Source of the DNA: Archaeoglobales archaeon
GTDB lineage: Archaea; Halobacteriota; Archaeoglobi; Archaeoglobales; Archaeoglobaceae
Assembly (NCBI GenBank): GCA_030055595.1
Contig: JASFYH010000009.1
Span: forward strand, 1-62,997
Direction: 5' to 3'
Length of the DNA stretch: 62,997 bases
Under the pieces are notes generated by a model. That model was not told where the DNA came from and did no database searches. It worked only from the letters and a program-made list of their open reading frames with translations. Every line of letters starts with the position of its first letter. Positions within the stretch are counted from its first letter, which is position 1. Positions 1 through 62,997 of this stretch are shown piece after piece. A program made the translations under genes and the position numbers.

Positions 1-1896
1 GCTAAGAGCCTTGGATTCCCAGTTGTGATGAAAGTCAATGGAATTCTGCATAAGAGCGATGTCGGTGGAGTGATTTTGAACTTAAAGACAGAAGAAGAAG
101 TGAGGAACGCCTTCAGAAGGCTTTCAGCAATTGAAGGTGCCAGGGGTGTTAACGTTCAGCCACAGCTTTCTGGCATCGAGCTGATCATAGGCTCAGCGGA
201 GAACGAGCAGTTTGGAAGCTATTTGATGTTTGGTCTTGGCGGGGTTTTTGTTGAAGTCCTGAGAGATGTTTCCTTCAGGCTCATTCCTTTGAGTAGAGAA
301 GAGGCTTATGAGATGATTAGAGAGATCAAGGGCTACAAGATCCTTGAAGGCTACAGAGGCTTCAAAGCCAATGTCTCTGCGGTGGTTGATCTTTTGCTTA
401 AGGTTAGCGAGATCGTTGAGAATGAGAGCATTGTTGAGATGGATCTCAATCCGGTTTTTGCGAACGAGAATGGTTGCTTTGTCGCTGACGCAAGGATTGT
501 TAAGGGCAAGCGAAGGAGTTTTGATTGCGAAGCGAGGGACATAAGCTTCTTCTTCACTCCTCGCAGTGTTGCGGTCGTTGGAGCTTCGAGAACGCCGGGT
601 AAGCCCGGGAACAATATTGTTTGGAATTTAAAAAGTATGGGATATCCCGGGAAGATCTATCCTGTGAACGTCTCTGCAGAGGAAATTCATGGCTATAAAT
701 GCTATAAGAGTGTAAAAGAGATCCCTGAAGAAATAGATTTGGCAATAATTGCAGTCCCTTCAAAAAATGCGGTAGAAGTTGTCGAAGAGTGTGCTGAAAA
801 AGGGGCAAAAGGGCTTGTGGTTATAAGCGGTGGATTTGCGGAAGGCTGGGAGAAAGGAAAGGAGCTTGAAGAAGAGATCGTTAGAATTGCAAGAAGTAGA
901 GGGATGATGATCATAGGTCCAAATACGATGGGAGTCCTCGATCCAAGAACGAGGTTTACTTCATTTTTCTCTCCCTTTATCTCGATGGTGACTTTAAAGC
1001 CCGGCAATATCGGCGTAATCGCCCAAAGTGGGGCTTTTGCAAACTTTATGATCATTTCTCTGCACCACGTAGGCATAAGCAAGTCAATAGCCATTGGAAA
1101 CAAAGCGGACGTAAACGAGCTTGACGCATTAGAATTCTTGCTGAAAGACGAGCATACCAAAGTAATCGCAATGTATCTCGAAGGCTTTGTGAATGGCAGG
1201 AAGCTATTTGAGACGCTTAGGAGAGCAAAGAAGCCGGTGGTGATCTTAAAATCCGGAAGAACTGAAGCGGGAAAAAGAAGTGCTTTGAGCCACACAGCCT
1301 CGATCTCAACTGGTGATGAGCTCTTCGACTCGATCTGCAGGCAGGCGGGAGCATTAAAAGTTAATGACTACGAAGAGCTTGCAGACACAGTAAAAGCTCT
1401 TGCATTGTCTCCAATTCCAAAAGGAGACAGAATCGGAGTGATCCAACCTTCAGGAGCGGAGTGCGTTATATCTGCGGATGCGGTTGTCGAGGCGGGTTTA
1501 AGACTGGCAAAATTCTCGGAAAAGACTCTCGAAAAACTATACGAATTGGCTCCAGAGTGGCATACGATCAACAATCCGATCGATCTTTATCCGCTACTCG
1601 AAAGATCTGGTGATGAAGTGATCTTTGAGGTTATAAGACTTCTATGCGAAGACCAAAAGGTAGATGCGGTCATTTCAGGGATTTTCATCCCAAGTATATT
1701 CGGCAGAGAGCTGAATTTGAGCTGGATAAAGCAATATAGGAAGCCAGTTCTTATTACGCTAAAGGACGACTTGATTCCGGTCAAGGAAATTAAACTAAAG
1801 ATCGAGGAGGAATTTCCAGTTTATCCTACCCCAGAGAGGGCGGTGAGGGCAATTAAAAACATGCTTCGATTCCAGCATTTATCTGGAGAGACTTGA
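1..1896 (+). CDS. Acyl-CoA synthetase, ADP-forming (beta-alpha fusion), 5' end outside the window
   Basis: The reading frame is open from base 1, so the N-terminus lies upstream; an internal ATG at 25 is not the start. The first ~180 residues are the end of an ATP-grasp (beta) domain with a HKSDVGGV motif. A CoA-binding Rossmann domain follows (SVAVVGASRTPGKPGN) and then succinyl-CoA-ligase-like domains. The His in ALSHTAS (codon 1291-1293) is the expected phosphohistidine. Family knowledge: these enzymes convert acyl-CoA, ADP and Pi to the free acid, CoA and ATP, and so conserve energy from organic acid oxidation in archaea. The beta domain precedes alpha here. The substrate (acetate, branched-chain or aromatic acids) cannot be read from the sequence. 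Confidence 0.9.
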   Translation, partial: AKSLGFPVVMKVNGILHKSDVGGVILNLKTEEEVRNAFRRLSAIEGARGVNVQPQLSGIELIIGSAENEQFGSYLMFGLGGVFVEVLRDVSFRLIPLSREEAYEMIREIKGYKILEGYRGFKANVSAVVDLLLKVSEIVENESIVEMDLNPVFANENGCFVADARIVKGKRRSFDCEARDISFFFTPRSVAVVGASRTPGKPGNNIVWNLKSMGYPGKIYPVNVSAEEIHGYKCYKSVKEIPEEIDLAIIAVPSKNAVEVVEECAEKGAKGLVVISGGFAEGWEKGKELEEEIVRIARSRGMMIIGPNTMGVLDPRTRFTSFFSPFISMVTLKPGNIGVIAQSGAFANFMIISLHHVGISKSIAIGNKADVNELDALEFLLKDEHTKVIAMYLEGFVNGRKLFETLRRAKKPVVILKSGRTEAGKRSALSHTASISTGDELFDSICRQAGALKVNDYEELADTVKALALSPIPKGDRIGVIQPSGAECVISADAVVEAGLRLAKFSEKTLEKLYELAPEWHTINNPIDLYPLLERSGDEVIFEVIRLLCEDQKVDAVISGIFIPSIFGRELNLSWIKQYRKPVLITLKDDLIPVKEIKLKIEEEFPVYPTPERAVRAIKNMLRFQHLSGET

Positions 1897-1955
1897 ATTC
1901 TAATTTTGGCTTAGAAGACCAAAAAACTTAATAATGACTTTAGCCAACATGAGCT

Positions 1956-2693
1956 ATGGAGTGGTATTGGATCGGTTTGGTAATTATATTGCTGATCTTT
2001 TTGGCTTCGTCAATAAGGATCGTGAAGGAGTATGAAAGAGGCGTAATTTTCAGGCTTGGAAGACTTATCGGAGCTAAGGGGCCTGGGTTATTCTTTATAA
2101 TTCCGATCTTGGACAAAATGGTAATAGTGGATCTTAGAACGGTTACATATGACGTTCCCGCACAAGAAGTTGTTACAAAGGACAATGTTACGGTAAAGGT
2201 GAATGCGGTCGTTTACTATAGGGTTATTGATCCCGCAAAGGCGGTAACAGAAGTCTTCAATTATATGTATGCCACCGCTCAGATTGCTCAGACGACGTTA
2301 AGAAGCATAATAGGTCAGGCAGAGCTTGATGAAGTGCTATCGGAAAGAGAGAAGCTGAACATAAAGCTTCAGCAGATCATAGACGAGGCAACAAATCCAT
2401 GGGGGATCAAGGTGACAGCGGTCGAGATCAAAGACGTCGAATTGCCAGAAGAGATGCGCAGAGTAATGGCAATGCAAGCGGAGGCAGAGAGGGAGAGAAG
2501 ATCCAAGATCATCAGAGCGGAGGGAGAATATCAGGCTTCTATGAGACTAAAAGAGGCTGCAGACGTTCTGGCACAAAGCGAGGGGGCTTTGTTCCTTAGA
2601 TACCTGCAAACTCTTAGCGACGTCGCAGCAGAGAAGAACACAACGATCGTGATCCCCGTGCCTGTTGAACTGCTTAAGATCTACAAAAAATAA
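1956..2693 (+). CDS. Stomatin/prohibitin-like SPFH (band 7) membrane protein
   Basis: 245 residues. One N-terminal membrane segment (about residues 4-20) is followed by the SPFH domain ([36 protein letters not shown]) and a charged helical region with [16 protein letters not shown], the typical stomatin oligomerisation helix. A TATA-like cttaataa lies about 30 bp upstream of the ATG. Stomatins scaffold membrane microdomains and often pair with an NfeD-family protein or a membrane serine protease. No such partner is adjacent here; prs follows after 19 bp on the same strand. Family assignment is strong, cellular role unknown. Confidence 0.92.
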
Positions 2694-2712
2694 ATAACTC
2701 CCGCATTTTTTT

Positions 2713-3549
2713 ATGGATCTCGTAATTTGTCCCTCCTCGCCATTACTCGGGAAAAAGATCTCTGAAAGCCTCGGTATAAAAATTGCGAACGTTCAATACA
2801 AAAGATTTCCTGATGGTGAACTTTACGTCAGAGTTGAAAGCAATGAAAATAGCCACTTAATTATTGGGAGCCTTGTTTCCGCTGAGGACGTAATTTTAAT
2901 GGATCTGCTTTTCGACGCCCTGAAGGGGGAAGTATTGCCCATAATTCCCTATATGGGATATGCAAGGCAGGATCGTGAGTTTTTGCATGGAGAAGCGGTT
3001 AGTATAAGAGCAATTGCTAAGATCATCGAAGAGAGGGCGGATATAGTAATTACTGTTAACATTCACAGCAATAAAGCAAAAGAGAGCTTTAAAAAGCTGA
3101 TAGATCTTGATGCAATGCCACTAATCGGAGAGCATTTCAGAGAAAAGGAAATAATTATGGTTTCTCCCGATAAGGGCTCTGCAGAACGTGTTAAAGTTGC
3201 GGCAAAGGTTGCAAACTGCGATTGGGACTGGCTTGAAAAGAAAAGAATTGATGCTCAGACTGTCGAAATCGCTCCCAAAAACATAGATGTTGAGGGAAAA
3301 AATGTGTTGATCGTTGACGACATAATCTCGACTGGTGGAACAGTCATTGAAGCTACCAAAAGGCTATATGAGCTTGGAGCAAAAAAGGTTGAGAGTGCCT
3401 GCGTTCATGCGGTGCTTGCTGAATTTGCAGCCGTAAAACTTTTCTCAGCAGGCATAGCGGAGATCACAGCTACAGACACAATTGAAAAGATCTTTTCAAA
3501 GATCAGCGTTGCAGAGATTCTCTCGCAGAAGATCAGAGAGGTTTCTTAG
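2713..3549 (+). CDS. prs: Ribose-phosphate pyrophosphokinase (PRPP synthetase), complete copy
   Basis: 278 residues, normal for archaeal PRPP synthetases. It makes PRPP from ribose 5-phosphate and ATP for nucleotide, histidine and tryptophan synthesis. Visible motifs: PYMGYARQDREF (ATP/ribose-phosphate loop), VTVNIHS, SPDKGSAERV and the PRPP-binding loop VLIVDDIISTGGT. This copy has the complete N-terminus (MDLVICPSSPLLGKK). Its stop codon overlaps, in convergent orientation, the stop of the restriction gene (3546-3549). A second, 5'-truncated copy lies at 5812-6591. From 3348 onward the two copies are almost identical, while upstream they are clearly diverged. Confidence 0.96.
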   Translation: MDLVICPSSPLLGKKISESLGIKIANVQYKRFPDGELYVRVESNENSHLIIGSLVSAEDVILMDLLFDALKGEVLPIIPYMGYARQDREFLHGEAVSIRAIAKIIEERADIVITVNIHSNKAKESFKKLIDLDAMPLIGEHFREKEIIMVSPDKGSAERVKVAAKVANCDWDWLEKKRIDAQTVEIAPKNIDVEGKNVLIVDDIISTGGTVIEATKRLYELGAKKVESACVHAVLAEFAAVKLFSAGIAEITATDTIEKIFSKISVAEILSQKIREVS

Positions 3550-3597
3550 AGCTTCAGTATTTGTAAAAATTTTTTCCAGTCTTCCTTTCTCCATTTT
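3348..3597 (+). repeat. Direct repeat, left copy (prs 3' end plus restriction-gene tail)
   Basis: These 250 nt match 6390-6639 (offset 3042) with two differences (3471 T/C and 3490 A/G). The tract holds the last ~67 codons of prs and 48 nt beyond its stop, which encode in antisense the last 16 residues of the restriction enzyme. Immediately upstream of 3348 the copies differ at many third codon positions; immediately downstream of 3597 they share almost nothing. The sharp edges suggest gene conversion or recombination between the two prs copies after the R-M genes were in place. Confidence 0.95.
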
Positions 3598-4517
3598 AGC
3601 TCACTTATTGGCACGATATACCTTTCTTCTCTCACTACGCCGAGATATGGTAGATTTACTCCTTCCTTTATAGTTTCATAATCTGCGGTTTGAAAATATC
3701 CACATACAAAGCCTTTGAGTTCTGTTTGAATTTCACCACATTTAAATTCACGAACTCTATTCTTTATCTTTTCAAGATAAACTGAAAAGGTTTTGTCATC
3801 CTCAGGAATTCTATTTTCTGCAAACTCAAGAAGTCTTGTAAACCCACAAACTTCTATAAAGAATTGAATAATTGGTTGTTGAGGCACTTTGCACTTTACC
3901 ATTATTCCATAGTCGTATCCTTTATCCGCTTCAGCCCAAATTCCCGCAAGTGTCGGTGAAGTTTTAATACTAACATTTTTTTCTGCGTTGAGTAGATCAT
4001 TCCTGAATTTTTCGATTTCTGGAGAGATTTTCCAGTCCAACTCAACATTTATCTTAAAATTACTTTCAAAATACTTCTTTACGAACACTTCGCCGAGTTT
4101 CCCAACAAATTGATCGACCAAGATCGACTCGAAAGTTCTCCTTCTCTCTCTAAAGCCTTTTTGTGTTATAGTTGCCCTACTTCCTCCACCAAACATTTCA
4201 TATGTCATCTCTATACAGAATATCAATAATCTAATAACATCCACATCGTCAAGCCTTAGAAGTAAAGTATTTGGAACTAATTTTTTGTAGATCCAATCCT
4301 CAAGTCTCTCCAAGTTTATCCTAAAATCTCTATTTTTCTCTTCCAAAACATTAAAATCGTTGCTACGACATGCGGAAAGTATTAGATCTGCAAGCTCTTC
4401 TTTATCAAAATACATTCCGCATTTTTCTGAAATCTCATAACGAAGAGAATTTATGTAATCGGAAAGCCTTTCTCTGAATTTACTTGGACTTTTAAGCTCA
4501 GCTTTAGAAATCCACAT
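3546..4517 (-). CDS. Probable type II restriction endonuclease (PD-(D/E)xK-like)
   Basis: 323 residues, 4 nt downstream of the DNA methyltransferase gene on the same strand, the usual layout of a type II R-M pair. I do not recognise the specificity. A candidate nuclease core is visible: GKLGE (Glu143), VELD (Asp161) and VSIKT (Lys185), compatible with a PD-(D/E)xK fold in which the Ser-x-Lys element replaces (D/E)-x-K. That is inference from motif spacing. A CfrBI-type enzyme would be one candidate to test. The stop codon and last residues lie in sequence shared with the prs repeat, and the stop overlaps the prs stop. The gene is AT-rich and looks acquired. No frameshift is visible, so it may be active. 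Confidence 0.7.
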   Translation of the reverse strand: MWISKAELKSPSKFRERLSDYINSLRYEISEKCGMYFDKEELADLILSACRSNDFNVLEEKNRDFRINLERLEDWIYKKLVPNTLLLRLDDVDVIRLLIFCIEMTYEMFGGGSRATITQKGFRERRRTFESILVDQFVGKLGEVFVKKYFESNFKINVELDWKISPEIEKFRNDLLNAEKNVSIKTSPTLAGIWAEADKGYDYGIMVKCKVPQQPIIQFFIEVCGFTRLLEFAENRIPEDDKTFSVYLEKIKNRVREFKCGEIQTELKGFVCGYFQTADYETIKEGVNLPYLGVVREERYIVPISELKWRKEDWKKFLQILKL

Positions 4518-4521
4518 ACTC

Positions 4522-5763
4522 TCATTTTCGAAGAACTACTAAATGTTCCGTTTTCATCCTACTATCTCTAATTCCAGAAGCGGGATTAACAGGAGACTCA
4601 AACATAACTCTCGCAACAATTTGATCTATGTAGGTTATTTCATGCTTCCATCCGAGCTCTGTTAGATGTTCAACGATGATCTCATCGATCGGAACTTTCA
4701 TCGTCCTTATTTTTGCTTGTCCGACAAATATGCACATGAAATCCTCGATCTTTTCGCCAAGCTTTTCAAATGCTCCGAGAATTGCATAAAAGTATTGATC
4801 GTACAATTTTAGAAGATGTTCTTCCTTGATCCTATCCCTAAACTCATGAAAAGTTGGAGAACGGACTTCTATTTTGTTTATTTTTCGATAGGGGATTTCC
4901 TTTTCACTCAGATTTCGAATAAATTCCTCCGAATACCCAAGCCAGAAAAGTTCAAGCTTTGTAGATCGTATATATTCCTGTGCTTGTAGATATGGCGGGG
5001 AAGTTATGAGAAGATCCGCTTCTTTTTCAAGTTTCGTCTCGAGGGTGTCTATTCCTGCTCGGACCTCGAAATTCACATCTTTTGGTTTCATTCTATTGTA
5101 TTCTACGATCTTCTTCAAAAGGATCCTAATTTCTTCCTCGAGCATACTATAAAATTTTTCTTTCCAGTTGCTCTTTAAAAGTTCCGTCACCTTCTTTTTC
5201 GAGTATTTTGATCTGTAAAGTTTATGCACTTTCTCGTCCGCATAAGAAAAATACTTCGTAACTTTCATAAGTGGAACTAATAAAGCATATTTCAACTCCC
5301 CCTCAAGCTCATGAGCATGGCCCCAACTCTTAGACAGAACTTCTATAAATTCTTCCGGAAACCAATATTCTAAATTCGACCATCTTGGTAAGAATTCCGA
5401 CGAGCATTTTTTAATCTCTGAAATAAATTCGTAAAGGTTTATGTCAATCTGCTTTGAGGTTGCGGTGTCGTGTAGAACTTTGATTATCGGATTTAAATCC
5501 CAGATCTCATAATCGTTTCCATAAACTCTCGCTACAACGCCTGTGGTTCCGTAGCCAGCGAATGGATCAAAAACTTTCATCTTAGGATTAGCATATTTTT
5601 TTAAAACATAAGCTATCACTTGTGGAATGAACTTTGCGGGATACTTGTATATAGCAAAAGTAGCATAAGTTGTGCTGGGAATCTCAGGCACTGAATTTCT
5701 AAAAAGAATTTTAACTTTCCTTTCTTCTTCGTCCTGATTTAACTTTGTCTGTCGAAATTGCAC
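4522..5763 (-). CDS. Type II DNA methyltransferase, probably N4-cytosine
   Basis: 413 residues from a GTG at 5763. A TATA-like atttaaaaaa lies about 25 bp upstream of that GTG, favouring a leaderless start. The frame stays open to 5898, but the extra residues would be antisense to the prs copy and are unlikely to be translated; TTG at 5802 is another option. Motif I (FDPFAGYGTTG, about residue 65) precedes the catalytic motif IV (TSPPY, about residue 254). That order is the gamma class, and TSPPY favours m4C, though m6A cannot be excluded. It protects DNA from the restriction enzyme encoded 4 nt downstream. A large target-recognition region lies between the motifs. Confidence 0.88.
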   Translation of the reverse strand: MQFRQTKLNQDEEERKVKILFRNSVPEIPSTTYATFAIYKYPAKFIPQVIAYVLKKYANPKMKVFDPFAGYGTTGVVARVYGNDYEIWDLNPIIKVLHDTATSKQIDINLYEFISEIKKCSSEFLPRWSNLEYWFPEEFIEVLSKSWGHAHELEGELKYALLVPLMKVTKYFSYADEKVHKLYRSKYSKKKVTELLKSNWKEKFYSMLEEEIRILLKKIVEYNRMKPKDVNFEVRAGIDTLETKLEKEADLLITSPPYLQAQEYIRSTKLELFWLGYSEEFIRNLSEKEIPYRKINKIEVRSPTFHEFRDRIKEEHLLKLYDQYFYAILGAFEKLGEKIEDFMCIFVGQAKIRTMKVPIDEIIVEHLTELGWKHEITYIDQIVARVMFESPVNPASGIRDSRMKTEHLVVLRK

Positions 5764-5811
5764 ATATATTAACTTACTGAGATTTTTTAAATTTTTCTCC
5801 AAAAAATTTTC

Positions 5812-6591
5812 ATTGGAGCAAAGATTGCGAATGTTCAATACAAGAGATTTCCAGATGGCGAATTTTACGTTAGAGTGGATAGCGAAGAAGACACGCACGT
5901 GGTGGTTGGAAGCTTAAATTCAAGCAATGACATAATCCTGCTTAATCTGCTTTTTGATGCCTTGAAGGGCGATGTTATAGCGGTCATACCATACATGGGA
6001 TATGCAAGGCAAGATAGGGAATTTCTGAAAGGAGAAGCGGTAAGCATAAGGGCAATTGCAAAGATAATCGAGGAAAGAGCGGGACGTGTGCTTACTGTCA
6101 ATATTCACAGCATTAAAGCGAAAGAGAACTTCAAGAAGTTAATAGACGTAGATGCGATGCCATTAATCGGCAAGCACTTTAAAGACAAAAATATCGTAAT
6201 GATTTCTCCAGACAAGGGTTCCGCTGAAAGGGTTAAAGTTGCTGCAAGAGTTGCAAATTGCGAGTGGGATTGGCTTGAGAAGAAGAGAATTGATGCTCAG
6301 ACTGTTGAGATAACTCCAAAGAATCTCGATATAGATGGGAAAAAAGTTGTTATCGTAGACGATATAATCTCAACTGGCGGAACAGTTGTTGAAGCTACCA
6401 AAAGGCTATATGAGCTTGGAGCAAAAAAGGTTGAGAGTGCCTGCGTTCATGCGGTGCTTGCTGAATTTGCAGCCGTAAAACTTTTCTCAGCAGGCATAGC
6501 GGAGATCACAGCCACAGACACAATTGAAAAGGTCTTTTCAAAGATCAGCGTTGCAGAGATTCTCTCGCAGAAGATCAGAGAGGTTTCTTAG
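5812..6591 (+). pseudogene. Second PRPP synthetase copy, truncated at the 5' end
   Basis: Homology to prs starts at about 5815 (GAKIANVQYKRF), so the first ~22 residues of the complete copy, including the N-terminal beta strand, are missing. An in-frame stop lies at 5788-5790. The only starts left are a non-standard ATT (5812) or an internal GTG at 5875. The rest of the frame is intact to the stop at 6591, with PDKGSAERV and IVDDIISTGGT preserved. Differences from the complete copy upstream of 6390 are mostly at third codon positions, so this sequence evolved under selection before being truncated. Most likely it is now a non-functional repeat arm of the inserted R-M genes. Confidence 0.8.
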
Positions 6592-6639
6592 AGCTTCAGT
6601 ATTTGTAAAAATTTTTTCCAGTCTTCCTTTCTCCATTTT
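6390..6639 (+). repeat. Direct repeat, right copy (prs 3' end plus orphan restriction-gene tail)
   Basis: Right arm of the 250-nt near-identical repeat (left arm 3348-3597). After the prs-copy stop at 6591, positions 6592-6639 duplicate the last 16 codons of the restriction gene in antisense, although no restriction gene is present here. Sequence native to the moaB side resumes at 6640. Recombination between the two arms would delete 3042 bp, remove both R-M genes and leave one full-length prs followed by this 48-nt scar. Confidence 0.95.
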
Positions 6640-6651
6640 GGCTTCAAAAAA

Positions 6652-7161
6652 CTAAGCCAATCCCTTAGCGTGGCTCAGGATATGCTTCAGAGAGGCTTTT
6701 ATAATTTCCAAACCAAGCTGAACCGCTTTTTTTGACCCTGGAAGACAGAAGACGACCCTTCCATTTATTATACCCGCCGTGGCTCTTGAAAGAATAGCGG
6801 AATAACCAACTTCTTTGAAGCTCTGCATCCTGAAGATCTCTCCAAAGCCATCAATCTTCTTATCGAAAAGATCCTCAAGAGCTTCGATCGTAAGATCCTT
6901 TGGATTAAGTCCTGTTCCACCAGTAATAATACAAACATCTGCAGATCTCAAAACGTCAAAAACTGCGGATCTAATTTGAATTAGATCGTCTGAAACAAGT
7001 CGATAATCCAACACAGAACCCTTAAAAGCTTCAAAAATGGCCATTCCGGACTCATCATCCTCGGGAATATTTTTAATGCCCATTATAGAGCCGTATTTGT
7101 TGAATCTCGAAGTTGAAACGGTAATTATTGCAACCTTGTAATCAAATTCTCTCTCATGCAT
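6652..7161 (-). CDS. MoaB/Mog-family molybdopterin adenylyltransferase
   Basis: 169 residues from the ATG at 7161, which overlaps the fen stop codon (TAATG), indicating coupled translation; a GTG at 7170 would add three residues. Family motifs: VAIITVSTSR at the N-terminus and VCIITGGTGLNPKDLTIEAL, the molybdopterin-binding GGTG loop. A C-terminal FCLPGSKKAVQ matches the PGS element of MogA/MoaB. In archaea this protein adenylylates molybdopterin before insertion of tungsten or molybdenum, needed for tungsten oxidoreductases and formylmethanofuran dehydrogenase. It is transcribed downstream of fen with no obvious functional link. Confidence 0.9.
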   Translation of the reverse strand: MHEREFDYKVAIITVSTSRFNKYGSIMGIKNIPEDDESGMAIFEAFKGSVLDYRLVSDDLIQIRSAVFDVLRSADVCIITGGTGLNPKDLTIEALEDLFDKKIDGFGEIFRMQSFKEVGYSAILSRATAGIINGRVVFCLPGSKKAVQLGLEIIKASLKHILSHAKGLA

Positions 7162-8168
7162 TAGAACCACCTCTCCAGTGTGAATTGCGCCGGTTTTATT
7201 TTCAGCTTTTCCAGAGCTTTCTCGACTCTATCTTGGCTAAAATCGTGCTCTTCACAGAGCATTTCGATAACTTTTTCTTTTTCTGGTTCTCTGAATTCTA
7301 TCTTATAGCCATCAGTAACCTTCGGGTTCAGGAAAAAGTCTCGAATTGCCTCTAAATTTTCGATTTCGGAATTTAAGGCTTTTAATGCTCTAAAAATATC
7401 CCCATAGGTTTTAATATAGTTATAGGCTTTTTTAGCTCCAACTCCCTTAATCCCCTCGTTGTAATCTGTTCCGCAGAGAATTGCTATGTCAATAAGTTGT
7501 TCTCTCGTTATTCCAAGCTTCTTTAGATTATTCTCAAGGTTTATGATCTCGGGATTTATGTCAACGTAAACATTTTTTCTCGGTAACTTTCTCTTTCCAG
7601 TTATTGCAAGATTTCTAACGAGCTTTGGAGTGCCAAAAAGCAAAGAATCATAGTCTTGACTGCCCACAAGATCCGCATCACCTTTTTTAACCATATGAGC
7701 CGCCTGAGCTTCGCCCTCGCATGGAGCCTGAACAAAGGGGATCCCCATTAACTCAAGCAATCTTTGTGAGCTTTCAACTATGAACTCGTCAACCCTTGCA
7801 GAAGCCTGAGCATACTTCTTCGCATACCCTTCACCGCTTTCCACAGCAACCACCCATTTTTCTTCTGCCTCAGCTCTCCTCTTTTTTCTTTCTTCAATTT
7901 CCGCCTTTTTAAAATCTGGTGGTTCGCCGTCGAAGACGAAGATCGGTTTGATCCCAAGTTCAACCATGTTCGTAACTCTATAAAGAATACCTGAAAGGTG
8001 AGAAGTTATCCTTCCCTGAGAGTCCTTCAAAGGTGTTCCATCTGGCTGTCTTATGGTAGATATGAATTGGTAAAGTGTGTTGAAAGCATCTATTGCGATC
8101 TTCATGCCAGAAAGAGAGCTAAGTTCAATTTCATCTCTTTCAAGTAGATCCCCGATGTCCGCTCCCAT
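7161..8168 (-). CDS. fen: Flap endonuclease 1 (FEN-1/XPG family)
   Basis: 335 residues, typical of archaeal FEN-1, which removes 5' flaps during Okazaki fragment maturation and repair. The N-terminal nuclease domain starts GADIGDLL; acidic metal ligands occur in [45 protein letters not shown] and [14 protein letters not shown] (helix-hairpin-helix). The last eight residues, QFTLERWF, form a textbook PIP box for the PCNA clamp, so the C-terminus is complete. Divergent from the TatD-like gene, with an AT-rich gtttaaatca-type element upstream of the start. Confidence 0.97.
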
Positions 8169-8262
8169 AATTTAACTTTCGATCGATGATTTAAAGCTTT
8201 TTTACACAAAACAATTCAACTCAGAAACCGATCGATTTATTTTCCCAAGTAAGATCTACTTC

Positions 8263-8994
8263 ATGCTCTTCGATCCTCATGTCCACACCGAAGGTCTTGG
8301 ACTCTCAGATCTGAAGAAAATGCGAGAGTGCGGTATAACTCATATTTGCGATCTATACTTTTATCCCATAAAGCCATTGTTTCCGCAGACTCTGATAGAT
8401 GGATTTAGGAAACTCAGAGAATTTGAAAAATTTCGCTGTTCGTTAGCAGATCTGAAAATGATTCCCGCTGTTGGGATCCATCCAAGATCTATACCGCCCG
8501 ATTATGCCACTGTTTTAAATTTCCTCGGATCAAATGATTGGGATGCATTTGGAGAGATCGGGCTTGAAATAGCCAGTAAAGAAGAGATCGATGTTTTCGA
8601 AAAACAGCTAAAGTTGGCGATGGAAAAAGACGTTCCGTGTATAATTCACACCCCCGGAAAAAATAAACGAGAAATAACAATAAAGACTCTTGAAATTCTG
8701 GATAAATTGAACTTTCCTGAGGAATTAGCAGTAATAGACCACGTTAACTTTGAAAACCTCGATTTGGTAGCCAAAAGGGGTTTCTGGATCGGTCTGACGG
8801 TTCAAGAGGGGAAGCTCACTAAGGAGGAGGCAGTAGGAATTGTAGAGGAGATTGGAGAAGTTAAGTGCATACTGAATAGCGATGCGGGCTTTGGAAACAA
8901 TGTTCTGACCACAGTTGCTGAAACAGCAAAGCTCTTGGGTGACAAGGCGAAAAAGGTTTGTTTTGAGAATGCTAAGAAATTTCTGAGGGTCTAA
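8263..8994 (+). CDS. TatD-like metal-dependent hydrolase (archaeal amidohydrolase)
   Basis: 243 residues with the TIM-barrel metal ligands of the TatD/amidohydrolase superfamily: FDPHVHTEG at the N-terminus, [33 protein letters not shown] and LNSDAGFG. The archaeal branch (COG1099-like) lacks a defined substrate; TatD relatives are DNases or phosphodiesterases. It shares a 94-bp divergent intergenic region with fen and is followed after 1 bp by the dCMP deaminase gene, suggesting one transcript. Function beyond the superfamily level is inference. Confidence 0.85.
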
Positions 8995-8995
8995 T

Positions 8996-9442
8996 ATGCG
9001 ACCAACTCTTGACGAATATTTCATGGAGATCGCAAAAGTCATCGCAAAGCGTTCAACATGCCTAAGGAAGAAAGTAGGAGCGGTAATTGTTAAGGATAAG
9101 CGAATATTAGCCACAGGATACAATGGAGCCCCCTCCAATCTGCCCCACTGCGAAGAGGTTGGATGCATGCGAGACAGGCTTGGAGTCCCAAGTGGTGAGA
9201 GGCAAGAGCTTTGTAGAGGAGTTCATGCAGAGCAAAATGCAATTCTACAGGCTGCGAAGTTTGGAATAAGCGTTGAAGGGGCAACACTTTATTCAACACA
9301 CTGCCCTTGTATAACATGTGCGAAGATTATAATAAACGCTGGAATAAAATGTGTGGTCTATGGTAAAGAATATGCGGATAGAAATGGGCTTAAATTGCTT
9401 GAGGAAGCTGGCTTAGAAGTAAGATACTTCCCTTGTGAGTGA
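8996..9442 (+). CDS. Deoxycytidylate (dCMP) deaminase, ComEB family
   Basis: 148 residues. Zinc ligands and catalytic residues are visible: GVHAEQNA (His plus general-base Glu) and [11 protein letters not shown] (PCxxC). The CMP/dCMP-type insert CEEVGCMRD with paired cysteines and the [12 protein letters not shown] motif identify a dCMP deaminase rather than a cytidine deaminase. It converts dCMP to dUMP for thymidylate synthesis. Follows the TatD-like gene by 1 bp. Its stop at 9442 directly abuts the convergent eL40 stop at 9443. Confidence 0.93.
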
Positions 9443-9592
9443 TTACTTTCCTTTTCTCTCCTTTGATTTTGGTCTTAAGCCTCTATATCCGCATTTTCTA
9501 CAAGTTTCTGCCTTTATTGGATTCCTTGCATTACACCGCATGCAGATCTTTACATTGAACAACCTTGCTTCAGCTTCAGGAAACCTTGCCAT
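9443..9592 (-). CDS. rpl40e: Large-subunit ribosomal protein eL40
   Basis: 49 residues, short enough to be missed by length cut-offs. Translation starts [13 protein letters not shown] and contains the zinc-binding CMRCNARNP and [12 protein letters not shown], the C2-type zinc finger of archaeal eL40. The C-terminus is strongly basic. Length and motif spacing match the family exactly. The gene ends back-to-back with the dCMP deaminase gene with no spacer. Confidence 0.95.
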
Positions 9593-9704
9593 GAGTGGAC
9601 TGCTGCATACGATATATAAATCCTTCCGAAATCAAAAAATCAAATAAAAGCCCCCCTATCGGAAAACTTAAAAAATGCAAGTGTATATGTAGGATAAAAA
9701 AGAT

Positions 9705-9777
9705 GCCGCCGTGGCTCAGCTGGAAGAGCGGGTGACTCGTAATCACCAGGTCGCGGGTTCAAAGCCCGCCGGCGGCT
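9705..9777 (+). tRNA. tRNA-Thr (anticodon CGT)
   Basis: A full cloverleaf can be folded: acceptor GCCGCCG/CGGCGGC, D arm GCTC/GAGC, anticodon stem GGTGA/TCACC with loop CTCGTAA (anticodon CGT, reads ACG), T arm GCGGG/CCCGC with loop TTCAAAG, discriminator T. CCA is not encoded and no intron is present. An AT-rich element (acttaaaaaa) about 35-40 bp upstream fits a promoter. Confidence 0.97.
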
Positions 9778-9876
9778 TACTTTGTTTAAAATTCAACTCT
9801 ACCTGAGATGATTAGGAAAATCAGAAGTCGATTGCGGTGAGACAAGTTTATATCTTCCCAGGTTATTTAAATTTCG

Positions 9877-10557
9877 ATGAAGATAGGTTGCTGTGGTTTT
9901 CCGATTTCAATGGATAAATACTTCATGAAATTTGAAGTAGTAGAAGTGCAAAAAACTTTCTACAAGCCTCCAAATTTAGAGACTGTAAAAAAATGGAGAG
10001 CTAAAGCTCCTGAAGACTTTGAATTCACAGTCAAAGCTTGGCAAGTTATAACTCATCCCCCAACAAGTCCAACTTATCGCAAAGCGGGTCTTAAGCTTGA
10101 AGACGCTGGATTTTTTAAGCCCATAGAGGAAGTATTTAGAGCGTGGGAGGTAGTTAGAGAGATAGCAAAGGCTTTAAAAGCAAGATTTATACTTTTTCAG
10201 ACTCCGAAGAGCTTCAAAGAAGAGGAGGCAAGTATCAAAAACATGGTGGAATTTTTCAATTCAATTGAACGTGAATTCGTATTTGGCTGGGAGGCAAGAG
10301 GGTGGAGTGCAGACACGATCAGAAGGGTTTGCGAGTCCTTGAGTTTGATTCACGTTGTAGATCCTTTCGAATCTGCACCAGTCTACGGAGAACTAAAGTA
10401 TTTCAGAATCCACAGGAATCACACGGAAGAGGAGATCTTTTCATTACTCGGCAAAGCGAATTACGTGATGTTTAACAATCCTTTTATGCTACAAGATGCG
10501 GAAAAATTAAAGAAGAGGAGGGATGAAGTTGAGGGAAAAGATCTTAAGAGTGCTTAA
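9877..10557 (+). CDS. DUF72 (YecE-like) TIM-barrel protein
   Basis: 226 residues with DUF72 hallmarks: an N-terminal glycine-rich IGCCGFP, VEVQKTFYKPP, FEFTVKAWQVITH and FGWEARG. The biochemical role of the family is unknown. TATA-like tttatatct lies about 27 bp upstream of the ATG. The gene overlaps purP by 35 bp in another frame, so the two are probably co-transcribed. The purP start inside its 3' end has its own Shine-Dalgarno (gaggaggg). Confidence 0.88.
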   Translation: MKIGCCGFPISMDKYFMKFEVVEVQKTFYKPPNLETVKKWRAKAPEDFEFTVKAWQVITHPPTSPTYRKAGLKLEDAGFFKPIEEVFRAWEVVREIAKALKARFILFQTPKSFKEEEASIKNMVEFFNSIEREFVFGWEARGWSADTIRRVCESLSLIHVVDPFESAPVYGELKYFRIHRNHTEEEIFSLLGKANYVMFNNPFMLQDAEKLKKRRDEVEGKDLKSA

Positions 10558-11596
10558 AGATTACGATCTTGCAAATATTAGCATCGCAACTCTTGGAAGC
10601 CATTCAGCTTTGAACATTCTAAAGGGTGCTAAGGATGAGGGTTTCGAGACGATCTGCATCTGCAAAAAAGGTGAAACTGCGGTTTACAGAAATTTTGGAG
10701 TGGCTGATAAGATCATAGAGGTTGAAAGCTTCGAAGAATTGCTAAAGAAAGACATTCAGGATCTTCTCAAAAAGCAAAATGCAATTCTGATCCCTCACGG
10801 TTCTTTCAATGCCTATATTGGGAAATTAGACGCTCTTGAAGTGCCTCTATTCGGAAACAGAAAGTTAATGGAGTATGAGACCAGCAGAGAAAAGCAGAGA
10901 GAATGGTTTAGAAAGGCAAACGTTCGCATTCCAAAGGAGTTCAAGAGCCCGGAGGAGATCGATAGGCTATGCATTGTGAAATATCAAGGTGCAAAAGGGG
11001 GAAGAGGGTATTTCCTTGTTTCTTCCCCGGAGGAATTTCGCAGAAAGGCGGATAGAATGATAAAAAATGGGTTAGTTGGTCAGAAAGAGCTGGAAAATGC
11101 TGAGATCCAGGAATACATTCTCGGAGCCAACGTTTACTTTTCCTTTTTCTATTCTCCAGTCAATGATCGGATCGAGCTGATTGCGATCGATCGTAGGTAT
11201 GAGCATGTGGATGGAATAGGAAGAATTCCCGCAGAAGAGCAGTTGAAATTGTCTTTAGAGCCAACTTACACAATAATTGGGAATTTTCCTGTCGTGCTTC
11301 GGGAAAGTCTTTTGAATCAGGCTTTTGAGAGTGCTGAAAGGATCGTTGAAGTTTCAAAAGAGATTGCATACCCGGGGATGGTAGGGGCTTTCTGCATTGA
11401 AACGATCTTCAATGAGAGGGCGGAGTTATTTGTTTTCGAGATCTCCGCAAGGATCGTTGCGGGGACAAACGTTGGGATCCCAAGTTCTCCATACTCTTAC
11501 ATTCTATTCGGGGAGAATATGTATATGGGTCGCAGAATTGCGAGGGAGATCAAAATTGCCATTGAGAAGGGAATGGTTGAAGAGCTGATCTATTAG
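10523..11596 (+). CDS. purP: FAICAR synthetase PurP (formate-dependent purine biosynthesis)
   Basis: 357 residues. PurP ligates formate to AICAR using ATP, the ninth step of IMP synthesis in archaea that lack the bacterial PurH transformylase. Signature sequences: ISIATLGSHSALNILKGAKDEGF at the start, IPHGSFNAYIG, ATP-grasp elements VKYQGAKGGRGYF and EYILGANVYFSFFYS, and FEISARIVAGTNVG (metal/ATP site). A strong Shine-Dalgarno sits just before the ATG, within the upstream DUF72 gene. Confidence 0.95.
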   Translation: MKLREKILRVLKDYDLANISIATLGSHSALNILKGAKDEGFETICICKKGETAVYRNFGVADKIIEVESFEELLKKDIQDLLKKQNAILIPHGSFNAYIGKLDALEVPLFGNRKLMEYETSREKQREWFRKANVRIPKEFKSPEEIDRLCIVKYQGAKGGRGYFLVSSPEEFRRKADRMIKNGLVGQKELENAEIQEYILGANVYFSFFYSPVNDRIELIAIDRRYEHVDGIGRIPAEEQLKLSLEPTYTIIGNFPVVLRESLLNQAFESAERIVEVSKEIAYPGMVGAFCIETIFNERAELFVFEISARIVAGTNVGIPSSPYSYILFGENMYMGRRIAREIKIAIEKGMVEELIY

Positions 11597-11605
11597 GTGG
11601 TAGTG

Positions 11606-12484
11606 ATGGTAGAGCAAGAGGGTTTAGAAAAAACGATAAAGGCGGGAGAAATTTTGAAAGAAGTTGTTAAGTCTCTTGAGGAAAAAGTAGTTGTTGGAGC
11701 CAAGCTTCTCGAAGTTGCAGAGTTTGCAGAAAAGAAAATAATTGAGCTTGGTGCAAAACCCGCATTTCCATGCAACATTTCAATAAACAGCGATGCGGCA
11801 CACTTTACCCCAGCAAAGAACGACGACAGAGTTTTCAAAAAGGGAGATCTTGTTAAGATCGATCTCGGTGCCCACATAGACGGCTACATTGCGGATATGG
11901 CGATCTCCATAGATCTCGGTGATCACTCTGAACTCATAAAGGCGAGTAAAGAGGCGGTTTTCAATGCGATCAATGAGATCAAGGCGGGAATTGACACCGC
12001 CAAGCTTGGAAAGATCATAGAAGACACGATCAGAGGCTATGGATTTAAACCGATCGTAAACCTGACCGGGCACGGATTAATGCCTTATATAGCTCATGCT
12101 CCACCAAGCATCTACAACTACGCAACTCAGCGGGGTATTGAGCTTAAAGAGGGCATGATCATAGCTATAGAGCCTTTTGCTACAAATGGAGTAGGAAGGG
12201 TGGCTGAAAGAGGAGAATGCGAGATCTATAGCCTTTTAAATCCGAAGTCAGCGAGGTTGAAAATGGTTCGAGAAATGTTAAATGAAATAATTGAAAAATA
12301 TAAAACTCTCCCGTTTGCAAAAAGGTGGCTTTCAAAAGCTCCAGAGATCTTCATATCAAAGCTCGTAAGAGAAGGCGTGCTAAGAGATTACCCAGTGCTT
12401 TCTGAAGTTTCGGGCGGTATTGTTAGCCAGTGGGAACACACTGTAATCGTTGAAAAAGATTCCGCAAGAGTTGTGACACTTTAG
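11606..12484 (+). CDS. map: Methionine aminopeptidase, type II (archaeal)
   Basis: 292 residues from ATG 11606; an in-frame GTG at 11597 is less likely because ggtggt just before the ATG can serve as ribosome binding site. The enzyme removes initiator Met from nascent proteins using two metal ions. Metal ligands are seen in VKIDLGAHIDGYIADMA (two Asp), LTGHGLMPY (His), AIEPFA (Glu) and QWEHTVIV (Glu). The ~60-residue insert between NEIIEKY and GGIVSQWEHT marks type II. Ten bp downstream of purP; its stop abuts the convergent MTH1187-family gene. Confidence 0.95.
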   Translation: MVEQEGLEKTIKAGEILKEVVKSLEEKVVVGAKLLEVAEFAEKKIIELGAKPAFPCNISINSDAAHFTPAKNDDRVFKKGDLVKIDLGAHIDGYIADMAISIDLGDHSELIKASKEAVFNAINEIKAGIDTAKLGKIIEDTIRGYGFKPIVNLTGHGLMPYIAHAPPSIYNYATQRGIELKEGMIIAIEPFATNGVGRVAERGECEIYSLLNPKSARLKMVREMLNEIIEKYKTLPFAKRWLSKAPEIFISKLVREGVLRDYPVLSEVSGGIVSQWEHTVIVEKDSARVVTL

Positions 12485-12778
12485 TTATTCTTTTAGCACC
12501 GCAGATCTTTTACCTTCAATGGTAAGCTCTTTGTCCCTTCTTTCGTCAATTCTAACTATTGTATAAACTCTTTTTGCACCCATTTCAAAAACCACCTCTC
12601 TTGCCTTCTGAACCGCAGAAAAAAGGCTTTCAATGTTCTCAGCTTCAACGATCGTGCTCATCGCTGTAACTTCCACTTTCAAACCGCTCTTCCTCAACTC
12701 CTCCACCGCTCTCCTCACGAATCTCGAAACACTTTCGCCAACACCTATGGGGATTATGCTAACGTCTGCTATGAGCAT
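12485..12778 (-). CDS. MTH1187/YkoF-like thiamine-binding protein family
   Basis: 97 residues from ATG 12778 (MLIADVSIIPIGVGES), matching the usual ~100-residue length; the longer open frame to 12832 is not needed. Ferredoxin-like fold signatures: SIIPIGVGESVSRFV, VEVTAMSTIVEA and GAKRVYTIVRIDERRDK. Relatives (UPF0045/COG0011) bind thiamine or related ligands in structures, but the physiological role is unsettled. It lies 50 bp downstream of gyrA on the same strand. Confidence 0.87.
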   Translation of the reverse strand: MLIADVSIIPIGVGESVSRFVRRAVEELRKSGLKVEVTAMSTIVEAENIESLFSAVQKAREVVFEMGAKRVYTIVRIDERRDKELTIEGKRSAVLKE

Positions 12779-12828
12779 ACTCAAATTTTTCAAGTTTAGC
12801 ATAATAGGCTTTTGGTGACGAAGTAAGA

Positions 12829-15162
12829 TCAAACAAGCGGTTCTTTATAGACAAAACCTCTCCAAATGCCCTTTCTGCTTACTATGACGCCAGAAGAGCT
12901 TCTCCCCTGAACTGGTATTTCGTCCAGATCGAGTCTTATGCAGTATCCGTCTCTACTGATCAAAAAGAGCTCTCCCGTGTTGCAAACTTCTGCAAAAACC
13001 AGATTTCCAGTTTTTTCAGTGATTTTATAGCCGATCACACCTTTAGCTCCTCTGTGAAACACTCGAAACTTCGAAACATCGCATTTCTTTCCGAAGCCGT
13101 TCTCCGTCAGGAGCAAAATTTTGTCTTCATTTCCCGATGTGATCCATGCAATTCGATCGTCGTCACGAGGACGCATTAAGATCACACCTCTTGAGTTTCT
13201 TGAGTAAACAGGAATATTATCTGCGTTTATCCTTAGAACATAGCCTTTTCTCGTTACCACGAATACATCTTCCCCTTTAAGGAGTGATGCAAAATCGATT
13301 TTTTCGCTTGAGGCTATGATCCCCGCTCTTTTGGCATTTTCAAACTCTTTTAGCGGAACTCTTTTTATGTAGGTATTCTGTGAGAGGATCAGAACTTCTC
13401 CTTCCTCAAAAGAACGAACGTTTACAGCTGAGACGATCTTCTCGTCTTCAAGTCTTATGAGTTTCTTTAGTGAGATGCCGTTCGCGGTTCTGTCCATTTT
13501 TGGCAGATCTTCAACTTCGATCCAGAAAGCATTTCCTTTGTCTGTAAATATTAACAGCTTTTCATCTGAGCTGCAGACATTGAAAAAGGCAACATCATCT
13601 TCCTTTAACTGGACCGCTATAACTCCTACACCGCCTCTTTCTTGCGTTCTAAAAGCATTGGGGGACATCCTTTTCGCGAAACCCTCAGAAGTTACCAAAA
13701 CCAGCGTTCTCTCTGAGATTAAGTGTTCGTCTCTTTCAGAAATGATCTCCGTCCTTCTCGCATCCCCATACTTCTCCTTTATCTCATTTAGTTCTGAGAT
13801 CAGCATTTCATCTAACTTTTTTGGTTCTGCGAGAATAGACTCGTATTCAGCAATCATTTTCTTTAGAGATGTGAATTCATCGATCAAAGATTGAACTTCC
13901 AAGTTCGTCAGTTTTTGAAGCCTCATCTGTAAAATTGCATCAGCCTGAACTTCTGAAATGCTATAGATTTCAATCAAAGACTTTTTAGCTTCCGAAGGAG
14001 ACTTAGATGCTTTTATAATTGCTATTGCATGATCTATATCCTCTATTACTTTTTTCAATCCTTCTACGATGTGGAGTCTCTCACTCGCCTTTTTGAGCTC
14101 ATAAGCGATCTTCTTTTTCAAGATTTCCCTTCTGTGGGTCACGAATTCTGAGATCATGTCTATAAGGCTCAAAACTCTCGGTTCGTTTTTAGCAAGTGCT
14201 AAAAGAGTAATTCCGAAAGTCGTTTCGAGATTCGTGCTCATATATAGCTTTCTTAGAACATTTTCAGGATTTGAATCACTCCTAAGTTCAACGACGATCC
14301 TGATCCCGTCTCTGTCTGACTCGTCTCTTATCGTTCTGATCTCTTCCAGTTCCTTTGCAAGTTCCGCAATATTCTCAATGAGCCTTGACTTGTTGACCAT
14401 ATATGGAATTTCTCTTATGATGATCCTGTCTTCTTCGATCTCTGCTTTACCTCGAACAGTTATTTTTCCTCTTCCAGTTCTATAAGCTTCTAATATCCCC
14501 TCTTTTCCTACTATCTGCCCCCCGCTCGGAAAATCTGGACCTTTTATGAATTGCATGATCTCCTCAAGTGTCGCCTGAGGGTTCTTTATATAGTAGATCA
14601 TAGCGGAGCAGACTTCTGAGAGGTTATGTGGAGGAACATTTGTAGCCATTCCCACAGCTATACCACTTGAGCCATTCACAAGTAGATTGGGTATTTTTGA
14701 AGGTAGAACGAGCGGTTCTTTTAAGGTTGCATCAAAATTCGCCACAAATTCAACAGTCTCTTTTTCTATGTCCGCAAGCATTTCCTCAGCGATCTTAGAA
14801 AGCCTTGCCTCAGTGTATCTCATCGCAGCTGGCGAGTCACCATCAATGCTCCCGAAATTGCCTTGTCCTTCGATCAGCGGATATCTCATTGTAAAATCTT
14901 GAGCTAACCTTACCAGAGCGTCGTAGACAGCAGTGTCGCCGTGAGGGTGATATTTACCCAGAACTTCTCCGACTATTCTCGCACATTTTCTAAATTGTCT
15001 ATCACTCCTGAGACCCATCTCGAACATCGCATACAAAATTCTTCTCTGCACGGGTTTTAGACCATCTCTGACGTCTGGTAAAGCTCTTCCAACGATTACG
15101 CTCATTGCATAGTCTATATATGAGCTTTTAAGCTCTTCAGCGATATCTCTCGTTAGCTCCAC
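12829..15162 (-). CDS. gyrA: DNA gyrase subunit A
   Basis: 777 residues. Catalytic Tyr116 in AAMRYTEAR cleaves and rejoins DNA; upstream is the [10 protein letters not shown] segment of the DNA gate. The C-terminal region has repeated beta-pinwheel blades (for example [14 protein letters not shown] and [13 protein letters not shown]). A GyrA-box-like QERGGVGV precedes them, so the protein should wrap DNA and introduce negative supercoils. Gyrase is thought to have come to euryarchaea from bacteria. gyrB is about 30 kb away, not adjacent. TATA-like ttataaat is about 25 bp upstream of the start. Confidence 0.97.
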
Positions 15163-15258
15163 GTATTAATTCATGAGGACAGGTTATAAATTACTATCTG
15201 CTTTCCAACTCCAAAATTCGAGGCAAAAAATATAAAAGTTAGTCCCTTAATTTTTTTC

Positions 15259-15921
15259 ATGCGTCTTGTTCTTTCGCTTGGTGGTTCAGTTTTTGAAGGA
15301 GATGCTCAAAGAATAAGGAGCTTTGCCGAAGTTCTCGATCAGATCTCAGAGAACAACGAGCTCTTTATAGTGGTTGGTGGCGGAAAGCTGGCAAGAGAGA
15401 TAATAAAGAAGGCAAGAGAGCTTGGGGCAAATGAGACGATGTGCGATTATCTGGGTATTGCGGTCACAAGAATAAATGCAATGCTTTTAGCCTACGCAAT
15501 GAAAAATTCTGCGAAGAAGATCCCAGAGAATTTTATTGAGGCTTTTGAACTCAGTAAAAAATACAAAGCGGTTGTTATGGGTGGAACTTTTCCGGGACAT
15601 ACAACAGATGCAACTTCCTTGCTTCTTGCGGAGTTTGTTAATGCGGATCTTTTTCTAAATGCTACTTCTGTGGATGGGATCTATTCAGAAGATCCTAAGA
15701 AAAACCCAAATGCAAAAAAATTCAACAAAATCACTCCGACTGAGCTTGTAAAGCTTGTTGCAAGCTCTTCAATGGAAGCGGGAGCGAATGTCGTGATCGA
15801 TCTGCTTTCCGCAAAGCTTATAGAGAGGAGCAAAATAAAGACGATCGTCTTCAAAGGGGAGCCTGAAAACATTCTAAAGGTGCTCAGAGGAGAAAAAATA
15901 GGCACAGTGGTGGAGCCTTAA
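15259..15921 (+). CDS. pyrH: Uridylate kinase (UMP kinase), archaeal type
   Basis: 220 residues, amino acid kinase fold. It phosphorylates UMP to UDP. Motifs: VLSLGGSVFEG (phosphate loop), VVGGGKLAREII, MGGTFPGHTTDATS and NATSVDGIYSEDPKKNPNAK. Divergent from gyrA, with its own TATA-like aatataaaa about 25 bp upstream of the ATG, suggesting a leaderless mRNA. Its stop overlaps the convergent stop of the FAD-linked oxidase (15918-15921). Confidence 0.95.
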   Translation: MRLVLSLGGSVFEGDAQRIRSFAEVLDQISENNELFIVVGGGKLAREIIKKARELGANETMCDYLGIAVTRINAMLLAYAMKNSAKKIPENFIEAFELSKKYKAVVMGGTFPGHTTDATSLLLAEFVNADLFLNATSVDGIYSEDPKKNPNAKKFNKITPTELVKLVASSSMEAGANVVIDLLSAKLIERSKIKTIVFKGEPENILKVLRGEKIGTVVEP

Positions 15922-17225
15922 AAGATCTTGTCAGGATTTAGAATTCCATTCGGATCGAAGACCTTTTTGATCTCTTTCATCAAATTGTATTGCTTTGGAT
16001 AAAATTCCCTAAACTCCTCTTTTTTAACAACACCTATTCCGTGTTCTCCGCTTATAACTCCCCCATGATCAATTGCAAGTTTTAAAAGCTCTCTTCTGAA
16101 CTTTGGATAACTTTTCTGCCAATCTTCGTAGATCAAAGGATGTTGGTGGAGATTTCCATCTCCCAAATGTCCGTAAGTGATCAGTTGAATTCCATATTTA
16201 AGAGCGAGCTCCTCACTTCTCTTTAAATATTTCCCAATCTCAGCTGGTGGAACACAGACATCGAGGATCTCAATGATCATGTTCTTCAAACCTACATAAA
16301 TATTACCACGAAGCTCAAGCAGGTCTCTTTGCTCCTTTGGACTTGGAACAAATACGTCTACTGGATCAAATTTTAGAGCGATCTCAGCAACTTCTTCAGC
16401 CTCTTCCTCATGTTCAAAGATGGCTAAAATATGTGCTTCACCTTCTTTCTTCACCCATCTTTTTCCACTAACTTTCTCTCCGATCTCAACCGCCTTTTTT
16501 TCCATGAATTCAATTGCCATTGGGGTTGTGTATAAAGACGCCTCAATTGCAAAATTCAGAGCATCTTCTGTCTTTTTGAAAGGTATTGCAAGCATGCTCA
16601 TCTCTTTAAGAGGAGGTAAAAGCCTTATAATTGCCTTTGTAATTACGCCAAGCGTCCCTTCACTGCCCACCATCAAATGGAGAAGTGAGTAGCCAGAGGA
16701 GTTCTTTAAAGTTTTTCCTCCAAGGTTTATGATTTCTCCATTGGGAAGCACAACTTCAAGTCCAAGAACGTAATTTCTCATGACTCCAAATTTTAGAGCT
16801 CTTACCCCGCCGGCATTTGTAGCAATCATCCCCCCAACTGTTGCACTTTCAGCACCCGGACGTGGTGGAAAGCTTAATCCGTGTCGCTCTGCAGTTCTTG
16901 AGAGCTCTTCGAGTGTCACACCCACTTGGCAGATCGCAAATCTGTTTTTTTTATCAATTTCGATCTCTTTCATTTTCTCGGTTGAGATCAAGATCCCTCT
17001 TCTCGTCGGCACCGCTCCACCGCTCAGTCCAGTGCCACCACCACGAATAAATACGGGAATTCTTTTAGAATTTGCAAACTTGAGTATTTCAGAAACTTCC
17101 TGTGAATTGCTCGGCTTAACTACAACAAATTCAGCTGGCTTCGGTGCTACTGGCTTTGGAGTCTCGTCGTAGGCGTAGCTCTCGTTCTCATATACTTTGC
17201 AGATCATTTCGAGTTCTTTGAACAT
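15918..17225 (-). CDS. dld: FAD-linked oxidase, D-lactate dehydrogenase/glycolate oxidase family
   Basis: 435 residues. The N-terminal PCMH-type FAD domain has IRGGGTGLSGGAVP and PGAESATVGGMIATNAGG. The C-terminal substrate domain has YGHLGDGNLHQHPL and HGGVISGEHGIGVVKKEEF. Such enzymes oxidise D-lactate or another 2-hydroxyacid, and Archaeoglobus has D-lactate dehydrogenases of this family. The exact substrate is inference. Start at 17225 overlaps the upstream RNase P gene by 38 bp; ATG 17207 is an alternative. Confidence 0.88.
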   Translation of the reverse strand: MFKELEMICKVYENESYAYDETPKPVAPKPAEFVVVKPSNSQEVSEILKFANSKRIPVFIRGGGTGLSGGAVPTRRGILISTEKMKEIEIDKKNRFAICQVGVTLEELSRTAERHGLSFPPRPGAESATVGGMIATNAGGVRALKFGVMRNYVLGLEVVLPNGEIINLGGKTLKNSSGYSLLHLMVGSEGTLGVITKAIIRLLPPLKEMSMLAIPFKKTEDALNFAIEASLYTTPMAIEFMEKKAVEIGEKVSGKRWVKKEGEAHILAIFEHEEEAEEVAEIALKFDPVDVFVPSPKEQRDLLELRGNIYVGLKNMIIEILDVCVPPAEIGKYLKRSEELALKYGIQLITYGHLGDGNLHQHPLIYEDWQKSYPKFRRELLKLAIDHGGVISGEHGIGVVKKEEFREFYPKQYNLMKEIKKVFDPNGILNPDKIF

Positions 17226-17529
17226 CCCGATCCCCCAACTGAAATCTTCTAATATACATGCAGTTCAAGCAAGTGATTACAACTTTGGATTTATAAATCC
17301 TAACACGAAATCTCTCCGCCTTGTAGGGATAAAGACACTTCTTGCAGAAGTAAAGCTTAAACTTTTTTGGAATTCTGACTCTATATTTCATTGCAATCCT
17401 CGTTGCAAGCTCGACATATCTTCTTGCCAGTTCATAATCGACATTTTTAAACTTTTCAGCTCGCTCTATTAAGTAGACTATTCTTTCCATCGCTATTTCT
17501 CTCTCCCTCTCCTTTTCCCTCTTGAGCAC
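17188..17529 (-). CDS. rnp4: RNase P protein component 4 (Rpp21/Rpr2 family)
   Basis: 113 residues from GTG 17529. It is part of the archaeal RNase P holoenzyme that trims the 5' leader of tRNAs. Two N-terminal helices (AMERIVYLIERAEKF, YELARRYVELATRIAMKY, VRIPKKFK) precede a zinc ribbon, FCKKC and CLNC. I prefer GTG 17529 over ATG 17490 because the KREKEREREIA segment aligns with the first helix of known Rpp21, and a TATA-like element lies about 24 bp upstream of the GTG. Divergent from SepRS with only 47 bp between start codons. Confidence 0.88.
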   Translation of the reverse strand: MLKREKEREREIAMERIVYLIERAEKFKNVDYELARRYVELATRIAMKYRVRIPKKFKLYFCKKCLYPYKAERFRVRIYKSKVVITCLNCMYIRRFQLGDRDVQRTRNDLQSI

Positions 17530-17548
17530 GTTATAAATTACGACAAAG

Positions 17549-17556
17549 ATAAATAA
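17549..17556. promoter_or_regulatory. Shared TATA-like element between rnp4 and sepS
   Basis: ATAAATAA lies at the midpoint of the two divergent start codons (first bases 17529 and 17577). It is about 24 bp from each, the expected distance for leaderless archaeal transcripts. No second TATA-like sequence is needed to explain either gene. Function is inferred from position. Confidence 0.5.
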
Positions 17557-17576
17557 CTTTACTTCCAAGCTTTGGT

Positions 17577-19184
17577 ATGAAATTCAATGCAAGAAAGTTC
17601 AAAGAGCTCTCAGACAAAGACTTTGAAAAAGCTTGGCTTAGCGGTAAAGAGATCATATCGCTTCAAGACCCGAATAGAGTCTATCCACGCCTATTCTATT
17701 CGCACGGTGAAGAACACCCACTTTTCAAGACTATTGGGATGCTCAGAGAGGCTTATCTCAGAATGGGGTTTAGAGAAGTCGTTAATCCTCTCATAGTTGA
17801 AGATGTTCACGTAAAAAAGCAATTTGGAAAAGAAGCTTTAGCGGTTCTCGATCGCTGTTTTTATTTGGCATCTCTCCCGAAGCCAAATGTTGGTATCTCC
17901 ACAGAGAGAATTGAGAAAATAAAGAATATAACGGGAAAAGACTTTAATGAGGAGGATTTAAGGAAAGTCTTCCATACTTACAAGAAGGGACAGCTCGACG
18001 GCGATGATCTAAGCTATGAAGTTGCTAAAGTTCTCGGAGTGGACGATCTCACCGCTATAAGGATCATAGACGATCTCTTTCCGGAATTTAAGCAATTGAA
18101 ACCTGAACCGAGCAAGCTAACACTTCGCAGTCACATGACAACTGGATGGTTCATAACCCTAAGCGAGATCGCAGATAAGCTCCCTCTACCAATAAAACTC
18201 TTTAGCGTTGACAGATGCTTTAGAAAAGAGCAAGGAGAGGATGCAACAAGGCTTTACAGCTATTTCTCCGCAAGTTGTGTCCTCGTTGATGAGGATGTAA
18301 GTGTTGACGATGGAAAAGCTGTTGCAGAAGCTTTGCTAAGACAATTTGGATTTGAAAAGTTCAAATTCAAGCCGGATGAGAAAAGAAGTAAATATTACAT
18401 ACCTTCAACACAAACAGAGGTTTATGCATTTTATCCCAAGCTTGTTGGCTCGAAGACGAAGTATAGCGATGGATGGGTTGAAATTGCGACCTTTGGGATC
18501 TATTCGCCAACCGCTTTGGCTGAGTATGATATAGATTATCCAGTGATGAACCTCGGACTCGGTGTTGAGAGGCTTGCCATGATCTTATTTGGCTATGAAG
18601 ACGTCAGAAAGCTTGTTTATCCACAGCTTTATGGGCAGATAAAGCTGAGCGACTTGGAGATCGCAAGGGCAATAAGGATAAAAGAAGTTCCCGGAACTTC
18701 GAGTGGATTTGAAATTGCCAAGAAAATTGTTGAGACCGCGGAACGGTATGCTGACGCTGAGAGTCCGTGCAGTTTTCTTGCGTTCGAAGGAGAAGTGTAT
18801 AGTAGAAAGGTAAAAGTATATTTAGAAGAAAATGAGCCAAATTCAAAGTTATGTGGACCCGCTTTCAAAAACGAAATTGTAGTCTACAATGGAAGCGTTT
18901 ACGGAGTCCCAGAAACGGAGGAATTCAAAAAAATATTTGAAGAAGGAGTGAGATGCGGTATAAGATATATAGATGCCTTTTCCTTGCTCGCAGCGAAAAA
19001 GATCGAGGACTCGGCGTTAAGAGGAAAAGAAAACGTTCTTATTAGGGTTAGAAATGTCGAGGGGCTTTCAAGTGTAAATCTAACCATTCAAGAAAACGTT
19101 AGAAATTATATTGTATGGAAGGGTGGAAAAATTGATGTTCGTGGTCCAATGTTCGTCAAAGTTCGTGCTTTATATGGGGATTAG
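17577..19184 (+). CDS. sepS: O-phosphoseryl-tRNA(Cys) synthetase (SepRS)
   Basis: 535 residues, class II aminoacyl-tRNA synthetase related to PheRS alpha. It charges tRNA-Cys with O-phosphoserine, which SepCysS then converts to cysteine; Archaeoglobus and many methanogens use this route. Signatures: FYSHGEEHPLF, LTLRSHMTTGWF (Sep-binding motif), SVDRCFRKEQGEDATRL (motif 2) and NLGLGVERLAMILFGYEDVRKL (motif 3). It extends into a C-terminal anticodon-binding region. The partner sepcysS is not in this window. The 3' end overlaps the convergent signal peptidase by 15 bp. Confidence 0.96.
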   Translation: MKFNARKFKELSDKDFEKAWLSGKEIISLQDPNRVYPRLFYSHGEEHPLFKTIGMLREAYLRMGFREVVNPLIVEDVHVKKQFGKEALAVLDRCFYLASLPKPNVGISTERIEKIKNITGKDFNEEDLRKVFHTYKKGQLDGDDLSYEVAKVLGVDDLTAIRIIDDLFPEFKQLKPEPSKLTLRSHMTTGWFITLSEIADKLPLPIKLFSVDRCFRKEQGEDATRLYSYFSASCVLVDEDVSVDDGKAVAEALLRQFGFEKFKFKPDEKRSKYYIPSTQTEVYAFYPKLVGSKTKYSDGWVEIATFGIYSPTALAEYDIDYPVMNLGLGVERLAMILFGYEDVRKLVYPQLYGQIKLSDLEIARAIRIKEVPGTSSGFEIAKKIVETAERYADAESPCSFLAFEGEVYSRKVKVYLEENEPNSKLCGPAFKNEIVVYNGSVYGVPETEEFKKIFEEGVRCGIRYIDAFSLLAAKKIEDSALRGKENVLIRVRNVEGLSSVNLTIQENVRNYIVWKGGKIDVRGPMFVKVRALYGD

Positions 19185-19724
19185 AAGTCGAAGATAGCCG
19201 ATAAGCGGAATTCTAAGCTTTGCAACGCCTACGATCCATTCCTCTTGCACTGGCAAAATCCTCTCCGCCCCATTTGGAGAGCGGATGATCGCAAGCTGAT
19301 CCGGGATCCTATTCGCATCTCCTTGTGTTATATAGCCACTGATCTCAGCTTTTTCATCCGTAAGCGATAGCTTGCCACCGCTCAGAATGGGAATACTTTC
19401 GGAAGAGTTGACGTAGGCTATTACTCTGTGAATGATAGCTTTACCATAGCCATTCGGGTAGTAGACGATCACGTCTCCATAATTTCCAAAACTCTTGTAT
19501 CCTATCTTCTTTCCTTCTTCCCACGTCGTAAGCCCAACTCTGCTTGGATGCATCAGTATGACGACGTCTCCGGGCATGAGATTTGGTTCCATGCTCCCTG
19601 ACTCGACTGCAACCATGAATGGCCAAGATCCGGTTATGGCAATTCCCGCCAATATTATCACTGCAACAATTGCTACAGTGGAGACCAAATCCTTTATGAA
19701 CTCAATAATCTTAGCTTTTTCCAT
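19170..19724 (-). CDS. Archaeal type I signal peptidase (Sec11-like)
   Basis: 184 residues from ATG 19724. An N-terminal membrane helix (about residues 13-32) is followed by the catalytic Ser box VESGSMEPNLMPGD and IIHRVIAY, where His replaces the bacterial Lys, as in archaeal/eukaryotic Sec11. QGDANRIPD matches the conserved Asp box. A C-terminal hydrophobic stretch (IPLIGYLRLLIPI) may be a second membrane segment. It removes signal peptides from secreted proteins. Its start codon overlaps by two bases that of the divergent DNA polymerase gene. Confidence 0.92.
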   Translation of the reverse strand: MEKAKIIEFIKDLVSTVAIVAVIILAGIAITGSWPFMVAVESGSMEPNLMPGDVVILMHPSRVGLTTWEEGKKIGYKSFGNYGDVIVYYPNGYGKAIIHRVIAYVNSSESIPILSGGKLSLTDEKAEISGYITQGDANRIPDQLAIIRSPNGAERILPVQEEWIVGVAKLRIPLIGYLRLLIPI

Positions 19725-21186
19725 GAATGGAGGGGGGCAGAGAGTAGTTAAAAATATCGATGCGGTCACAGTTGCAAAAAAGTTTCTTGTAAGAGGGCAC
19801 AACATAAGTCCTGAAGCAGCCAAACTCATATCCTCCTCTGAAGATCCCGAAGTGGTTATTGAAGAAGTTTGCAAGATCGCTAAGAGCAAGTTCATAATCG
19901 GTGAAGAAGAGGTTTTGAGCGTAATTCAAAGCCTTAAAAAAACCCCCTATAAGAAAGAGATTAAAAAGGATCTCCCTCTACAGGTTAGTGGTGATCAAGG
20001 GGTCAAAGTTTTAAAAGAAATTAGAAGTTCAATTGTCGAAGGAAAAGTTGAGGACTTTGTTGCCTATTTCAACTCCCGACTGGATAAGATCTCCAAAATA
20101 CTCCGAAATCGAGTTCAACCCACACAGATCAGAAATCTGGGTAGATTTAAAGGTGAGACTGTTAGCGTAATCGGGATCGTCTCAAACGTCTTAGAAAGAA
20201 AAGATCACTTCATAATCGAGCTTGAAGACCAAACTGGGACTATAAATTGTATTGCAAATGGTAAAAATGTTGAAATTGCAAGAGAATTGCTTGGAGATGA
20301 AGTCATCGGTATTACAGGAACGTTAAGAGGCAACACAATTCTTGTGGATAGAATAATTTTTCCAGATGTCCCTGTTAATGGGGATAGAAAGCAGATCGAC
20401 TTTGGAATCGTCTTCATCTCTGATACCCACTTTGGTAGCAAGGATTTTCTTGAGGAAAATTGGAATAAATTCGTTGATTGGCTCAACTACCAAAGTCCAG
20501 ACGAGAAGTTGAATAAAGTTGCTGAAAAAATAAAGTATGTAATACTGGCGGGCGATGTAGTGGATGGGGTTGGAGTTTATCCTGAGCAGGAAAAGGAACT
20601 TAGTATAATCGATATATATCAGCAATACGAGTTCGCTGCAGAGCATTTGGATAAAATAAGAAAAGACCTTCGAATAGTAATCTCACCCGGAAATCACGAT
20701 GCGGTTCGTCAAGCGGAGCCTCAACCTCCGTTGCCGAGGGAGTTCGAGAATTTATTTCCAAAGAATGTGATAAACGTTGGAAATCCTTCTTTTCTCGATC
20801 TAAATGGTGTTAGGGTTCTTATATACCATGGAAGAAGTTTAGACGACATCGTAACCAAGATCCCAAGGTTGAGCTACGACGCACCTCATAAGGGGATGGA
20901 AGAACTTTTGAAAAGACGTCACCTTTGCCCCCTATATGGTGGTAGAAGTCCGATAGCTCCAGATAAGGAAGACAACCTTGTAGTTGAAGAGATCCCAGAT
21001 GTGATCCATAGTGGACATGTTCATACTTTTGGAGTTGGATTTTATAGGGGTGTTTTCCTCGTAAACTCCTCTACTTGGCAGTCGCAAACAGAATTTCAGA
21101 AGAAAGTAAACTTGAAGCCAATGCCATGTAACGTTGCGGTGTATATTGGGGACAAGATCGGAAGGTTGAACTTTAACGGTGGTTGA
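19723..21186 (+). CDS. polB: DNA polymerase D small subunit (DP1), 3'-5' exonuclease
   Basis: 487 residues. An N-terminal helical region is followed by an OB fold (about 135-210) and a calcineurin-like phosphoesterase domain. Mre11-type metal motifs are intact: FISDTHFGS, LAGDVVDGVG, SPGNHDAVR, YHGRS, SGHVHTFG. So proofreading activity is likely. PolD is the replicative polymerase of euryarchaea; the large subunit is not in this window. The ATG lies within CATGAATGG and overlaps the start codon of the divergent signal peptidase. The stop is immediately followed by the ATG of a phosphoribosyltransferase. Confidence 0.96.
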   Translation: MNGGGQRVVKNIDAVTVAKKFLVRGHNISPEAAKLISSSEDPEVVIEEVCKIAKSKFIIGEEEVLSVIQSLKKTPYKKEIKKDLPLQVSGDQGVKVLKEIRSSIVEGKVEDFVAYFNSRLDKISKILRNRVQPTQIRNLGRFKGETVSVIGIVSNVLERKDHFIIELEDQTGTINCIANGKNVEIARELLGDEVIGITGTLRGNTILVDRIIFPDVPVNGDRKQIDFGIVFISDTHFGSKDFLEENWNKFVDWLNYQSPDEKLNKVAEKIKYVILAGDVVDGVGVYPEQEKELSIIDIYQQYEFAAEHLDKIRKDLRIVISPGNHDAVRQAEPQPPLPREFENLFPKNVINVGNPSFLDLNGVRVLIYHGRSLDDIVTKIPRLSYDAPHKGMEELLKRRHLCPLYGGRSPIAPDKEDNLVVEEIPDVIHSGHVHTFGVGFYRGVFLVNSSTWQSQTEFQKKVNLKPMPCNVAVYIGDKIGRLNFNGG

Positions 21187-21798
21187 ATGGATCGCTATGT
21201 TGTTTTAAATTGGGACTACGCTGAAATGCTATGTAGAAAAGTTGCGATGCAGGTTCTTGAAGACTCCTTTAAACCAGAGAAGATCGTTGCCCCCGCAAGG
21301 GGTGGCTGGTTTGCATCAATGATCTTAGGAGACTACTTAGGCGTTGAGGCGTTGAGTATAGATCTGAAGAAGAAAGATAAGATCTCTGCAGAGAGAGTTT
21401 TGGTCGTTGATGACTTTGTGAATACCGGCAGGACTATGAAGACTGTCATTGGGAGATTGGATGCAAAAGAGATCAAAACCTGTGCATTGCTTATGTTACA
21501 AGCTTCAGAATTTGTTCCAGACTACCTTGGAGAATATATCTCTGAAAACGTTTGGATAATATTTCCTTGGAACTCAGTAGAGGATCTCTCTGCTCTGATC
21601 TTGAGCATACTCGAAAAAGGCGATCAGGATTATTGGGGGCTAAAAAATGCTCTTTTTTCAGAATTTAATTTAGATCCTATAAATTTGGAGATCTCCCAAC
21701 CCTCGAAACTTATAGAGGTCCTTTATATCCTCGAAAAAAGAAGACAGGTCGAGAAATTCGAGGAATCTGGTAAGGTTTTTTGGAGGCTGAGAAGATGA
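21187..21798 (+). CDS. Predicted purine phosphoribosyltransferase with C-terminal winged-helix-like tail
   Basis: 203 residues. The PRPP-binding signature VLVVDDFVNTGRTM (about 78-91) and IVAPARGGWFASM define a type I phosphoribosyltransferase of the guanine/hypoxanthine group (COG2236-like). The last ~55 residues (LIEVLYILEKRRQV, SGKVFWRLRR) look like a small winged-helix module; this is inference from pattern only. The gene starts directly at the PolD small-subunit stop and overlaps the next gene through ATGA, so the three are probably one operon. Likely role: purine base salvage. Confidence 0.82.
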   Translation: MDRYVVLNWDYAEMLCRKVAMQVLEDSFKPEKIVAPARGGWFASMILGDYLGVEALSIDLKKKDKISAERVLVVDDFVNTGRTMKTVIGRLDAKEIKTCALLMLQASEFVPDYLGEYISENVWIIFPWNSVEDLSALILSILEKGDQDYWGLKNALFSEFNLDPINLEISQPSKLIEVLYILEKRRQVEKFEESGKVFWRLRR

Positions 21799-22508
21799 TC
21801 GGGATCGTAGGTGGAACTCTTTTGCTCGAAAATGAGTGCATTGCAGAGCGGAAGGAGATTGAATTGAAAACTCCTTTTGGTGTTGCAGAAGTCGATCTTG
21901 GAAATTTGAATGGAGTGGAAGTTGCGGTAATTCAGAGACATGGAAGAGAGAAGAACAAGCCTCCACATTTAATAAACCATCAGGCGAATTTCTACGCATT
22001 TAAGTCTCTTGGAGTTAGGAAAGTAATTGGAATGGGATCTGCTGGTTGTCTCAGGGAGGAAATTGAGATCCCTGCTATAGTAATTCCACATGACTACATC
22101 GATCTATTTAGTTCTGCAACAGTTTTTAACGACTCCTTAGTTTACATAACACCCGGATTCGATGAAAGCATACGAAGGGTGCTAATAGAGACTGCAAAAA
22201 AGATCTCGAATTTGCCTGTTATAGATCGAGGAATTTACTTCCAAACGCGTGGTCCAAGACTCGAAACGAAGGCAGAAATTGCTATGATCAGGAACTTTGC
22301 TGACTGCGTTGGCATGACTGCGGGTAGTGAAGCTACGGTTGCTAAAGAACTTGGAATTGGATATGCTGTGATCTGCACGATGGATAACTATGCCCATGGT
22401 ATAAGAGGCGAAGAAGTGAACTACGAGTTAATCATAGCAAAAGCAAAAGAGAATGCAAAGACTTGCCTTGAGATCGTTCGAAGAGCGGTGGAGATCATTT
22501 CGGAATGA
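21795..22508 (+). CDS. 5'-methylthioadenosine/methylthioinosine phosphorylase family
   Basis: 237 residues from ATG 21795 (MIGIVGGT), which overlaps the upstream stop as ATGA. PNP/MTAP family motifs: QRHGREKNKPPHLINHQAN (phosphate and ribose site), GMGSAGCL, RGIYFQTRGPRLETKAEI and VGMTAGSEATVAKELG. It cleaves a methylthio-nucleoside with phosphate to the free base and methylthioribose 1-phosphate. The base-recognition loop reads CTMDNYAHGI, which could favour a 6-oxopurine (methylthioinosine) over adenine; that is inference. Coupling with the phosphoribosyltransferase makes a complete salvage pair. Confidence 0.87.
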   Translation: MIGIVGGTLLLENECIAERKEIELKTPFGVAEVDLGNLNGVEVAVIQRHGREKNKPPHLINHQANFYAFKSLGVRKVIGMGSAGCLREEIEIPAIVIPHDYIDLFSSATVFNDSLVYITPGFDESIRRVLIETAKKISNLPVIDRGIYFQTRGPRLETKAEIAMIRNFADCVGMTAGSEATVAKELGIGYAVICTMDNYAHGIRGEEVNYELIIAKAKENAKTCLEIVRRAVEIISE

Positions 22509-22515
22509 GATTTTA

Positions 22516-22617
22516 AGGACAGAAGAGGAATTTAATTCACTCGGTATTCTCATAGCAAGGACATTCATTGAAAATGGCTCGATATGGGTAAGAAGGGATG
22601 AGGATTATAAGTATTGA
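22516..22617 (+). other. Possible coding remnant or very small ORF in the mtnP-serA gap
   Basis: Within the 273-bp gap, a frame shifted relative to the preceding gene reads RTEEEFNSLGILIARTFIEN followed by GSIWVRRDEDYKY and a stop. Composition looks protein-like, but no good start codon precedes it, and the frame runs back into the preceding gene. It may be the 3' remnant of a lost gene. I do not recognise the family. The rest of the gap (22618-22781) is AT-rich, with the serA TATA-like element tttttatatcc near 22752-22762. Confidence 0.25.
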
Positions 22618-22781
22618 AGTTTTGAGGGTCGAATTTTGTTGAGCTTAGAATGAAAGGTCTTTATGTGTTTAGCTCTAAAATCTTTGCTGAAACTTGGGTT
22701 AAATTTTGAAGAAAATTTATTTCTTTTCATTTTTTTGGCAAAAATCGCATAGTTTTTATATCCGAGGTTAGAGTGGAAGCC

Positions 22782-24365
22782 ATGAAAGTGTTTGTCGCGG
22801 AAGAGATCAGTAATGAAGCATTAGATCTTATGAGAAAGGAAGGTCTTCAAGTGGATGTAAAAACGGGGTTAAAGAAGGAAGATCTACTAAACATAGTCAA
22901 GGATTACGATGCATTGATTGTGAGAAGTCAGATTAAGGTAGATAAGGATATTATAGAGAGAGCGAAGAATTTGAAGATCATTGGAAGGGCGGGAGTTGGA
23001 GTTGACAACATAGATCTTGAGACTGCGAGCCAGCGAGGAATCATAGTCGTAAATGCTCCGGGAGGAAACACGATCTCAACCGCTGAACATACAATTGCTC
23101 TGCTTTTAGCTCTTGCAAGGAAGATCCCTCAGGCTTATTTGTCAATGAAAGAGAAGAAGTGGGATAGGAAGAAGTTCACGGGAACTGAGCTTCGTGGGAA
23201 AACGGTTGGAGTGATTGGACTCGGAAGAGTGGGGTTCGAAGTGGCTAAGAGATGCAGAGCTCTCGAAATGAACGTTCTTGCATACGATCCCTACATACCT
23301 CAGGAAAGGGCTCAGCAGATCGGTGCAAAACTTGTAGATCTTGAGACTCTTCTCAAGGAGTCGGACATAATTACACTACATGTCCCCAAGACGAAAGAAA
23401 CTTCTGGGCTAATAAAGAAAGAGCAAGTTGAATTGATGAAGAAAGGAGTTATGATCGTAAATACGGCAAGAGGAGGGATAATTGACGAGAATGCCCTCTT
23501 AGAAGGACTTAAAAGTGGTAGGATCGGTGGAGTTGCGTTAGACGTTTATGAGAAGGAACCTCCGGACTTTAACAGTCCTATATTTAGTTTTGAAAATGTT
23601 GTTACGACCCCACACTTAGCTGCCTCAACCGAGGAGGCACAGCTTAGCGTAGGACTGATCGTCGCAGAAGATATAGTCAATTTTGCAAAGGGCTTACCAG
23701 TGAAGAATGCGGTGAATCTCCCACCAATTGAGCCCGCTGAGTTTGAGTTCGTTTACCCATATATGCTCCTTGCAGAGAAGATGGGGAAGATTGCAAGTGC
23801 CAGACTTGCGGGTGTAATAAGAAATGTAAAACTAACGTTCAGTGGTAAAATTGCAGAGAAGAATACAGAATTTGTTGTTAGGGCTTTGTTGAAAGGGTTG
23901 CTTGAAAAGACACTTGGAGCGGGAATAAATCTAATTTCGGCAAAGAAGATCGCTGAGGAGAGGAGAATAAAAGTGGAAACGAGCGTTGTTGGTAGGGTGG
24001 AAAATTATGAGAGTCTTCTGGAGATAGAAGTTGAGACTGATGGAAAAAAGATCTCCTTTGCTGGAACCTGCTTCGGGAAGGAATACAGACTGCTTAAGAT
24101 CGATGTTTACCACGTAAACTTCATACCAAAGGGACACTATATAATCTCACTACACGAAGACAAGCCCGGAGTAATTGGAAGGGTTGGAACCTTATTTGGC
24201 AAGAACAAGATCAATATCGCGGGAATGATCGTTGGCAGAACAGGGGATAAACCCGGTGGAGTTCAGCTAATGCTTTTGCTCGTTGACGATCCGCCTACAG
24301 ATCAAGTGCTGAAGGAGATGCTTAAGCTTGATGGAATAATCGACGCTACCTATGTAGAACTTTAA
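22782..24365 (+). CDS. serA: D-3-phosphoglycerate dehydrogenase
   Basis: 527 residues from ATG 22782, the length I remember for the Archaeoglobus enzyme; an in-frame GTG at 22773 is less likely. It oxidises 3-phosphoglycerate with NAD+, the first step of serine synthesis. Substrate-binding and Rossmann domains: GRAGVGVDNID, VIGLGRVGFEVAKR, active-site VNTARGGIIDE and TTPHLAASTEEAQL. A regulatory intervening domain and a C-terminal ACT domain (SLHEDKPGVIGRVGTLFGK) follow. TATA-like element about 25 bp upstream suggests a leaderless mRNA. Serine feeds the phosphoserine pool used by SepRS. Confidence 0.97.
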   Translation: MKVFVAEEISNEALDLMRKEGLQVDVKTGLKKEDLLNIVKDYDALIVRSQIKVDKDIIERAKNLKIIGRAGVGVDNIDLETASQRGIIVVNAPGGNTISTAEHTIALLLALARKIPQAYLSMKEKKWDRKKFTGTELRGKTVGVIGLGRVGFEVAKRCRALEMNVLAYDPYIPQERAQQIGAKLVDLETLLKESDIITLHVPKTKETSGLIKKEQVELMKKGVMIVNTARGGIIDENALLEGLKSGRIGGVALDVYEKEPPDFNSPIFSFENVVTTPHLAASTEEAQLSVGLIVAEDIVNFAKGLPVKNAVNLPPIEPAEFEFVYPYMLLAEKMGKIASARLAGVIRNVKLTFSGKIAEKNTEFVVRALLKGLLEKTLGAGINLISAKKIAEERRIKVETSVVGRVENYESLLEIEVETDGKKISFAGTCFGKEYRLLKIDVYHVNFIPKGHYIISLHEDKPGVIGRVGTLFGKNKINIAGMIVGRTGDKPGGVQLMLLLVDDPPTDQVLKEMLKLDGIIDATYVEL

Positions 24366-24377
24366 AAATTGAATTTT

Positions 24378-24503
24378 TTAAATTGAATTTGGTTTAGATC
24401 CTTCAATTTCTTCATAGATCCTGACTTTCTTTGGCACAATTCTTGGGCTTTTGTCAGTCATTGGGTCCATTAAAACAAAAAAGCCGTTTCGGATCTTTAT
24501 CAT
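24378..24503 (-). pseudogene. Possible C-terminal remnant of a hotdog-fold acyl-CoA thioesterase
   Basis: 41 codons starting MIKIRNGFFVLMDPMTDKSP and ending IVPKKVRIYEEIEGSKPNSI. The pattern of a beta strand, a short loop with Asp-Pro, and a proline-rich PRIVPKKV tail resembles the C-terminal end of archaeal hotdog thioesterases. An in-frame stop lies 9 bp upstream of the ATG and no N-terminal half is visible. It may be a decayed gene or a real small protein. Low confidence; the family link is pattern-based only. Confidence 0.3.
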
Positions 24504-24597
24504 GCTTTTTTAACAAAGAGAGATTTGTAAGATCGTGCTTAACTTAAAACCTTTAGCGTAAAGTATATGATTCGAATTGAACAACATGGGAGGAGAC

Positions 24598-25386
24598 ATG
24601 GTTCATGAAAAATGGATCGAGACTTTGAGAACTCAAAATAGAAGACTTAAAGACCTGAAGAAGAGTCCAAAAGTTGTTCTTGTGCATGATCTTCCATGGG
24701 TAAGAATTAGAGACATCTCAGATCAGTTTTACTGTGAACTTAAAGTTGATCTCGAGTTAAAATTTGGCAAGAAATATGCTCCAGAAACAAAAAAAGGCTC
24801 TGAAATTCACAAAAAAGTTGATTCCAGTTTAAGAAGAGTGAATTTAAAAAGACTAATTGAGGACATAGTCTCGGGAAAATCCTTTTTTGCCAAATTTACT
24901 GTGGATTTTGAATTTGAAGAAGTGCCAATTGTTGGTGTGTTGGATCAAACATTTTTTCGGGAAGGAAAACCCTTCTATCTTTTAGAGGTGAAGTCCACAA
25001 ATCATAAGCTCGACAGAATTTATGAAGGCGAAAAGGCTCAGGCAATGCTTTATGGTTTTGCTCTCGAGAAAATGGGTTTTGATTGCTCGAAGCTTTGCTT
25101 AGCAGTAGTTAAAGTTAAAAGAGATTTAGATGTGGAAAAATACTCAAATTTGGCTGTGAGAGTTGTTCAGAAAATGGATCTTATTCGAGATCTTGGCAAA
25201 GGAAAAGTTGGTAATAAAGAGCTCAAAAATGAATTTGTGCATTTTTGGGAATACAATGGCTTAGAAGAGCTTGAGGGTGAAATAAGGGAGAAGTTGAATT
25301 ATTGGACTAAAAAAAGAAGCCCAAAACCGGCACAGAATACAAATAAATGCAAAAGGTGTGCTTATAAGGACTTCTGCAGGGGGTAA
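24598..25386 (+). CDS. Cas4/Exo5-like RecB-family nuclease with Fe-S cluster
   Basis: 262 residues from ATG 24598, preceded by gggagga; a TTG at 24577 is possible but lacks a ribosome binding site. PD-(D/E)xK nuclease motifs: GSEIH (His71), VGVLDQ (Asp116), LLEVKST (Glu130, Lys132) and KAQAMLY (Gln148, Tyr152). Four cysteines (Cys46, Cys251, Cys254, Cys260; C-terminal CKRCAYKDFC) match the 4Fe-4S iron staple of Cas4, AddB and Exo5. No CRISPR array or other cas gene is in the window, so this is probably a stand-alone single-strand exonuclease in repair. The exact role is unknown. Confidence 0.85.
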   Translation: MVHEKWIETLRTQNRRLKDLKKSPKVVLVHDLPWVRIRDISDQFYCELKVDLELKFGKKYAPETKKGSEIHKKVDSSLRRVNLKRLIEDIVSGKSFFAKFTVDFEFEEVPIVGVLDQTFFREGKPFYLLEVKSTNHKLDRIYEGEKAQAMLYGFALEKMGFDCSKLCLAVVKVKRDLDVEKYSNLAVRVVQKMDLIRDLGKGKVGNKELKNEFVHFWEYNGLEELEGEIREKLNYWTKKRSPKPAQNTNKCKRCAYKDFCRG

Positions 25387-25432
25387 ACATTAAAAAATGT
25401 TTATGGAAGCAATTCTAATGGCTAAATTCAAC

Positions 25433-26101
25433 CTAAATCAACCCCAGAAACTCAAGTGCCTCAACAACCCCGTCGCCATCGTTTGACGGCGTGATTAAAT
25501 CTGCAAGTTCCTTTAGCCTTTGATCAGCATTCGCCACCGCAATCCTGAAGCCCGCAACTTCAAACATCTCTATGTCATTTTCAGAATCGCCAATGACCGC
25601 AAAATCCTTCGCTTCGACTTTCAAATGCTTGGCTATGAACTCCAGTGCTCCACCCTTACTGACCTTTTTGTCCGCAATGTGATAGGCAAACCCAGAGTCG
25701 AGAAGTTTGACATCGAAATCCTTTAGGATCTCCCTTGCTCTTTGAATGTCGAAATTCCTTCGCATGCAAACCTCCGATTTTCGGTATTCGAAATCCAGTA
25801 GCTCAACGCTGAAGTGCTTTTTGAGTTCCTCAAGAGCCTTCAGGCATTTTTCTTTGTTTCCGAGTATTATGTCCTCTCCATCGTAGCTGAATCGCACAAC
25901 TCCTCCATTTTCACAGATCACGATATCAGAGACGCCAATCACCTTTGCAACCGCCTTGGCGAAGCATGGGACGTTGCCAGTTGCAAGGATCACCGGGATC
26001 TTCAGCCTCCTCAAAGCTTCAACCGCTCTTAAATTTAGTGCCCGTCTTCGATCCGTGATCGTGCCATCTATGTCTACCGCTATAGCCTTTGGTTTGAACA
26101 T
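25433..26101 (-). CDS. Phosphoglycolate phosphatase, archaeal HAD type
   Basis: 222 residues, HAD superfamily with a type IIB cap. Motif I AVDIDGTITD (nucleophile Asp), motif II LATGN, motif III Lys in KKVSKG, motif IV VIGDSENDIEMF. Length and cap match archaeal phosphoglycolate phosphatases (TIGR01487 type), which clear 2-phosphoglycolate; related proteins act on other sugar phosphates. It starts immediately after the phaC stop (26101/26102) on the same strand, so it is probably last in a phaE-phaC-phosphatase transcript. Confidence 0.88.
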   Translation of the reverse strand: MFKPKAIAVDIDGTITDRRRALNLRAVEALRRLKIPVILATGNVPCFAKAVAKVIGVSDIVICENGGVVRFSYDGEDIILGNKEKCLKALEELKKHFSVELLDFEYRKSEVCMRRNFDIQRAREILKDFDVKLLDSGFAYHIADKKVSKGGALEFIAKHLKVEAKDFAVIGDSENDIEMFEVAGFRIAVANADQRLKELADLITPSNDGDGVVEALEFLGLI

Positions 26102-27205
26102 TTAGATCTCTTTTGTTTTCTTTAAGCTTCCGCTTCTTTCTGCAAGCCACTTCGCGACTTCATCCCACAAAGCCATTCCTCGACGTGAAACCACAAGTCC
26201 AACATGGCCAACGTCAGCCTTGAAAACCGCTTTGTCTTTGCTACCTATAACGTCTAAGAATTTCAGCGTGTTTTCTGGTGGTGCCAAGTGATCTCTTAAG
26301 CCAACAACAGCTGCGGTGGGCATTGTGATCTTCTTTGGATCAACTCTCTTTCCCTTAATGTAAAGCTTTCCTTCCGCAAGCGCGTTGTTCTGGTAAAGCT
26401 CCTGATTGTATCTCACATAAGCTCCGGGAGCAACATTAACACCATCGTGGATCCAGCGTTCCATTCTAAAGAAGTCATCTATGAATTCCTCATCCTCAGC
26501 ATTCATGAACAGATTAATGTATTTGCCAAAGTAGTTGCCCCAAGGTTCGAGGATCTTAAATCTCTCAGCAATAAACCAAGAGGGCACGTAGCCAAAGGGT
26601 GCAACGATCTCCTCAGGGTTGAAGAACCTCTTATCAGACAACGTCAAAAGTCCGCCGATCTTCCTGTCGAAGTAAAGGGTTGAGGCAAGGAAGATTATGT
26701 TCTTAACGTTCTCAGGGTAAAGTGCGGTATACATTGCACTCATTCCGCCACCCATGCAGTAGCCGAGGATCGAAACTTTGTTTGAATTTGCATCCCTCTT
26801 GACATCTTCTACAAAGTCCGCAAGGAAAATGTCGATGTAGCTGTCCAAGGAGAACTGATCCGCAATCGTCGCATCGCCCCACTTGATCATGTAAACGTTA
26901 AAGCCCGCATCAAGCAGTTTTCTCACCACACTTCTCTGCGGTGTCAGATCAAGAATGTATGGCTTGTTGATCAAAGCGTAAACGATCAGCAATGGCACTT
27001 CGTATTGCTTTTCTGTTCTCGGCTCATATCGATAGAGCTTTACTCCGTCGTCTGAGGAGATCTCAACTCTTGGTGTTGCTCCGACTTTAACGTCTGGGAT
27101 CAGGTAAGGCTTGTCTTCAGTTATCGGCAAAAAATTTGGATTCTTAATGAACCACTCTGTCAGCTTTAAAGCCCTTCTGTAGTTTCTCAAAGCCTCATTG
27201 ATCAT
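26102..27205 (-). CDS. phaC: Polyhydroxyalkanoate synthase, class III, catalytic subunit
   Basis: 367 residues from ATG 27205, overlapping the phaE stop by 11 bp. Alpha/beta hydrolase fold with the PHA-synthase lipase-like box GYCMGG (Cys150). Catalytic Asp305 is in VGLRDHLAP and His334 in DVGHVGL, very close in position to the Cys149/Asp302/His331 triad of class III synthases. LTPQRSVVRKLLDAGF, YMIKWGD and YNQELYQNN are also family-typical. It polymerises (R)-hydroxyacyl-CoA into storage polyester. Known in haloarchaea; less expected in an Archaeoglobales-like genome. Confidence 0.9.
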   Translation of the reverse strand: MINEALRNYRRALKLTEWFIKNPNFLPITEDKPYLIPDVKVGATPRVEISSDDGVKLYRYEPRTEKQYEVPLLIVYALINKPYILDLTPQRSVVRKLLDAGFNVYMIKWGDATIADQFSLDSYIDIFLADFVEDVKRDANSNKVSILGYCMGGGMSAMYTALYPENVKNIIFLASTLYFDRKIGGLLTLSDKRFFNPEEIVAPFGYVPSWFIAERFKILEPWGNYFGKYINLFMNAEDEEFIDDFFRMERWIHDGVNVAPGAYVRYNQELYQNNALAEGKLYIKGKRVDPKKITMPTAAVVGLRDHLAPPENTLKFLDVIGSKDKAVFKADVGHVGLVVSRRGMALWDEVAKWLAERSGSLKKTKEI

Positions 27206-27743
27206 TTGAACCACCTCTCGCTTTTTCGAGTTTCTCAACCCTCCCTTCAAGAGCTTTGATCCCTTCTAAGATCTTCCTTGATTCCTTTTTTATATCTCCC
27301 TTTAGATCTACGTAAGCTTCAGAAAGGGCAATTACGTCTTTTCTCGAAACCATTCCGAGAGAATGCAGGATCGCACTCGTAAAGTTCTGCAAATTCAGCA
27401 AAGTTCGCATGTAGGCACTGTTGATCGCATTGATCCATGCAGAAACGACCGCATTATCCATATACTCTGCATAGATCTCCTCAATCTTTGCCATTGCATT
27501 TCCTATTGCCCTTGCAATCTCTTCACCGTCCTTCTTTGCAAAGGCGTTTGTTAGATCCACTAAGAAACCCCAGTAAGCTTTATTCAGCTCAAAAATAAGT
27601 CTTACACTATTTTTATAAAATTCATCAAATTCTTCTTCGCTGAGCTCTTTAAAATATGTCCTTGGATTCGTCACCGTTAAAAAGAACTCATTAAAAGCTT
27701 TTGCGGTTTTAAAAACCTCTTCAAAGAATTTTGAATCCATCAT
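27195..27743 (-). CDS. phaE: PhaE-like subunit of class III PHA synthase
   Basis: 182 residues, mostly helical, with conserved aromatic-rich segments. The C-terminal SRKDVIALSEAYVDLKGDIK, followed by a coiled coil (ALEGRVEKLEKARG), matches the PhaE C-terminus (SRxEVDxLxxxLxxLxxxV pattern). PhaE is needed for PhaC activity and forms the synthase complex on the granule surface. Identity is supported mainly by position directly upstream of and overlapping phaC. An AT-rich region upstream of 27743 probably holds the operon promoter. Confidence 0.8.
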   Translation of the reverse strand: MMDSKFFEEVFKTAKAFNEFFLTVTNPRTYFKELSEEEFDEFYKNSVRLIFELNKAYWGFLVDLTNAFAKKDGEEIARAIGNAMAKIEEIYAEYMDNAVVSAWINAINSAYMRTLLNLQNFTSAILHSLGMVSRKDVIALSEAYVDLKGDIKKESRKILEGIKALEGRVEKLEKARGGSNDQ

Positions 27744-27861
27744 ATTTAAGAATACTTCAGTTAAAATTTAAACTTTTCTTAATCAAATAATTGTGAAATT
27801 TAAAGTCGGAAACTTTAGTTAAATTTTTATCTTACTGCAATTTTAACAATTGGTGCGATCA

Positions 27862-29112
27862 ATGGATCAATTCTCCAAGCCGGAACCTGAGAGGAGCAGG
27901 TGGTTCATAGTTATTTCTGGGCTTATCATAAACCTTTGTATCGGTTCAATTTATTCATACAGCGTTATTCAGGTGCATTTAAGGAAGCTGTTCGAAGATC
28001 TTGGGCTCAGGGTTTCTGCAACTGAGATGCAGATTCCTTTCATCGTCTTTCTCTTGTTCTTCGCAATTACAATGCCGATAGCGGGTAGGTATATAGAAAA
28101 ATTTGGTCCGAGAAAGGTTGCATACTTCGGAGCAATTTTAGTCGGATTGGGGTGGTTTTCAGCCTCATTTGCATCTTCTCCGCTCGATTTAGCGGTTTTA
28201 TATGGAGTTATAGGCGGTATTGGCGTTGGAGTTGCATACAATTGCCCTATTGTGTCAGTTGGAAGATGGTTCCCCGATCGAAGAGGTTTAGCTCTTGGTA
28301 TAACGTTGTTCGGCTTTGGGGTTTCTGCAGCCATAATCGCTCCTGTTTTTGACTTCTTGGCAGTTAATTTTGGAGTAATTTTGACATTTAGGATTCTTGG
28401 AGTTCTCTTCTTCATTCTAATTTTGCTTTTTGCCACTTTTTTAAGCTTTCCACAAGAAGGATGGAGACCTGCGGGGTGGACAATGCACGAGGAGAAAAGA
28501 AAAGTGTTTATGGAGCTTAGAAGAGAAGAAATGATCCGAACAAGGCAATTTTATGGATTGTGGGCATCTTTTATGATTGGAACTTTAGCGGGACTTATGG
28601 CAATAGGCATATCAAAACCCGCTGGGCTTGAAGTCGCTCAAAACGCGGGAATTGGCGAAGCGCAAATCTCAATTCTGCTCACCGCTTTGATCGTTCCATT
28701 TGCCCTATGCAATGGGATTGGGAGACCTCTTTTTGGATTCATTACAGATAAAATTGGAGTTATGAGAACCGCTATTCTCTCCTTCTTCCTGATCTTTCTT
28801 GCTTCCCTGAGCATTTTCCTGAATCCCAAATCTATTATTGCATACACTCTTTCCTTTGCAATTTTATGGCTAAATCTTGGAGGCTGGCTCGCGATAGCTC
28901 CAACAGCCACCGCATTTCTTTTTGGAACAAAAGACTACGCAAAGAATTACGGTATTGTTTACACAGCCTATGGAGCGGGAGCAGTCATTGGTAACCTTCT
29001 TGCGGGTCAGTCAAAGGATCTTTTTGGAGCCTACCTCATGGTATTCCCATTTGTGGCACTATTGGCTATTCTTGGAATATTTGTTGCTCTTACAGGCCTG
29101 AGGACGAAATAA
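27862..29112 (+). CDS. Major facilitator superfamily transporter, OxlT-like
   Basis: 416 residues from ATG 27862 (MDQFSKPEPERSRW); TTG 27850 is an alternative. Twelve hydrophobic segments. MFS loop motifs: AGRYIEKFGPRKVAYFGAIL and GRPLFGFITDKIGVMRTA. The N-terminal INLCIGSIYSYSVI and GGIGVGVAYNCPIVSVGRWFPDRRGLALG match oxalate/formate antiporter-type MFS proteins, common in Archaeoglobus and usually carrying mono- or dicarboxylates. The substrate cannot be predicted. Its stop is next to that of the convergent malate dehydrogenase. Confidence 0.88.
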   Translation: MDQFSKPEPERSRWFIVISGLIINLCIGSIYSYSVIQVHLRKLFEDLGLRVSATEMQIPFIVFLLFFAITMPIAGRYIEKFGPRKVAYFGAILVGLGWFSASFASSPLDLAVLYGVIGGIGVGVAYNCPIVSVGRWFPDRRGLALGITLFGFGVSAAIIAPVFDFLAVNFGVILTFRILGVLFFILILLFATFLSFPQEGWRPAGWTMHEEKRKVFMELRREEMIRTRQFYGLWASFMIGTLAGLMAIGISKPAGLEVAQNAGIGEAQISILLTALIVPFALCNGIGRPLFGFITDKIGVMRTAILSFFLIFLASLSIFLNPKSIIAYTLSFAILWLNLGGWLAIAPTATAFLFGTKDYAKNYGIVYTAYGAGAVIGNLLAGQSKDLFGAYLMVFPFVALLAILGIFVALTGLRTK

Positions 29113-29113
29113 T

Positions 29114-29989
29114 TCAATATCCTATATCTTTTATCCATTTCTTCAGGATTTCAGCAGAATTCCTCAGCTTCTCCAAGTCCTTTTCACTTAGCTCAAGCTC
29201 AACCACTTCAGCACCATTTTTGCTTAGCCTTGCGGGAACTCCAAGGGCTACATCTTTTATCCCATACTCCCCGTTTAGCACAACACTTGTCGGGATGATC
29301 TCGCCTGTGTCCTCAACAACCGCCTTAACCATTCTGTAAACCGCTGTGCCGGGCCCATAAACAGTCGCTCCTTTTCTCTTGATAACTTCTGCAGCGATCT
29401 GCCTTACTTCCTTTTCAACCTGCTCCCAGTTTGCCTTAACTTCCGCAAGGCTTTCTGCGATGAACATGCTGTCTCCATGCTCTCCAATGATCCAAGCCTT
29501 TCCTGATCTTATTCCAATCGAGTTCAGTCTTTGCATAAGCCTTGCAGAGTCAAGCAAGCTCCCCATTCCAAAAACCTCCTCACGCCTCTTCCCGCTTTCC
29601 CTCCATGCGACGTAGGTCATGAGATCCATCGGATTAGTCACGACAAGGATCTTGCTCTCCTTAGAGTGCTTTACAATGTTCTTAACAACTTCCCGCATAA
29701 CTTCAACGTTCTTCGTTGCAAGATCAAGCCTCGTCATTCCCGGTTTTCTTGCAAAGCCGGCGGTGACTACGATCACCTCGGAACCTTTAAGCAAAGAGTA
29801 ATCAGTTCCGCCAACGATTTTTGGGAATTTGCCAAGCAACGCACCCGCATGAGATAGATCTATAGCCTCACCAACAGCCAAGTCCTCAGCGATGTCAACC
29901 AAGGCAATTTCGTTGAGATCCATGTTCGTAAGGCAAGCATAAGCGGATAAACTTCCAACTCTGCCCGCACCAACAAAACCTATTTTCAT
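29114..29989 (-). CDS. mdh: Malate dehydrogenase (LDH-like family)
   Basis: 291 residues, as short as the Archaeoglobus enzyme. Motifs: IGFVGAGRVGSLSAY (NAD loop), DIAEDLAVGEAIDLSHA, TAGFARKPGMTRLDL (substrate-contacting Arg, which favours malate over lactate), VVTNPMD and IIGEHGDSM (catalytic His). It interconverts malate and oxaloacetate with NAD(H). Family assignment is certain. Malate preference is inferred from the Arg in the active-site loop. Confidence 0.95.
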   Translation of the reverse strand: MKIGFVGAGRVGSLSAYACLTNMDLNEIALVDIAEDLAVGEAIDLSHAGALLGKFPKIVGGTDYSLLKGSEVIVVTAGFARKPGMTRLDLATKNVEVMREVVKNIVKHSKESKILVVTNPMDLMTYVAWRESGKRREEVFGMGSLLDSARLMQRLNSIGIRSGKAWIIGEHGDSMFIAESLAEVKANWEQVEKEVRQIAAEVIKRKGATVYGPGTAVYRMVKAVVEDTGEIIPTSVVLNGEYGIKDVALGVPARLSKNGAEVVELELSEKDLEKLRNSAEILKKWIKDIGY

Positions 29990-30080
29990 ACTTCGAGTTC
30001 TCTCCGAAGCTTTAAATTTTTAGATTTCATCTCAAGAGGAAAACATTAAAGTGTTGCCTCCTTGACTTTTTGTGTCTTAA

Positions 30081-30152
30081 GCCCCCGTGGGGTAGCGGAC
30101 ATCCTGGAGGCCTTCGGAGCCTCAGACCCGGGTTCGATTCCCGGCGGGGGCG
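30081..30152 (+). tRNA. tRNA-Arg (anticodon TCG), CCA encoded
   Basis: Cloverleaf: acceptor GCCCCCG/CGGGGGC, D arm around GGGTAGCGGACATCC, anticodon stem GAGGC/GCCTC with loop CTTCGGA (anticodon TCG, reads CGA), T arm CCGGG/CCCGG with loop TTCGATT, discriminator G. Genomic CCA follows at 30153-30155. No intron. A VapBC module lies 170 bp downstream. Confidence 0.96.
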
Positions 30153-30321
30153 CCATTTTTCCCCCTATCATTAGTCCAAATTGCAAAGCTCAAAGCAAGG
30201 ACAAAGAAATCCTGAGGGGCTATTAAAACGTCAGTAGCATTTGTATAAAAAGTAGAAGAGTCTTCATAATTGATTTTTGTTGGAATGGTAAAAGTTATTA
30301 AGAATACCATATATTAAAGTT

Positions 30322-30540
30322 ATGGGAATAGAAATCAAGAAAATGGATAGACATGGGAGAATTGTAATTCCAAAGAAATGGAGGGAAAAAATTGGGGAAG
30401 AGGTAATTCTGGTTATGTATGAAGACAAGCTCGAAATACTGCCGAAGAAGGGTAATTTGCTTCGTTTCCTCGACAGCGTTGAAGTTGAAGAACTCAGGGA
30501 ATGGGAAAGAATGAGAAAAGAGCTTTATGAGATTCGTTGA
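30322..30540 (+). CDS. vapB: AbrB-family antitoxin (VapB)
   Basis: 72 residues. The N-terminal swapped-hairpin AbrB DNA-binding domain is clear (IKKMDRHGRIVIPKKWREKI, VILVMYEDKLEILP), followed by a short acidic/basic tail that would bind the toxin. It overlaps vapC by 14 bp, typical of toxin-antitoxin pairs with coupled translation. AT-rich upstream sequence (gttattaaga, about 25 bp before the ATG) may be promoter and operator for autoregulation. Confidence 0.9.
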   Translation: MGIEIKKMDRHGRIVIPKKWREKIGEEVILVMYEDKLEILPKKGNLLRFLDSVEVEELREWERMRKELYEIR

Positions 30541-30940
30541 CTCAAACGTTTTGATCTATGCATTTCTGAAGCCTAAAAAGGAGCCTGATAAAAGCCTCGC
30601 TGAGATCAAAAATAGCGCAGTGGAAATCTTGAAAAGAATTCAAGAGGGAGAAGAGATCGCAACAACTGTTGTGCATTTAAGTGAGGTTGCAAATCTGATT
30701 GCAAGCAGAAAAGATTTGAAGACTTCCGCAGAATTCATCTTTGAGTTCATGAGCCTCAAGAATGCCAAAGTTTTCGATGTCAGTGAAGAAGATTATCTTA
30801 AGGCTTCTCTTATCGCAATCGAGAAAGAAGTTGACGTGAACGATGCCTTGGCTTACTTGAAGATGAAAGAGAATGGAATTAGAGAAATATACACCTTTGA
30901 TAGTCATTTCAGGAAATTGGATGTTTTGGTTGAGAAATAA
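30527..30940 (+). CDS. vapC: PIN-domain ribonuclease toxin (VapC)
   Basis: 137 residues, PIN domain. Catalytic acidic residues: Asp5 in FVDSNVLIYAF, Glu in VVHLSEVANLI, Asp in VNDALAY and Asp in TFDSHFRKL. VapC toxins cleave specific RNAs, often tRNA or 23S rRNA, unless bound by the cognate VapB. All four acidic positions are intact, so it is likely active. The immediate neighbour upstream of the pair is tRNA-Arg; a target relationship is not implied by that alone. Confidence 0.92.
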   Translation: MRFVDSNVLIYAFLKPKKEPDKSLAEIKNSAVEILKRIQEGEEIATTVVHLSEVANLIASRKDLKTSAEFIFEFMSLKNAKVFDVSEEDYLKASLIAIEKEVDVNDALAYLKMKENGIREIYTFDSHFRKLDVLVEK

Positions 30941-30978
30941 CTACCGCATTTTTAAATCCCAGAAACACTACGAAGTTT

Positions 30979-31350
30979 GTGAAGATCAACTCTATAGAGG
31001 AGATCGTTAAAGCTATAGAGGATCTAAGAGATCTAAAAAAGAATCTGGCTTTAGACCTGTCTGGCGAGCTGAAGGTATTGCTGACTCTCTCAAGATCGTT
31101 CAAAAAAGTTTATTCTGTCGTTAGCGATTTCAGAAGAGCTGAAGAGCTTTTCAAAAGCCTTAAAGAGCTTGGTGTTCAAAACGTTGGAATAATAGTATCT
31201 GAAAAAATCCCGGATTTTGAATTTCGTTTTAATCTCTCAGTCTCTTTTGATACTCTGAATGAAACGGAGCTTGAGAGGCTGAAGAGAATTTCAGAATTTG
31301 TTTTGCTGATCAAAAGGGAATGCTCTGAAAAAGACAGCAATTTATTTTAA
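30979..31350 (+). CDS. Conserved-looking protein of unknown function (123 aa)
   Basis: Starts at GTG 30979. I do not recognise a family. The protein has an N-terminal amphipathic helix with many Lys/Glu (IEEIVKAIEDLRDLKKN). An alternating alpha/beta pattern follows (VYSVVSDF, ELFKSLKELGVQNVGIIVS, RFNLSVSFDTL, ISEFVLLIKREC), consistent with a small Rossmann-like or ferredoxin-like fold. It sits 39 bp after vapC and 33 bp before the aconitase-family gene, all on one strand, so it may share a transcript with either. Confidence 0.65.
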   Translation: MKINSIEEIVKAIEDLRDLKKNLALDLSGELKVLLTLSRSFKKVYSVVSDFRRAEELFKSLKELGVQNVGIIVSEKIPDFEFRFNLSVSFDTLNETELERLKRISEFVLLIKRECSEKDSNLF

Positions 31351-31383
31351 CTGCCTCACACTTTGGGCAAAGAGGTGTAAGAC

Positions 31384-32628
31384 ATGAAAACTCTTGCGGA
31401 GAAGATCCTTAGCGAAAAATCCAATCAAGACGCCTTTGCTGGCGATATTGTGGTAGCAAAGATCGACCAGATCGCTTTGCAGGATGGCACCGCCCCCTTG
31501 GCGATCAGACAGCTCATGGAGATCGGAATATACAAAGCGGTTGACAAAGCTCACTTCTTCATCGATCATGCCGCTCCTTCACCAAGAAGAGAGCTCAGCA
31601 ATGACCAGAAGTTCATATATGAGTTTGCAAAGAAGTTCTCTGCGGATTTTAATCCACCGGGCGAAGGAGTGATTCATCAGCTTATGGTAGAGCGATATGC
31701 AAAGCCTGGAGAGCTTATAGTCGGAGCGGACAGCCATACATGCACCTACGGAGCCCTTGGGACTTTTGCAACTGGAATGGGCTCGACAGACATAGCGGTT
31801 GCAATGGCTCTCGGCAAGAACTGGTTCAGGGTGCCAGAAAGCATAAGGGTTGTTTACAGCGGAAAAATGTCAAAAGGAGTTTTTGCAAAGGATCTGATCC
31901 TTTACCTCATAGGCAAGATCGGTGCGGATGGAGCGGATTACAAGGCTCTCGAGTTTCATGGAGACTGTGTGCAGAACATGAGCGTTGAGGAAAGGCTAAC
32001 AATAGCGAACATGGCAATTGAATGTGGTGCAAAGGTCGGGCTTTTTGAGAGCGACGAAAAAACAAAGGCTTTTCTTGCAGATATGGGCAGAGAACAGGAC
32101 TTCAGGCTTATAAAAGCAGATCAGGAAGCGGATTATGAGAAGGAGATCTACATAAATGCCAACGAAGTCCCGCCAGTGGTTGCAAAGCCTCATTCAGTTG
32201 ACGCGGTTGTGCCAGTCGAAGAGGTTGCTGGCACTCCAGTTCATCAGGTTTTCTTGGGAACTTGCACAAACGGGAGAATCTCGGATCTTGAAATAGCCTA
32301 CAGATTGCTTAAGGGTAGAAAAGTCAAGGAAGGGGTTCGATTCATAGTTGCTCCCGCAAGCAGAAGGATCTACCTGAAAGCAATCGAGAAGGGAATAATA
32401 TCAGCCCTTGTGGAAGCGGGAGCATTAATATTGCCCCCGGGCTGTGGGGCCTGCGTTGGAATTCACCAAGGCATTCCCGCTGACGAGGAAGTCTGCGTTT
32501 CAACGCAGAACAGGAACTTTAAGGGCAGAATGGGGAATCCAAATTCCTACATATACCTCGCTTCACCTGCAACAGCGGTTGCGAGTGCTTTAAAGGGCGA
32601 AATTGCAGATCCAAGAGAATTTCTATGA
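31384..32628 (+). CDS. leuC: 3-isopropylmalate/homoaconitate dehydratase large subunit (aconitase family)
   Basis: 414 residues, the length of archaeal LeuC/HacA-type large subunits. 4Fe-4S ligands are visible in FLGTCTNGR and PPGCGACVG. GADSHTCTYGALGTFATGMGSTDIAVA is family-typical, as is IDHAAPSP near the N-terminus. It isomerises 2-isopropylmalate (leucine synthesis) or a related tricarboxylic acid. The small subunit is not adjacent; instead a JAMM protease gene overlaps the 3' end by 4 bp. Choice between leucine and homocitrate-type pathways is not possible from sequence alone. Ribosome binding site agaggtg precedes the ATG. Confidence 0.9.
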   Translation: MKTLAEKILSEKSNQDAFAGDIVVAKIDQIALQDGTAPLAIRQLMEIGIYKAVDKAHFFIDHAAPSPRRELSNDQKFIYEFAKKFSADFNPPGEGVIHQLMVERYAKPGELIVGADSHTCTYGALGTFATGMGSTDIAVAMALGKNWFRVPESIRVVYSGKMSKGVFAKDLILYLIGKIGADGADYKALEFHGDCVQNMSVEERLTIANMAIECGAKVGLFESDEKTKAFLADMGREQDFRLIKADQEADYEKEIYINANEVPPVVAKPHSVDAVVPVEEVAGTPVHQVFLGTCTNGRISDLEIAYRLLKGRKVKEGVRFIVAPASRRIYLKAIEKGIISALVEAGALILPPGCGACVGIHQGIPADEEVCVSTQNRNFKGRMGNPNSYIYLASPATAVASALKGEIADPREFL

Positions 32629-32981
32629 AAATAAGCAGAGAGTTGCTAAAAGAAATTCTTGCGATAGCCAAAGAGTCTTACCCGAATGAGTTCATAGCAT
32701 TGCTGTCTGGCAAAAAGGATCTGATCGAGGAACTCGTTTTTTTGCCTTTTATGGCTGGAGAAAGATCCGCGTTGATTCACTTGGACATGCTCCCATTGGG
32801 CGTTAAAGTCCATGGAACAGTGCACAGCCATCCATCGCCGTGCTGTGAGCCAAGCGATGAGGACTTCTTTCTCTTCACACGCTACGGAAAATACCATATA
32901 ATCGTTTGCTACCCATTCACTATGAACAACTGGAAGTGCTACAACTATAAAGGCGAAGAGATCGAGCTTGAAGTTGTTTAG
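32625..32981 (+). CDS. JAMM/MPN+ metalloprotease (desampylase-like)
   Basis: 118 residues, a minimal JAB1/MPN+ domain. Metal and catalytic residues: Glu22 (PNEFIALLSG), His67 and His69 (VHSHPSP), Ser77 and Asp80 (SDEDF), giving an intact E...HxHP...SxxD set. Archaeal members of this size include desampylases that remove ubiquitin-like SAMP modifiers; some bacterial ones process sulfur-carrier proteins. The start overlaps the leuC stop (ATGA), so the two are translationally coupled, a puzzling pairing. An E1-like gene at 47535 could act in the same modifier system. Confidence 0.88.
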   Translation: MKISRELLKEILAIAKESYPNEFIALLSGKKDLIEELVFLPFMAGERSALIHLDMLPLGVKVHGTVHSHPSPCCEPSDEDFFLFTRYGKYHIIVCYPFTMNNWKCYNYKGEEIELEVV

Positions 32982-33019
32982 GAAGGCTTTTAATTTATGA
33001 AGTGGTGCTAAATGTGGGT

Positions 33020-33214
33020 ATGAGTATGAACACCGAGAGATTTTCCAGGCTTCTTGAGCACTGGATCGAGCACAATGAGGAGCATCTTGAGAAATATAGG
33101 GAGTGGGTTGAGAAATTAAAGGATCACCCAGAGATCGTTTCAATGCTGAAAGATGCTATTGGGAAATTTGAAGAAGGGACAAAGCTCCTGAAGGAGATCA
33201 GCAGAAGGATCTGA
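33020..33214 (+). CDS. Small helical acidic protein of unknown function (64 aa)
   Basis: Start chosen at ATG 33020 because a TATA-like taatttatg lies about 26 bp upstream; GTGs at 33002-33014 and ATG 33026 are alternatives. The sequence is almost wholly helical and charged (RLLEHWIEHNEEHLEKYREW), with three His residues that could bind metal. Similar short proteins with an HWIEHN element occur in methanogen and Archaeoglobus genomes as I recall, without known function. The stop is 1 bp before the DUF89 start, so they form an operon. Confidence 0.65.
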   Translation: MSMNTERFSRLLEHWIEHNEEHLEKYREWVEKLKDHPEIVSMLKDAIGKFEEGTKLLKEISRRI

Positions 33215-33215
33215 A

Positions 33216-34076
33216 ATGAAGATCCATCCGATCTGCCCCTCGTGTCTTCTTAACAGAGTTTACTATGAAGCGAAGCTTTTAACAGATGACAAGAAGTGGA
33301 TCTCGAAGTGCGTCAGCGAGGCTTTGAAAATTCTGAATGAAGAATACCCCAATAGCCCAGTAAATGCTCATTTAGCCACAAAAATTCATAGAAGGGTTTA
33401 CGAGATCCTTGGAAGCGAAGATCCCTATTGGGAACTTAAAAAAAGAGCAAACGAAAATTCAGCGAGGGTTTCAGAAATAGCGGAAAGGATCGTAATGGAG
33501 TCAGAAGATCCCTTCAGGATTGCGGTAAAGTCCGCTATAGTTGGGAACGAGTTCGACTTTGGTGTTCTTGGGCATAAAATTGCTGAAAATTTCGAAGAGT
33601 ATTTTAGAAAAAGATTGAATGAGCCTTTAGCCATAGACGACGTTGATCAAATCCCAAGGCTTGCTGGCAATGTGGTTTATTTAACAGACAACGCTGGCGA
33701 GATCTTCTTCGACAGAATTCTAATGAAACAGCTAAAGAAATTCTGCAAAAGGCTTACGGTTGTCGTCAGAGGAAAGCCGATCTTGAATGATGCAACGCTT
33801 GAAGACGCCAAAATTGCGGGAATTGACAGAATTGCGGACGAAATACTGACAAACGGAAAAGGAGCCATAGGGATCATTTTAGAGGAACTCCCTGAAGAAA
33901 CTCTTTCAAGACTCAGCGAAGCGGATCTTATAATAGCCAAGGGTATGGCAAACTACGAATGCCTTTCCGAAGCGGAGTTTAAGCCGATTGCCTTTTTGCT
34001 GATGGCTAAATGCGAGCCAATTGCCGAGGATCTGGGCGTTAAAAGGGGCGAGATGGTTGCAAAAGTGGTTGAATAA
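33216..34076 (+). CDS. DUF89 family protein (metal-dependent phosphatase, ARMT1-like)
   Basis: 286 residues. N-terminal CPSC zinc-like pair (HPICPSCLLNRV) and the DUF89 active-site signatures VYLTDNAGEIFFD, VVRGKPILND and IIAKGMANYECL. Subfamily I DUF89 proteins are metal-dependent phosphatases proposed to destroy damaged or excess phosphometabolites; some structures come from archaeal members. The natural substrate here is unknown. Preceded by 1 bp by a 64-residue helical protein; convergent with a 59-residue gene. Confidence 0.87.
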   Translation: MKIHPICPSCLLNRVYYEAKLLTDDKKWISKCVSEALKILNEEYPNSPVNAHLATKIHRRVYEILGSEDPYWELKKRANENSARVSEIAERIVMESEDPFRIAVKSAIVGNEFDFGVLGHKIAENFEEYFRKRLNEPLAIDDVDQIPRLAGNVVYLTDNAGEIFFDRILMKQLKKFCKRLTVVVRGKPILNDATLEDAKIAGIDRIADEILTNGKGAIGIILEELPEETLSRLSEADLIIAKGMANYECLSEAEFKPIAFLLMAKCEPIAEDLGVKRGEMVAKVVE

Positions 34077-34081
34077 AATAT

Positions 34082-34261
34082 TTAGCATTTATAGTGTCTT
34101 CTGTAGCTAAGAACTCCGTCGATCTTTACCTTCGACTCGTCTTCGACTTTAACGATCAGATCGTAGTTGTAGTAAACCTCCCAGACCTCCTCGCAAATTG
34201 CTTTAAGCTTTTCTATGATCTCCTCCCTTCTCGAGCGGTCGATCCAGAGCTCAAGATACAT
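34082..34261 (-). CDS. Small protein of unknown function (59 aa) downstream of guaAB
   Basis: Open frame from ATG 34261 to TAA 34082. It begins 2 bp after the GMP synthase subunit stop, so it is probably the second gene of that transcript. The product starts MYLELWIDRSRREEIIEKL and continues with CEEVWEVYYNYDLIVKVEDE, ending SYRRHYKC. The predicted pattern beta-alpha-beta-beta suggests a small ferredoxin-like half-domain. Composition is protein-like throughout and the codons match neighbouring genes. Family not recognised. Confidence 0.6.
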   Translation of the reverse strand: MYLELWIDRSRREEIIEKLKAICEEVWEVYYNYDLIVKVEDESKVKIDGVLSYRRHYKC

Positions 34262-34263
34262 TT

Positions 34264-35208
34264 TTACTCGAATTCGATCGTAGCGGGAGGTTTGTCGGTC
34301 ACATCGTAAAGAACTCTCGTGATCTCGGGAACTTCTGCGGTGATCCTTTGTGAGAGCTTTCTTAGCCTTTCATAGGGAATTTCCACGAATTTTGCGGTCA
34401 TCGCATCTTCAGAAGCTACAACTCTCACGACGAGAATGTAGCCGTAAATTCTCTTTCCATCCTTTACTCCAGTTGCCTTCAGATCCAGCAGAACCGAAAA
34501 GTTCTGGAAAGAATCGAGATCATTTGTTTCTTCCTCAACGATCTGCGTTGCATTTCTTAAGATCTCGAGCTTTTCCCAAGTTACTTCTCCAACGATCCTT
34601 ATAGCCAATCCTGGCCCGGGAAATGCTCTCCTTTCCGAGATCTCCTTTGGAATTCCGAGCTTTCTTGCCACTTCTCTTACTTGTGGCTTATAAAGATCCT
34701 TGATCGGCTCAATCACCTTGAAACCATACTTCGAAGTGTCGATTCCGAGTTGCTCAAGCACGTTGTGCTGAGTCTTAACACCTCCGACTGTTTCAACGAT
34801 GTCCGCAGCAATCGTGCCTTGCACAAGATATTTTGCGTTCATTTCTCTCACAAGCTTGCCGAGGACCGTGTAAAAAGCCTCTCTGAATGCTTTTCTCTTC
34901 TCTTCAGGATCAACTTTGCCTTTTAAAGCTCCAAGAACTTCTTTTTTTGCGTCATAGATGAAGGCATCAAGCCCAAGTTCTTTGAGTATTTTAACCACGC
35001 TTTCTGGCTCACCTTTCCTTCTTAGCCCGTCATCGATGAAAACCGCCTTTATTGGTTTTCCAAGAGCTCTTGCAACGAGCACAGCTGACACAGTGCTGTC
35101 AACCCCGCCCGAGCAGGCTGCCAAAACTTTACCGCTTTCTTCAGGGCTCAGTATTTTCCTTATTGACTTTATATTCGCTTCTATGTATAAGTTTGGATCG
35201 AAATTCAT
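34264..35208 (-). CDS. guaAB: GMP synthase subunit B (ATP pyrophosphatase and dimerisation domains)
   Basis: 314 residues from ATG 35208, preceded by aaggggaa as ribosome binding site. The PP-loop CSGGVDSTVSA activates XMP; AFPGPGLAIRI and KPPATIEFE at the C-terminus are typical of the GMP synthase dimerisation domain. In archaea the glutaminase (subunit A) is a separate gene and is not in this window. Together they convert XMP to GMP with glutamine-derived ammonia. The 156-bp upstream gap (35209-35364) is AT-rich and probably carries its promoter. Confidence 0.95.
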   Translation of the reverse strand: MNFDPNLYIEANIKSIRKILSPEESGKVLAACSGGVDSTVSAVLVARALGKPIKAVFIDDGLRRKGEPESVVKILKELGLDAFIYDAKKEVLGALKGKVDPEEKRKAFREAFYTVLGKLVREMNAKYLVQGTIAADIVETVGGVKTQHNVLEQLGIDTSKYGFKVIEPIKDLYKPQVREVARKLGIPKEISERRAFPGPGLAIRIVGEVTWEKLEILRNATQIVEEETNDLDSFQNFSVLLDLKATGVKDGKRIYGYILVVRVVASEDAMTAKFVEIPYERLRKLSQRITAEVPEITRVLYDVTDKPPATIEFE

Positions 35209-35364
35209 GCTTCCCCTTCGCAAGGCTGATTAAAAATTTTTGGTGGCTTATTTCGCATTCCATCCTTTAAGCCCAAATTTAATCTTTGGAACTTCTGAAG
35301 AGCTTTTTCAACACTTCTTTATAGGCAAGGTATAGAAAAAGCAAAAATTGAAAAACAGCAGGAT

Positions 35365-36009
35365 CTAAACCTCAATCTCGATAAAATTGTATCCTTTTCT
35401 TTGCCTTATCTCCCCGAACTTTAATTTAAGTGGTTTTTTAAACAGTGGACCATCGTAAACGAATGTATGGAACTCACCATTTTCTCCGCAAACATCTACA
35501 GATCTTTTCTTCATTTCTTCAATAAAACTCTCATCGATCTCTTTCCCAAGCCATTCCTTCTCCAAAATGCTTTCCTTTACTGAGCAAACAACCGCACGAA
35601 ATCCCGCATTTATAAATTCCCTAACGATCTCTTCTCTTTCCATCTTCCAGAGAGGTAGAACAACCTCTATTCCAACCGATCTACAAACCTTTTCGATCCA
35701 TTCTCTGTGCACCTCGAGATCTATGTCTCCAAAGACACCATGAGTAAAACCCTCTGATTTTAGTCTCAGCAAAGCTTCCTTGTAATTCTTCTCGTAGTCT
35801 CCCCATGACGTTTTTATTTGCAAAATATCGATTCCAATAGCCTCAGCCTGCTTTTTCAGGACTTCCGCACGAATTCCGTGTGAGCGGGAATACAAGCCAT
35901 CTTCTGTTATCGTGTTCAACAGTAGCTCAACCTCAGCTCCGCTCTGCAGAGCTTTATAGAGAGCCAGACAGCTATCCTTACCACCACTCCAAGAAGCAAA
36001 GGCTTTCAT
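35365..36009 (-). CDS. dph6: Diphthine-ammonia ligase, Dph6/MJ0570 family
   Basis: 214 residues, HUP-domain ATP pyrophosphatase. PP-loop ASWSGGKDSCLALYKAL; further signatures SRSHGIRAEVLKKQAE, HGVFGDIDLEVHREW and CGENGEFHTFVYDGP. It catalyses the last step of diphthamide synthesis on elongation factor 2. The family was formerly DUF71; some archaeal members may differ in substrate. It stands alone between guaAB and the CoA-transferase genes. Confidence 0.9.
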   Translation of the reverse strand: MKAFASWSGGKDSCLALYKALQSGAEVELLLNTITEDGLYSRSHGIRAEVLKKQAEAIGIDILQIKTSWGDYEKNYKEALLRLKSEGFTHGVFGDIDLEVHREWIEKVCRSVGIEVVLPLWKMEREEIVREFINAGFRAVVCSVKESILEKEWLGKEIDESFIEEMKKRSVDVCGENGEFHTFVYDGPLFKKPLKLKFGEIRQRKGYNFIEIEV

Positions 36010-36069
36010 AACTCAAATCTCTTTAGGAATTAAAAACTTTTTGCTATAAAATCAAATAAAATTGAAAAA

Positions 36070-37275
36070 TTAGGATTTCTTTAGTTCCCTGCCTAAGATC
36101 TTTATGATCCTCGGTGGCGTTTCGGACATCTTGACAGCAGTGTTTGGAATCAGGATCTCCTTCCCGTCAGGATTAAATGAGATCAGGCTGTTTCTGACTT
36201 TCCAGTGCGGATCTTTTAGCAGTTCTTGGAGTTTGTTAAGCTTGACAATAACAGGTGCTCCGAGAAATCTGCCTATAAGCTTTCCTTTCGACTTCTTTCT
36301 TGCTTTAGCAACTAATTCTTTAACCGTGTATTTCTGCAGTTCCTTGTTAAGCTCATCATCAAGTGCTTTGATCTTCACTGGATCATCTGAGATCCTGTCG
36401 AGAGAATATCTCCAGTCAGGCTCAAGATCCCACCTTTTAATGATCTTGAGAAGAGCTCTGAAGTCTGGATCAGTTGGTGTTGCCAATGCTATATAGCCAT
36501 CTTTTACCCTATAGTAACCAAATGGATAAAGTATAAAGTCCAAGGTCCCGTATCTTGTTCTAGGTTTATCAAACAGAAAACCTACTATTGTTGGAAAAGC
36601 ATGAATCACCGCCAGTGCGTCATGTGTAGCAACGTCAACAAATTGCCCTTTACCACTCTTTTTTCTTTCAATCAGAGCAATCATAGCACCTACTGCAGCA
36701 TTAATGCCTGCCATCGCCCAAGCTGCCCACATTCCCGCCTTCAGGGGGTAGGAATATTTCTCTGTTAAATATGGGTTGCCTATTATACTTGGATATCCAT
36801 TGTAAGCTTGAGCGGTTAGATCTGAGTCAGGAACATTTGCAAATTCTCGTGCTTTTTGTGTAAAATGTCCGTAAGGGGATACTGCTATATAGACAACTCC
36901 GGGGTTTCTCTCCGAGATTTGTCGATAGCCTATGCCCAAGGAATCAAGCTCACCCGGCTTCATTCCGTCAATGATTACATCGCAGGACATTATTTCTTTC
37001 TTTATTTTTTCGTCGAATTTCACTAACTCTTTATTTCTACTCTCAACGAGATATGGGATTCCGCAACCATTAACTTCCGCCCCATAGGGGCTGATTTTCT
37101 TTGCCTCATCATCAAAGTCCACTCGAATTACCTTTGCACCGAATTCCGCAAGTAGTGAACCCGCAATAGCTCCCGCGAAGTTCTCTCCAGCGATCTCAGC
37201 TACCTTTATATCCTCCAATGCAAACGGTTTGTTGTCTTCTGCAAAAAGTTTCATTAGAATTTCATCTCTACTCAT
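36070..37275 (-). CDS. Family III CoA transferase (CaiB/BaiF), second subunit of a pair
   Basis: 401 residues from ATG 37275, overlapping the upstream CoA transferase stop by 8 bp. Family III fold: FGAKVIRVDFDD, SCDVIIDGMKPGELDSLGIGY, YIAVSPYGHF, and the putative catalytic Asp in PDSDLTAQAYNGYPSI. The N-terminal CoA-binding stretch is atypical (KVAEIAGENFAGAIAG). Family III enzymes transfer CoA between carboxylic acids via an aspartyl-CoA intermediate. Two adjacent paralogues suggest a heteromeric enzyme like benzylsuccinate CoA transferase (BbsEF); the substrate is unknown. Last gene of the transporter locus. Confidence 0.87.
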   Translation of the reverse strand: MSRDEILMKLFAEDNKPFALEDIKVAEIAGENFAGAIAGSLLAEFGAKVIRVDFDDEAKKISPYGAEVNGCGIPYLVESRNKELVKFDEKIKKEIMSCDVIIDGMKPGELDSLGIGYRQISERNPGVVYIAVSPYGHFTQKAREFANVPDSDLTAQAYNGYPSIIGNPYLTEKYSYPLKAGMWAAWAMAGINAAVGAMIALIERKKSGKGQFVDVATHDALAVIHAFPTIVGFLFDKPRTRYGTLDFILYPFGYYRVKDGYIALATPTDPDFRALLKIIKRWDLEPDWRYSLDRISDDPVKIKALDDELNKELQKYTVKELVAKARKKSKGKLIGRFLGAPVIVKLNKLQELLKDPHWKVRNSLISFNPDGKEILIPNTAVKMSETPPRIIKILGRELKKS

Positions 37276-38584
37276 CCTTCTCACCCTTGAATACTGGATC
37301 TTTATCCGGCTCCCAAATTGGTGGAGGAGCACAACCAGGTTGCTCGTCCCAGTAGCCTATCACGTCCTCTTCCTCAAGCTTCTTTATCTGCTCATCACTC
37401 ATACCAAGCCACTTCTTCAGTATCAGTCTATTGTGATAGCCCACGGGTCTTGCGATCCATTTTGTATTCCCAGGTGTTGCACTCATTGCCACAAATGCGC
37501 CAGTAACAGGGATCTCGCCGTAGAGACGGTCTAAGATCTTCACTATGCTTTTTCTCTCCCATCTCCATGGATCTTTGAAAACCTCTACATCATTTAAGAC
37601 AGGTGAAGCGGGGAAGCCAAGTTTCTTGGCAAACTCGAGGATCTCAGCAAGGGTATGCTTTGCAACCCATTTTTCAACGATCTGATTAAGTTCATCGATT
37701 TTCTCCTTTCTCATCCTTTCCCCGTCCTTTAAGCCCTCAACTACGCTTGCAAGTGCTTTGAATTGTTTCTCAGTCATTATTGCTATTGCTACAAACTTTT
37801 CGTCTGCGGTTTTGAAGATCCCAGAGGGACTTGCACATGGATCTATATTTCCTGTTTTGCCGATTTCTTGTCCAGTTAGGCTAAAGTAGGGGATGTCATA
37901 TAGAAATCTTACCAAACTCTCAGTCTGTGAAACGTCGATATACTGTCCTTTGCCTGTCTTCTCTCTGTGGTAGAGAGCATTTAGGACAGCGAAAACCACC
38001 ATCATGGATGGGAGGTAATCTCCGAAATAATCTGGTAGTTTGTAGAATTCTTCGATTTCTTTCCATCCGGTCTTCACCGCAAGAGATGCGACGCCCTGAG
38101 CAGCAACGTCAAAGCTTGGAGCTTTGCTTAAAGGTCCATATTGTCCAAATCCAGAACAGCTCACATAAACGATCTTTGGATTCACTTTACTTATCTGAGC
38201 ATAACCAACGCCCATCGCATCAGCCAATCCCGCTCTGAAGTTCTCAACGAAAACGTCCGCCCTCTTTGCAAGCTCGAATATGATCTCTCTTGCCTTTGCA
38301 TTTCTCGCATCTGCAGCTATGAAATACTTGTTTGCATTCTGGATCCCATAAACAAGATTTGTTCTGTTGTAGTATCTACCAAATACTGCTGCAAGTCTGT
38401 ATCTTTCGCCCTCTCCGGGAGTCTCTATTTTAACAACTTCAGCGCCAAATTGAGCCAAAATTCTACCGACATTTGGTCCAAAGACGAAGTGTGTTAGCTC
38501 AACAACTCTAATTCCCTTTAGCGGTGGTTCTCTTTTCTCCCCCTCTTTGAAGAGGGATTCCACATAACTAAAATAGTCCGTCAT
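37268..38584 (-). CDS. Family III CoA transferase (CaiB/BaiF), first subunit of a pair
   Basis: 438 residues. IRVVELTHFVFGPNVGRILAQFGAEVVKIE at the N-terminus and ADVFVENFRAGLADAMGVGY are strong family III motifs. The likely catalytic Asp is in KAPSFDVAAQG, followed by GKGQYIDVSQTESLV. About 30 extra C-terminal residues are charged and Trp/Pro-rich. The start overlaps the livF stop (38581-38584), so the CoA transferases are translationally coupled to the ABC transporter. That links imported carboxylate and CoA activation. Confidence 0.9.
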   Translation of the reverse strand: MTDYFSYVESLFKEGEKREPPLKGIRVVELTHFVFGPNVGRILAQFGAEVVKIETPGEGERYRLAAVFGRYYNRTNLVYGIQNANKYFIAADARNAKAREIIFELAKRADVFVENFRAGLADAMGVGYAQISKVNPKIVYVSCSGFGQYGPLSKAPSFDVAAQGVASLAVKTGWKEIEEFYKLPDYFGDYLPSMMVVFAVLNALYHREKTGKGQYIDVSQTESLVRFLYDIPYFSLTGQEIGKTGNIDPCASPSGIFKTADEKFVAIAIMTEKQFKALASVVEGLKDGERMRKEKIDELNQIVEKWVAKHTLAEILEFAKKLGFPASPVLNDVEVFKDPWRWERKSIVKILDRLYGEIPVTGAFVAMSATPGNTKWIARPVGYHNRLILKKWLGMSDEQIKKLEEEDVIGYWDEQPGCAPPPIWEPDKDPVFKGEKDE

Positions 38585-39288
38585 AGGCCCAGATACACCC
38601 TCCTTACATTTTCATTTTTAGCTAACTCCTCACTCGTCCCCTCCATCCATATCTTTCCGTTTTCAATGATATAAGCTCGATCACTTATTTGAAGAACTCT
38701 TTTTGCGTTTTGGTCGGACAACAATATCGTGATCTTGTTTTCATCTCTTAGGGACTTTATAAGTCTGTAGACCTCCAAGGAGATCTTTGGAGCTAAACCA
38801 AGACTTGGTTCATCGATCAGGAGAAGTTTTGGTGAAGCCATTAATGCTCTGGCAATTGTGAGCATCTGTTGCTCTCCACCGCTTAAGGTTCCCGCCATCT
38901 GCATTCGCCTCTCTTTAAGTCTCGGGAATTTCGAGTAAATAAATTCCAAGGAATTCTTTCTCTTCTTCCAAGCTTCGCCATTTATAGCTCCCATTAGTAA
39001 ATTCTCTTCGACTGTTAGAAAAGGAAAGAGTTTTCTACCTTCTGGGGCAATTGTGACACCCTTCTTTATGATCTCGTAGGTGGGCAAATTCATCAACTCA
39101 TCACCATTCAATTTGATCTTCCCTTTCTTCGGCTTCACCGCTCCGATAATAGAGTTCATTATTGTGCTCTTCCCCGCTCCATTTGGTCCTATGAGTCCGA
39201 CTATCTCTCCGTTTTCGACTTTAATTGAAATTCCACCGACAGCCAATATCTTCCCATACCACACTTCCAAATCTTCCACGCTCATCAT
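38581..39288 (-). CDS. livF: Branched-chain amino acid-type ABC transporter ATPase (LivF-like)
   Basis: 235 residues. Walker A GPNGAGKST, Q loop, signature LSGGEQQML, Walker B LLLIDEPSLGL. GVTIAPEGRKLFPFLTVEENL is diagnostic of LivF. It overlaps livG upstream (39285-39288) and the CoA transferase downstream by 4 bp each, forming one operon. The substrate is probably not an amino acid, given the linked CoA-transferase genes. HAAT-family systems also carry aromatic and aliphatic acids, amides and urea. Confidence 0.93.
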   Translation of the reverse strand: MMSVEDLEVWYGKILAVGGISIKVENGEIVGLIGPNGAGKSTIMNSIIGAVKPKKGKIKLNGDELMNLPTYEIIKKGVTIAPEGRKLFPFLTVEENLLMGAINGEAWKKRKNSLEFIYSKFPRLKERRMQMAGTLSGGEQQMLTIARALMASPKLLLIDEPSLGLAPKISLEVYRLIKSLRDENKITILLSDQNAKRVLQISDRAYIIENGKIWMEGTSEELAKNENVRRVYLGL

Positions 39289-40013
39289 ACTTCTTCCTCC
39301 CCTATGTAGGCTTCAACAACTTCCGGTCTCCTAACAACGTCTTCTGGTTTTCCATCAGCAATGAGTCTTCCATAGTGCATCACAAGAACTCTCTCAGCGG
39401 ATCTCATAAGCACTTTCAATACGTGTTCGATCCACATTATCGTCAGGTCAAACTCGCTTCTGATCCTATTTATGAGCTTTGAAACAGCTTCAGCCTCTAC
39501 TGGATTTAGTCCCGCCATTGCTTCGTCTATCAGCAAAAGTTTCGGTTTAAGTGCCAATGCTCTTGCAAGTTCAAGCAATCTCAGTTCGTATATGGCAAGA
39601 TCTCCAGCTAAAACATCTCTCTTTTTCAGTAGTCCAAAGAGATCGAGATAGTAGATCGCTTCCGCACCAGCTTCGGTCATCGTCATCCCTTTTCCATACT
39701 CGCTTCCGAGAATTGCGTAAAGCACATTCATATGTGCGGTCATGTTCGAAATGACTCTTGGATTCTGGAAAGTCCTTGCTATCCCGAGTTTGGCTCTTTC
39801 GTTCATTCTTTTCTTTGTTATGTCTTGTCCATTAAACTCTATTTTTCCGTTGTCAGGGGAGTAGAATCCGGAGATCAGGTTGATCAATGTGGTTTTCCCC
39901 GCCCCATTTGGTCCTATGAGTCCAACTATTTCGCCCTTCTCTATCTTGAAGCTAACATCGTTAACCGCTATGATTCCTCCAAACCTTTTTGTCAGGTTTG
40001 ATATTTTTAGCAT
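39285..40013 (-). CDS. livG: Branched-chain amino acid-type ABC transporter ATPase (LivG-like)
   Basis: 242 residues. Walker [10 protein letters not shown], and [22 protein letters not shown] is typical of LivG. The C-loop is reduced: where LSGGxQR is expected the sequence reads [20 protein letters not shown], so the canonical signature is degenerate, although Walker B ([13 protein letters not shown]) and the H-loop (WIEHVLK) are present. ATP hydrolysis may then rely mainly on the composite site with the intact LivF signature. Ten bp after livM. Confidence 0.9.
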
Positions 40014-40023
40014 TTAGATCACC

Positions 40024-41097
40024 TCATGATTTCCTCCTAACTCTGATACTCGGCTCGTATTCTCTGTATCTTCTCTTCCTGTAAAGTCCCCAGAAGCCTT
40101 CTCTAAGGGTGTATAGCAGTGCTAAAAGGATCAGGAACAGGATCACAACTGAAAGTTCACCAAAGCTTACTCTCGTAACTTCTCTGAGAGTTGCCACAAT
40201 GTAAGCACTTACGACTACGCCGTATATTGCTCCTTTACCCGCTAGAGTAGCAGTTAGAAGCACCATGATCAAGAATGAGGGCATTAACCATACTGGTCCG
40301 GAAAATGAGCCCTGGTAATGTGCTAAAAACCATCCGCAGACAGCCATTGCCCCGCTTGTAAGTGTGAAGGTTATTATTTTTATCTGTCGGACGTTTATGC
40401 CGTATGAGAGCGCAACGTCTTCGTCTTCGTTTATAACACCCATCATAAGACCGTATCTCGATCTCAGGGTTCTGTCAACGAAGAACAGAAAGATCAGTGC
40501 TATCGCTAAGGAGACATAAACAAAGATCACAACGTCAAGAGTCACGTTACCGGTGGTAGGGAATAGTAGTTCTACATTTGGAATTCCTGTCTCAGCACCG
40601 AAGATGTCTGAGCGCCAGTAGGTGATCTCCCCTAAGATAAATGGCAATAGAAGCGTGATCAGCACGTAGTAAACTCCCCTCGAAATTATTGTGATTGGGC
40701 TAATGGCAAGAGCTATGAGTGCTCCCACGAAAAACGCAGCTGGCAAAGTTAATGCTGGACTCAATCCAAGATCTCTGCTCAAGAGAGCTGCAGTGTAGCC
40801 ACCTACAGCTAAGAAGAAGTGCGGTCCGAAGCTTAGACGACCAGTTCCGATCGTCTGGAGATTAAACGGAACCGCCATCATTATTAGGAGATTTGCAAAG
40901 ATCAGAGTTGACATCAAGGCTATAGGCTGATAGTGGAAGACGGTGGTTGCTGTGAGATATAGGAGAAGTGGCAGAGCTAACCAAATGATAAGCCCAAATA
41001 TTGGGTTTCTCCAATACCTCGGTTCTACAGTCCATTCGTATTTTCTACCGAGCAGGTGTATTATTATCCTACCCCTTCTTGGTTCGATCTTAGCCAT
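40024..41097 (-). CDS. livM: Branched-chain amino acid-type ABC transporter permease (LivM-like)
   Basis: 357 residues with about 9-10 hydrophobic segments. The N-terminal ~28 residues are basic and cytoplasmic. TGRLSFGPHFFLAVGGYTAALL matches the LivM signature (G-x-LSLG-x2-FFG-GAY). The loop GLMMGVINEDEDVALSYGINV corresponds to the EAA-like ATPase-contact region. The C-terminus is long and basic (RKRRYREYEPSIRVRRKS). Located 6 bp downstream of livH. Confidence 0.92.
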   Translation of the reverse strand: MAKIEPRRGRIIIHLLGRKYEWTVEPRYWRNPIFGLIIWLALPLLLYLTATTVFHYQPIALMSTLIFANLLIMMAVPFNLQTIGTGRLSFGPHFFLAVGGYTAALLSRDLGLSPALTLPAAFFVGALIALAISPITIISRGVYYVLITLLLPFILGEITYWRSDIFGAETGIPNVELLFPTTGNVTLDVVIFVYVSLAIALIFLFFVDRTLRSRYGLMMGVINEDEDVALSYGINVRQIKIITFTLTSGAMAVCGWFLAHYQGSFSGPVWLMPSFLIMVLLTATLAGKGAIYGVVVSAYIVATLREVTRVSFGELSVVILFLILLALLYTLREGFWGLYRKRRYREYEPSIRVRRKS

Positions 41098-41103
41098 ATA
41101 CTA

Positions 41104-41976
41104 TCACCATATAGTTTCTGCCCTTGCCAATCCCTTCGGACGGACTATTAATACAGCCATAACGACGACGAGTGCGACTAGGAGCATCAGTCGTGGATCC
41201 AGCATGAAGCCAACGGAAGCCTGTATGAGACCAATAATATAAGCAGCAATGACACTCCCTTTAAGATTACCCAAGCCTCCAAGAACCGCAACGAGAATGG
41301 CTATTGTAAATACGCTCCATCCAATATATGGATTCAATGCCCAGATCGGAGAGATCAGTAGCATTATGATCGCTGGGGGTATTGAAGCGATGATCATAGC
41401 TAAGGCAAAAGTTCTGTTGAAATTCACTCCAACGAGCTTTGATGCGAACATATCTTGACTTATAGCTCTCATTATGAATCCGTTTTTGGTTCTTGTGAAG
41501 AAGAGCAAGTAAACTGCTAACATTGCAAGGGAGACGAATGCTGTTACCACATACTGTCCTGGGACATTTGCCTCACCGAAGGAGACAAGCTCACCATAGA
41601 TCGTTGTTGGTAGGTATACTCCAACGATCTCTGGGTAAGCGTAGGCAATAAGCTCCTCGATTATTACGAAGACCGCCACTAGTGCTGCGAGCATATAGTC
41701 TTCAAGTTCCGCGAACTTGAGGATCACGATCCTATATACTGCATAGGTGAATAGTGAAACTAATGCTATTGCCAGCACTATTGATTCTATGAGTCCGAAG
41801 CCCAGATCATTCCAGAACATCCAAGTGCCATAGACCGCTATCAGGAAGATCGCTCCATAAGCCAGGTTGAAAACTCTGAGCACTCCCGTAGTTAGTGTAA
41901 AGCCGAGAGCGATTCCTAAATACATCGAGCCGAAGATAAAGGTGTAGGCAACGATCAAAGAGAGTTCCGCCAACAT
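41104..41976 (-). CDS. livH: Branched-chain amino acid-type ABC transporter permease (LivH-like)
   Basis: 290 residues from ATG 41976, preceded by aaaggtgg; a GTG at 41985 would add three residues. About eight membrane segments. ALGFTLTTGVLRVFNLAYGAIFLI matches the LivH N-terminal signature, and MRAISQDMFASKLVGVNFNRTF is the cytoplasmic coupling loop. The start lies 1 bp after the stop of a 28-codon reading frame (41978-42064) that begins just downstream of a TATA-like element. The permease genes may therefore have their own promoter. Confidence 0.92.
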   Translation of the reverse strand: MLAELSLIVAYTFIFGSMYLGIALGFTLTTGVLRVFNLAYGAIFLIAVYGTWMFWNDLGFGLIESIVLAIALVSLFTYAVYRIVILKFAELEDYMLAALVAVFVIIEELIAYAYPEIVGVYLPTTIYGELVSFGEANVPGQYVVTAFVSLAMLAVYLLFFTRTKNGFIMRAISQDMFASKLVGVNFNRTFALAMIIASIPPAIIMLLISPIWALNPYIGWSVFTIAILVAVLGGLGNLKGSVIAAYIIGLIQASVGFMLDPRLMLLVALVVVMAVLIVRPKGLARAETIW

Positions 41977-41977
41977 T

Positions 41978-42064
41978 TTAACCACCTTTTAGCTTTTTAT
42001 TTGCGAATTTAATAGACGTCTCTGGCATACTCCCTTTTTTAATGATTTCTTGTCTCAACTTCAT
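41978..42064 (-). CDS. Possible 28-residue leader peptide upstream of livH
   Basis: ATG 42064 to TAA 41978, ending 1 bp before the livH ATG. Residues run MKLRQEIIKKGSMPETSIKF then ANKKLKGG. The first codons (ATGAAG) and about 45 bp of upstream sequence resemble the start and promoter of the substrate-binding-protein gene at 43705, suggesting that a promoter plus start codon were duplicated. Translation might couple to livH, or the frame may be a duplication by-product. No homologue recognised. Confidence 0.35.
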   Translation of the reverse strand: MKLRQEIIKKGSMPETSIKFANKKLKGG

Positions 42065-42086
42065 GATTTTTTACGCTTTTGTGTTG

Positions 42087-42094
42087 TATTTAAG
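42087..42094 (-). promoter_or_regulatory. TATA-like element of a second promoter in the transport locus
   Basis: On the minus strand the element reads CTTAAATA, centred about 26 bp upstream of the ATG at 42064, the expected distance for a leaderless transcript. Minus-strand AATCTTAAAT, CAAC, CAAAA and AATCATGAAG are shared in order and spacing with the region upstream of 43705. Confidence 0.5.
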
Positions 42095-42217
42095 ATTTGT
42101 GGTTTCTCGAGTCAGTGTTGTGAGAGAGCATTCCAAAGGTTCCTATTTAATTTTTAGGAAAATTCAAGAGTCAAGTGTAATAAAAATAAAAGAAGTAATG
42201 CTTTATCTAAAAAATTT

Positions 42218-43705
42218 TTATTTACACGTCTTTCTTAGCTCTGCAGGGGACTTGTAAGCATCTGGCTGGACTTTTTCTGACTCCTCGACATAGCCTCCTT
42301 TGGCAAGCACGTCGCTGGGAACTATGTAAACCGGCTTTCCACCACACTGGAACTGTGCGATCATCGTTGGACCACCAGTATAGGAATGGAAATTCGGATT
42401 CTGGTAGCCGAAGAACATATACTCCGCTCTGTGTATAGTATGGTTCTTGAATTCAAGTTCTTCTATTGCTTTTATCACTTTGTCTATATCATCGGGATTG
42501 CCCACTTTCTCCATGGCTTCCTTAACTCTCAACATTTCTGAGTAAGCGTAGTGAGTCGAAGTATCGAGAGAGATCCCTCTTTCGTGAAGCTTCTTTATAA
42601 TTACTCCCGCATTTGAATTAGCCAGTGGAATATCCTCGTAGTCGTAAGTCATCACTATAGTGCCCAGTGAAGCGCCACCAGTCAAACTCCAAGCGTTAAT
42701 CCACTGGGCGGTTCCGCCGAAGAATGCAATTGGAATATTTCTCGCACTTGAAGATGCCCATTGTTTCGTCAACGTCGTCGTGTCTGTATACCAGCTCGAG
42801 AGAACGAATATGAATTCAGCACCTCTTGCTGCAGCGGTTTCAAGAATGGGCAAGAAGTTCTTCTCTCCGACCGCCAGATTTGAAACGTAAACGACATCCA
42901 GTCCATATTCTTCTTTGACCCAGTCTTTCATTGCCTTTGAGCTTATACTTCCAAACTTTGTATTGTATGTGCAACCTTCTCTAGCACATTTCGTCCAAGA
43001 AGCATCTTCTAAGAACAGAGCAACTTTCTTTGCTCTTACAACATCCTTTGCTATATCGAAGAAGACCTTTGTAACCTTGTAGTTCATCTCTGGATCAGAG
43101 GGCAGACTTCTAAAGAAGAACTTATACTTTTCGTAGTCTTCTATGACCTTCAGCGTTGATTCCATACCTGCTTGAGGTGAGATCATTATATGGGGATGGC
43201 TTGGGTAAATTCTTGCCCCTTCTTCGAGGAGAGCCATGACCTCTTCTGAAACTCCCTCAACGAAGACCACTGTGCATCCTTTTTCAATTACAGCACTTCT
43301 GTAAGCTGTAATCGCTATATCTACTTTTCTCTGGGTGTCCTGATGGATTAATTCGAGCTTCTTGCCCATTATTCCTCCTTGAGCGTTTATTTCCTCAATA
43401 GCGAGTTTCAGTGCTTCTACGTTTGCTTTGAAAGCCGGAATTCTGGTATCGTAGAGTGCACATACTTTTATCTCTCCAGTTAAGCTTGGAGGCGTGCTTG
43501 AAGGCGTTGTCACGACTGTTGTTGGTGTTTTTTCAGCAATTGGTGTAGTTGTTGGCGTAGTTTGCACAACCGTGGTAACCGCGGGAGTCGTCTCAATTGG
43601 AGTAGTTGGCACTGGCGTAGGAGTCGTCTTAGGCGTTTCAGTGCATCCAAGTAATACTATCGCGAAGATCAATCCTAATCCGATCATTGTTTTTCCCATC
43701 TTCAT
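42218..43705 (-). CDS. livJ: ABC transporter substrate-binding lipoprotein (LivJ-like)
   Basis: 495 residues. Signal peptide with a lipobox-like IVLLGCTE; Cys at about residue 20 would be lipid-anchored. A Thr/Pro-rich linker (about 22-70) leads to a type I periplasmic-binding fold: EIKVCALYDTRIPAFKANVEALKLAIEEINAQGGIMGKKLEL. It captures the substrate outside the cell for the LivHMGF transporter. The binding pocket cannot be interpreted from sequence; amino acids, aromatic acids and other carboxylates are all possible. Separated by about 240 bp from livH. Confidence 0.92.
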   Translation of the reverse strand: MKMGKTMIGLGLIFAIVLLGCTETPKTTPTPVPTTPIETTPAVTTVVQTTPTTTPIAEKTPTTVVTTPSSTPPSLTGEIKVCALYDTRIPAFKANVEALKLAIEEINAQGGIMGKKLELIHQDTQRKVDIAITAYRSAVIEKGCTVVFVEGVSEEVMALLEEGARIYPSHPHIMISPQAGMESTLKVIEDYEKYKFFFRSLPSDPEMNYKVTKVFFDIAKDVVRAKKVALFLEDASWTKCAREGCTYNTKFGSISSKAMKDWVKEEYGLDVVYVSNLAVGEKNFLPILETAAARGAEFIFVLSSWYTDTTTLTKQWASSSARNIPIAFFGGTAQWINAWSLTGGASLGTIVMTYDYEDIPLANSNAGVIIKKLHERGISLDTSTHYAYSEMLRVKEAMEKVGNPDDIDKVIKAIEELEFKNHTIHRAEYMFFGYQNPNFHSYTGGPTMIAQFQCGGKPVYIVPSDVLAKGGYVEESEKVQPDAYKSPAELRKTCK

Positions 43706-43727
43706 GATTTTTCAATTTTTTGCGTTG

Positions 43728-43735
43728 CATTTAAG
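43728..43735 (-). promoter_or_regulatory. TATA-like element of the livJ promoter
   Basis: Minus strand CTTAAATG, centred about 26 bp upstream of the livJ ATG (43705). The whole stretch from this element to ATGAAG is closely similar to the one upstream of 42064, suggesting a duplicated promoter and possibly shared control. The rest of the gap 43736-43874 is AT-rich, with no gene seen. Confidence 0.5.
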
Positions 43736-43874
43736 ATTTTTGCTTTTAGGCGGTCTCAATCTGGCAAGAAAAATAATCTAAATCTTCAATATTTTGAAAT
43801 GTCCAGAATCCGTAACGATTATTTGTGCAGATAAGAAAAATATTTTTAAAATTATAATATATACATTCTTTAGT

Positions 43875-45533
43875 TCACTTTAAGTAAATCTCTCTATATT
43901 TTTCTCTCAAAAATCGCTTGTTGATCTTTCCAACGCTTGTCTTCGGAATTTCTTCGACGAAAAAGATCTTATCCGGCAACTGCCATCTTGCAAACCTTTT
44001 GAGCAAGTGCTCCCGCAATTCTGTCTCAACCTGCTCCTTGGGCTTGTTTCTGTGTGGATTTTTCAGAACAATAAGTGCTAAGGGTCTCTCACCCCATCTC
44101 GGATGCGGAACTCCTATAACTACCGCTTCATAGACATAGGGATGACTCATTAGGTTCTTTTCGAGCTCAACACTTGGAATCCATTCCCCACCGCTCTTTA
44201 TTATGTCCTTGAGCCGATCTATAATGTGGAAGTATCCGAGCTCGTCTATTGTTCCCGCATCACCGCTCTTCCACCATCTATCTTCTGTTATATTTTCCTT
44301 CGTTCTTGGATCGTTGTAATATTCTTTTATGACCCATGGACCTCTAAGCCATAATTCTCCAACACTTTTGCCATCCCAGGGTAGTTCTTTTCCACTCACT
44401 GGATCGGTTAACTTGGCTTCAACACCAAAAACGAAATATCCTTGTTTTCTCATGTGATTCCATCGCTCATCTTCTGTTTTGGCTATTATAGGCGGTTTTG
44501 GAATATTAACGGTAGCGAGAGGAGAAGTTTCAGTTGCGCCGTATGCGTGAATTACCTTAGCTCCGAGTTCAGCATAGCTTTTTAGCATCTCTAAAGGTGG
44601 CTCCGTAGAACCACTGATGATTCTGAGCCTATCAAGCTTTGTAGTTGGAGCGACTCTTTTTAGCACTTCCAGAATTGGAGAAAGAATTGCAGGGGCTCCA
44701 GATGCTATTGTGACTTTTTCATTCAAGATTATGTTCGTCAAATGCACTGGATTGTATAAACCGGGAAGTATTAGCTTTGCCCCTACTATTGGGCATGCTA
44801 AGTGAGAAGTCCACCCATTTACATGGTAGAATGGAACGATCTGTAAATAGACATCAGAATTTGTAAAGCCAAAATTACAAGCAGAGAGTATTGCCACCAG
44901 GATTAGTGCTCTGTGAGAATAAAACACGCCTTTAGGATTTCCAGCGGTTCCAGCGGTGTAGCAGGCGGTTGCTGCAGATCTCTCGTCGATCTCGTTCCAA
45001 TCTCTCTTCTTCGAATTCTTCCTGATCAGTTCCTCATATAAATATAGTGGTTTAATCTTTGTTTTTATTTCCTCAGGACTTTTGTCAGTCATTAAGACGA
45101 AAAACTCGAACTTATGTTTTTCTGCTAGTCTTTCTGCCAATTCGGTGAGGGTGTCATCGAAAAATAAAGCCTTTACCCCCGCATGATCAACTATAAAGCT
45201 GAGCTCATTTAAATGTAGACGTATATTTAGCTGGACTAATACCGCTCCAAGCCCAGAGACACTGAAATAGCTCTCAAAATATCTGTGATCGTTCCATCCA
45301 AGGATTGCAACTCGATCGCCGGGCTTTACTCCAAGCTGTTCAAGTGCATTTGCCATTGCGCAAACCCTCTCATAAATTTGCAAATAGTTAAATGTATGCA
45401 CATTTCCATTTTGTAAAGTTCGATAAGAAACAACCTCGACTTCGTCATGAACTCTCGCAGCATGCTGAAGGATCTTGTGCAGATTAAGTTGGTATTCGTC
45501 ATTCATCGTCGAAGGAAAGCCTTTCAACACCAT
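43875..45533 (-). CDS. AMP-forming fatty/carboxylic acid-CoA ligase (medium-chain type)
   Basis: 552 residues, ANL superfamily. P-loop TAGTAGNPKGVFYSH, YGATETSP (A5), WWKSGDAGTIDELGYFHIIDRLKDIIKSGGEWIP (A7-A8) and the C-terminal catalytic Lys in TSVGKINKRFLREKY. The N-terminal GFPSTMNDEYQL is typical of AlkK-like medium-chain acyl-CoA ligases. It converts a carboxylic acid, ATP and CoA to the acyl-CoA. Same strand as, and 169 bp upstream of, livJ, so it is probably part of one uptake-and-activation locus. Divergent from gyrB with 47 bp between starts. Confidence 0.93.
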   Translation of the reverse strand: MVLKGFPSTMNDEYQLNLHKILQHAARVHDEVEVVSYRTLQNGNVHTFNYLQIYERVCAMANALEQLGVKPGDRVAILGWNDHRYFESYFSVSGLGAVLVQLNIRLHLNELSFIVDHAGVKALFFDDTLTELAERLAEKHKFEFFVLMTDKSPEEIKTKIKPLYLYEELIRKNSKKRDWNEIDERSAATACYTAGTAGNPKGVFYSHRALILVAILSACNFGFTNSDVYLQIVPFYHVNGWTSHLACPIVGAKLILPGLYNPVHLTNIILNEKVTIASGAPAILSPILEVLKRVAPTTKLDRLRIISGSTEPPLEMLKSYAELGAKVIHAYGATETSPLATVNIPKPPIIAKTEDERWNHMRKQGYFVFGVEAKLTDPVSGKELPWDGKSVGELWLRGPWVIKEYYNDPRTKENITEDRWWKSGDAGTIDELGYFHIIDRLKDIIKSGGEWIPSVELEKNLMSHPYVYEAVVIGVPHPRWGERPLALIVLKNPHRNKPKEQVETELREHLLKRFARWQLPDKIFFVEEIPKTSVGKINKRFLREKYREIYLK

Positions 45534-45545
45534 GATTTAATGTAA

Positions 45546-45564
45546 ATTTATAAGTATTAAAAAA
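45546..45564. promoter_or_regulatory. Shared AT-rich TATA-like region between the acyl-CoA ligase and gyrB
   Basis: ATTTATAAGTATTAAAAAA lies between divergent start codons (first bases 45533 and 45581). The expected TATA centres for leaderless transcripts (about 45560 leftward, about 45554 rightward) both fall inside it. Function inferred from position. Confidence 0.45.
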
Positions 45565-45580
45565 TTTCCGTCACTTCCAA

Positions 45581-47542
45581 ATGTTTAAAATTGAGAAGCT
45601 AAAATCCTCAAAAACCTTATTAACTGCAAAGGCTACATATCCCGTGGATAAAATGGACTTTGAGCCCTCAAATAGAAACGATTACTCCGCAAAAGATATC
45701 ACGGTTCTTGCGGATCTTGAAGCGGTCAGAAAGAGACCCGGGATGTATATAGGCAATGTCAGCACAAGAGGTCTTCACCATCTGCTTTGGGAAGTAGTTG
45801 ATAATAGCGTCGATGAAGCCCTGGCTGGATTTTGCAACAATGTCAAGGTTATACTCCACCAAGATGGCTCCGCAAGCGTCGAAGATAATGGCAGAGGCAT
45901 TCCTGTCGATCTTCACGAAACTGGAAAGCCCGCTTTGGAAGTTGTGATGACAAAGCTTCATGCGGGAGGTAAATTTGGAAACAAGGTTTACAGCGTTGCG
46001 GGAGGTCTTCATGGTGTTGGAGTTTCAGTTGTCAATGCTCTCTCGGAATGGCTTGAGGTTTGGGTCAAGAGGGATGGCAAGATCTACTACCAGAGATATG
46101 AAAGAGGAGAGCCAAAGACTGAGCTTAAGATCTTAGGGGAAAGCAGTGAAAGTGGAACAATTGTCAGATTTAAGCCAGACGAGGAGATCTTTGAAGTCAC
46201 CGAGTTCAATTACGAAATAGTTTCCCAGAGGTTGAAAGAGATTGCATACCTTTGCAAAGGGCTAAGAATTGTGCTCTTAGACGAGAGAAGTGGAAAGATA
46301 GAGGAATACAAATTCGATGACGGGATTGTTGGGCTAATTAAGAGCTTAAACAAGAATAAAAAGGTATTACACGAACCAATTTATCTTGAGAATTCGAAAA
46401 ATGGCATAATGGTAGAAGTCGCCCTTCAGTTCACCGACTCCGAGATAGAGAACATTCAGGCATTTGCGAATAACATAAAGAATCAGGATGGTGGAACTCA
46501 CGTAATTGGATTCCGCGCGGGACTTACGAGGGCGATTAACGAATACGGAAAGAAGAACGTCAAGAAATTTGAAACCATAGCGGGAGCGGAGCTACGAGAG
46601 GGTCTTACAGCGGTTATAAGCGTAAAAGTCCCGAACCCGCAGTTTGAGGGGCAGACTAAAAGCAAACTCACAAATACTGAAGTAAAGACTTCTGTGGAAT
46701 CTGCAGTTTATTCTGGGATGCTAAAATGGCTTGAAGATAACCCAAGAGAAGCAGAGAGCTTAATAAATCGATTTTTGGTAATAAAAAGAGCGAGAGAGGC
46801 TGCAAGGAGAGCGAAGGAGCTTGTAAAGAGAAAAGAAGAACTCTCTATAACACTTCCAGGAAAGCTTGCGGATTGTTCCTCTAAGGATGTCGAGGAGAGG
46901 GAGATTTTCATCGTTGAAGGTGAAAGCGCTGGAGGTTCAGCGAAGCAGGCAAGAAACAGACAGTTTCAGGCGATCTTGCCAATAAGAGGGAAGATTATAA
47001 ATGTTGAGAAGGCGGGAATGGTCAAAATACTTAAGAATGAGGAAATTAAAGCCATGATTTCTGCAATTGGTGCGGGAATCGACAAAAACTTTGATCTGAG
47101 CAAGATGAGATACAGCAGAGTTATTATAATGAGCGATGCGGATGTCGATGGACTGCACATAAGAACCCTGCTTCTTGCTTTCTTCTATCGCCACATGAGA
47201 CCTCTTATTGAAGCTGGCAGACTATACATTGCACAGCCTCCGCTTTACGGTGTAAAGAAGGGAAACAAGACTTACTATGCTTACAATGAGGCAGAACTCA
47301 ACAGACTACTCGAAAAGCTTGGAAATGCGGAAGTTCAAAGATACAAGGGTCTTGGAGAGATGAATCCAGAACAGCTCTGGGAAACGACGATGGATCCGCA
47401 AAGGAGAATAATGGTTCAGGTAAAAATTGAAGATGCAAAGAGAGCGGATGAACTTTTCAGAATATTGATGGGAGAAGACGTTGAAAGCAGAAAGAATTTC
47501 ATAATCGCCCACTCGAAAGAGGTGAAGAACCTCGATGTTTAG
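45581..47542 (+). CDS. gyrB: DNA gyrase subunit B
   Basis: 653 residues from ATG 45581. GHKL ATPase motifs: EVVDNSVDEAL, EDNGRGIPVDLHETGKPALEVVM, GGLHGVGVSVVNAL, QTKSKL (switch Lys). TOPRIM domain: FIVEGESAGGSAKQAR and SDADVDGLHIRTLL; C-terminal RYKGLGEMNPEQLWETTMDP. The first ~24 residues are not part of the usual GyrB; ATG 45653 (MDFEPSNRNDY) is an alternative start. The TATA-like region about 27 bp before 45581 would favour the longer, leaderless form. Partner of GyrA (12829-15162). Overlaps the next gene by 8 bp. Confidence 0.96.
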   Translation: MFKIEKLKSSKTLLTAKATYPVDKMDFEPSNRNDYSAKDITVLADLEAVRKRPGMYIGNVSTRGLHHLLWEVVDNSVDEALAGFCNNVKVILHQDGSASVEDNGRGIPVDLHETGKPALEVVMTKLHAGGKFGNKVYSVAGGLHGVGVSVVNALSEWLEVWVKRDGKIYYQRYERGEPKTELKILGESSESGTIVRFKPDEEIFEVTEFNYEIVSQRLKEIAYLCKGLRIVLLDERSGKIEEYKFDDGIVGLIKSLNKNKKVLHEPIYLENSKNGIMVEVALQFTDSEIENIQAFANNIKNQDGGTHVIGFRAGLTRAINEYGKKNVKKFETIAGAELREGLTAVISVKVPNPQFEGQTKSKLTNTEVKTSVESAVYSGMLKWLEDNPREAESLINRFLVIKRAREAARRAKELVKRKEELSITLPGKLADCSSKDVEEREIFIVEGESAGGSAKQARNRQFQAILPIRGKIINVEKAGMVKILKNEEIKAMISAIGAGIDKNFDLSKMRYSRVIIMSDADVDGLHIRTLLLAFFYRHMRPLIEAGRLYIAQPPLYGVKKGNKTYYAYNEAELNRLLEKLGNAEVQRYKGLGEMNPEQLWETTMDPQRRIMVQVKIEDAKRADELFRILMGEDVESRKNFIIAHSKEVKNLDV

Positions 47543-48299
47543 CTTTGAGAGATATTCAAGGCAGATCGAGATCTTAGGCATTGAGGGTCAGGAGAGGTTG
47601 GCGAAGGCTTCTGTTCTTGTTGTGGGTGCGGGTGGTTTGGGGAGTGCGGTTATTCAGTATTTAGCTTCCGCGGGCATTGGAAGGCTCGGAATAGTTGATG
47701 GCGACATAGTTGAGGACTCAAACTTGCAGAGGCAAACGATACATGCGGGCAACATTGGAATGAATAAAGCAGAATCTGCTGGAGCTTTTGTAAAAAAGCT
47801 AAATCCTGATGTCGCAGTTGACATCTACCCATTTGATTTAACTCCGAAAAATGTGATTGGGCTTTTGCGGGGTTATGATGTGATAGTTGGCTGTCCTGAT
47901 AGCTTTAAAGTAAGATACATTTTAAATGATGCTTGCTTTTTGCTGAAAAAGCCATTTGTTCATTCTGCAGTTTATGCTTTTGAGGGAGAGCTGTCCACAT
48001 TCCATGGAAGCCCATGTTATCGCTGTTATTTGCCAAAAATGCCACCTGCAACTGGTAAAGCAATAATAGGAGCGGTAGCAGGAGTTTTTGGATGCCTTCA
48101 GGCTTTGGAAACCATAAAGCTCATAACTGGTTATGGGGACATTTTGAAAGGTAGAATTTTGAGACTCGATGCTTCTACGATGAGCTTTTTTGAATTCAAC
48201 TTGCAGAAAAGAAAAGAATGCCCACTTTGCAACGGAGAGCTAAAAGGAATTTTCGAAGAGAACTACATTGGAGATTGTGAAATCGTAAGACTTAAATAA
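47535..48299 (+). CDS. E1-like ubiquitin/ThiF/MoeB-family adenylyltransferase
   Basis: 254 residues. N-terminal ERYSRQIEILGIEGQERLAKA, ATP loop VVGAGGLGSAVIQYL, DGDIVEDSNLQRQT (Arg and Asp for ATP) and MNKAESA. Zinc cysteines CYRC and CPLC. It adenylates the C-terminal Gly-Gly of a ubiquitin-like or sulfur-carrier protein (SAMP/MoaD/ThiS) for protein modification, thiolation of tRNA or molybdopterin synthesis. Archaeal UbaA is of this type. It overlaps gyrB by 8 bp, an unexpected partner. Confidence 0.92.
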   Translation: MFSFERYSRQIEILGIEGQERLAKASVLVVGAGGLGSAVIQYLASAGIGRLGIVDGDIVEDSNLQRQTIHAGNIGMNKAESAGAFVKKLNPDVAVDIYPFDLTPKNVIGLLRGYDVIVGCPDSFKVRYILNDACFLLKKPFVHSAVYAFEGELSTFHGSPCYRCYLPKMPPATGKAIIGAVAGVFGCLQALETIKLITGYGDILKGRILRLDASTMSFFEFNLQKRKECPLCNGELKGIFEENYIGDCEIVRLK

Positions 48300-48329
48300 G
48301 TAGTCCCAGAAGCCATACTGGGATTTAAA

Positions 48330-50816
48330 ATGAATTTCTGGGCTTTAGAGGTTGAAGACGTCATTAAAAGGCTGGAAACCAGTTTAAACGGTTTAAGTCA
48401 AGCTGAGAGGGAAAAAAGGCTCAAAATTTACGGTTTAAACGAAATAAAGGTTAAGGAAAAGAAGCCATTTGAAGTTTTCATCAAGCAGTTCCGAAATCCG
48501 CTTGTGCTAGTGCTAATAGTTTCGATGTTTCTTCTCAGCTATTTGGAGCACCATCTTGAAGCTTTCATAGTCTTTGCAATTGTCATCCTTGGAGCAATCG
48601 TCGGGTTCCTTCAGGAATGGAAAGCGGAGAGTATAATGAAAGAGCTTAAGAAGTTCCTGATTCCAAAGGCTCTCGTTGTTTCTGAAGGAAAAATAACCGA
48701 AATTGAGTCAAATTTAATCGTTCCGGGCGATATAATAATCGTTGAAGCGGGAATGAAGGTTCCCGCAGATGCAAGAATTGTTGAAAGCAGAGAACTCAGC
48801 GTTGACGAGTCAATGCTAACAGGAGAGTCTTTTCCAGTTGAGAAGAACAACAGAAAGGTTTCTGAAGATGCGATTGTGCCTGAAAGAACCTGCATGCTCT
48901 ACGCTGGCACCGTTGTGACTTCTGGCTGGGGAAAGGCGGTTGTTGTTGCAACGGGCGAGAGAACAGAGATGGGTAAAATTGGCAAAGGACTTGAAGAGAG
49001 TGTCGAGACACCGCTGCTTGCAAAAATGCGTGTATTTGCAAAACAGCTCACAATCGGAATCATTTTGGTCTCGGTTGCAATATTCTTGCTCGGGCTTTAC
49101 AGAGGCTACGAGAGCACGTATGCATTTCTTTCCGCAATAAGCTTTGCGGTCGCTGTGATTCCTGAGATACTTCCCGCAACTATAACGTTGGCTCTTGCCT
49201 TTGGCGTGAGAGAGATGGCTAAAAGAAAAGCTCTGGTTAAATCTCTGCCCGCAGTAGAAACATTGGGCAGTGTCACAGTAATTTGCTCGGATAAAACTGG
49301 AACTTTGACTCAAAACAAGCTTAAAGTCGTCAAGCTGGTCACTCCAGAAGGCGAATACGAAATTCAAGATGACGGATTCTACAAAAATGGTGAAAAGGTT
49401 CTTGGAGAGGACATAAGAAAATTAGTTCTCGCAGGCTACATATGCAACAGAGCGGTTTGCGAAGGCGGGAACTGCAGAGGGGATCCGCTTGAAATAGCAC
49501 TGCTCGAGCTTGCTTTAAAGTCTGGAATCACAGAAGACTACGAAATACTCGACGAGATTCCATTCGACTCGAAGAGAAAGTTCATGGCGGTTTCAGCAAA
49601 GACGAAGAACGGGATTTATGTTATTGTTAAGGGAGCTCCCGAAGTCGTAGAGGGCATGGTTCAAAGCAAAATTCCAGAAACATGCACTCAGAACGGGATG
49701 AGAACGTTAGCTTTTGCATTCAAGAAGGTTGAAGAATTCAATGGTTTCGAGCTCAAAAATCTTGAATTTCTCGGCTATCAGTGTTTGATCGATCCGCTAA
49801 GAGAAGAAAGCAAGGAGGCTGTTGAAAAATGCAAATCCGCTGGAATAAGGGTTCTAATGATCACTGGCGATCATCCAACAACCGCATTGAAGATCGCAAG
49901 AGACGCTGGCATCGAAGGAGAGGTTATTACTGGCAAAGAGCTTGAAAAAATTGACTTGCGTGAAGCGGTTGCGAAATACAGCATTTTTGCAAGAACAACA
50001 CCTGATCAAAAGCTTGAAATTGTTAAGGCTTTACAAGAAAACAAGGAAGTTGTTGCGGTAACTGGCGATGGCGTCAATGATGCTCCCGCACTGAAAAGAG
50101 CTGAAATTGGTGTAGCAATGGGAAGTGGTAGCGATATAGCTAAGGAAGCGGGAGACATGGTTTTACTTGATGACAGCTTTTCCACGATCGTTAAGGCAAT
50201 AGAAGAAGGTAGAAACGTTTTCCGAAAGATTCAGAGGATCATTTCCTGGATGCTTCCGACAAATGGAGGCCAAGGACTGATCGTGCTCATTGCCTTTGCC
50301 CTTGGAATTGCAATGCCAATGCTACCGCTTCATATACTCTGGATCAACACCGTCACTTCTGGACTGCTTGGAATGATGCTCATCTTTGAGCCAATGGAGA
50401 AAGGATTGCTTAAGCTAAAGCCCACGAGGGGAGAGCTGATAAACAATCGCATCATATTCAGGATCTTTTACATCTCCATACTAAGCGTTCTGCTTGCTTA
50501 CGTCCTTTACTTCGACACGGGGAAGATGTCTTCTGCAGTGAATGCAATAATTGCAGTTGGGATCTGGTATCTGCTCACACCTCATGTTGAGAAAAGCTTC
50601 TTTGAAGTTGGACTGAGAAACAAATTTGCGGTCCTCGGGATCTTTTTAACGCTTGCACTTCAGCTTTACGTTACAAACTTCAGCACTGCACTTCTACTTG
50701 AGCCGATGAGCCTTGAAGAATGGATCAAGACTTTGGTTTTGACTTCTTCAGTCTTCTTAATAGTTGAGCTTGAGAAATTAATATTTAGGCTCTTCAGAAG
50801 AGAAGCTATTTCTTGA
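48330..50816 (+). CDS. P-type cation-transporting ATPase (type II-like, altered ion site)
   Basis: 828 residues. Actuator motif TGES (164-167), phosphorylation site Asp321 in SDKTGTLTQNK, hinge VTGDGVNDAPALK. Ten hydrophobic segments are expected. TM4 has AVIPEILP (Glu279 aligns with SERCA Glu309). In TM5/TM6, NGGQ (Asn645, Gln648) and NTVTS (Asn673, Thr676, Ser677) align with SERCA N768/E771 and N796/T799/D800. So Glu771 becomes Gln and Asp800 becomes Ser, which removes acidic calcium ligands and makes Ca2+ specificity doubtful. The true ion (H+, monovalent or another divalent) is unknown. Confidence 0.9.
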   Translation: MNFWALEVEDVIKRLETSLNGLSQAEREKRLKIYGLNEIKVKEKKPFEVFIKQFRNPLVLVLIVSMFLLSYLEHHLEAFIVFAIVILGAIVGFLQEWKAESIMKELKKFLIPKALVVSEGKITEIESNLIVPGDIIIVEAGMKVPADARIVESRELSVDESMLTGESFPVEKNNRKVSEDAIVPERTCMLYAGTVVTSGWGKAVVVATGERTEMGKIGKGLEESVETPLLAKMRVFAKQLTIGIILVSVAIFLLGLYRGYESTYAFLSAISFAVAVIPEILPATITLALAFGVREMAKRKALVKSLPAVETLGSVTVICSDKTGTLTQNKLKVVKLVTPEGEYEIQDDGFYKNGEKVLGEDIRKLVLAGYICNRAVCEGGNCRGDPLEIALLELALKSGITEDYEILDEIPFDSKRKFMAVSAKTKNGIYVIVKGAPEVVEGMVQSKIPETCTQNGMRTLAFAFKKVEEFNGFELKNLEFLGYQCLIDPLREESKEAVEKCKSAGIRVLMITGDHPTTALKIARDAGIEGEVITGKELEKIDLREAVAKYSIFARTTPDQKLEIVKALQENKEVVAVTGDGVNDAPALKRAEIGVAMGSGSDIAKEAGDMVLLDDSFSTIVKAIEEGRNVFRKIQRIISWMLPTNGGQGLIVLIAFALGIAMPMLPLHILWINTVTSGLLGMMLIFEPMEKGLLKLKPTRGELINNRIIFRIFYISILSVLLAYVLYFDTGKMSSAVNAIIAVGIWYLLTPHVEKSFFEVGLRNKFAVLGIFLTLALQLYVTNFSTALLLEPMSLEEWIKTLVLTSSVFLIVELEKLIFRLFRREAIS

Positions 50817-51584
50817 AAAATTTTCTTACGAAATTCGCTTCTTCTCTTAAGATCTCAACCTTTTTTCCAAAATCCATGTTTCCTATGCCGAGGTCATCAA
50901 GCTCGACCGTTATAAAGCCATCATAGCCAAGCTCGGATAGATCCTTGAGTATCTTGGCTACTCTTTCGCTCTTGCTTGCCTGCACGTGTCTTCGCTTCTC
51001 GTCAGAGTTGCTAACATGAACATTTCGAACTCTATTTATAAGGCTGTAAAAGTCTTCTGCATTCTCCAATGAGTGTTTTATGTCAAAGGTGATCGAGAGA
51101 TCGTAAAAATATGCAAACTTCTTAATTTCTTCTGGTTTCTTGCATAGGTTGTTTATACTTTGCTCAGAATTTTCCAAACACAAATTTACGCCCTTAAGCC
51201 TTGCAAATTTCGAAGAAACTCGTAAATATTTATGCAAAGAGTTGTAGTCTGCCCAGACTGGTTCTCTGTAGGCACTTCTTTTTCCCGCGTGAATTGTAAC
51301 GAGCTCAGCTTTTGTTTTCGAAGCCAGAGAGATCGTATATAGTGTCTCCTTGAGTGTAAGCTCGCAAAGATCGTTGTTAACCGAAACTGGATTTAGATCG
51401 AGAACTGGAGCATGAAATTCCAATTTCATGCCTGAAAAGCAGTCAAGCTTCTCTAAGGAGCGATCGACCCAGAAATAAGGTGTTTCAACCCAGAACTCAA
51501 CCCCATCATAGCCCGCAACCTCGCATGCTTTAGCGATCATGTCTGTTGAGTATTCGTAGAGGAACATTGAAGAAAAAAGTAGAT

Positions 51585-51588
<4 letters not shown>
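50806..51588 (-). CDS. Sugar phosphate isomerase/epimerase-like TIM-barrel protein (AP endonuclease 2 fold)
   Basis: 260 residues. Metal-ligand-bearing strands typical of the xylose-isomerase-like superfamily: GYDGVEFWVE, LEFHAPVLDLNP, ELVTIHAGKR, NLCLENSEQS, SITFDIKHSLENAEDF, NVHVSNSDEKRRH and FITVELDDLG. Relatives are isomerases, epimerases or endonuclease IV; the substrate is not predictable. It overlaps the upstream DUF460 gene by 4 bp, and its stop overlaps the convergent P-type ATPase gene by 11 bp. It is the third gene of the RIO2-DUF460 operon. Confidence 0.82.
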
Positions 51589-54261
<2,673 letters not shown>

Positions 54262-54329
54262 CTATGGCTTTCATGAAGTTTAAAAATTGTTTTTGGAAAC
54301 ATTTATTTTCGCCCCGCAAAGCTAATTCT

Positions 54330-54968
54330 GTGAAGGAATTTATCCTCGCTTTAGACGTGGAAGAGAGAAGAATTGCTTTGAAAATCGCAGAAGAACTCGG
54401 AGACTTGGTGGATCGATTCAAAGTCAATTATCCTCTCATTTTATCTTCGGGAATAGGAATAATTTCTGAGCTTTCGGAAATCAAGCCCGTAATCGCGGAC
54501 TTAAAGATTGCAGATGTTCCGCACATAAGTGCAAGGATCGCTGAAATAGCATTTCGAAACGATGCTAAAGCTGTGATAGCTCATGGATTTGCTGGTAGCG
54601 ACTCTCTAAAGGCAGTCTTTAATGTTGCAAAGCGCTTTGGCGGAGAACTCTACGTTGTAACCGAGCTGAGCAGTCCTGGAGGCGAAGAATTCATGAACAA
54701 ATTTTCGCTTGAAATTGTAAAAAAAGCAAAAGAAATTGGTTGTCAAGGCTTAATAGCTCCCGCAACAAGGATTGAGAGGCTCAAAGAAATTAAAGAGGTT
54801 GCGGGCGAAATGAAGATCCTCTGCCCGGGTGTTGGAGCACAGGGCGGAAGTCTCGAAGCTCTTAGATTTGCGGACGGGATCATAGTTGGCAGGAGCATTT
54901 ACGAGGCTGAAAATCCGAGAAAAGAAGCAAAGAAGCTTAGAGAGTATGTTCAGGCTTATAGCGTTTGA
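54330..54968 (+). CDS. pyrF: Orotidine 5'-phosphate decarboxylase
   Basis: 212 residues from GTG 54330 ([11 protein letters not shown]). An ATG at 54264 would add 22 non-homologous residues, and a TATA-like catttattt about 26 bp upstream of the GTG supports the shorter, leaderless form. Active site [12 protein letters not shown] (DxKxxD), phosphate-binding CPGVGAQGG and [11 protein letters not shown]. It converts OMP to UMP. Its 3' end overlaps the HAD phosphatase gene by 23 bp. Confidence 0.95.
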
Positions 54969-55560
54969 TCTTGACGGAACTCTTGTTGAGTTCAACATTC
55001 CATTTGAGGAGATAAGAGCGGTGCTGGGCATCGGAGACAGGTTTGTCCTTGAAAGCATACTTTCAGAGAAAGATGAGAGCAGAAAGAGAGAGATGCTAAG
55101 AGTTCTTGAAAAATACGAACTTGAGAGTGCTAAAAACGCCAGACTTGCTTTTTATGCAAAAGAACTCCTTCAATTCCTCAGAGAAAAGAGAATCCCGCAT
55201 GGCATAATCACAAGGAACAGCAAAAAGAGTGTTGAAATGATTTCAAAGAAATTTGGACTGGAATTTGATTTTGTGGTTACAAGAGAAGACGCAAATCCAA
55301 AACCGTCGCCAGAGCCTATAAATCTTGTCCTCAGAAGATTTGCTGTTCAACCCTCTTATGCTCTATTCGTTGGAGATTTTCTATTCGATCTGCTTTCGGG
55401 CAAAAACGCTGGAGTTAAAACCGCTCTGATTGTGCATGAAAGAAACAAAAATATGGTCGAAAGCTTTAAAATATATGCGGACTACATTTTTAGCTCGTTA
55501 AAAGAGCTTGCAGACTTCCTGAGGAGAGAGTATGATTCCGAGAGATCATCCGAGATATGA
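54946..55560 (+). CDS. HAD-superfamily phosphatase (phosphoglycolate phosphatase-like)
   Basis: 204 residues from ATG 54946 ([16 protein letters not shown]). HAD motifs: FDLDGTL (nucleophile and acid Asp), IITRNSK (motif II Thr), and NPKPSPEPI (Lys) with [17 protein letters not shown] (motif IV). The alpha-helical cap is of the Gph/beta-phosphoglucomutase type. Substrate unknown. Nested between pyrF and the PPS gene with overlaps on both sides (23 and 29 bp), so all three are co-expressed. Confidence 0.87.
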
Positions 55561-56278
55561 GTCTCTCATAACAAGGGAAAAGCTCGTCGAGGGCATGAAA
55601 GCGGGGATAACCGCAATCGAGGGGCTCATCGCCCATGGCAGAGGAGAGGCATTTGACTATATCTTGGGCGAGAAGACAAGAGATTTTGCCTTAAAAGCAG
55701 AGAAAGCTGCGACTGCAATGCTTTTGCTTGCAAAAAACCCAGTGATCAGTGTAAACGGAAACACCGCTGTTCTTGTTCCAAAAGAAATTGGAGAGCTTGC
55801 AAAACTCGTCAATGCAAAAGTAGAGGTAAATGTTTTCCATTACAGCGAAGAGAGAGTCAGGAAAATAGCGGATTACCTTTCAAAATTTGGAATTTCAGCT
55901 CTATTCGCTGGCGACGCTGTGCTTGAAGGTTTGAGCTCCTCAAGGAGAATTGTCGATAAAAGAGGCATTTACTCTGCTGACGTTGTCCTTGTGCCATTGG
56001 AAGATGGAGACAGATGCGAAATCCTGAAAAGGCATGGTAAGAAAGTAATTGCCATCGATTTAAACCCACTCTCAAGGACTTCGAGAATGGCAGACATTAC
56101 CATAGTGGACAACATCACAAGAGCTATCGCCAAGATGTGCGAATTCGCAAAAGATCTGAGAAATCTGAGCAAAGAAGAGCTCGAGAAGATCGTTGCGGGC
56201 TACGATAACAAGAAAATCCTTGGCGAAGCGATTGAAGGAATAATAGAATATCTTGAAAATGCTAAAAAGCTACTGTAG
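55532..56278 (+). CDS. 4-phosphopantoate--beta-alanine ligase (archaeal phosphopantothenate synthetase)
   Basis: 248 residues. Family (COG1701) signatures: [66 protein letters not shown] and IAIDLNPLSRTSRMADITIVDN. With pantoate kinase it replaces the bacterial PanC/PanK route in archaeal CoA synthesis. Start preceded by ggagagag. Convergent with bud32, overlapping it by 9 bp. Confidence 0.94.
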   Translation: MIPRDHPRYESLITREKLVEGMKAGITAIEGLIAHGRGEAFDYILGEKTRDFALKAEKAATAMLLLAKNPVISVNGNTAVLVPKEIGELAKLVNAKVEVNVFHYSEERVRKIADYLSKFGISALFAGDAVLEGLSSSRRIVDKRGIYSADVVLVPLEDGDRCEILKRHGKKVIAIDLNPLSRTSRMADITIVDNITRAIAKMCEFAKDLRNLSKEELEKIVAGYDNKKILGEAIEGIIEYLENAKKLL

Positions 56279-56845
56279 TCTTCTTTCCACGTATCTTCCC
56301 CTCTCTTCGATTTCTTTAGCCCTTCTTATTACATCCTCGCTTCCAGATTCGAGATAGCCTTCAATAAAAGCATCTCTTAGTTTTTCCCAGTTCTCAAATC
56401 CTGCTTTTAGCGATTCGAAGTAAACATGAACGTCTACACCCTTGGCTTCGATTCTGCTGTCTATAAAAGCAAGTCCAAAGTCGACAAAGTAGATCTTGTC
56501 GTTGCTGAGGATCATGTTCATCGGTGTAATGTCTCCGTGGATGATGTTCGCAGAATGTAGCTTTGCCACAAGCCTTCCAATCTCTCTGCTGATCTCTTCG
56601 TTCATGCAGTCTTTCACAGGGGTTCCGTAAATTCTCTCCATGACTATGGTGTCTTCCTCAAGATCAAGAACGATCGGTGTTGGAACTCCAATGCGTCTTG
56701 CCATCGAAATTAACTTAGCTTCGGTTCTGGTTCGCTTAATTCTGAGCGACTCATCGATTTCTTTGAGTCTATAACGCTTTGGCTTTCTCTTTTTTACGAC
56801 AACATCTTCTATTCTGACTTCCGCTTCACCACCCAGATAGATCAC
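56270..56845 (-). CDS. bud32: Bud32/PRPK-type kinase of the KEOPS complex
   Basis: 191 residues from GTG 56845 (VIYLGGEAEVRI); longer forms lack homology. Kinase motifs: VVVKKRKPKRYR, catalytic loop IIHGDITPMNMIL, metal loop FVDFGLAF. C-terminal VIRRAKEIEERGRYVERR is the typical Bud32 basic tail. Bud32 works with Kae1, Cgi121 and Pcc1 to make t6A37 in tRNA. Kae1 is not adjacent here; in many archaea it is fused or neighbouring. Divergent from the spermidine synthase gene around one TATA element. Confidence 0.94.
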   Translation of the reverse strand: MIYLGGEAEVRIEDVVVKKRKPKRYRLKEIDESLRIKRTRTEAKLISMARRIGVPTPIVLDLEEDTIVMERIYGTPVKDCMNEEISREIGRLVAKLHSANIIHGDITPMNMILSNDKIYFVDFGLAFIDSRIEAKGVDVHVYFESLKAGFENWEKLRDAFIEGYLESGSEDVIRRAKEIEERGRYVERRLQ

Positions 56846-56865
56846 AACAAGAGTGGGCAAACGTG

Positions 56866-56874
56866 TTATATATA
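56866..56874. promoter_or_regulatory. Shared TATA box between bud32 and the spermidine synthase gene
   Basis: TTATATATA, nearly symmetric, centred about 25 bp from the bud32 GTG (56845) and about 22 bp from the ATG at 56892. It is the only TATA-like sequence in the 46-bp gap, so both leaderless transcripts probably assemble on it in opposite orientations. Confidence 0.6.
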
Positions 56875-56891
56875 CCTCTCGAACTCTCCAT

Positions 56892-57701
56892 ATGGACTGG
56901 TTTGTCGAGAGATACAACGGCTCAGGGCTCATGATTGCTGTGAAGAAAAAGATTGCCAGTGCAGAAGGAATCCAGAAAGTGGAGCTCTTCGAAACTGAAA
57001 GTTTTGGAAAAATGCTCGTAATCGACGGCAAAATACAGCTAACTGAGTTTGATGAATTCCTTTATCATGAAATGCTCGTCCATGTGCCAATGAACAGCTG
57101 TAAAAAGGCAAAAAAAGTGCTCATCATTGGTGGCGGAGATGGAGGAGCACTTAGAGAGGTTTTAAAGCATCCAGTTGAAAAAGCTGTGCTTGTAGAGATA
57201 GATCGGAACGTAATAGAGCTTTGCAAAGAGCATCTAAAGATAGACAACGGAGCGTTCGAAGATCCAAGGGTTGAAGTTGTCATCGAAGACGGAAGGAAGT
57301 TTCTTGAGAACTGCGAAAGCTTTGACGTGATGATCGTTGACGGCACGGATCCAGTGGGAGTTAGCGATCCCCTATTTGGCAAGGACTTTTTCGAGCTCTG
57401 CAAAGAAAAATGCAGAGTTTTTTGCTCTCAATCTCAGTCTCCTTTAATTCAAAAGGAGTATTTTAGAAAGATGCTTTTGAATTCCTCCGTGCTTGATAAT
57501 CGAAGAGTTTTCATTTCAACTATCCCAACGTATCCAATGGCTCTCTGGAGTTTCATAATAGCTGGTGATCACGATTTCAGGTTTGTCAGAAGAAATTACA
57601 GGAAGATTGCGGGAAAAACGAAGCACTACAATCCTGAAGTTCACTTCTCCGCATTTATGCTCCCAGAGTGGCTGAAGAAAGAGGTGGAAAATGCTCAGTA
57701 G
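56892..57701 (+). CDS. speE: Spermidine synthase-like polyamine aminopropyltransferase
   Basis: 269 residues from ATG 56892 (MDWFVERYNGSGLMI). SpeE motifs: LFETESFGKMLVIDGKIQLTEFDEFLYHEMLVH, decarboxylated-SAM binding IIGGGDGGALREVLKH, VEIDRNVIELCKEH, catalytic VDGTDPVGVSDPLF, and IPTYPMALWSF. It transfers aminopropyl groups to a diamine or agmatine; in thermophilic archaea agmatine is often preferred, but the acceptor cannot be read here. Overlaps the AcnX gene by 11 bp. Confidence 0.94.
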   Translation: MDWFVERYNGSGLMIAVKKKIASAEGIQKVELFETESFGKMLVIDGKIQLTEFDEFLYHEMLVHVPMNSCKKAKKVLIIGGGDGGALREVLKHPVEKAVLVEIDRNVIELCKEHLKIDNGAFEDPRVEVVIEDGRKFLENCESFDVMIVDGTDPVGVSDPLFGKDFFELCKEKCRVFCSQSQSPLIQKEYFRKMLLNSSVLDNRRVFISTIPTYPMALWSFIIAGDHDFRFVRRNYRKIAGKTKHYNPEVHFSAFMLPEWLKKEVENAQ

Positions 57702-58800
57702 GGAAGAAGAGCTTTTACTTGAAAATGAAGAAACAAAAGACTGCATGAAAATCATAGTGGCATTAGCAAAAGTTTTCAATGCAGAAAAACTTGTAAAAAT
57801 CTCTTCTGCACACATATCTGGAGTTAGTTACGACAACATCGGCGACGAAGGGCTTGAATGGTTGAAATCGATTAAAGGAAAAGTTGTTGTTCCAACCACA
57901 TTAAATCCAGCGGGAATGGATCTTGAGCGTTGGAAAGAAATGGGAATCGGCGAGGAGTTTTACAAGAAGCAAATGGAAATAATAGAGGTTTTTAAAAACC
58001 TTGGTGTTCAAATAACGCTCACTTGCACCCCTTACTACATTCAAAAGCCAAAATTTGGTGAGCATTTGGCATGGGCTGAAAGCTCCGCAGTGGTTTATGC
58101 AAACTCTGTTTTTGGAGCAAGAACAAACAGAGAAAGTGGCATAAGTGCTCTCGCCTCAGCGATCACTGGCAGAACACCCTATTACGGACTGCACATCAAG
58201 GAAAACAGGGCTCCGACAGTTGTTGTAAAGGCTAAAGGTGATCTGTCCTTGGTAGGCTACAAAGCCGGCTTGGAGCTTCCTGGGGAGATTCCATACTTCA
58301 TTTTTGAGCGAAAACCATCGATGGACGAATTGAAGTTATTATCAGCTTCGATAGCTGCGAGTGGAAATGTTGCTATGTTTCATGCTGAAGGCATTACCCC
58401 TGAATGCAAGGATTTTGAGAAGCCAGAAGAAGTTGTTGAGATTGACGGTAAAATCGAAAAGGGTTGTGAAGCGGAGCTTGTGGCGATTGGATGTCCTCAC
58501 TGCTCAAAAGAAGAACTCGAAGAGATTCTGAAACTGATTGCTGGAAGAAAAGTAAAAAAAGAGCTCTGGATATTCACCTCACGAAAGGTGGCTGAGGAGA
58601 GCAAAGAAGTAGTTGAAAAGCTTGAAAAACTCGGAGCAAAGGTTTTCAGAGACACATGCATGGTTGTCTCGCCCGCCACGGAGAAATTTAATTGCGTAAT
58701 GGTAAACTCAGGAAAAGCTCTGGAGTATTTACCAAAAAAGAGAAAACTTGAAGTCTCCTTTGGAGATCTAAAGGCATGCGTTGAGAATGCGGTTCGCTGA
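57691..58800 (+). CDS. Aconitase X catalytic (large) subunit, probable phosphomevalonate dehydratase
   Basis: 369 residues, AcnX/DUF521 family. N-terminal LSREEELLLENE, ISSAHISGVSYDNIGDEG, VVPTTLNPAGMDLERW, and the metal/cluster cysteines in TLTCTPYY, GCPHCSKEE and RDTCMVVSP. In archaea AcnX with a small DUF126 subunit dehydrates (R)-5-phosphomevalonate in the modified mevalonate pathway for isoprenoid lipids. The small subunit is not adjacent. Ribosome binding site ggtgg precedes the ATG inside speE. Convergent with the beta-lactamase-fold gene, with no spacer. Confidence 0.9.
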   Translation: MLSREEELLLENEETKDCMKIIVALAKVFNAEKLVKISSAHISGVSYDNIGDEGLEWLKSIKGKVVVPTTLNPAGMDLERWKEMGIGEEFYKKQMEIIEVFKNLGVQITLTCTPYYIQKPKFGEHLAWAESSAVVYANSVFGARTNRESGISALASAITGRTPYYGLHIKENRAPTVVVKAKGDLSLVGYKAGLELPGEIPYFIFERKPSMDELKLLSASIAASGNVAMFHAEGITPECKDFEKPEEVVEIDGKIEKGCEAELVAIGCPHCSKEELEEILKLIAGRKVKKELWIFTSRKVAEESKEVVEKLEKLGAKVFRDTCMVVSPATEKFNCVMVNSGKALEYLPKKRKLEVSFGDLKACVENAVR

Positions 58801-59658
58801 TCACTTGTATTTCTGATAAAGCTCCTTTCTTCTTGCTTCCAAAAGTTCTTCTGGTTTTCCAAGAAACTCTGAAGCGGACTGAATTTTGGTTCCAAATTGC
58901 TCAGCGTAGCTGAAAAGCTCTGAAAGGTTCTCTCTCCATTTTAAGTCTCTTAGCAAATGGTGGTCAAGAACGACGGTTTTTGAGACTTCAATGATCTTCT
59001 TTATGTTTCCAACCGCCTTCTCAAGGGATTCTCGGGAAAAGCGGTAGCCAAGCATATAAGTCATGGGACCGTCGATGAACACGACTTCGGGCTTCTTTTC
59101 AAGAATAAAGGCGGTTTGATCCTCATGGATTGGTCCCTCAACGTCTGAAGAAAACAAAAAGCTTTCTTTGCCATCTGAAATAAAAACTTCGACCACAAAA
59201 CCAAGTTTTTGATTTGCACCATGAAAAACTGGCTTTGAGAACTCAACAACCGTATTTCCGAATTCATAGCTTTTTCCATCGCAGAAGTCAATTTCAGCTT
59301 TAATTTGTTTCAGCTTTTCAAGAAAATAATCCGCTCTCCCAATCTGGCTTCTGTTGATCTTTTCCTTTGGATGCTTTAACAAAAGCTTTTTTCCATTCAG
59401 GATCTCAACTTCTTCGGGGTTGTGGTGGTCGTAATGGTAGTGCGTTATCGCAACCACATCGCTTTTCTCTACAAAGCCCTTGATTTCCTGCCATTTCTCG
59501 TTCATCCGCTCGATCTCAAGCCTGTGCGGTGGCAAGCCGGATCTTGAAGGTGCTAAACTGACACTCGGATCGATCACTATTGCTAGATCTTTTGTTTTAA
59601 CAAATGTAGCCATGCTTCTGACTCCCATCGAGTCGTGGGCAACTGGTATTATCTGCAT
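58801..59658 (-). CDS. UPF0282 metallo-beta-lactamase-fold protein
   Basis: 285 residues. Metal motif [13 protein letters not shown] (HxHxDH), further ligands in [24 protein letters not shown] and [26 protein letters not shown] at the N-terminus and [12 protein letters not shown] are typical of the archaeal UPF0282 family. Activity unknown; relatives hydrolyse phosphodiesters or thioesters. Intact active site suggests a functional enzyme. It shares a 168-bp divergent region with the acyl-CoA dehydrogenase gene. Confidence 0.88.
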
Positions 59659-59826
59659 GAAGGATCTCGTTTTGGGAATATATATTGGTTTAGTCTCACG
59701 TTTATTGGGATTTATAGAGTAAGAAAAAATTTAAAAGCAAATTTTGTCTTTTTTTACGATAAAAAATTACTTAAAAGTTAGCAAACTTTAAATACTGTTA
59801 AAAAAACTGCTTTCAGGTGATATAGT

Positions 59827-61020
59827 ATGTTGTCGGAGTTTATCCTGACGGAAGAGCAGAAAGCCATTAAAGATGCAGCAAGAGAGTTCGCGGAAAAAGA
59901 ATTTCCAAAATACGCTGAGGAATGCGACAGAGAAGAAAAATTCCCGTTTGAGCTGTGGAAAAAAGCTGCAGAGTTGGGCTTTGTCGGAATGAGCATACCA
60001 GAAGAGTATGGTGGACAGGGTGCGGGAATTCTTGATTCGTGTTTGGTTGTTGAGGAGTTCTGGAGGGTTGACGGAGGTTTGGGACAGATCTTGTCTTCAC
60101 CATTTGGTTCTGAGCAGATCCAGATGTTTGGCACGGAAGAACAGAAGAAGAAATATCTGCCACCGATTGCAAAAGGCAAAGCAATATGCTGTGCATGCTA
60201 CACTGAACCGCAGGCGGGAAGCGATGTTGCGGGTGTTAAAACAAGAGCGGACAAGGTAGGCGACGAGTATGTAATAAATGGAACCAAGATGTTCATTACC
60301 AACGGGACAATTGCGGACTATTATGTGGTGCTTGCGAGAACCGATCCCAATCCCGCAAAAAGACACTATGGAATGAGTGTATTCCTTGTTGAAAAAGGAA
60401 CTCCGGGACTTGAAGCGAAGAAATTGCATAACAAGCTTGGAATCAGGGCAAGTGACACAGCGGAAGTTGTATTCAAGAATGTTAGAGTTCCAAAGGAGAA
60501 TTTAATTGGGCAAGAGGGACAAGGCTTCTATCAGACTATGATGTTCTTCAATGTAACCCGTATTCCAGTTGCGTTCCAGGCGGTAGGACTTGCACAGGGA
60601 GCATTTGATCTCGCTTTCAACTATGCTAAAAACAGAGAGCTGTTCGAGCAGAAACTAATTGACTTCCAAGTCACACAAGATAAGCTTGCGAAGATGAGAG
60701 TGAAGCTTGAGGCTGCAAGACTTCTTGCATATCAGGCCGCCTACTTCCAGGACAAGATGGGCATGCCAGATCCTGGATTGACTGCAATGGCGAAGTATTA
60801 CTGCGGTCATGCTGCATGTGAGATCGTGAATGAAGCTTTGCAGATCCACGGTGGTTATGGTTACATGGGCGAACAAGCAATTTCGAGAATGTATAGAGAT
60901 GTTAGGATCTTAGAGATCTACGAAGGCACAAGGGAGGTCGAATTGGAGATCATCGCAAGATCTCTAATGGGAAGAGTTCCTTCAAAGCTCAGCCAAATAA
61001 GGAAGCATCCACTTATGTAA
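59827..61020 (+). CDS. Acyl-CoA dehydrogenase
   Basis: 397 residues, FAD-dependent. Motifs: CYTEPQAGSDVAGVKT (flavin/substrate), MFITNGTIADYYVVLART, and the C-terminal signature QIHGGYGYMGEQAISRMYRDVRILEIYEGTREV with catalytic Glu in YEGT. It oxidises acyl-CoA to trans-2-enoyl-CoA, passing electrons to ETF. The gene has a TATA-like ctttaaatac and an aggtgat ribosome site upstream. It is followed by a thiolase 35 bp downstream, so the two give entry and exit steps of beta-oxidation; hydratase and hydroxyacyl-CoA dehydrogenase are elsewhere. Confidence 0.95.
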   Translation: MLSEFILTEEQKAIKDAAREFAEKEFPKYAEECDREEKFPFELWKKAAELGFVGMSIPEEYGGQGAGILDSCLVVEEFWRVDGGLGQILSSPFGSEQIQMFGTEEQKKKYLPPIAKGKAICCACYTEPQAGSDVAGVKTRADKVGDEYVINGTKMFITNGTIADYYVVLARTDPNPAKRHYGMSVFLVEKGTPGLEAKKLHNKLGIRASDTAEVVFKNVRVPKENLIGQEGQGFYQTMMFFNVTRIPVAFQAVGLAQGAFDLAFNYAKNRELFEQKLIDFQVTQDKLAKMRVKLEAARLLAYQAAYFQDKMGMPDPGLTAMAKYYCGHAACEIVNEALQIHGGYGYMGEQAISRMYRDVRILEIYEGTREVELEIIARSLMGRVPSKLSQIRKHPLM

Positions 61021-61055
61021 AAATTTTTAAAATTTTTAACTTGGAGGCGACGAAA

Positions 61056-62300
61056 ATGGAAGAGGTATATGTTGTTGATTTTTTGAGATCTGCATTTTCC
61101 CGCTCTCGTCCGAGAGAGCCAGAAAAAGACGTATTTAATAAAATAGACATGCCTGCTGTGGCTGCAATTCTCGTAAAAGAAATGGTAAATAGAACAGGTA
61201 TAGATCCAAGAGAGATTGGCGATCTTATAACAGGTTGCACGATGCAGATGGGCGAAAGCTGGCTTTATGGCGGAAGAATGGTTCATATGCTTGCAGAACT
61301 GCCAATAGAGGTTCCAGCCCAAGGGACTGAAAGAGTTTGTATCTCGGGAATGTCCGCAATGCATCAATGTGCTATGGAAGTCATGCTTGGCTACAGCGAC
61401 ATAACGATTGCTTGTGGAATAGAGCACATGACCCATCTGCCGATGCAGCCCGATCTGAATCCGCACATGGGCTTATCACCCACCCTCATGCAAAGATCGG
61501 ATCTAATTGAAAAATACGATCTAATGACTGCGGTCAGCATGGGTTTAACTGCTGAGAAGTTATTTGAGAAATGGAAAGATAAACTTGGATGGACAAAGAG
61601 AGATCTTGACGAGTGGGGTGTAAGAAGCCACAAACTCGCAGCTGAAGCTCTCAAGAAGAATTACTTCCTAAGCGGTGAAGGTTATCCAACAAAGAGAAAA
61701 GGAGAAATCTTGCCGATTGAAGTTGAGCAGTCTGATGGTAGTAGAAAAGTCATTGATACGGATCTTTCGATTCGCCCTGATACAACAATTGAAGCGGTTG
61801 AAAGACTTCCGCCAGCCTTTAAGCCAGGCGGTGTAATTACTGCGGGTAATTCCTCGCCTTTGAATGCTGGAGCGACCGCTATAATGCTAATGAGCAAAAA
61901 GAAAATGAAGGAATATGGCTTAGAGCCAATGGCTAAGATCGTCTCAATTGCATGGGCGGGAGTTGAGCCGAGTGTAATGGGTGAAGGTCCAGTTCCCGCA
62001 ACTCAAAAGGCTTTAAAATATGCCAAATTAGAAGCTAAGAACATAGACTTCTGGGAAATAAATGAGGCGTTCTCAGTAGTCCCACTGTTTGCGATAAAGA
62101 TGTTCAATCTCGATCCAGAGAAGGTTAATACGAGAGGTGGAGCAATAGCCATTGGACATCCGCTTGCAGCAAGTGGGATTAGACTTACGGGCACATTAGC
62201 GAGGATCTTAAGCATTGAAGGAGCAAAATACGGAGTTGCAACTCTCTGCGGTGGTGGAGGGCAGGGAGGAACAACTATTATCGAAAATCCAAATGTTTAA
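61056..62300 (+). CDS. Acetyl-CoA acyltransferase (thiolase)
   Basis: 414 residues from ATG 61056, preceded by ttggaggcga; the upstream TTG at 61041 lies within that ribosome-binding region. Catalytic residues: Cys in RVCISGMSAMH, His in AIGHPLAASG, second Cys in ATLCGGGGQGG; WEINEAFSVVP is also conserved. It splits 3-ketoacyl-CoA with CoA into acetyl-CoA and a shortened acyl-CoA (or condenses acetyl-CoA in reverse). Pairing with an acyl-CoA dehydrogenase favours degradation. Confidence 0.94.
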   Translation: MEEVYVVDFLRSAFSRSRPREPEKDVFNKIDMPAVAAILVKEMVNRTGIDPREIGDLITGCTMQMGESWLYGGRMVHMLAELPIEVPAQGTERVCISGMSAMHQCAMEVMLGYSDITIACGIEHMTHLPMQPDLNPHMGLSPTLMQRSDLIEKYDLMTAVSMGLTAEKLFEKWKDKLGWTKRDLDEWGVRSHKLAAEALKKNYFLSGEGYPTKRKGEILPIEVEQSDGSRKVIDTDLSIRPDTTIEAVERLPPAFKPGGVITAGNSSPLNAGATAIMLMSKKKMKEYGLEPMAKIVSIAWAGVEPSVMGEGPVPATQKALKYAKLEAKNIDFWEINEAFSVVPLFAIKMFNLDPEKVNTRGGAIAIGHPLAASGIRLTGTLARILSIEGAKYGVATLCGGGGQGGTTIIENPNV

Positions 62301-62322
62301 TTTATTTTTTGATAAAAATTCC

Positions 62323-62341
62323 AACTTCAGTATTTGAAGTT
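62323..62341. terminator. Possible bidirectional hairpin between convergent genes
   Basis: AACTTC-AGTATTT-GAAGTT forms a 6-bp perfect stem in the 53-bp gap between the thiolase and Sec61beta stops, flanked by T-rich (tttatttttt, 62301-62310) sequence. Archaeal termination depends mainly on T tracts, so the hairpin may be incidental. Confidence 0.3.
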
Positions 62342-62353
62342 TTAAAGGTAATT

Positions 62354-62542
62354 TCAAACTCTTGGCCACAATCCGTAGTATGCGTTTAGGATCATCACAA
62401 GGACAAAAGTTAGAAAACCCGCAAGCATAACAGTCTTTGGACTGATCTTAACCTTTGCTTTCTCTTCTTCGAAGTATCTCATGATCCCCGCAGAAGACAT
62501 TAACGGTGGTGTTTTATCCTTAGCTCGTGAAACCTTTGCCAT
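62354..62542 (-). CDS. Protein translocase subunit Sec61beta (SecG-like)
   Basis: 62 residues from ATG 62542 (MAKVSRAKDK). The family signature PPLMSSAGIMRYFEEEKAKVKISPKTV precedes a single C-terminal membrane helix (MLAGFLTFVLVMILNAYYGLW). It is the small subunit of the SecYEbeta channel. A longer frame to 62620 is not supported. TATA-like tttatatatc lies about 24 bp upstream, divergent from the thermosome promoter. Confidence 0.95.
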   Translation of the reverse strand: MAKVSRAKDKTPPLMSSAGIMRYFEEEKAKVKISPKTVMLAGFLTFVLVMILNAYYGLWPRV

Positions 62543-62594
62543 AGCCTTATTTGGGCTTAGGATATATAAACTCTCCTTTATTTTGAGCGAAAAC

Positions 62595-62637
62595 TTTATA
62601 TAGAAATACCTATCCACCAATTCCTGTAAGGAGGTGG
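62595..62637 (+). promoter_or_regulatory. Thermosome promoter and Shine-Dalgarno
   Basis: TATA-like TTTATATAG (62595-62603) is followed by a strong Shine-Dalgarno aaggaggtgg (62628-62637), 4 nt before the ATG at 62642. With initiation about 25 bp after the TATA box the leader would be about 15-18 nt, so this mRNA is not leaderless, unlike many neighbours. Confidence 0.6.
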
Positions 62638-62641
62638 TTAG

Positions 62642-62997
62642 ATGGCTACGCTACAGGGCACACCTGTGCTTATACTTAGAGAAGGAACTCAAAGGACTGT
62701 CGGTAGAGATGCACAAAGAATGAATATAACCGCTGCAAGAATTATTGCTGAAGCGGTTAGAAGCACTCTCGGACCAAAGGGAATGGACAAGATGCTTGTT
62801 GACAGCCTCGGAGACATAACAATTACAAACGATGGAGTTACAATTCTCAAAGAAATGGATGTTGAACATCCCGCTGCGAAGATGGTAATCGAAGTCGCTA
62901 AGACTCAGGACAACGAAGTCGGCGACGGAACAACGACTGCGGTTGTTATCGCTGGTGAGTTGCTGAAGAAGGCTGAAGAGCTTCTTGATCAGGAGAT
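62642..62997 (+). CDS. Thermosome (group II chaperonin) subunit, 3' end outside the window
   Basis: 118 codons present, running off the end. Sequence begins [20 protein letters not shown] and shows the nucleotide-binding motifs [38 protein letters not shown] and [12 protein letters not shown]. It forms the double-ring ATP-dependent chaperonin. Full-length subunits are about 545 residues, so more than three quarters is missing here. Expression is probably heat-responsive in this group, but no operator could be identified with confidence. Confidence 0.96.

What the first reader, a model, noticed from the sequence alone, without database searches (positions are those of the whole stretch)
2713..6639. 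Restriction-modification pair inserted between two directly repeated prs genes
Seen: a complete prs (2713-3549), then a methyltransferase and restriction gene on the opposite strand, then a second prs lacking about 22 N-terminal codons and continuing into moaB. This resembles the 'insertion with long target duplication' described for R-M genes in Helicobacter pylori by Kobayashi and colleagues. Here, however, the two prs arms are diverged, mostly at third codon positions, in their 5' two-thirds. So one arm may have come with the R-M genes from a related species rather than from copying of the host gene. Recombination between arms would remove the R-M genes and leave an intact prs.
Basis: partly seen in the sequence, partly recalled or inferred. 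Interest (0 to 1): 0.75.

Follow-up and report, generated by a model that had tools for sequence, protein, structure and literature searches.

The report
Stray prs fragment beside R-M genes
In this heat-loving archaeon a restriction-modification gene pair sits between a working gene for PRPP synthase and a broken, patchwork second copy; a sister species indicates that the pair was there first and the broken copy was added later, partly from another species' DNA, so this is not the classic insertion with a duplicated target.

Summary
The anatomy is real: SPFH, intact prs1 (2713-3549), R (3546-4517, minus), M (4522-5763, minus), 5'-truncated prs2 (~5809-6591), moaB. First, the near-identity of the arms is confined to 251 bp (3347-3597 versus 6389-6639, 2 mismatches) and runs about 50 bp past prs into the R gene, so prs2 is followed by a copy of R's 3' end. 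Second, a sister species (G050) carries SPFH-prs-R-M-moaB with a single prs. So prs2 plus the R tail is most likely an ~830-bp insert placed between M and moaB after the R-M pair was there, not a target duplication made by R-M insertion. No empty site was found: in relatives without R-M, prs and moaB are not neighbours. Interspecies import is plausible, since G000 is mosaic against G053. The recombination route, and which arm is foreign, stay unresolved. An interesting scar made of known processes.

The parts
1956..2693 (+). SPFH/band 7 gene, upstream neighbour of prs
   Evidence: PF01145 7.8e-44; the SPFH-prs pair is conserved in the genus
2713..3549 (+). prs1, intact ribose-phosphate diphosphokinase (arm 1)
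   Evidence: NF002095 E 5e-89, above cut-off; 79% identical to G050 and G053 prs
3347..3597 (.). near-identical tract, arm-1 copy: prs 3' third plus R 3' end
   Evidence: 251 bp, 2 mismatches (3471, 3490) to 6389-6639
3546..4517 (-). R: predicted type II restriction endonuclease, 323 aa
   Evidence: weak direct PADLOC REase_II match (E 0.0019); a distant relative in G088 matches the same model at 8e-68 beside a C5 methyltransferase; paired with M in all six genomes with a complete R
4522..5763 (-). M: predicted m4C/m6A DNA methyltransferase, GTG start at 5763
   Evidence: PF01555 1.6e-8, PADLOC MTase_II 8e-28; invariant DPFAGYGT and TSPPY motifs
5779..5798 (-). M promoter-like A/T-rich element (AGAAAAATTTAAAAAATCTC), retained
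   Evidence: conserved upstream of M in G050
5799..5808 (.). left junction of the inserted segment (M promoter to prs codon ~19)
   Evidence: G050 homology ends at ~5798 and prs homology begins at ~5809
5809..6591 (+). prs2, 5'-truncated mosaic prs (arm 2), probable recent pseudogene
   Evidence: lacks codons 1-18/22; first in-frame start GTG 5875; no stops or frameshifts; dN/dS 0.05 to prs1 over codons 23-211
6389..6639 (.). near-identical tract, arm-2 copy
6588..6639 (-). remnant copy of the 3' end of the R gene (last 16-17 codons)
   Evidence: tblastn of R, residues 308-323 at 100%
6636..6645 (.). right junction (R tail to moaB 3' flank); short TTTTnGCT similarity to the M-moaB spacer of G050
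6652..7170 (-). moaB, downstream neighbour
   Evidence: PF00994 6.5e-26; directly beside M in G050
7161..8168 (-). fen1, linked to moaB in all genus members

Best explanation
The R-M pair is an older resident of a prs-R-M-moaB locus shared with a sister species. Later, in this lineage, an ~830-bp segment was inserted between the M promoter and moaB. The segment is prs from codon ~19 to its end plus the last ~50 bp of R. Its last 251 bp were copied from this locus's own prs-R junction. Its first ~580 bp (or the matching part of prs1) come from a congeneric species. Most likely route (inferred): a break in the M-moaB spacer, or one-sided (homology-facilitated illegitimate) recombination with a foreign prs fragment. 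One end was joined without homology at codon ~19. The other end recombined at the conserved PRPP-loop codons (~211), copied the local prs 3' end into R, and was then joined to moaB by short homology. Result: prs1 and R-M stay intact, prs2 is a dead copy, and the arms form a direct repeat spaced 3042 bp through which R-M could later be lost cleanly. Shown: anatomy, order relative to G050, tract boundaries, interspecies-level divergence. Inferred: the route, a single event, which arm is foreign. The confidence given is for the order of events (R-M first, mosaic prs2 later); the single-event route alone would get about 0.35.
For: G050 has acs-SPFH-prs-R-M / M-moaB-fen1-tatD-dcd with one prs. In both species the prs and R stop codons overlap tail to tail, i.e. 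the same ancestral junction. R and M diverge from G050 (74%, 80% aa) about as other genes of the locus do (moaB 79%, tatD 80%), consistent with co-descent. The 251-bp tract includes R coding sequence identical to the local R. Beyond it the arms fall abruptly to 75%. prs1/prs2 dN/dS is 0.05 and prs2 has the fewest unique amino-acid changes of five prs sequences, so prs2 was a selected full gene until recently. No other genome in the order shows two close prs copies. Sister grouping of the 5' parts is disfavoured, AU p 0.093/0.076. The moaB 3' flank resembles G050's more than that of G053 or G046. G000 versus G053 identity is bimodal over a genome sample (189 of 444 bins at or above 0.94, 178 below 0.84), with switches inside contigs, consistent with extensive interspecies exchange.
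Against: The G050 locus is split over two contigs, with a ~170-bp gap inside M (C130/C145), in a 73%-complete MAG. Sister grouping of the arms is not formally rejected, and synonymous sites are saturated. No donor closer than ~78% nt was found. Microhomology at the junctions is short and could be chance. The window is itself a draft contig, and reads were not available to check it.
Confidence: 0.65

Rival explanations
1. Duplication first, mosaic later (same order relative to R-M, different route): prs(19-278) plus the R tail was duplicated within the genome between M and moaB; afterwards ordinary homologous recombination with a congener replaced the 5' two-thirds of one arm (up to codon ~211).
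For: Explains the 251-bp tract and the sharp mid-gene boundary; interspecies replacement with sharp block ends appears common in this genome.
Against: Needs two events; no sampled donor for either arm.
Confidence: 0.3
2. Displacement: a foreign SPFH/prs1-R-M cassette entered by homologous recombination upstream and illegitimate joining at codon ~19 of the resident prs, which survives downstream as prs2; the resident R-M was then lost except for ~50 bp, and the 3' ends were homogenised by gene conversion.
For: Resembles the displaced-gene arrays proposed for Vibrio T6SS (PMC5361080); the prs2 5' part is marginally closer to G050 than prs1 is (0.775 vs 0.751 nt).
Against: Needs three events; SPFH and acs show no foreign signal relative to G050.
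Confidence: 0.15
3. One reading: R-M genes inserted into prs-moaB with a long target duplication, one arm arriving with the R-M genes.
For: R-M lies exactly between direct repeats; R-M insertions with long repeats are described (PMC3874152 and PMC3031569).
Against: G050 has R-M at the same junction without prs2; arm 2 carries an R fragment; prs and moaB are not neighbours in any genus member lacking R-M.
Confidence: 0.07
4. Old tandem duplication within one lineage, 5' parts diverged in place, 3' ends kept alike by gene conversion.
For: Gene conversion would give a conserved 3' tract.
Against: A truncated copy would not stay under dN/dS 0.05 for a species-level span; no stops or frameshifts; no relative has two close copies.
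Confidence: 0.06
5. Assembly artefact: two haplotypes joined through the 251-bp tract.
For: Draft genome in 32 contigs; the tract is longer than typical short reads.
Against: Both outer junctions (M promoter|prs codon 19, R tail|moaB) lack shared sequence long enough to be misjoined, and the two arms keep distinct mismatches.
Confidence: 0.06

Closest known systems
R-M 'insertion with long target duplication' (Kobayashi and colleagues; summarised in PMC3874152 and PMC3031569)
   Same: R-M genes lie between direct repeats of host sequence; R-M sits at a rearrangement junction.
   Different: R-M predates the repeat; arm 2 includes an R fragment; most of the arm is as diverged as another species' gene rather than a copy of the target; no empty site found.
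HpyAII (HpyII) deletion and horizontal reconstitution through flanking repeats in H. pylori (cited in PMC7494987)
   Same: Direct repeats around an R-M pair that would allow its clean loss.
   Different: Here 251 bp at 99% (769 bp at 82%) from a housekeeping gene rather than 80-bp repeats; no deleted strain is known.
Homology-facilitated illegitimate recombination and displaced gene arrays (PMC3240628, PMC5361080)
   Same: One junction at homologous sequence, the other non-homologous; a truncated gene left downstream.
   Different: The order here suggests prs2 was added, not displaced; the process has not been shown in Archaeoglobales.
Interspecies hybridisation in hot-spring populations (Yellowstone cyanobacteria, PMC12755884)
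   Same: Mosaic identity between related species (abstract only consulted).
   Different: Archaea; only two draft genomes compared here.

Membership tests
[quoted passage not shown]
   G050 has R-M with one prs; genus members without R-M have prs and moaB apart
R-M insertion with long target duplication | The two repeats are copies of one target sequence | tested here: not met
   Only 251 bp alike at 99%; the upstream ~570 bp are 75% identical
R-M insertion with long target duplication | The repeat contains host target only, no R-M sequence | tested here: not met
   ~50 bp of R 3' end lies in both copies
R-M insertion with long target duplication | Direct repeats at both ends of the R-M unit | tested here: met
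   offset 3042 bp
Type II restriction-modification system | DNA methyltransferase with intact catalytic motifs | tested here: met
   PF01555, MTase_II, invariant DPFAGYGT and TSPPY
Type II restriction-modification system | Adjacent restriction endonuclease | tested here: inconclusive
   Conserved pairing with M in six genomes; weak REase_II match, strengthened through G088; low-confidence fold
Type II restriction-modification system | Cleavage and protective methylation of one site | not testable with these tools
   needs biochemistry or a methylome
Homology-facilitated illegitimate recombination product | One homologous junction | tested here: met
   sharp 75% to 99% switch at 3346/3347, beside the conserved PRPP-loop codons
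Homology-facilitated illegitimate recombination product | One non-homologous junction with little or no microhomology | tested here: inconclusive
   left junction resolved to about 10 bp, right junction shares TTTTnGCT; donor ends unknown
Homology-facilitated illegitimate recombination product | Foreign DNA between the junctions | tested here: inconclusive
   species-level divergence, AU p 0.08-0.09, donor not found

The most novel reading that the evidence does not exclude
The locus is a site where prs-R-M cassettes are exchanged between Archaeoglobaceae species and leave orphan prs arms. The leftover arm turns R-M into a reversible module that can be dropped or restored by recombination inside a housekeeping gene, always leaving prs intact.
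Probability: 0.15. Interest if true: 0.6.

Novelty: new variant of a known kind. Interest (0 to 1): 0.36.

Why it matters
It warns that R-M genes between direct repeats need not be insertions with target duplication: a sister genome and a 50-bp R scrap reverse the order of events. It also offers a sequence-level record of probable interspecies recombination in a thermophilic archaeon, and a testable prediction of R-M loss variants.

Tried and rejected
R-M on viruses, plasmids or phages: no relatives of R found. Structure of R: AlphaFold from 5 sequences gave mean pLDDT 54, too poor to search. PDB sequence searches with R and M profiles found nothing significant. Trees of the prs 5' parts are star-like; they cannot say which arm is native. 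Scan of GTDB r220 contigs for a closer prs donor: none above 79% protein identity. Other R-M loci of the family were checked for flanking duplications: only G052 has a long one, and it is a tRNA repeat. The NAR 2010 Furuta/Kobayashi paper was not held, so its criteria are taken from later papers' summaries.

Full report
WHAT IS THERE. The order is SPFH (1956-2693, +), prs1 (2713-3549, +), R (3546-4517, -), M (4522-5763, -; the longer ORF to 5898 has no homologous support), prs2 (~5809-6591, +), moaB (6652-7170, -), fen1. prs1 passes the curated cut-off of the archaeal PRPP synthase model; prs2 lacks the N-terminal 18-22 codons and falls just below it.

THE REPEAT. prs1 and prs2 are collinear at an offset of 3042 bp without indels. 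Codons 23-211 are 75.4% identical in DNA and 78.9% in protein; third positions are 50% identical. From 3347 to 3597 (6389-6639) they are 249/251 identical. This tract continues past the prs stop codon through the last ~50 bp of the convergent R gene, so arm 2 carries a 16-17-codon R remnant next to moaB.

COMPARISON WITH RELATIVES. Of 57 genomes of the order, 55 have a match to prs, and none besides the window's has two close full copies (second copies elsewhere are a distant paralogue at 30-38%). G050 is the only other genome found with R beside prs: its contig C130 reads acs-SPFH-prs-R-M and ends inside M; its contig C145 begins inside M and reads M-moaB-fen1-tatD-dcd. The two pieces cover M residues 158-458 and 46-101 (numbered from the 5898 start), so the gap is ~170 bp. 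The prs and R stop codons overlap tail to tail in both species, and M and moaB are ~50 bp apart in G050 with the M promoter element conserved. In G053 and G046, prs is followed by a NOB1-like gene and moaB by a solute-symporter-like gene and pyrD, at separate places. G048, G047 and G054 have other neighbours. Thus the R-M pair marks a junction that joins two otherwise separate regions in G000 and G050, and no empty site was found. R and M differ from G050 by about as much as other genes of the locus (R 74%, M 80%, moaB 79%, tatD 80%), consistent with descent from a common ancestral locus. Therefore the parsimonious order is: prs-R-M-moaB first, the prs2-R-tail insert later, in the window's lineage.

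ARE THE ARMS FOREIGN TO EACH OTHER? prs1 and prs2 5' parts are no closer to each other (0.754) than each is to G050 (0.751, 0.775), G053 (0.746, 0.772) or G046 (0.753, 0.756). Trees are star-like. Holding prs1 and prs2 together costs 4.6 (aa) and 8.1 (nt) log units, AU p 0.093 and 0.076: disfavoured, not rejected. dN/dS between the arms is 0.05, and prs2 has the fewest unique amino-acid changes of the five sequences. So the prs2 5' part evolved as a working gene until recently, which a long-standing truncated in-genome duplicate would not do. Independent support for interspecies exchange: against G053, the window alternates between ~0.76 and 0.94-1.00 identity in blocks (25.6-36, 47-51.5 and 53-59.7 kb are high), and a sample of the genome is bimodal (209 of 444 aligned 500-bp bins at 0.92 or above, 178 below 0.84). 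The other genus members sit at 66-83% in one high block and one low block alike.

MECHANISM. Shown: insert position (after the M promoter, ~5799-5808; before moaB, ~6636-6645), the two tract boundaries, and the R remnant. Inferred: one-sided recombination or break repair that captured a foreign prs piece and copied the local prs-R junction, or a local duplication followed by replacement of one arm's 5' part. The homologous switch lies beside the most conserved codons (DDIISTGGT, codons 202-210), a natural crossover point. Consequence (inferred): prs1 stays functional; prs2 has no start before codon ~41 (GTG 5875) and should be dead; any crossover between the arms yields an intact prs and removes R-M as a 3042-bp circle, leaving the R scrap.

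THE R-M PAIR. M carries DPFAGYGT and TSPPY, invariant in five homologues, and matches type II methyltransferase models. R has no Pfam or NCBIfam match and only a weak REase_II match (E 0.0019). A distant relative in another family (G088; profile E 6.4e-4) matches that same model at 8e-68 and precedes a C5 methyltransferase, so R is a plausible but unproved restriction enzyme. R-M pairs occur in six genomes of the order including this one (R has one in-frame stop in G016), and decayed R pieces in G052 and G054. No relatives of R were found in the viral, plasmid or phage collections.

VERDICT. The target-duplication reading is contradicted by G050 and by the R scrap; the guess that one arm is foreign is supported but not proved. 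Caveats: draft assemblies, a split locus in G050, saturated synonymous sites, no reads.

Noticed in passing
window 25595-36000, 47000-51500, 53000-59700; also loci L133, L134, L259-L296: Mosaic identity to G053: blocks at 94-100% nt alternate with ~76% blocks within contigs, and a sample of the genome is bimodal. This suggests very extensive recent interspecies recombination, or chimeric assemblies; it may be more interesting than the assigned finding.
   Followed up: partly
L074 (G052:C69) 6980-10763: A relative of this R-M pair lies between 52-bp perfect repeats of a tRNA-Leu gene with an archaeal integrase (PF16795) ORF: a ~3.7-kb integrative element with R-M as its apparent only cargo.
   Followed up: partly
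L073:9747-9919 (G052:C62) and L075:2-428 (G054:C7): Decayed remnants of the same R gene at other sites, evidence of past gain and loss.
   Followed up: partly
window 3546-6650; G050 C130/C145: R-M marks a junction between the SPFH-prs region and the moaB-fen1 region, which are separate in other genus members: R-M at a rearrangement breakpoint.
   Followed up: partly
G052: No close prs or SPFH gene was found in this 95%-complete MAG although its moaB-fen1 region is present; probably an assembly gap, not checked.
   Followed up: no
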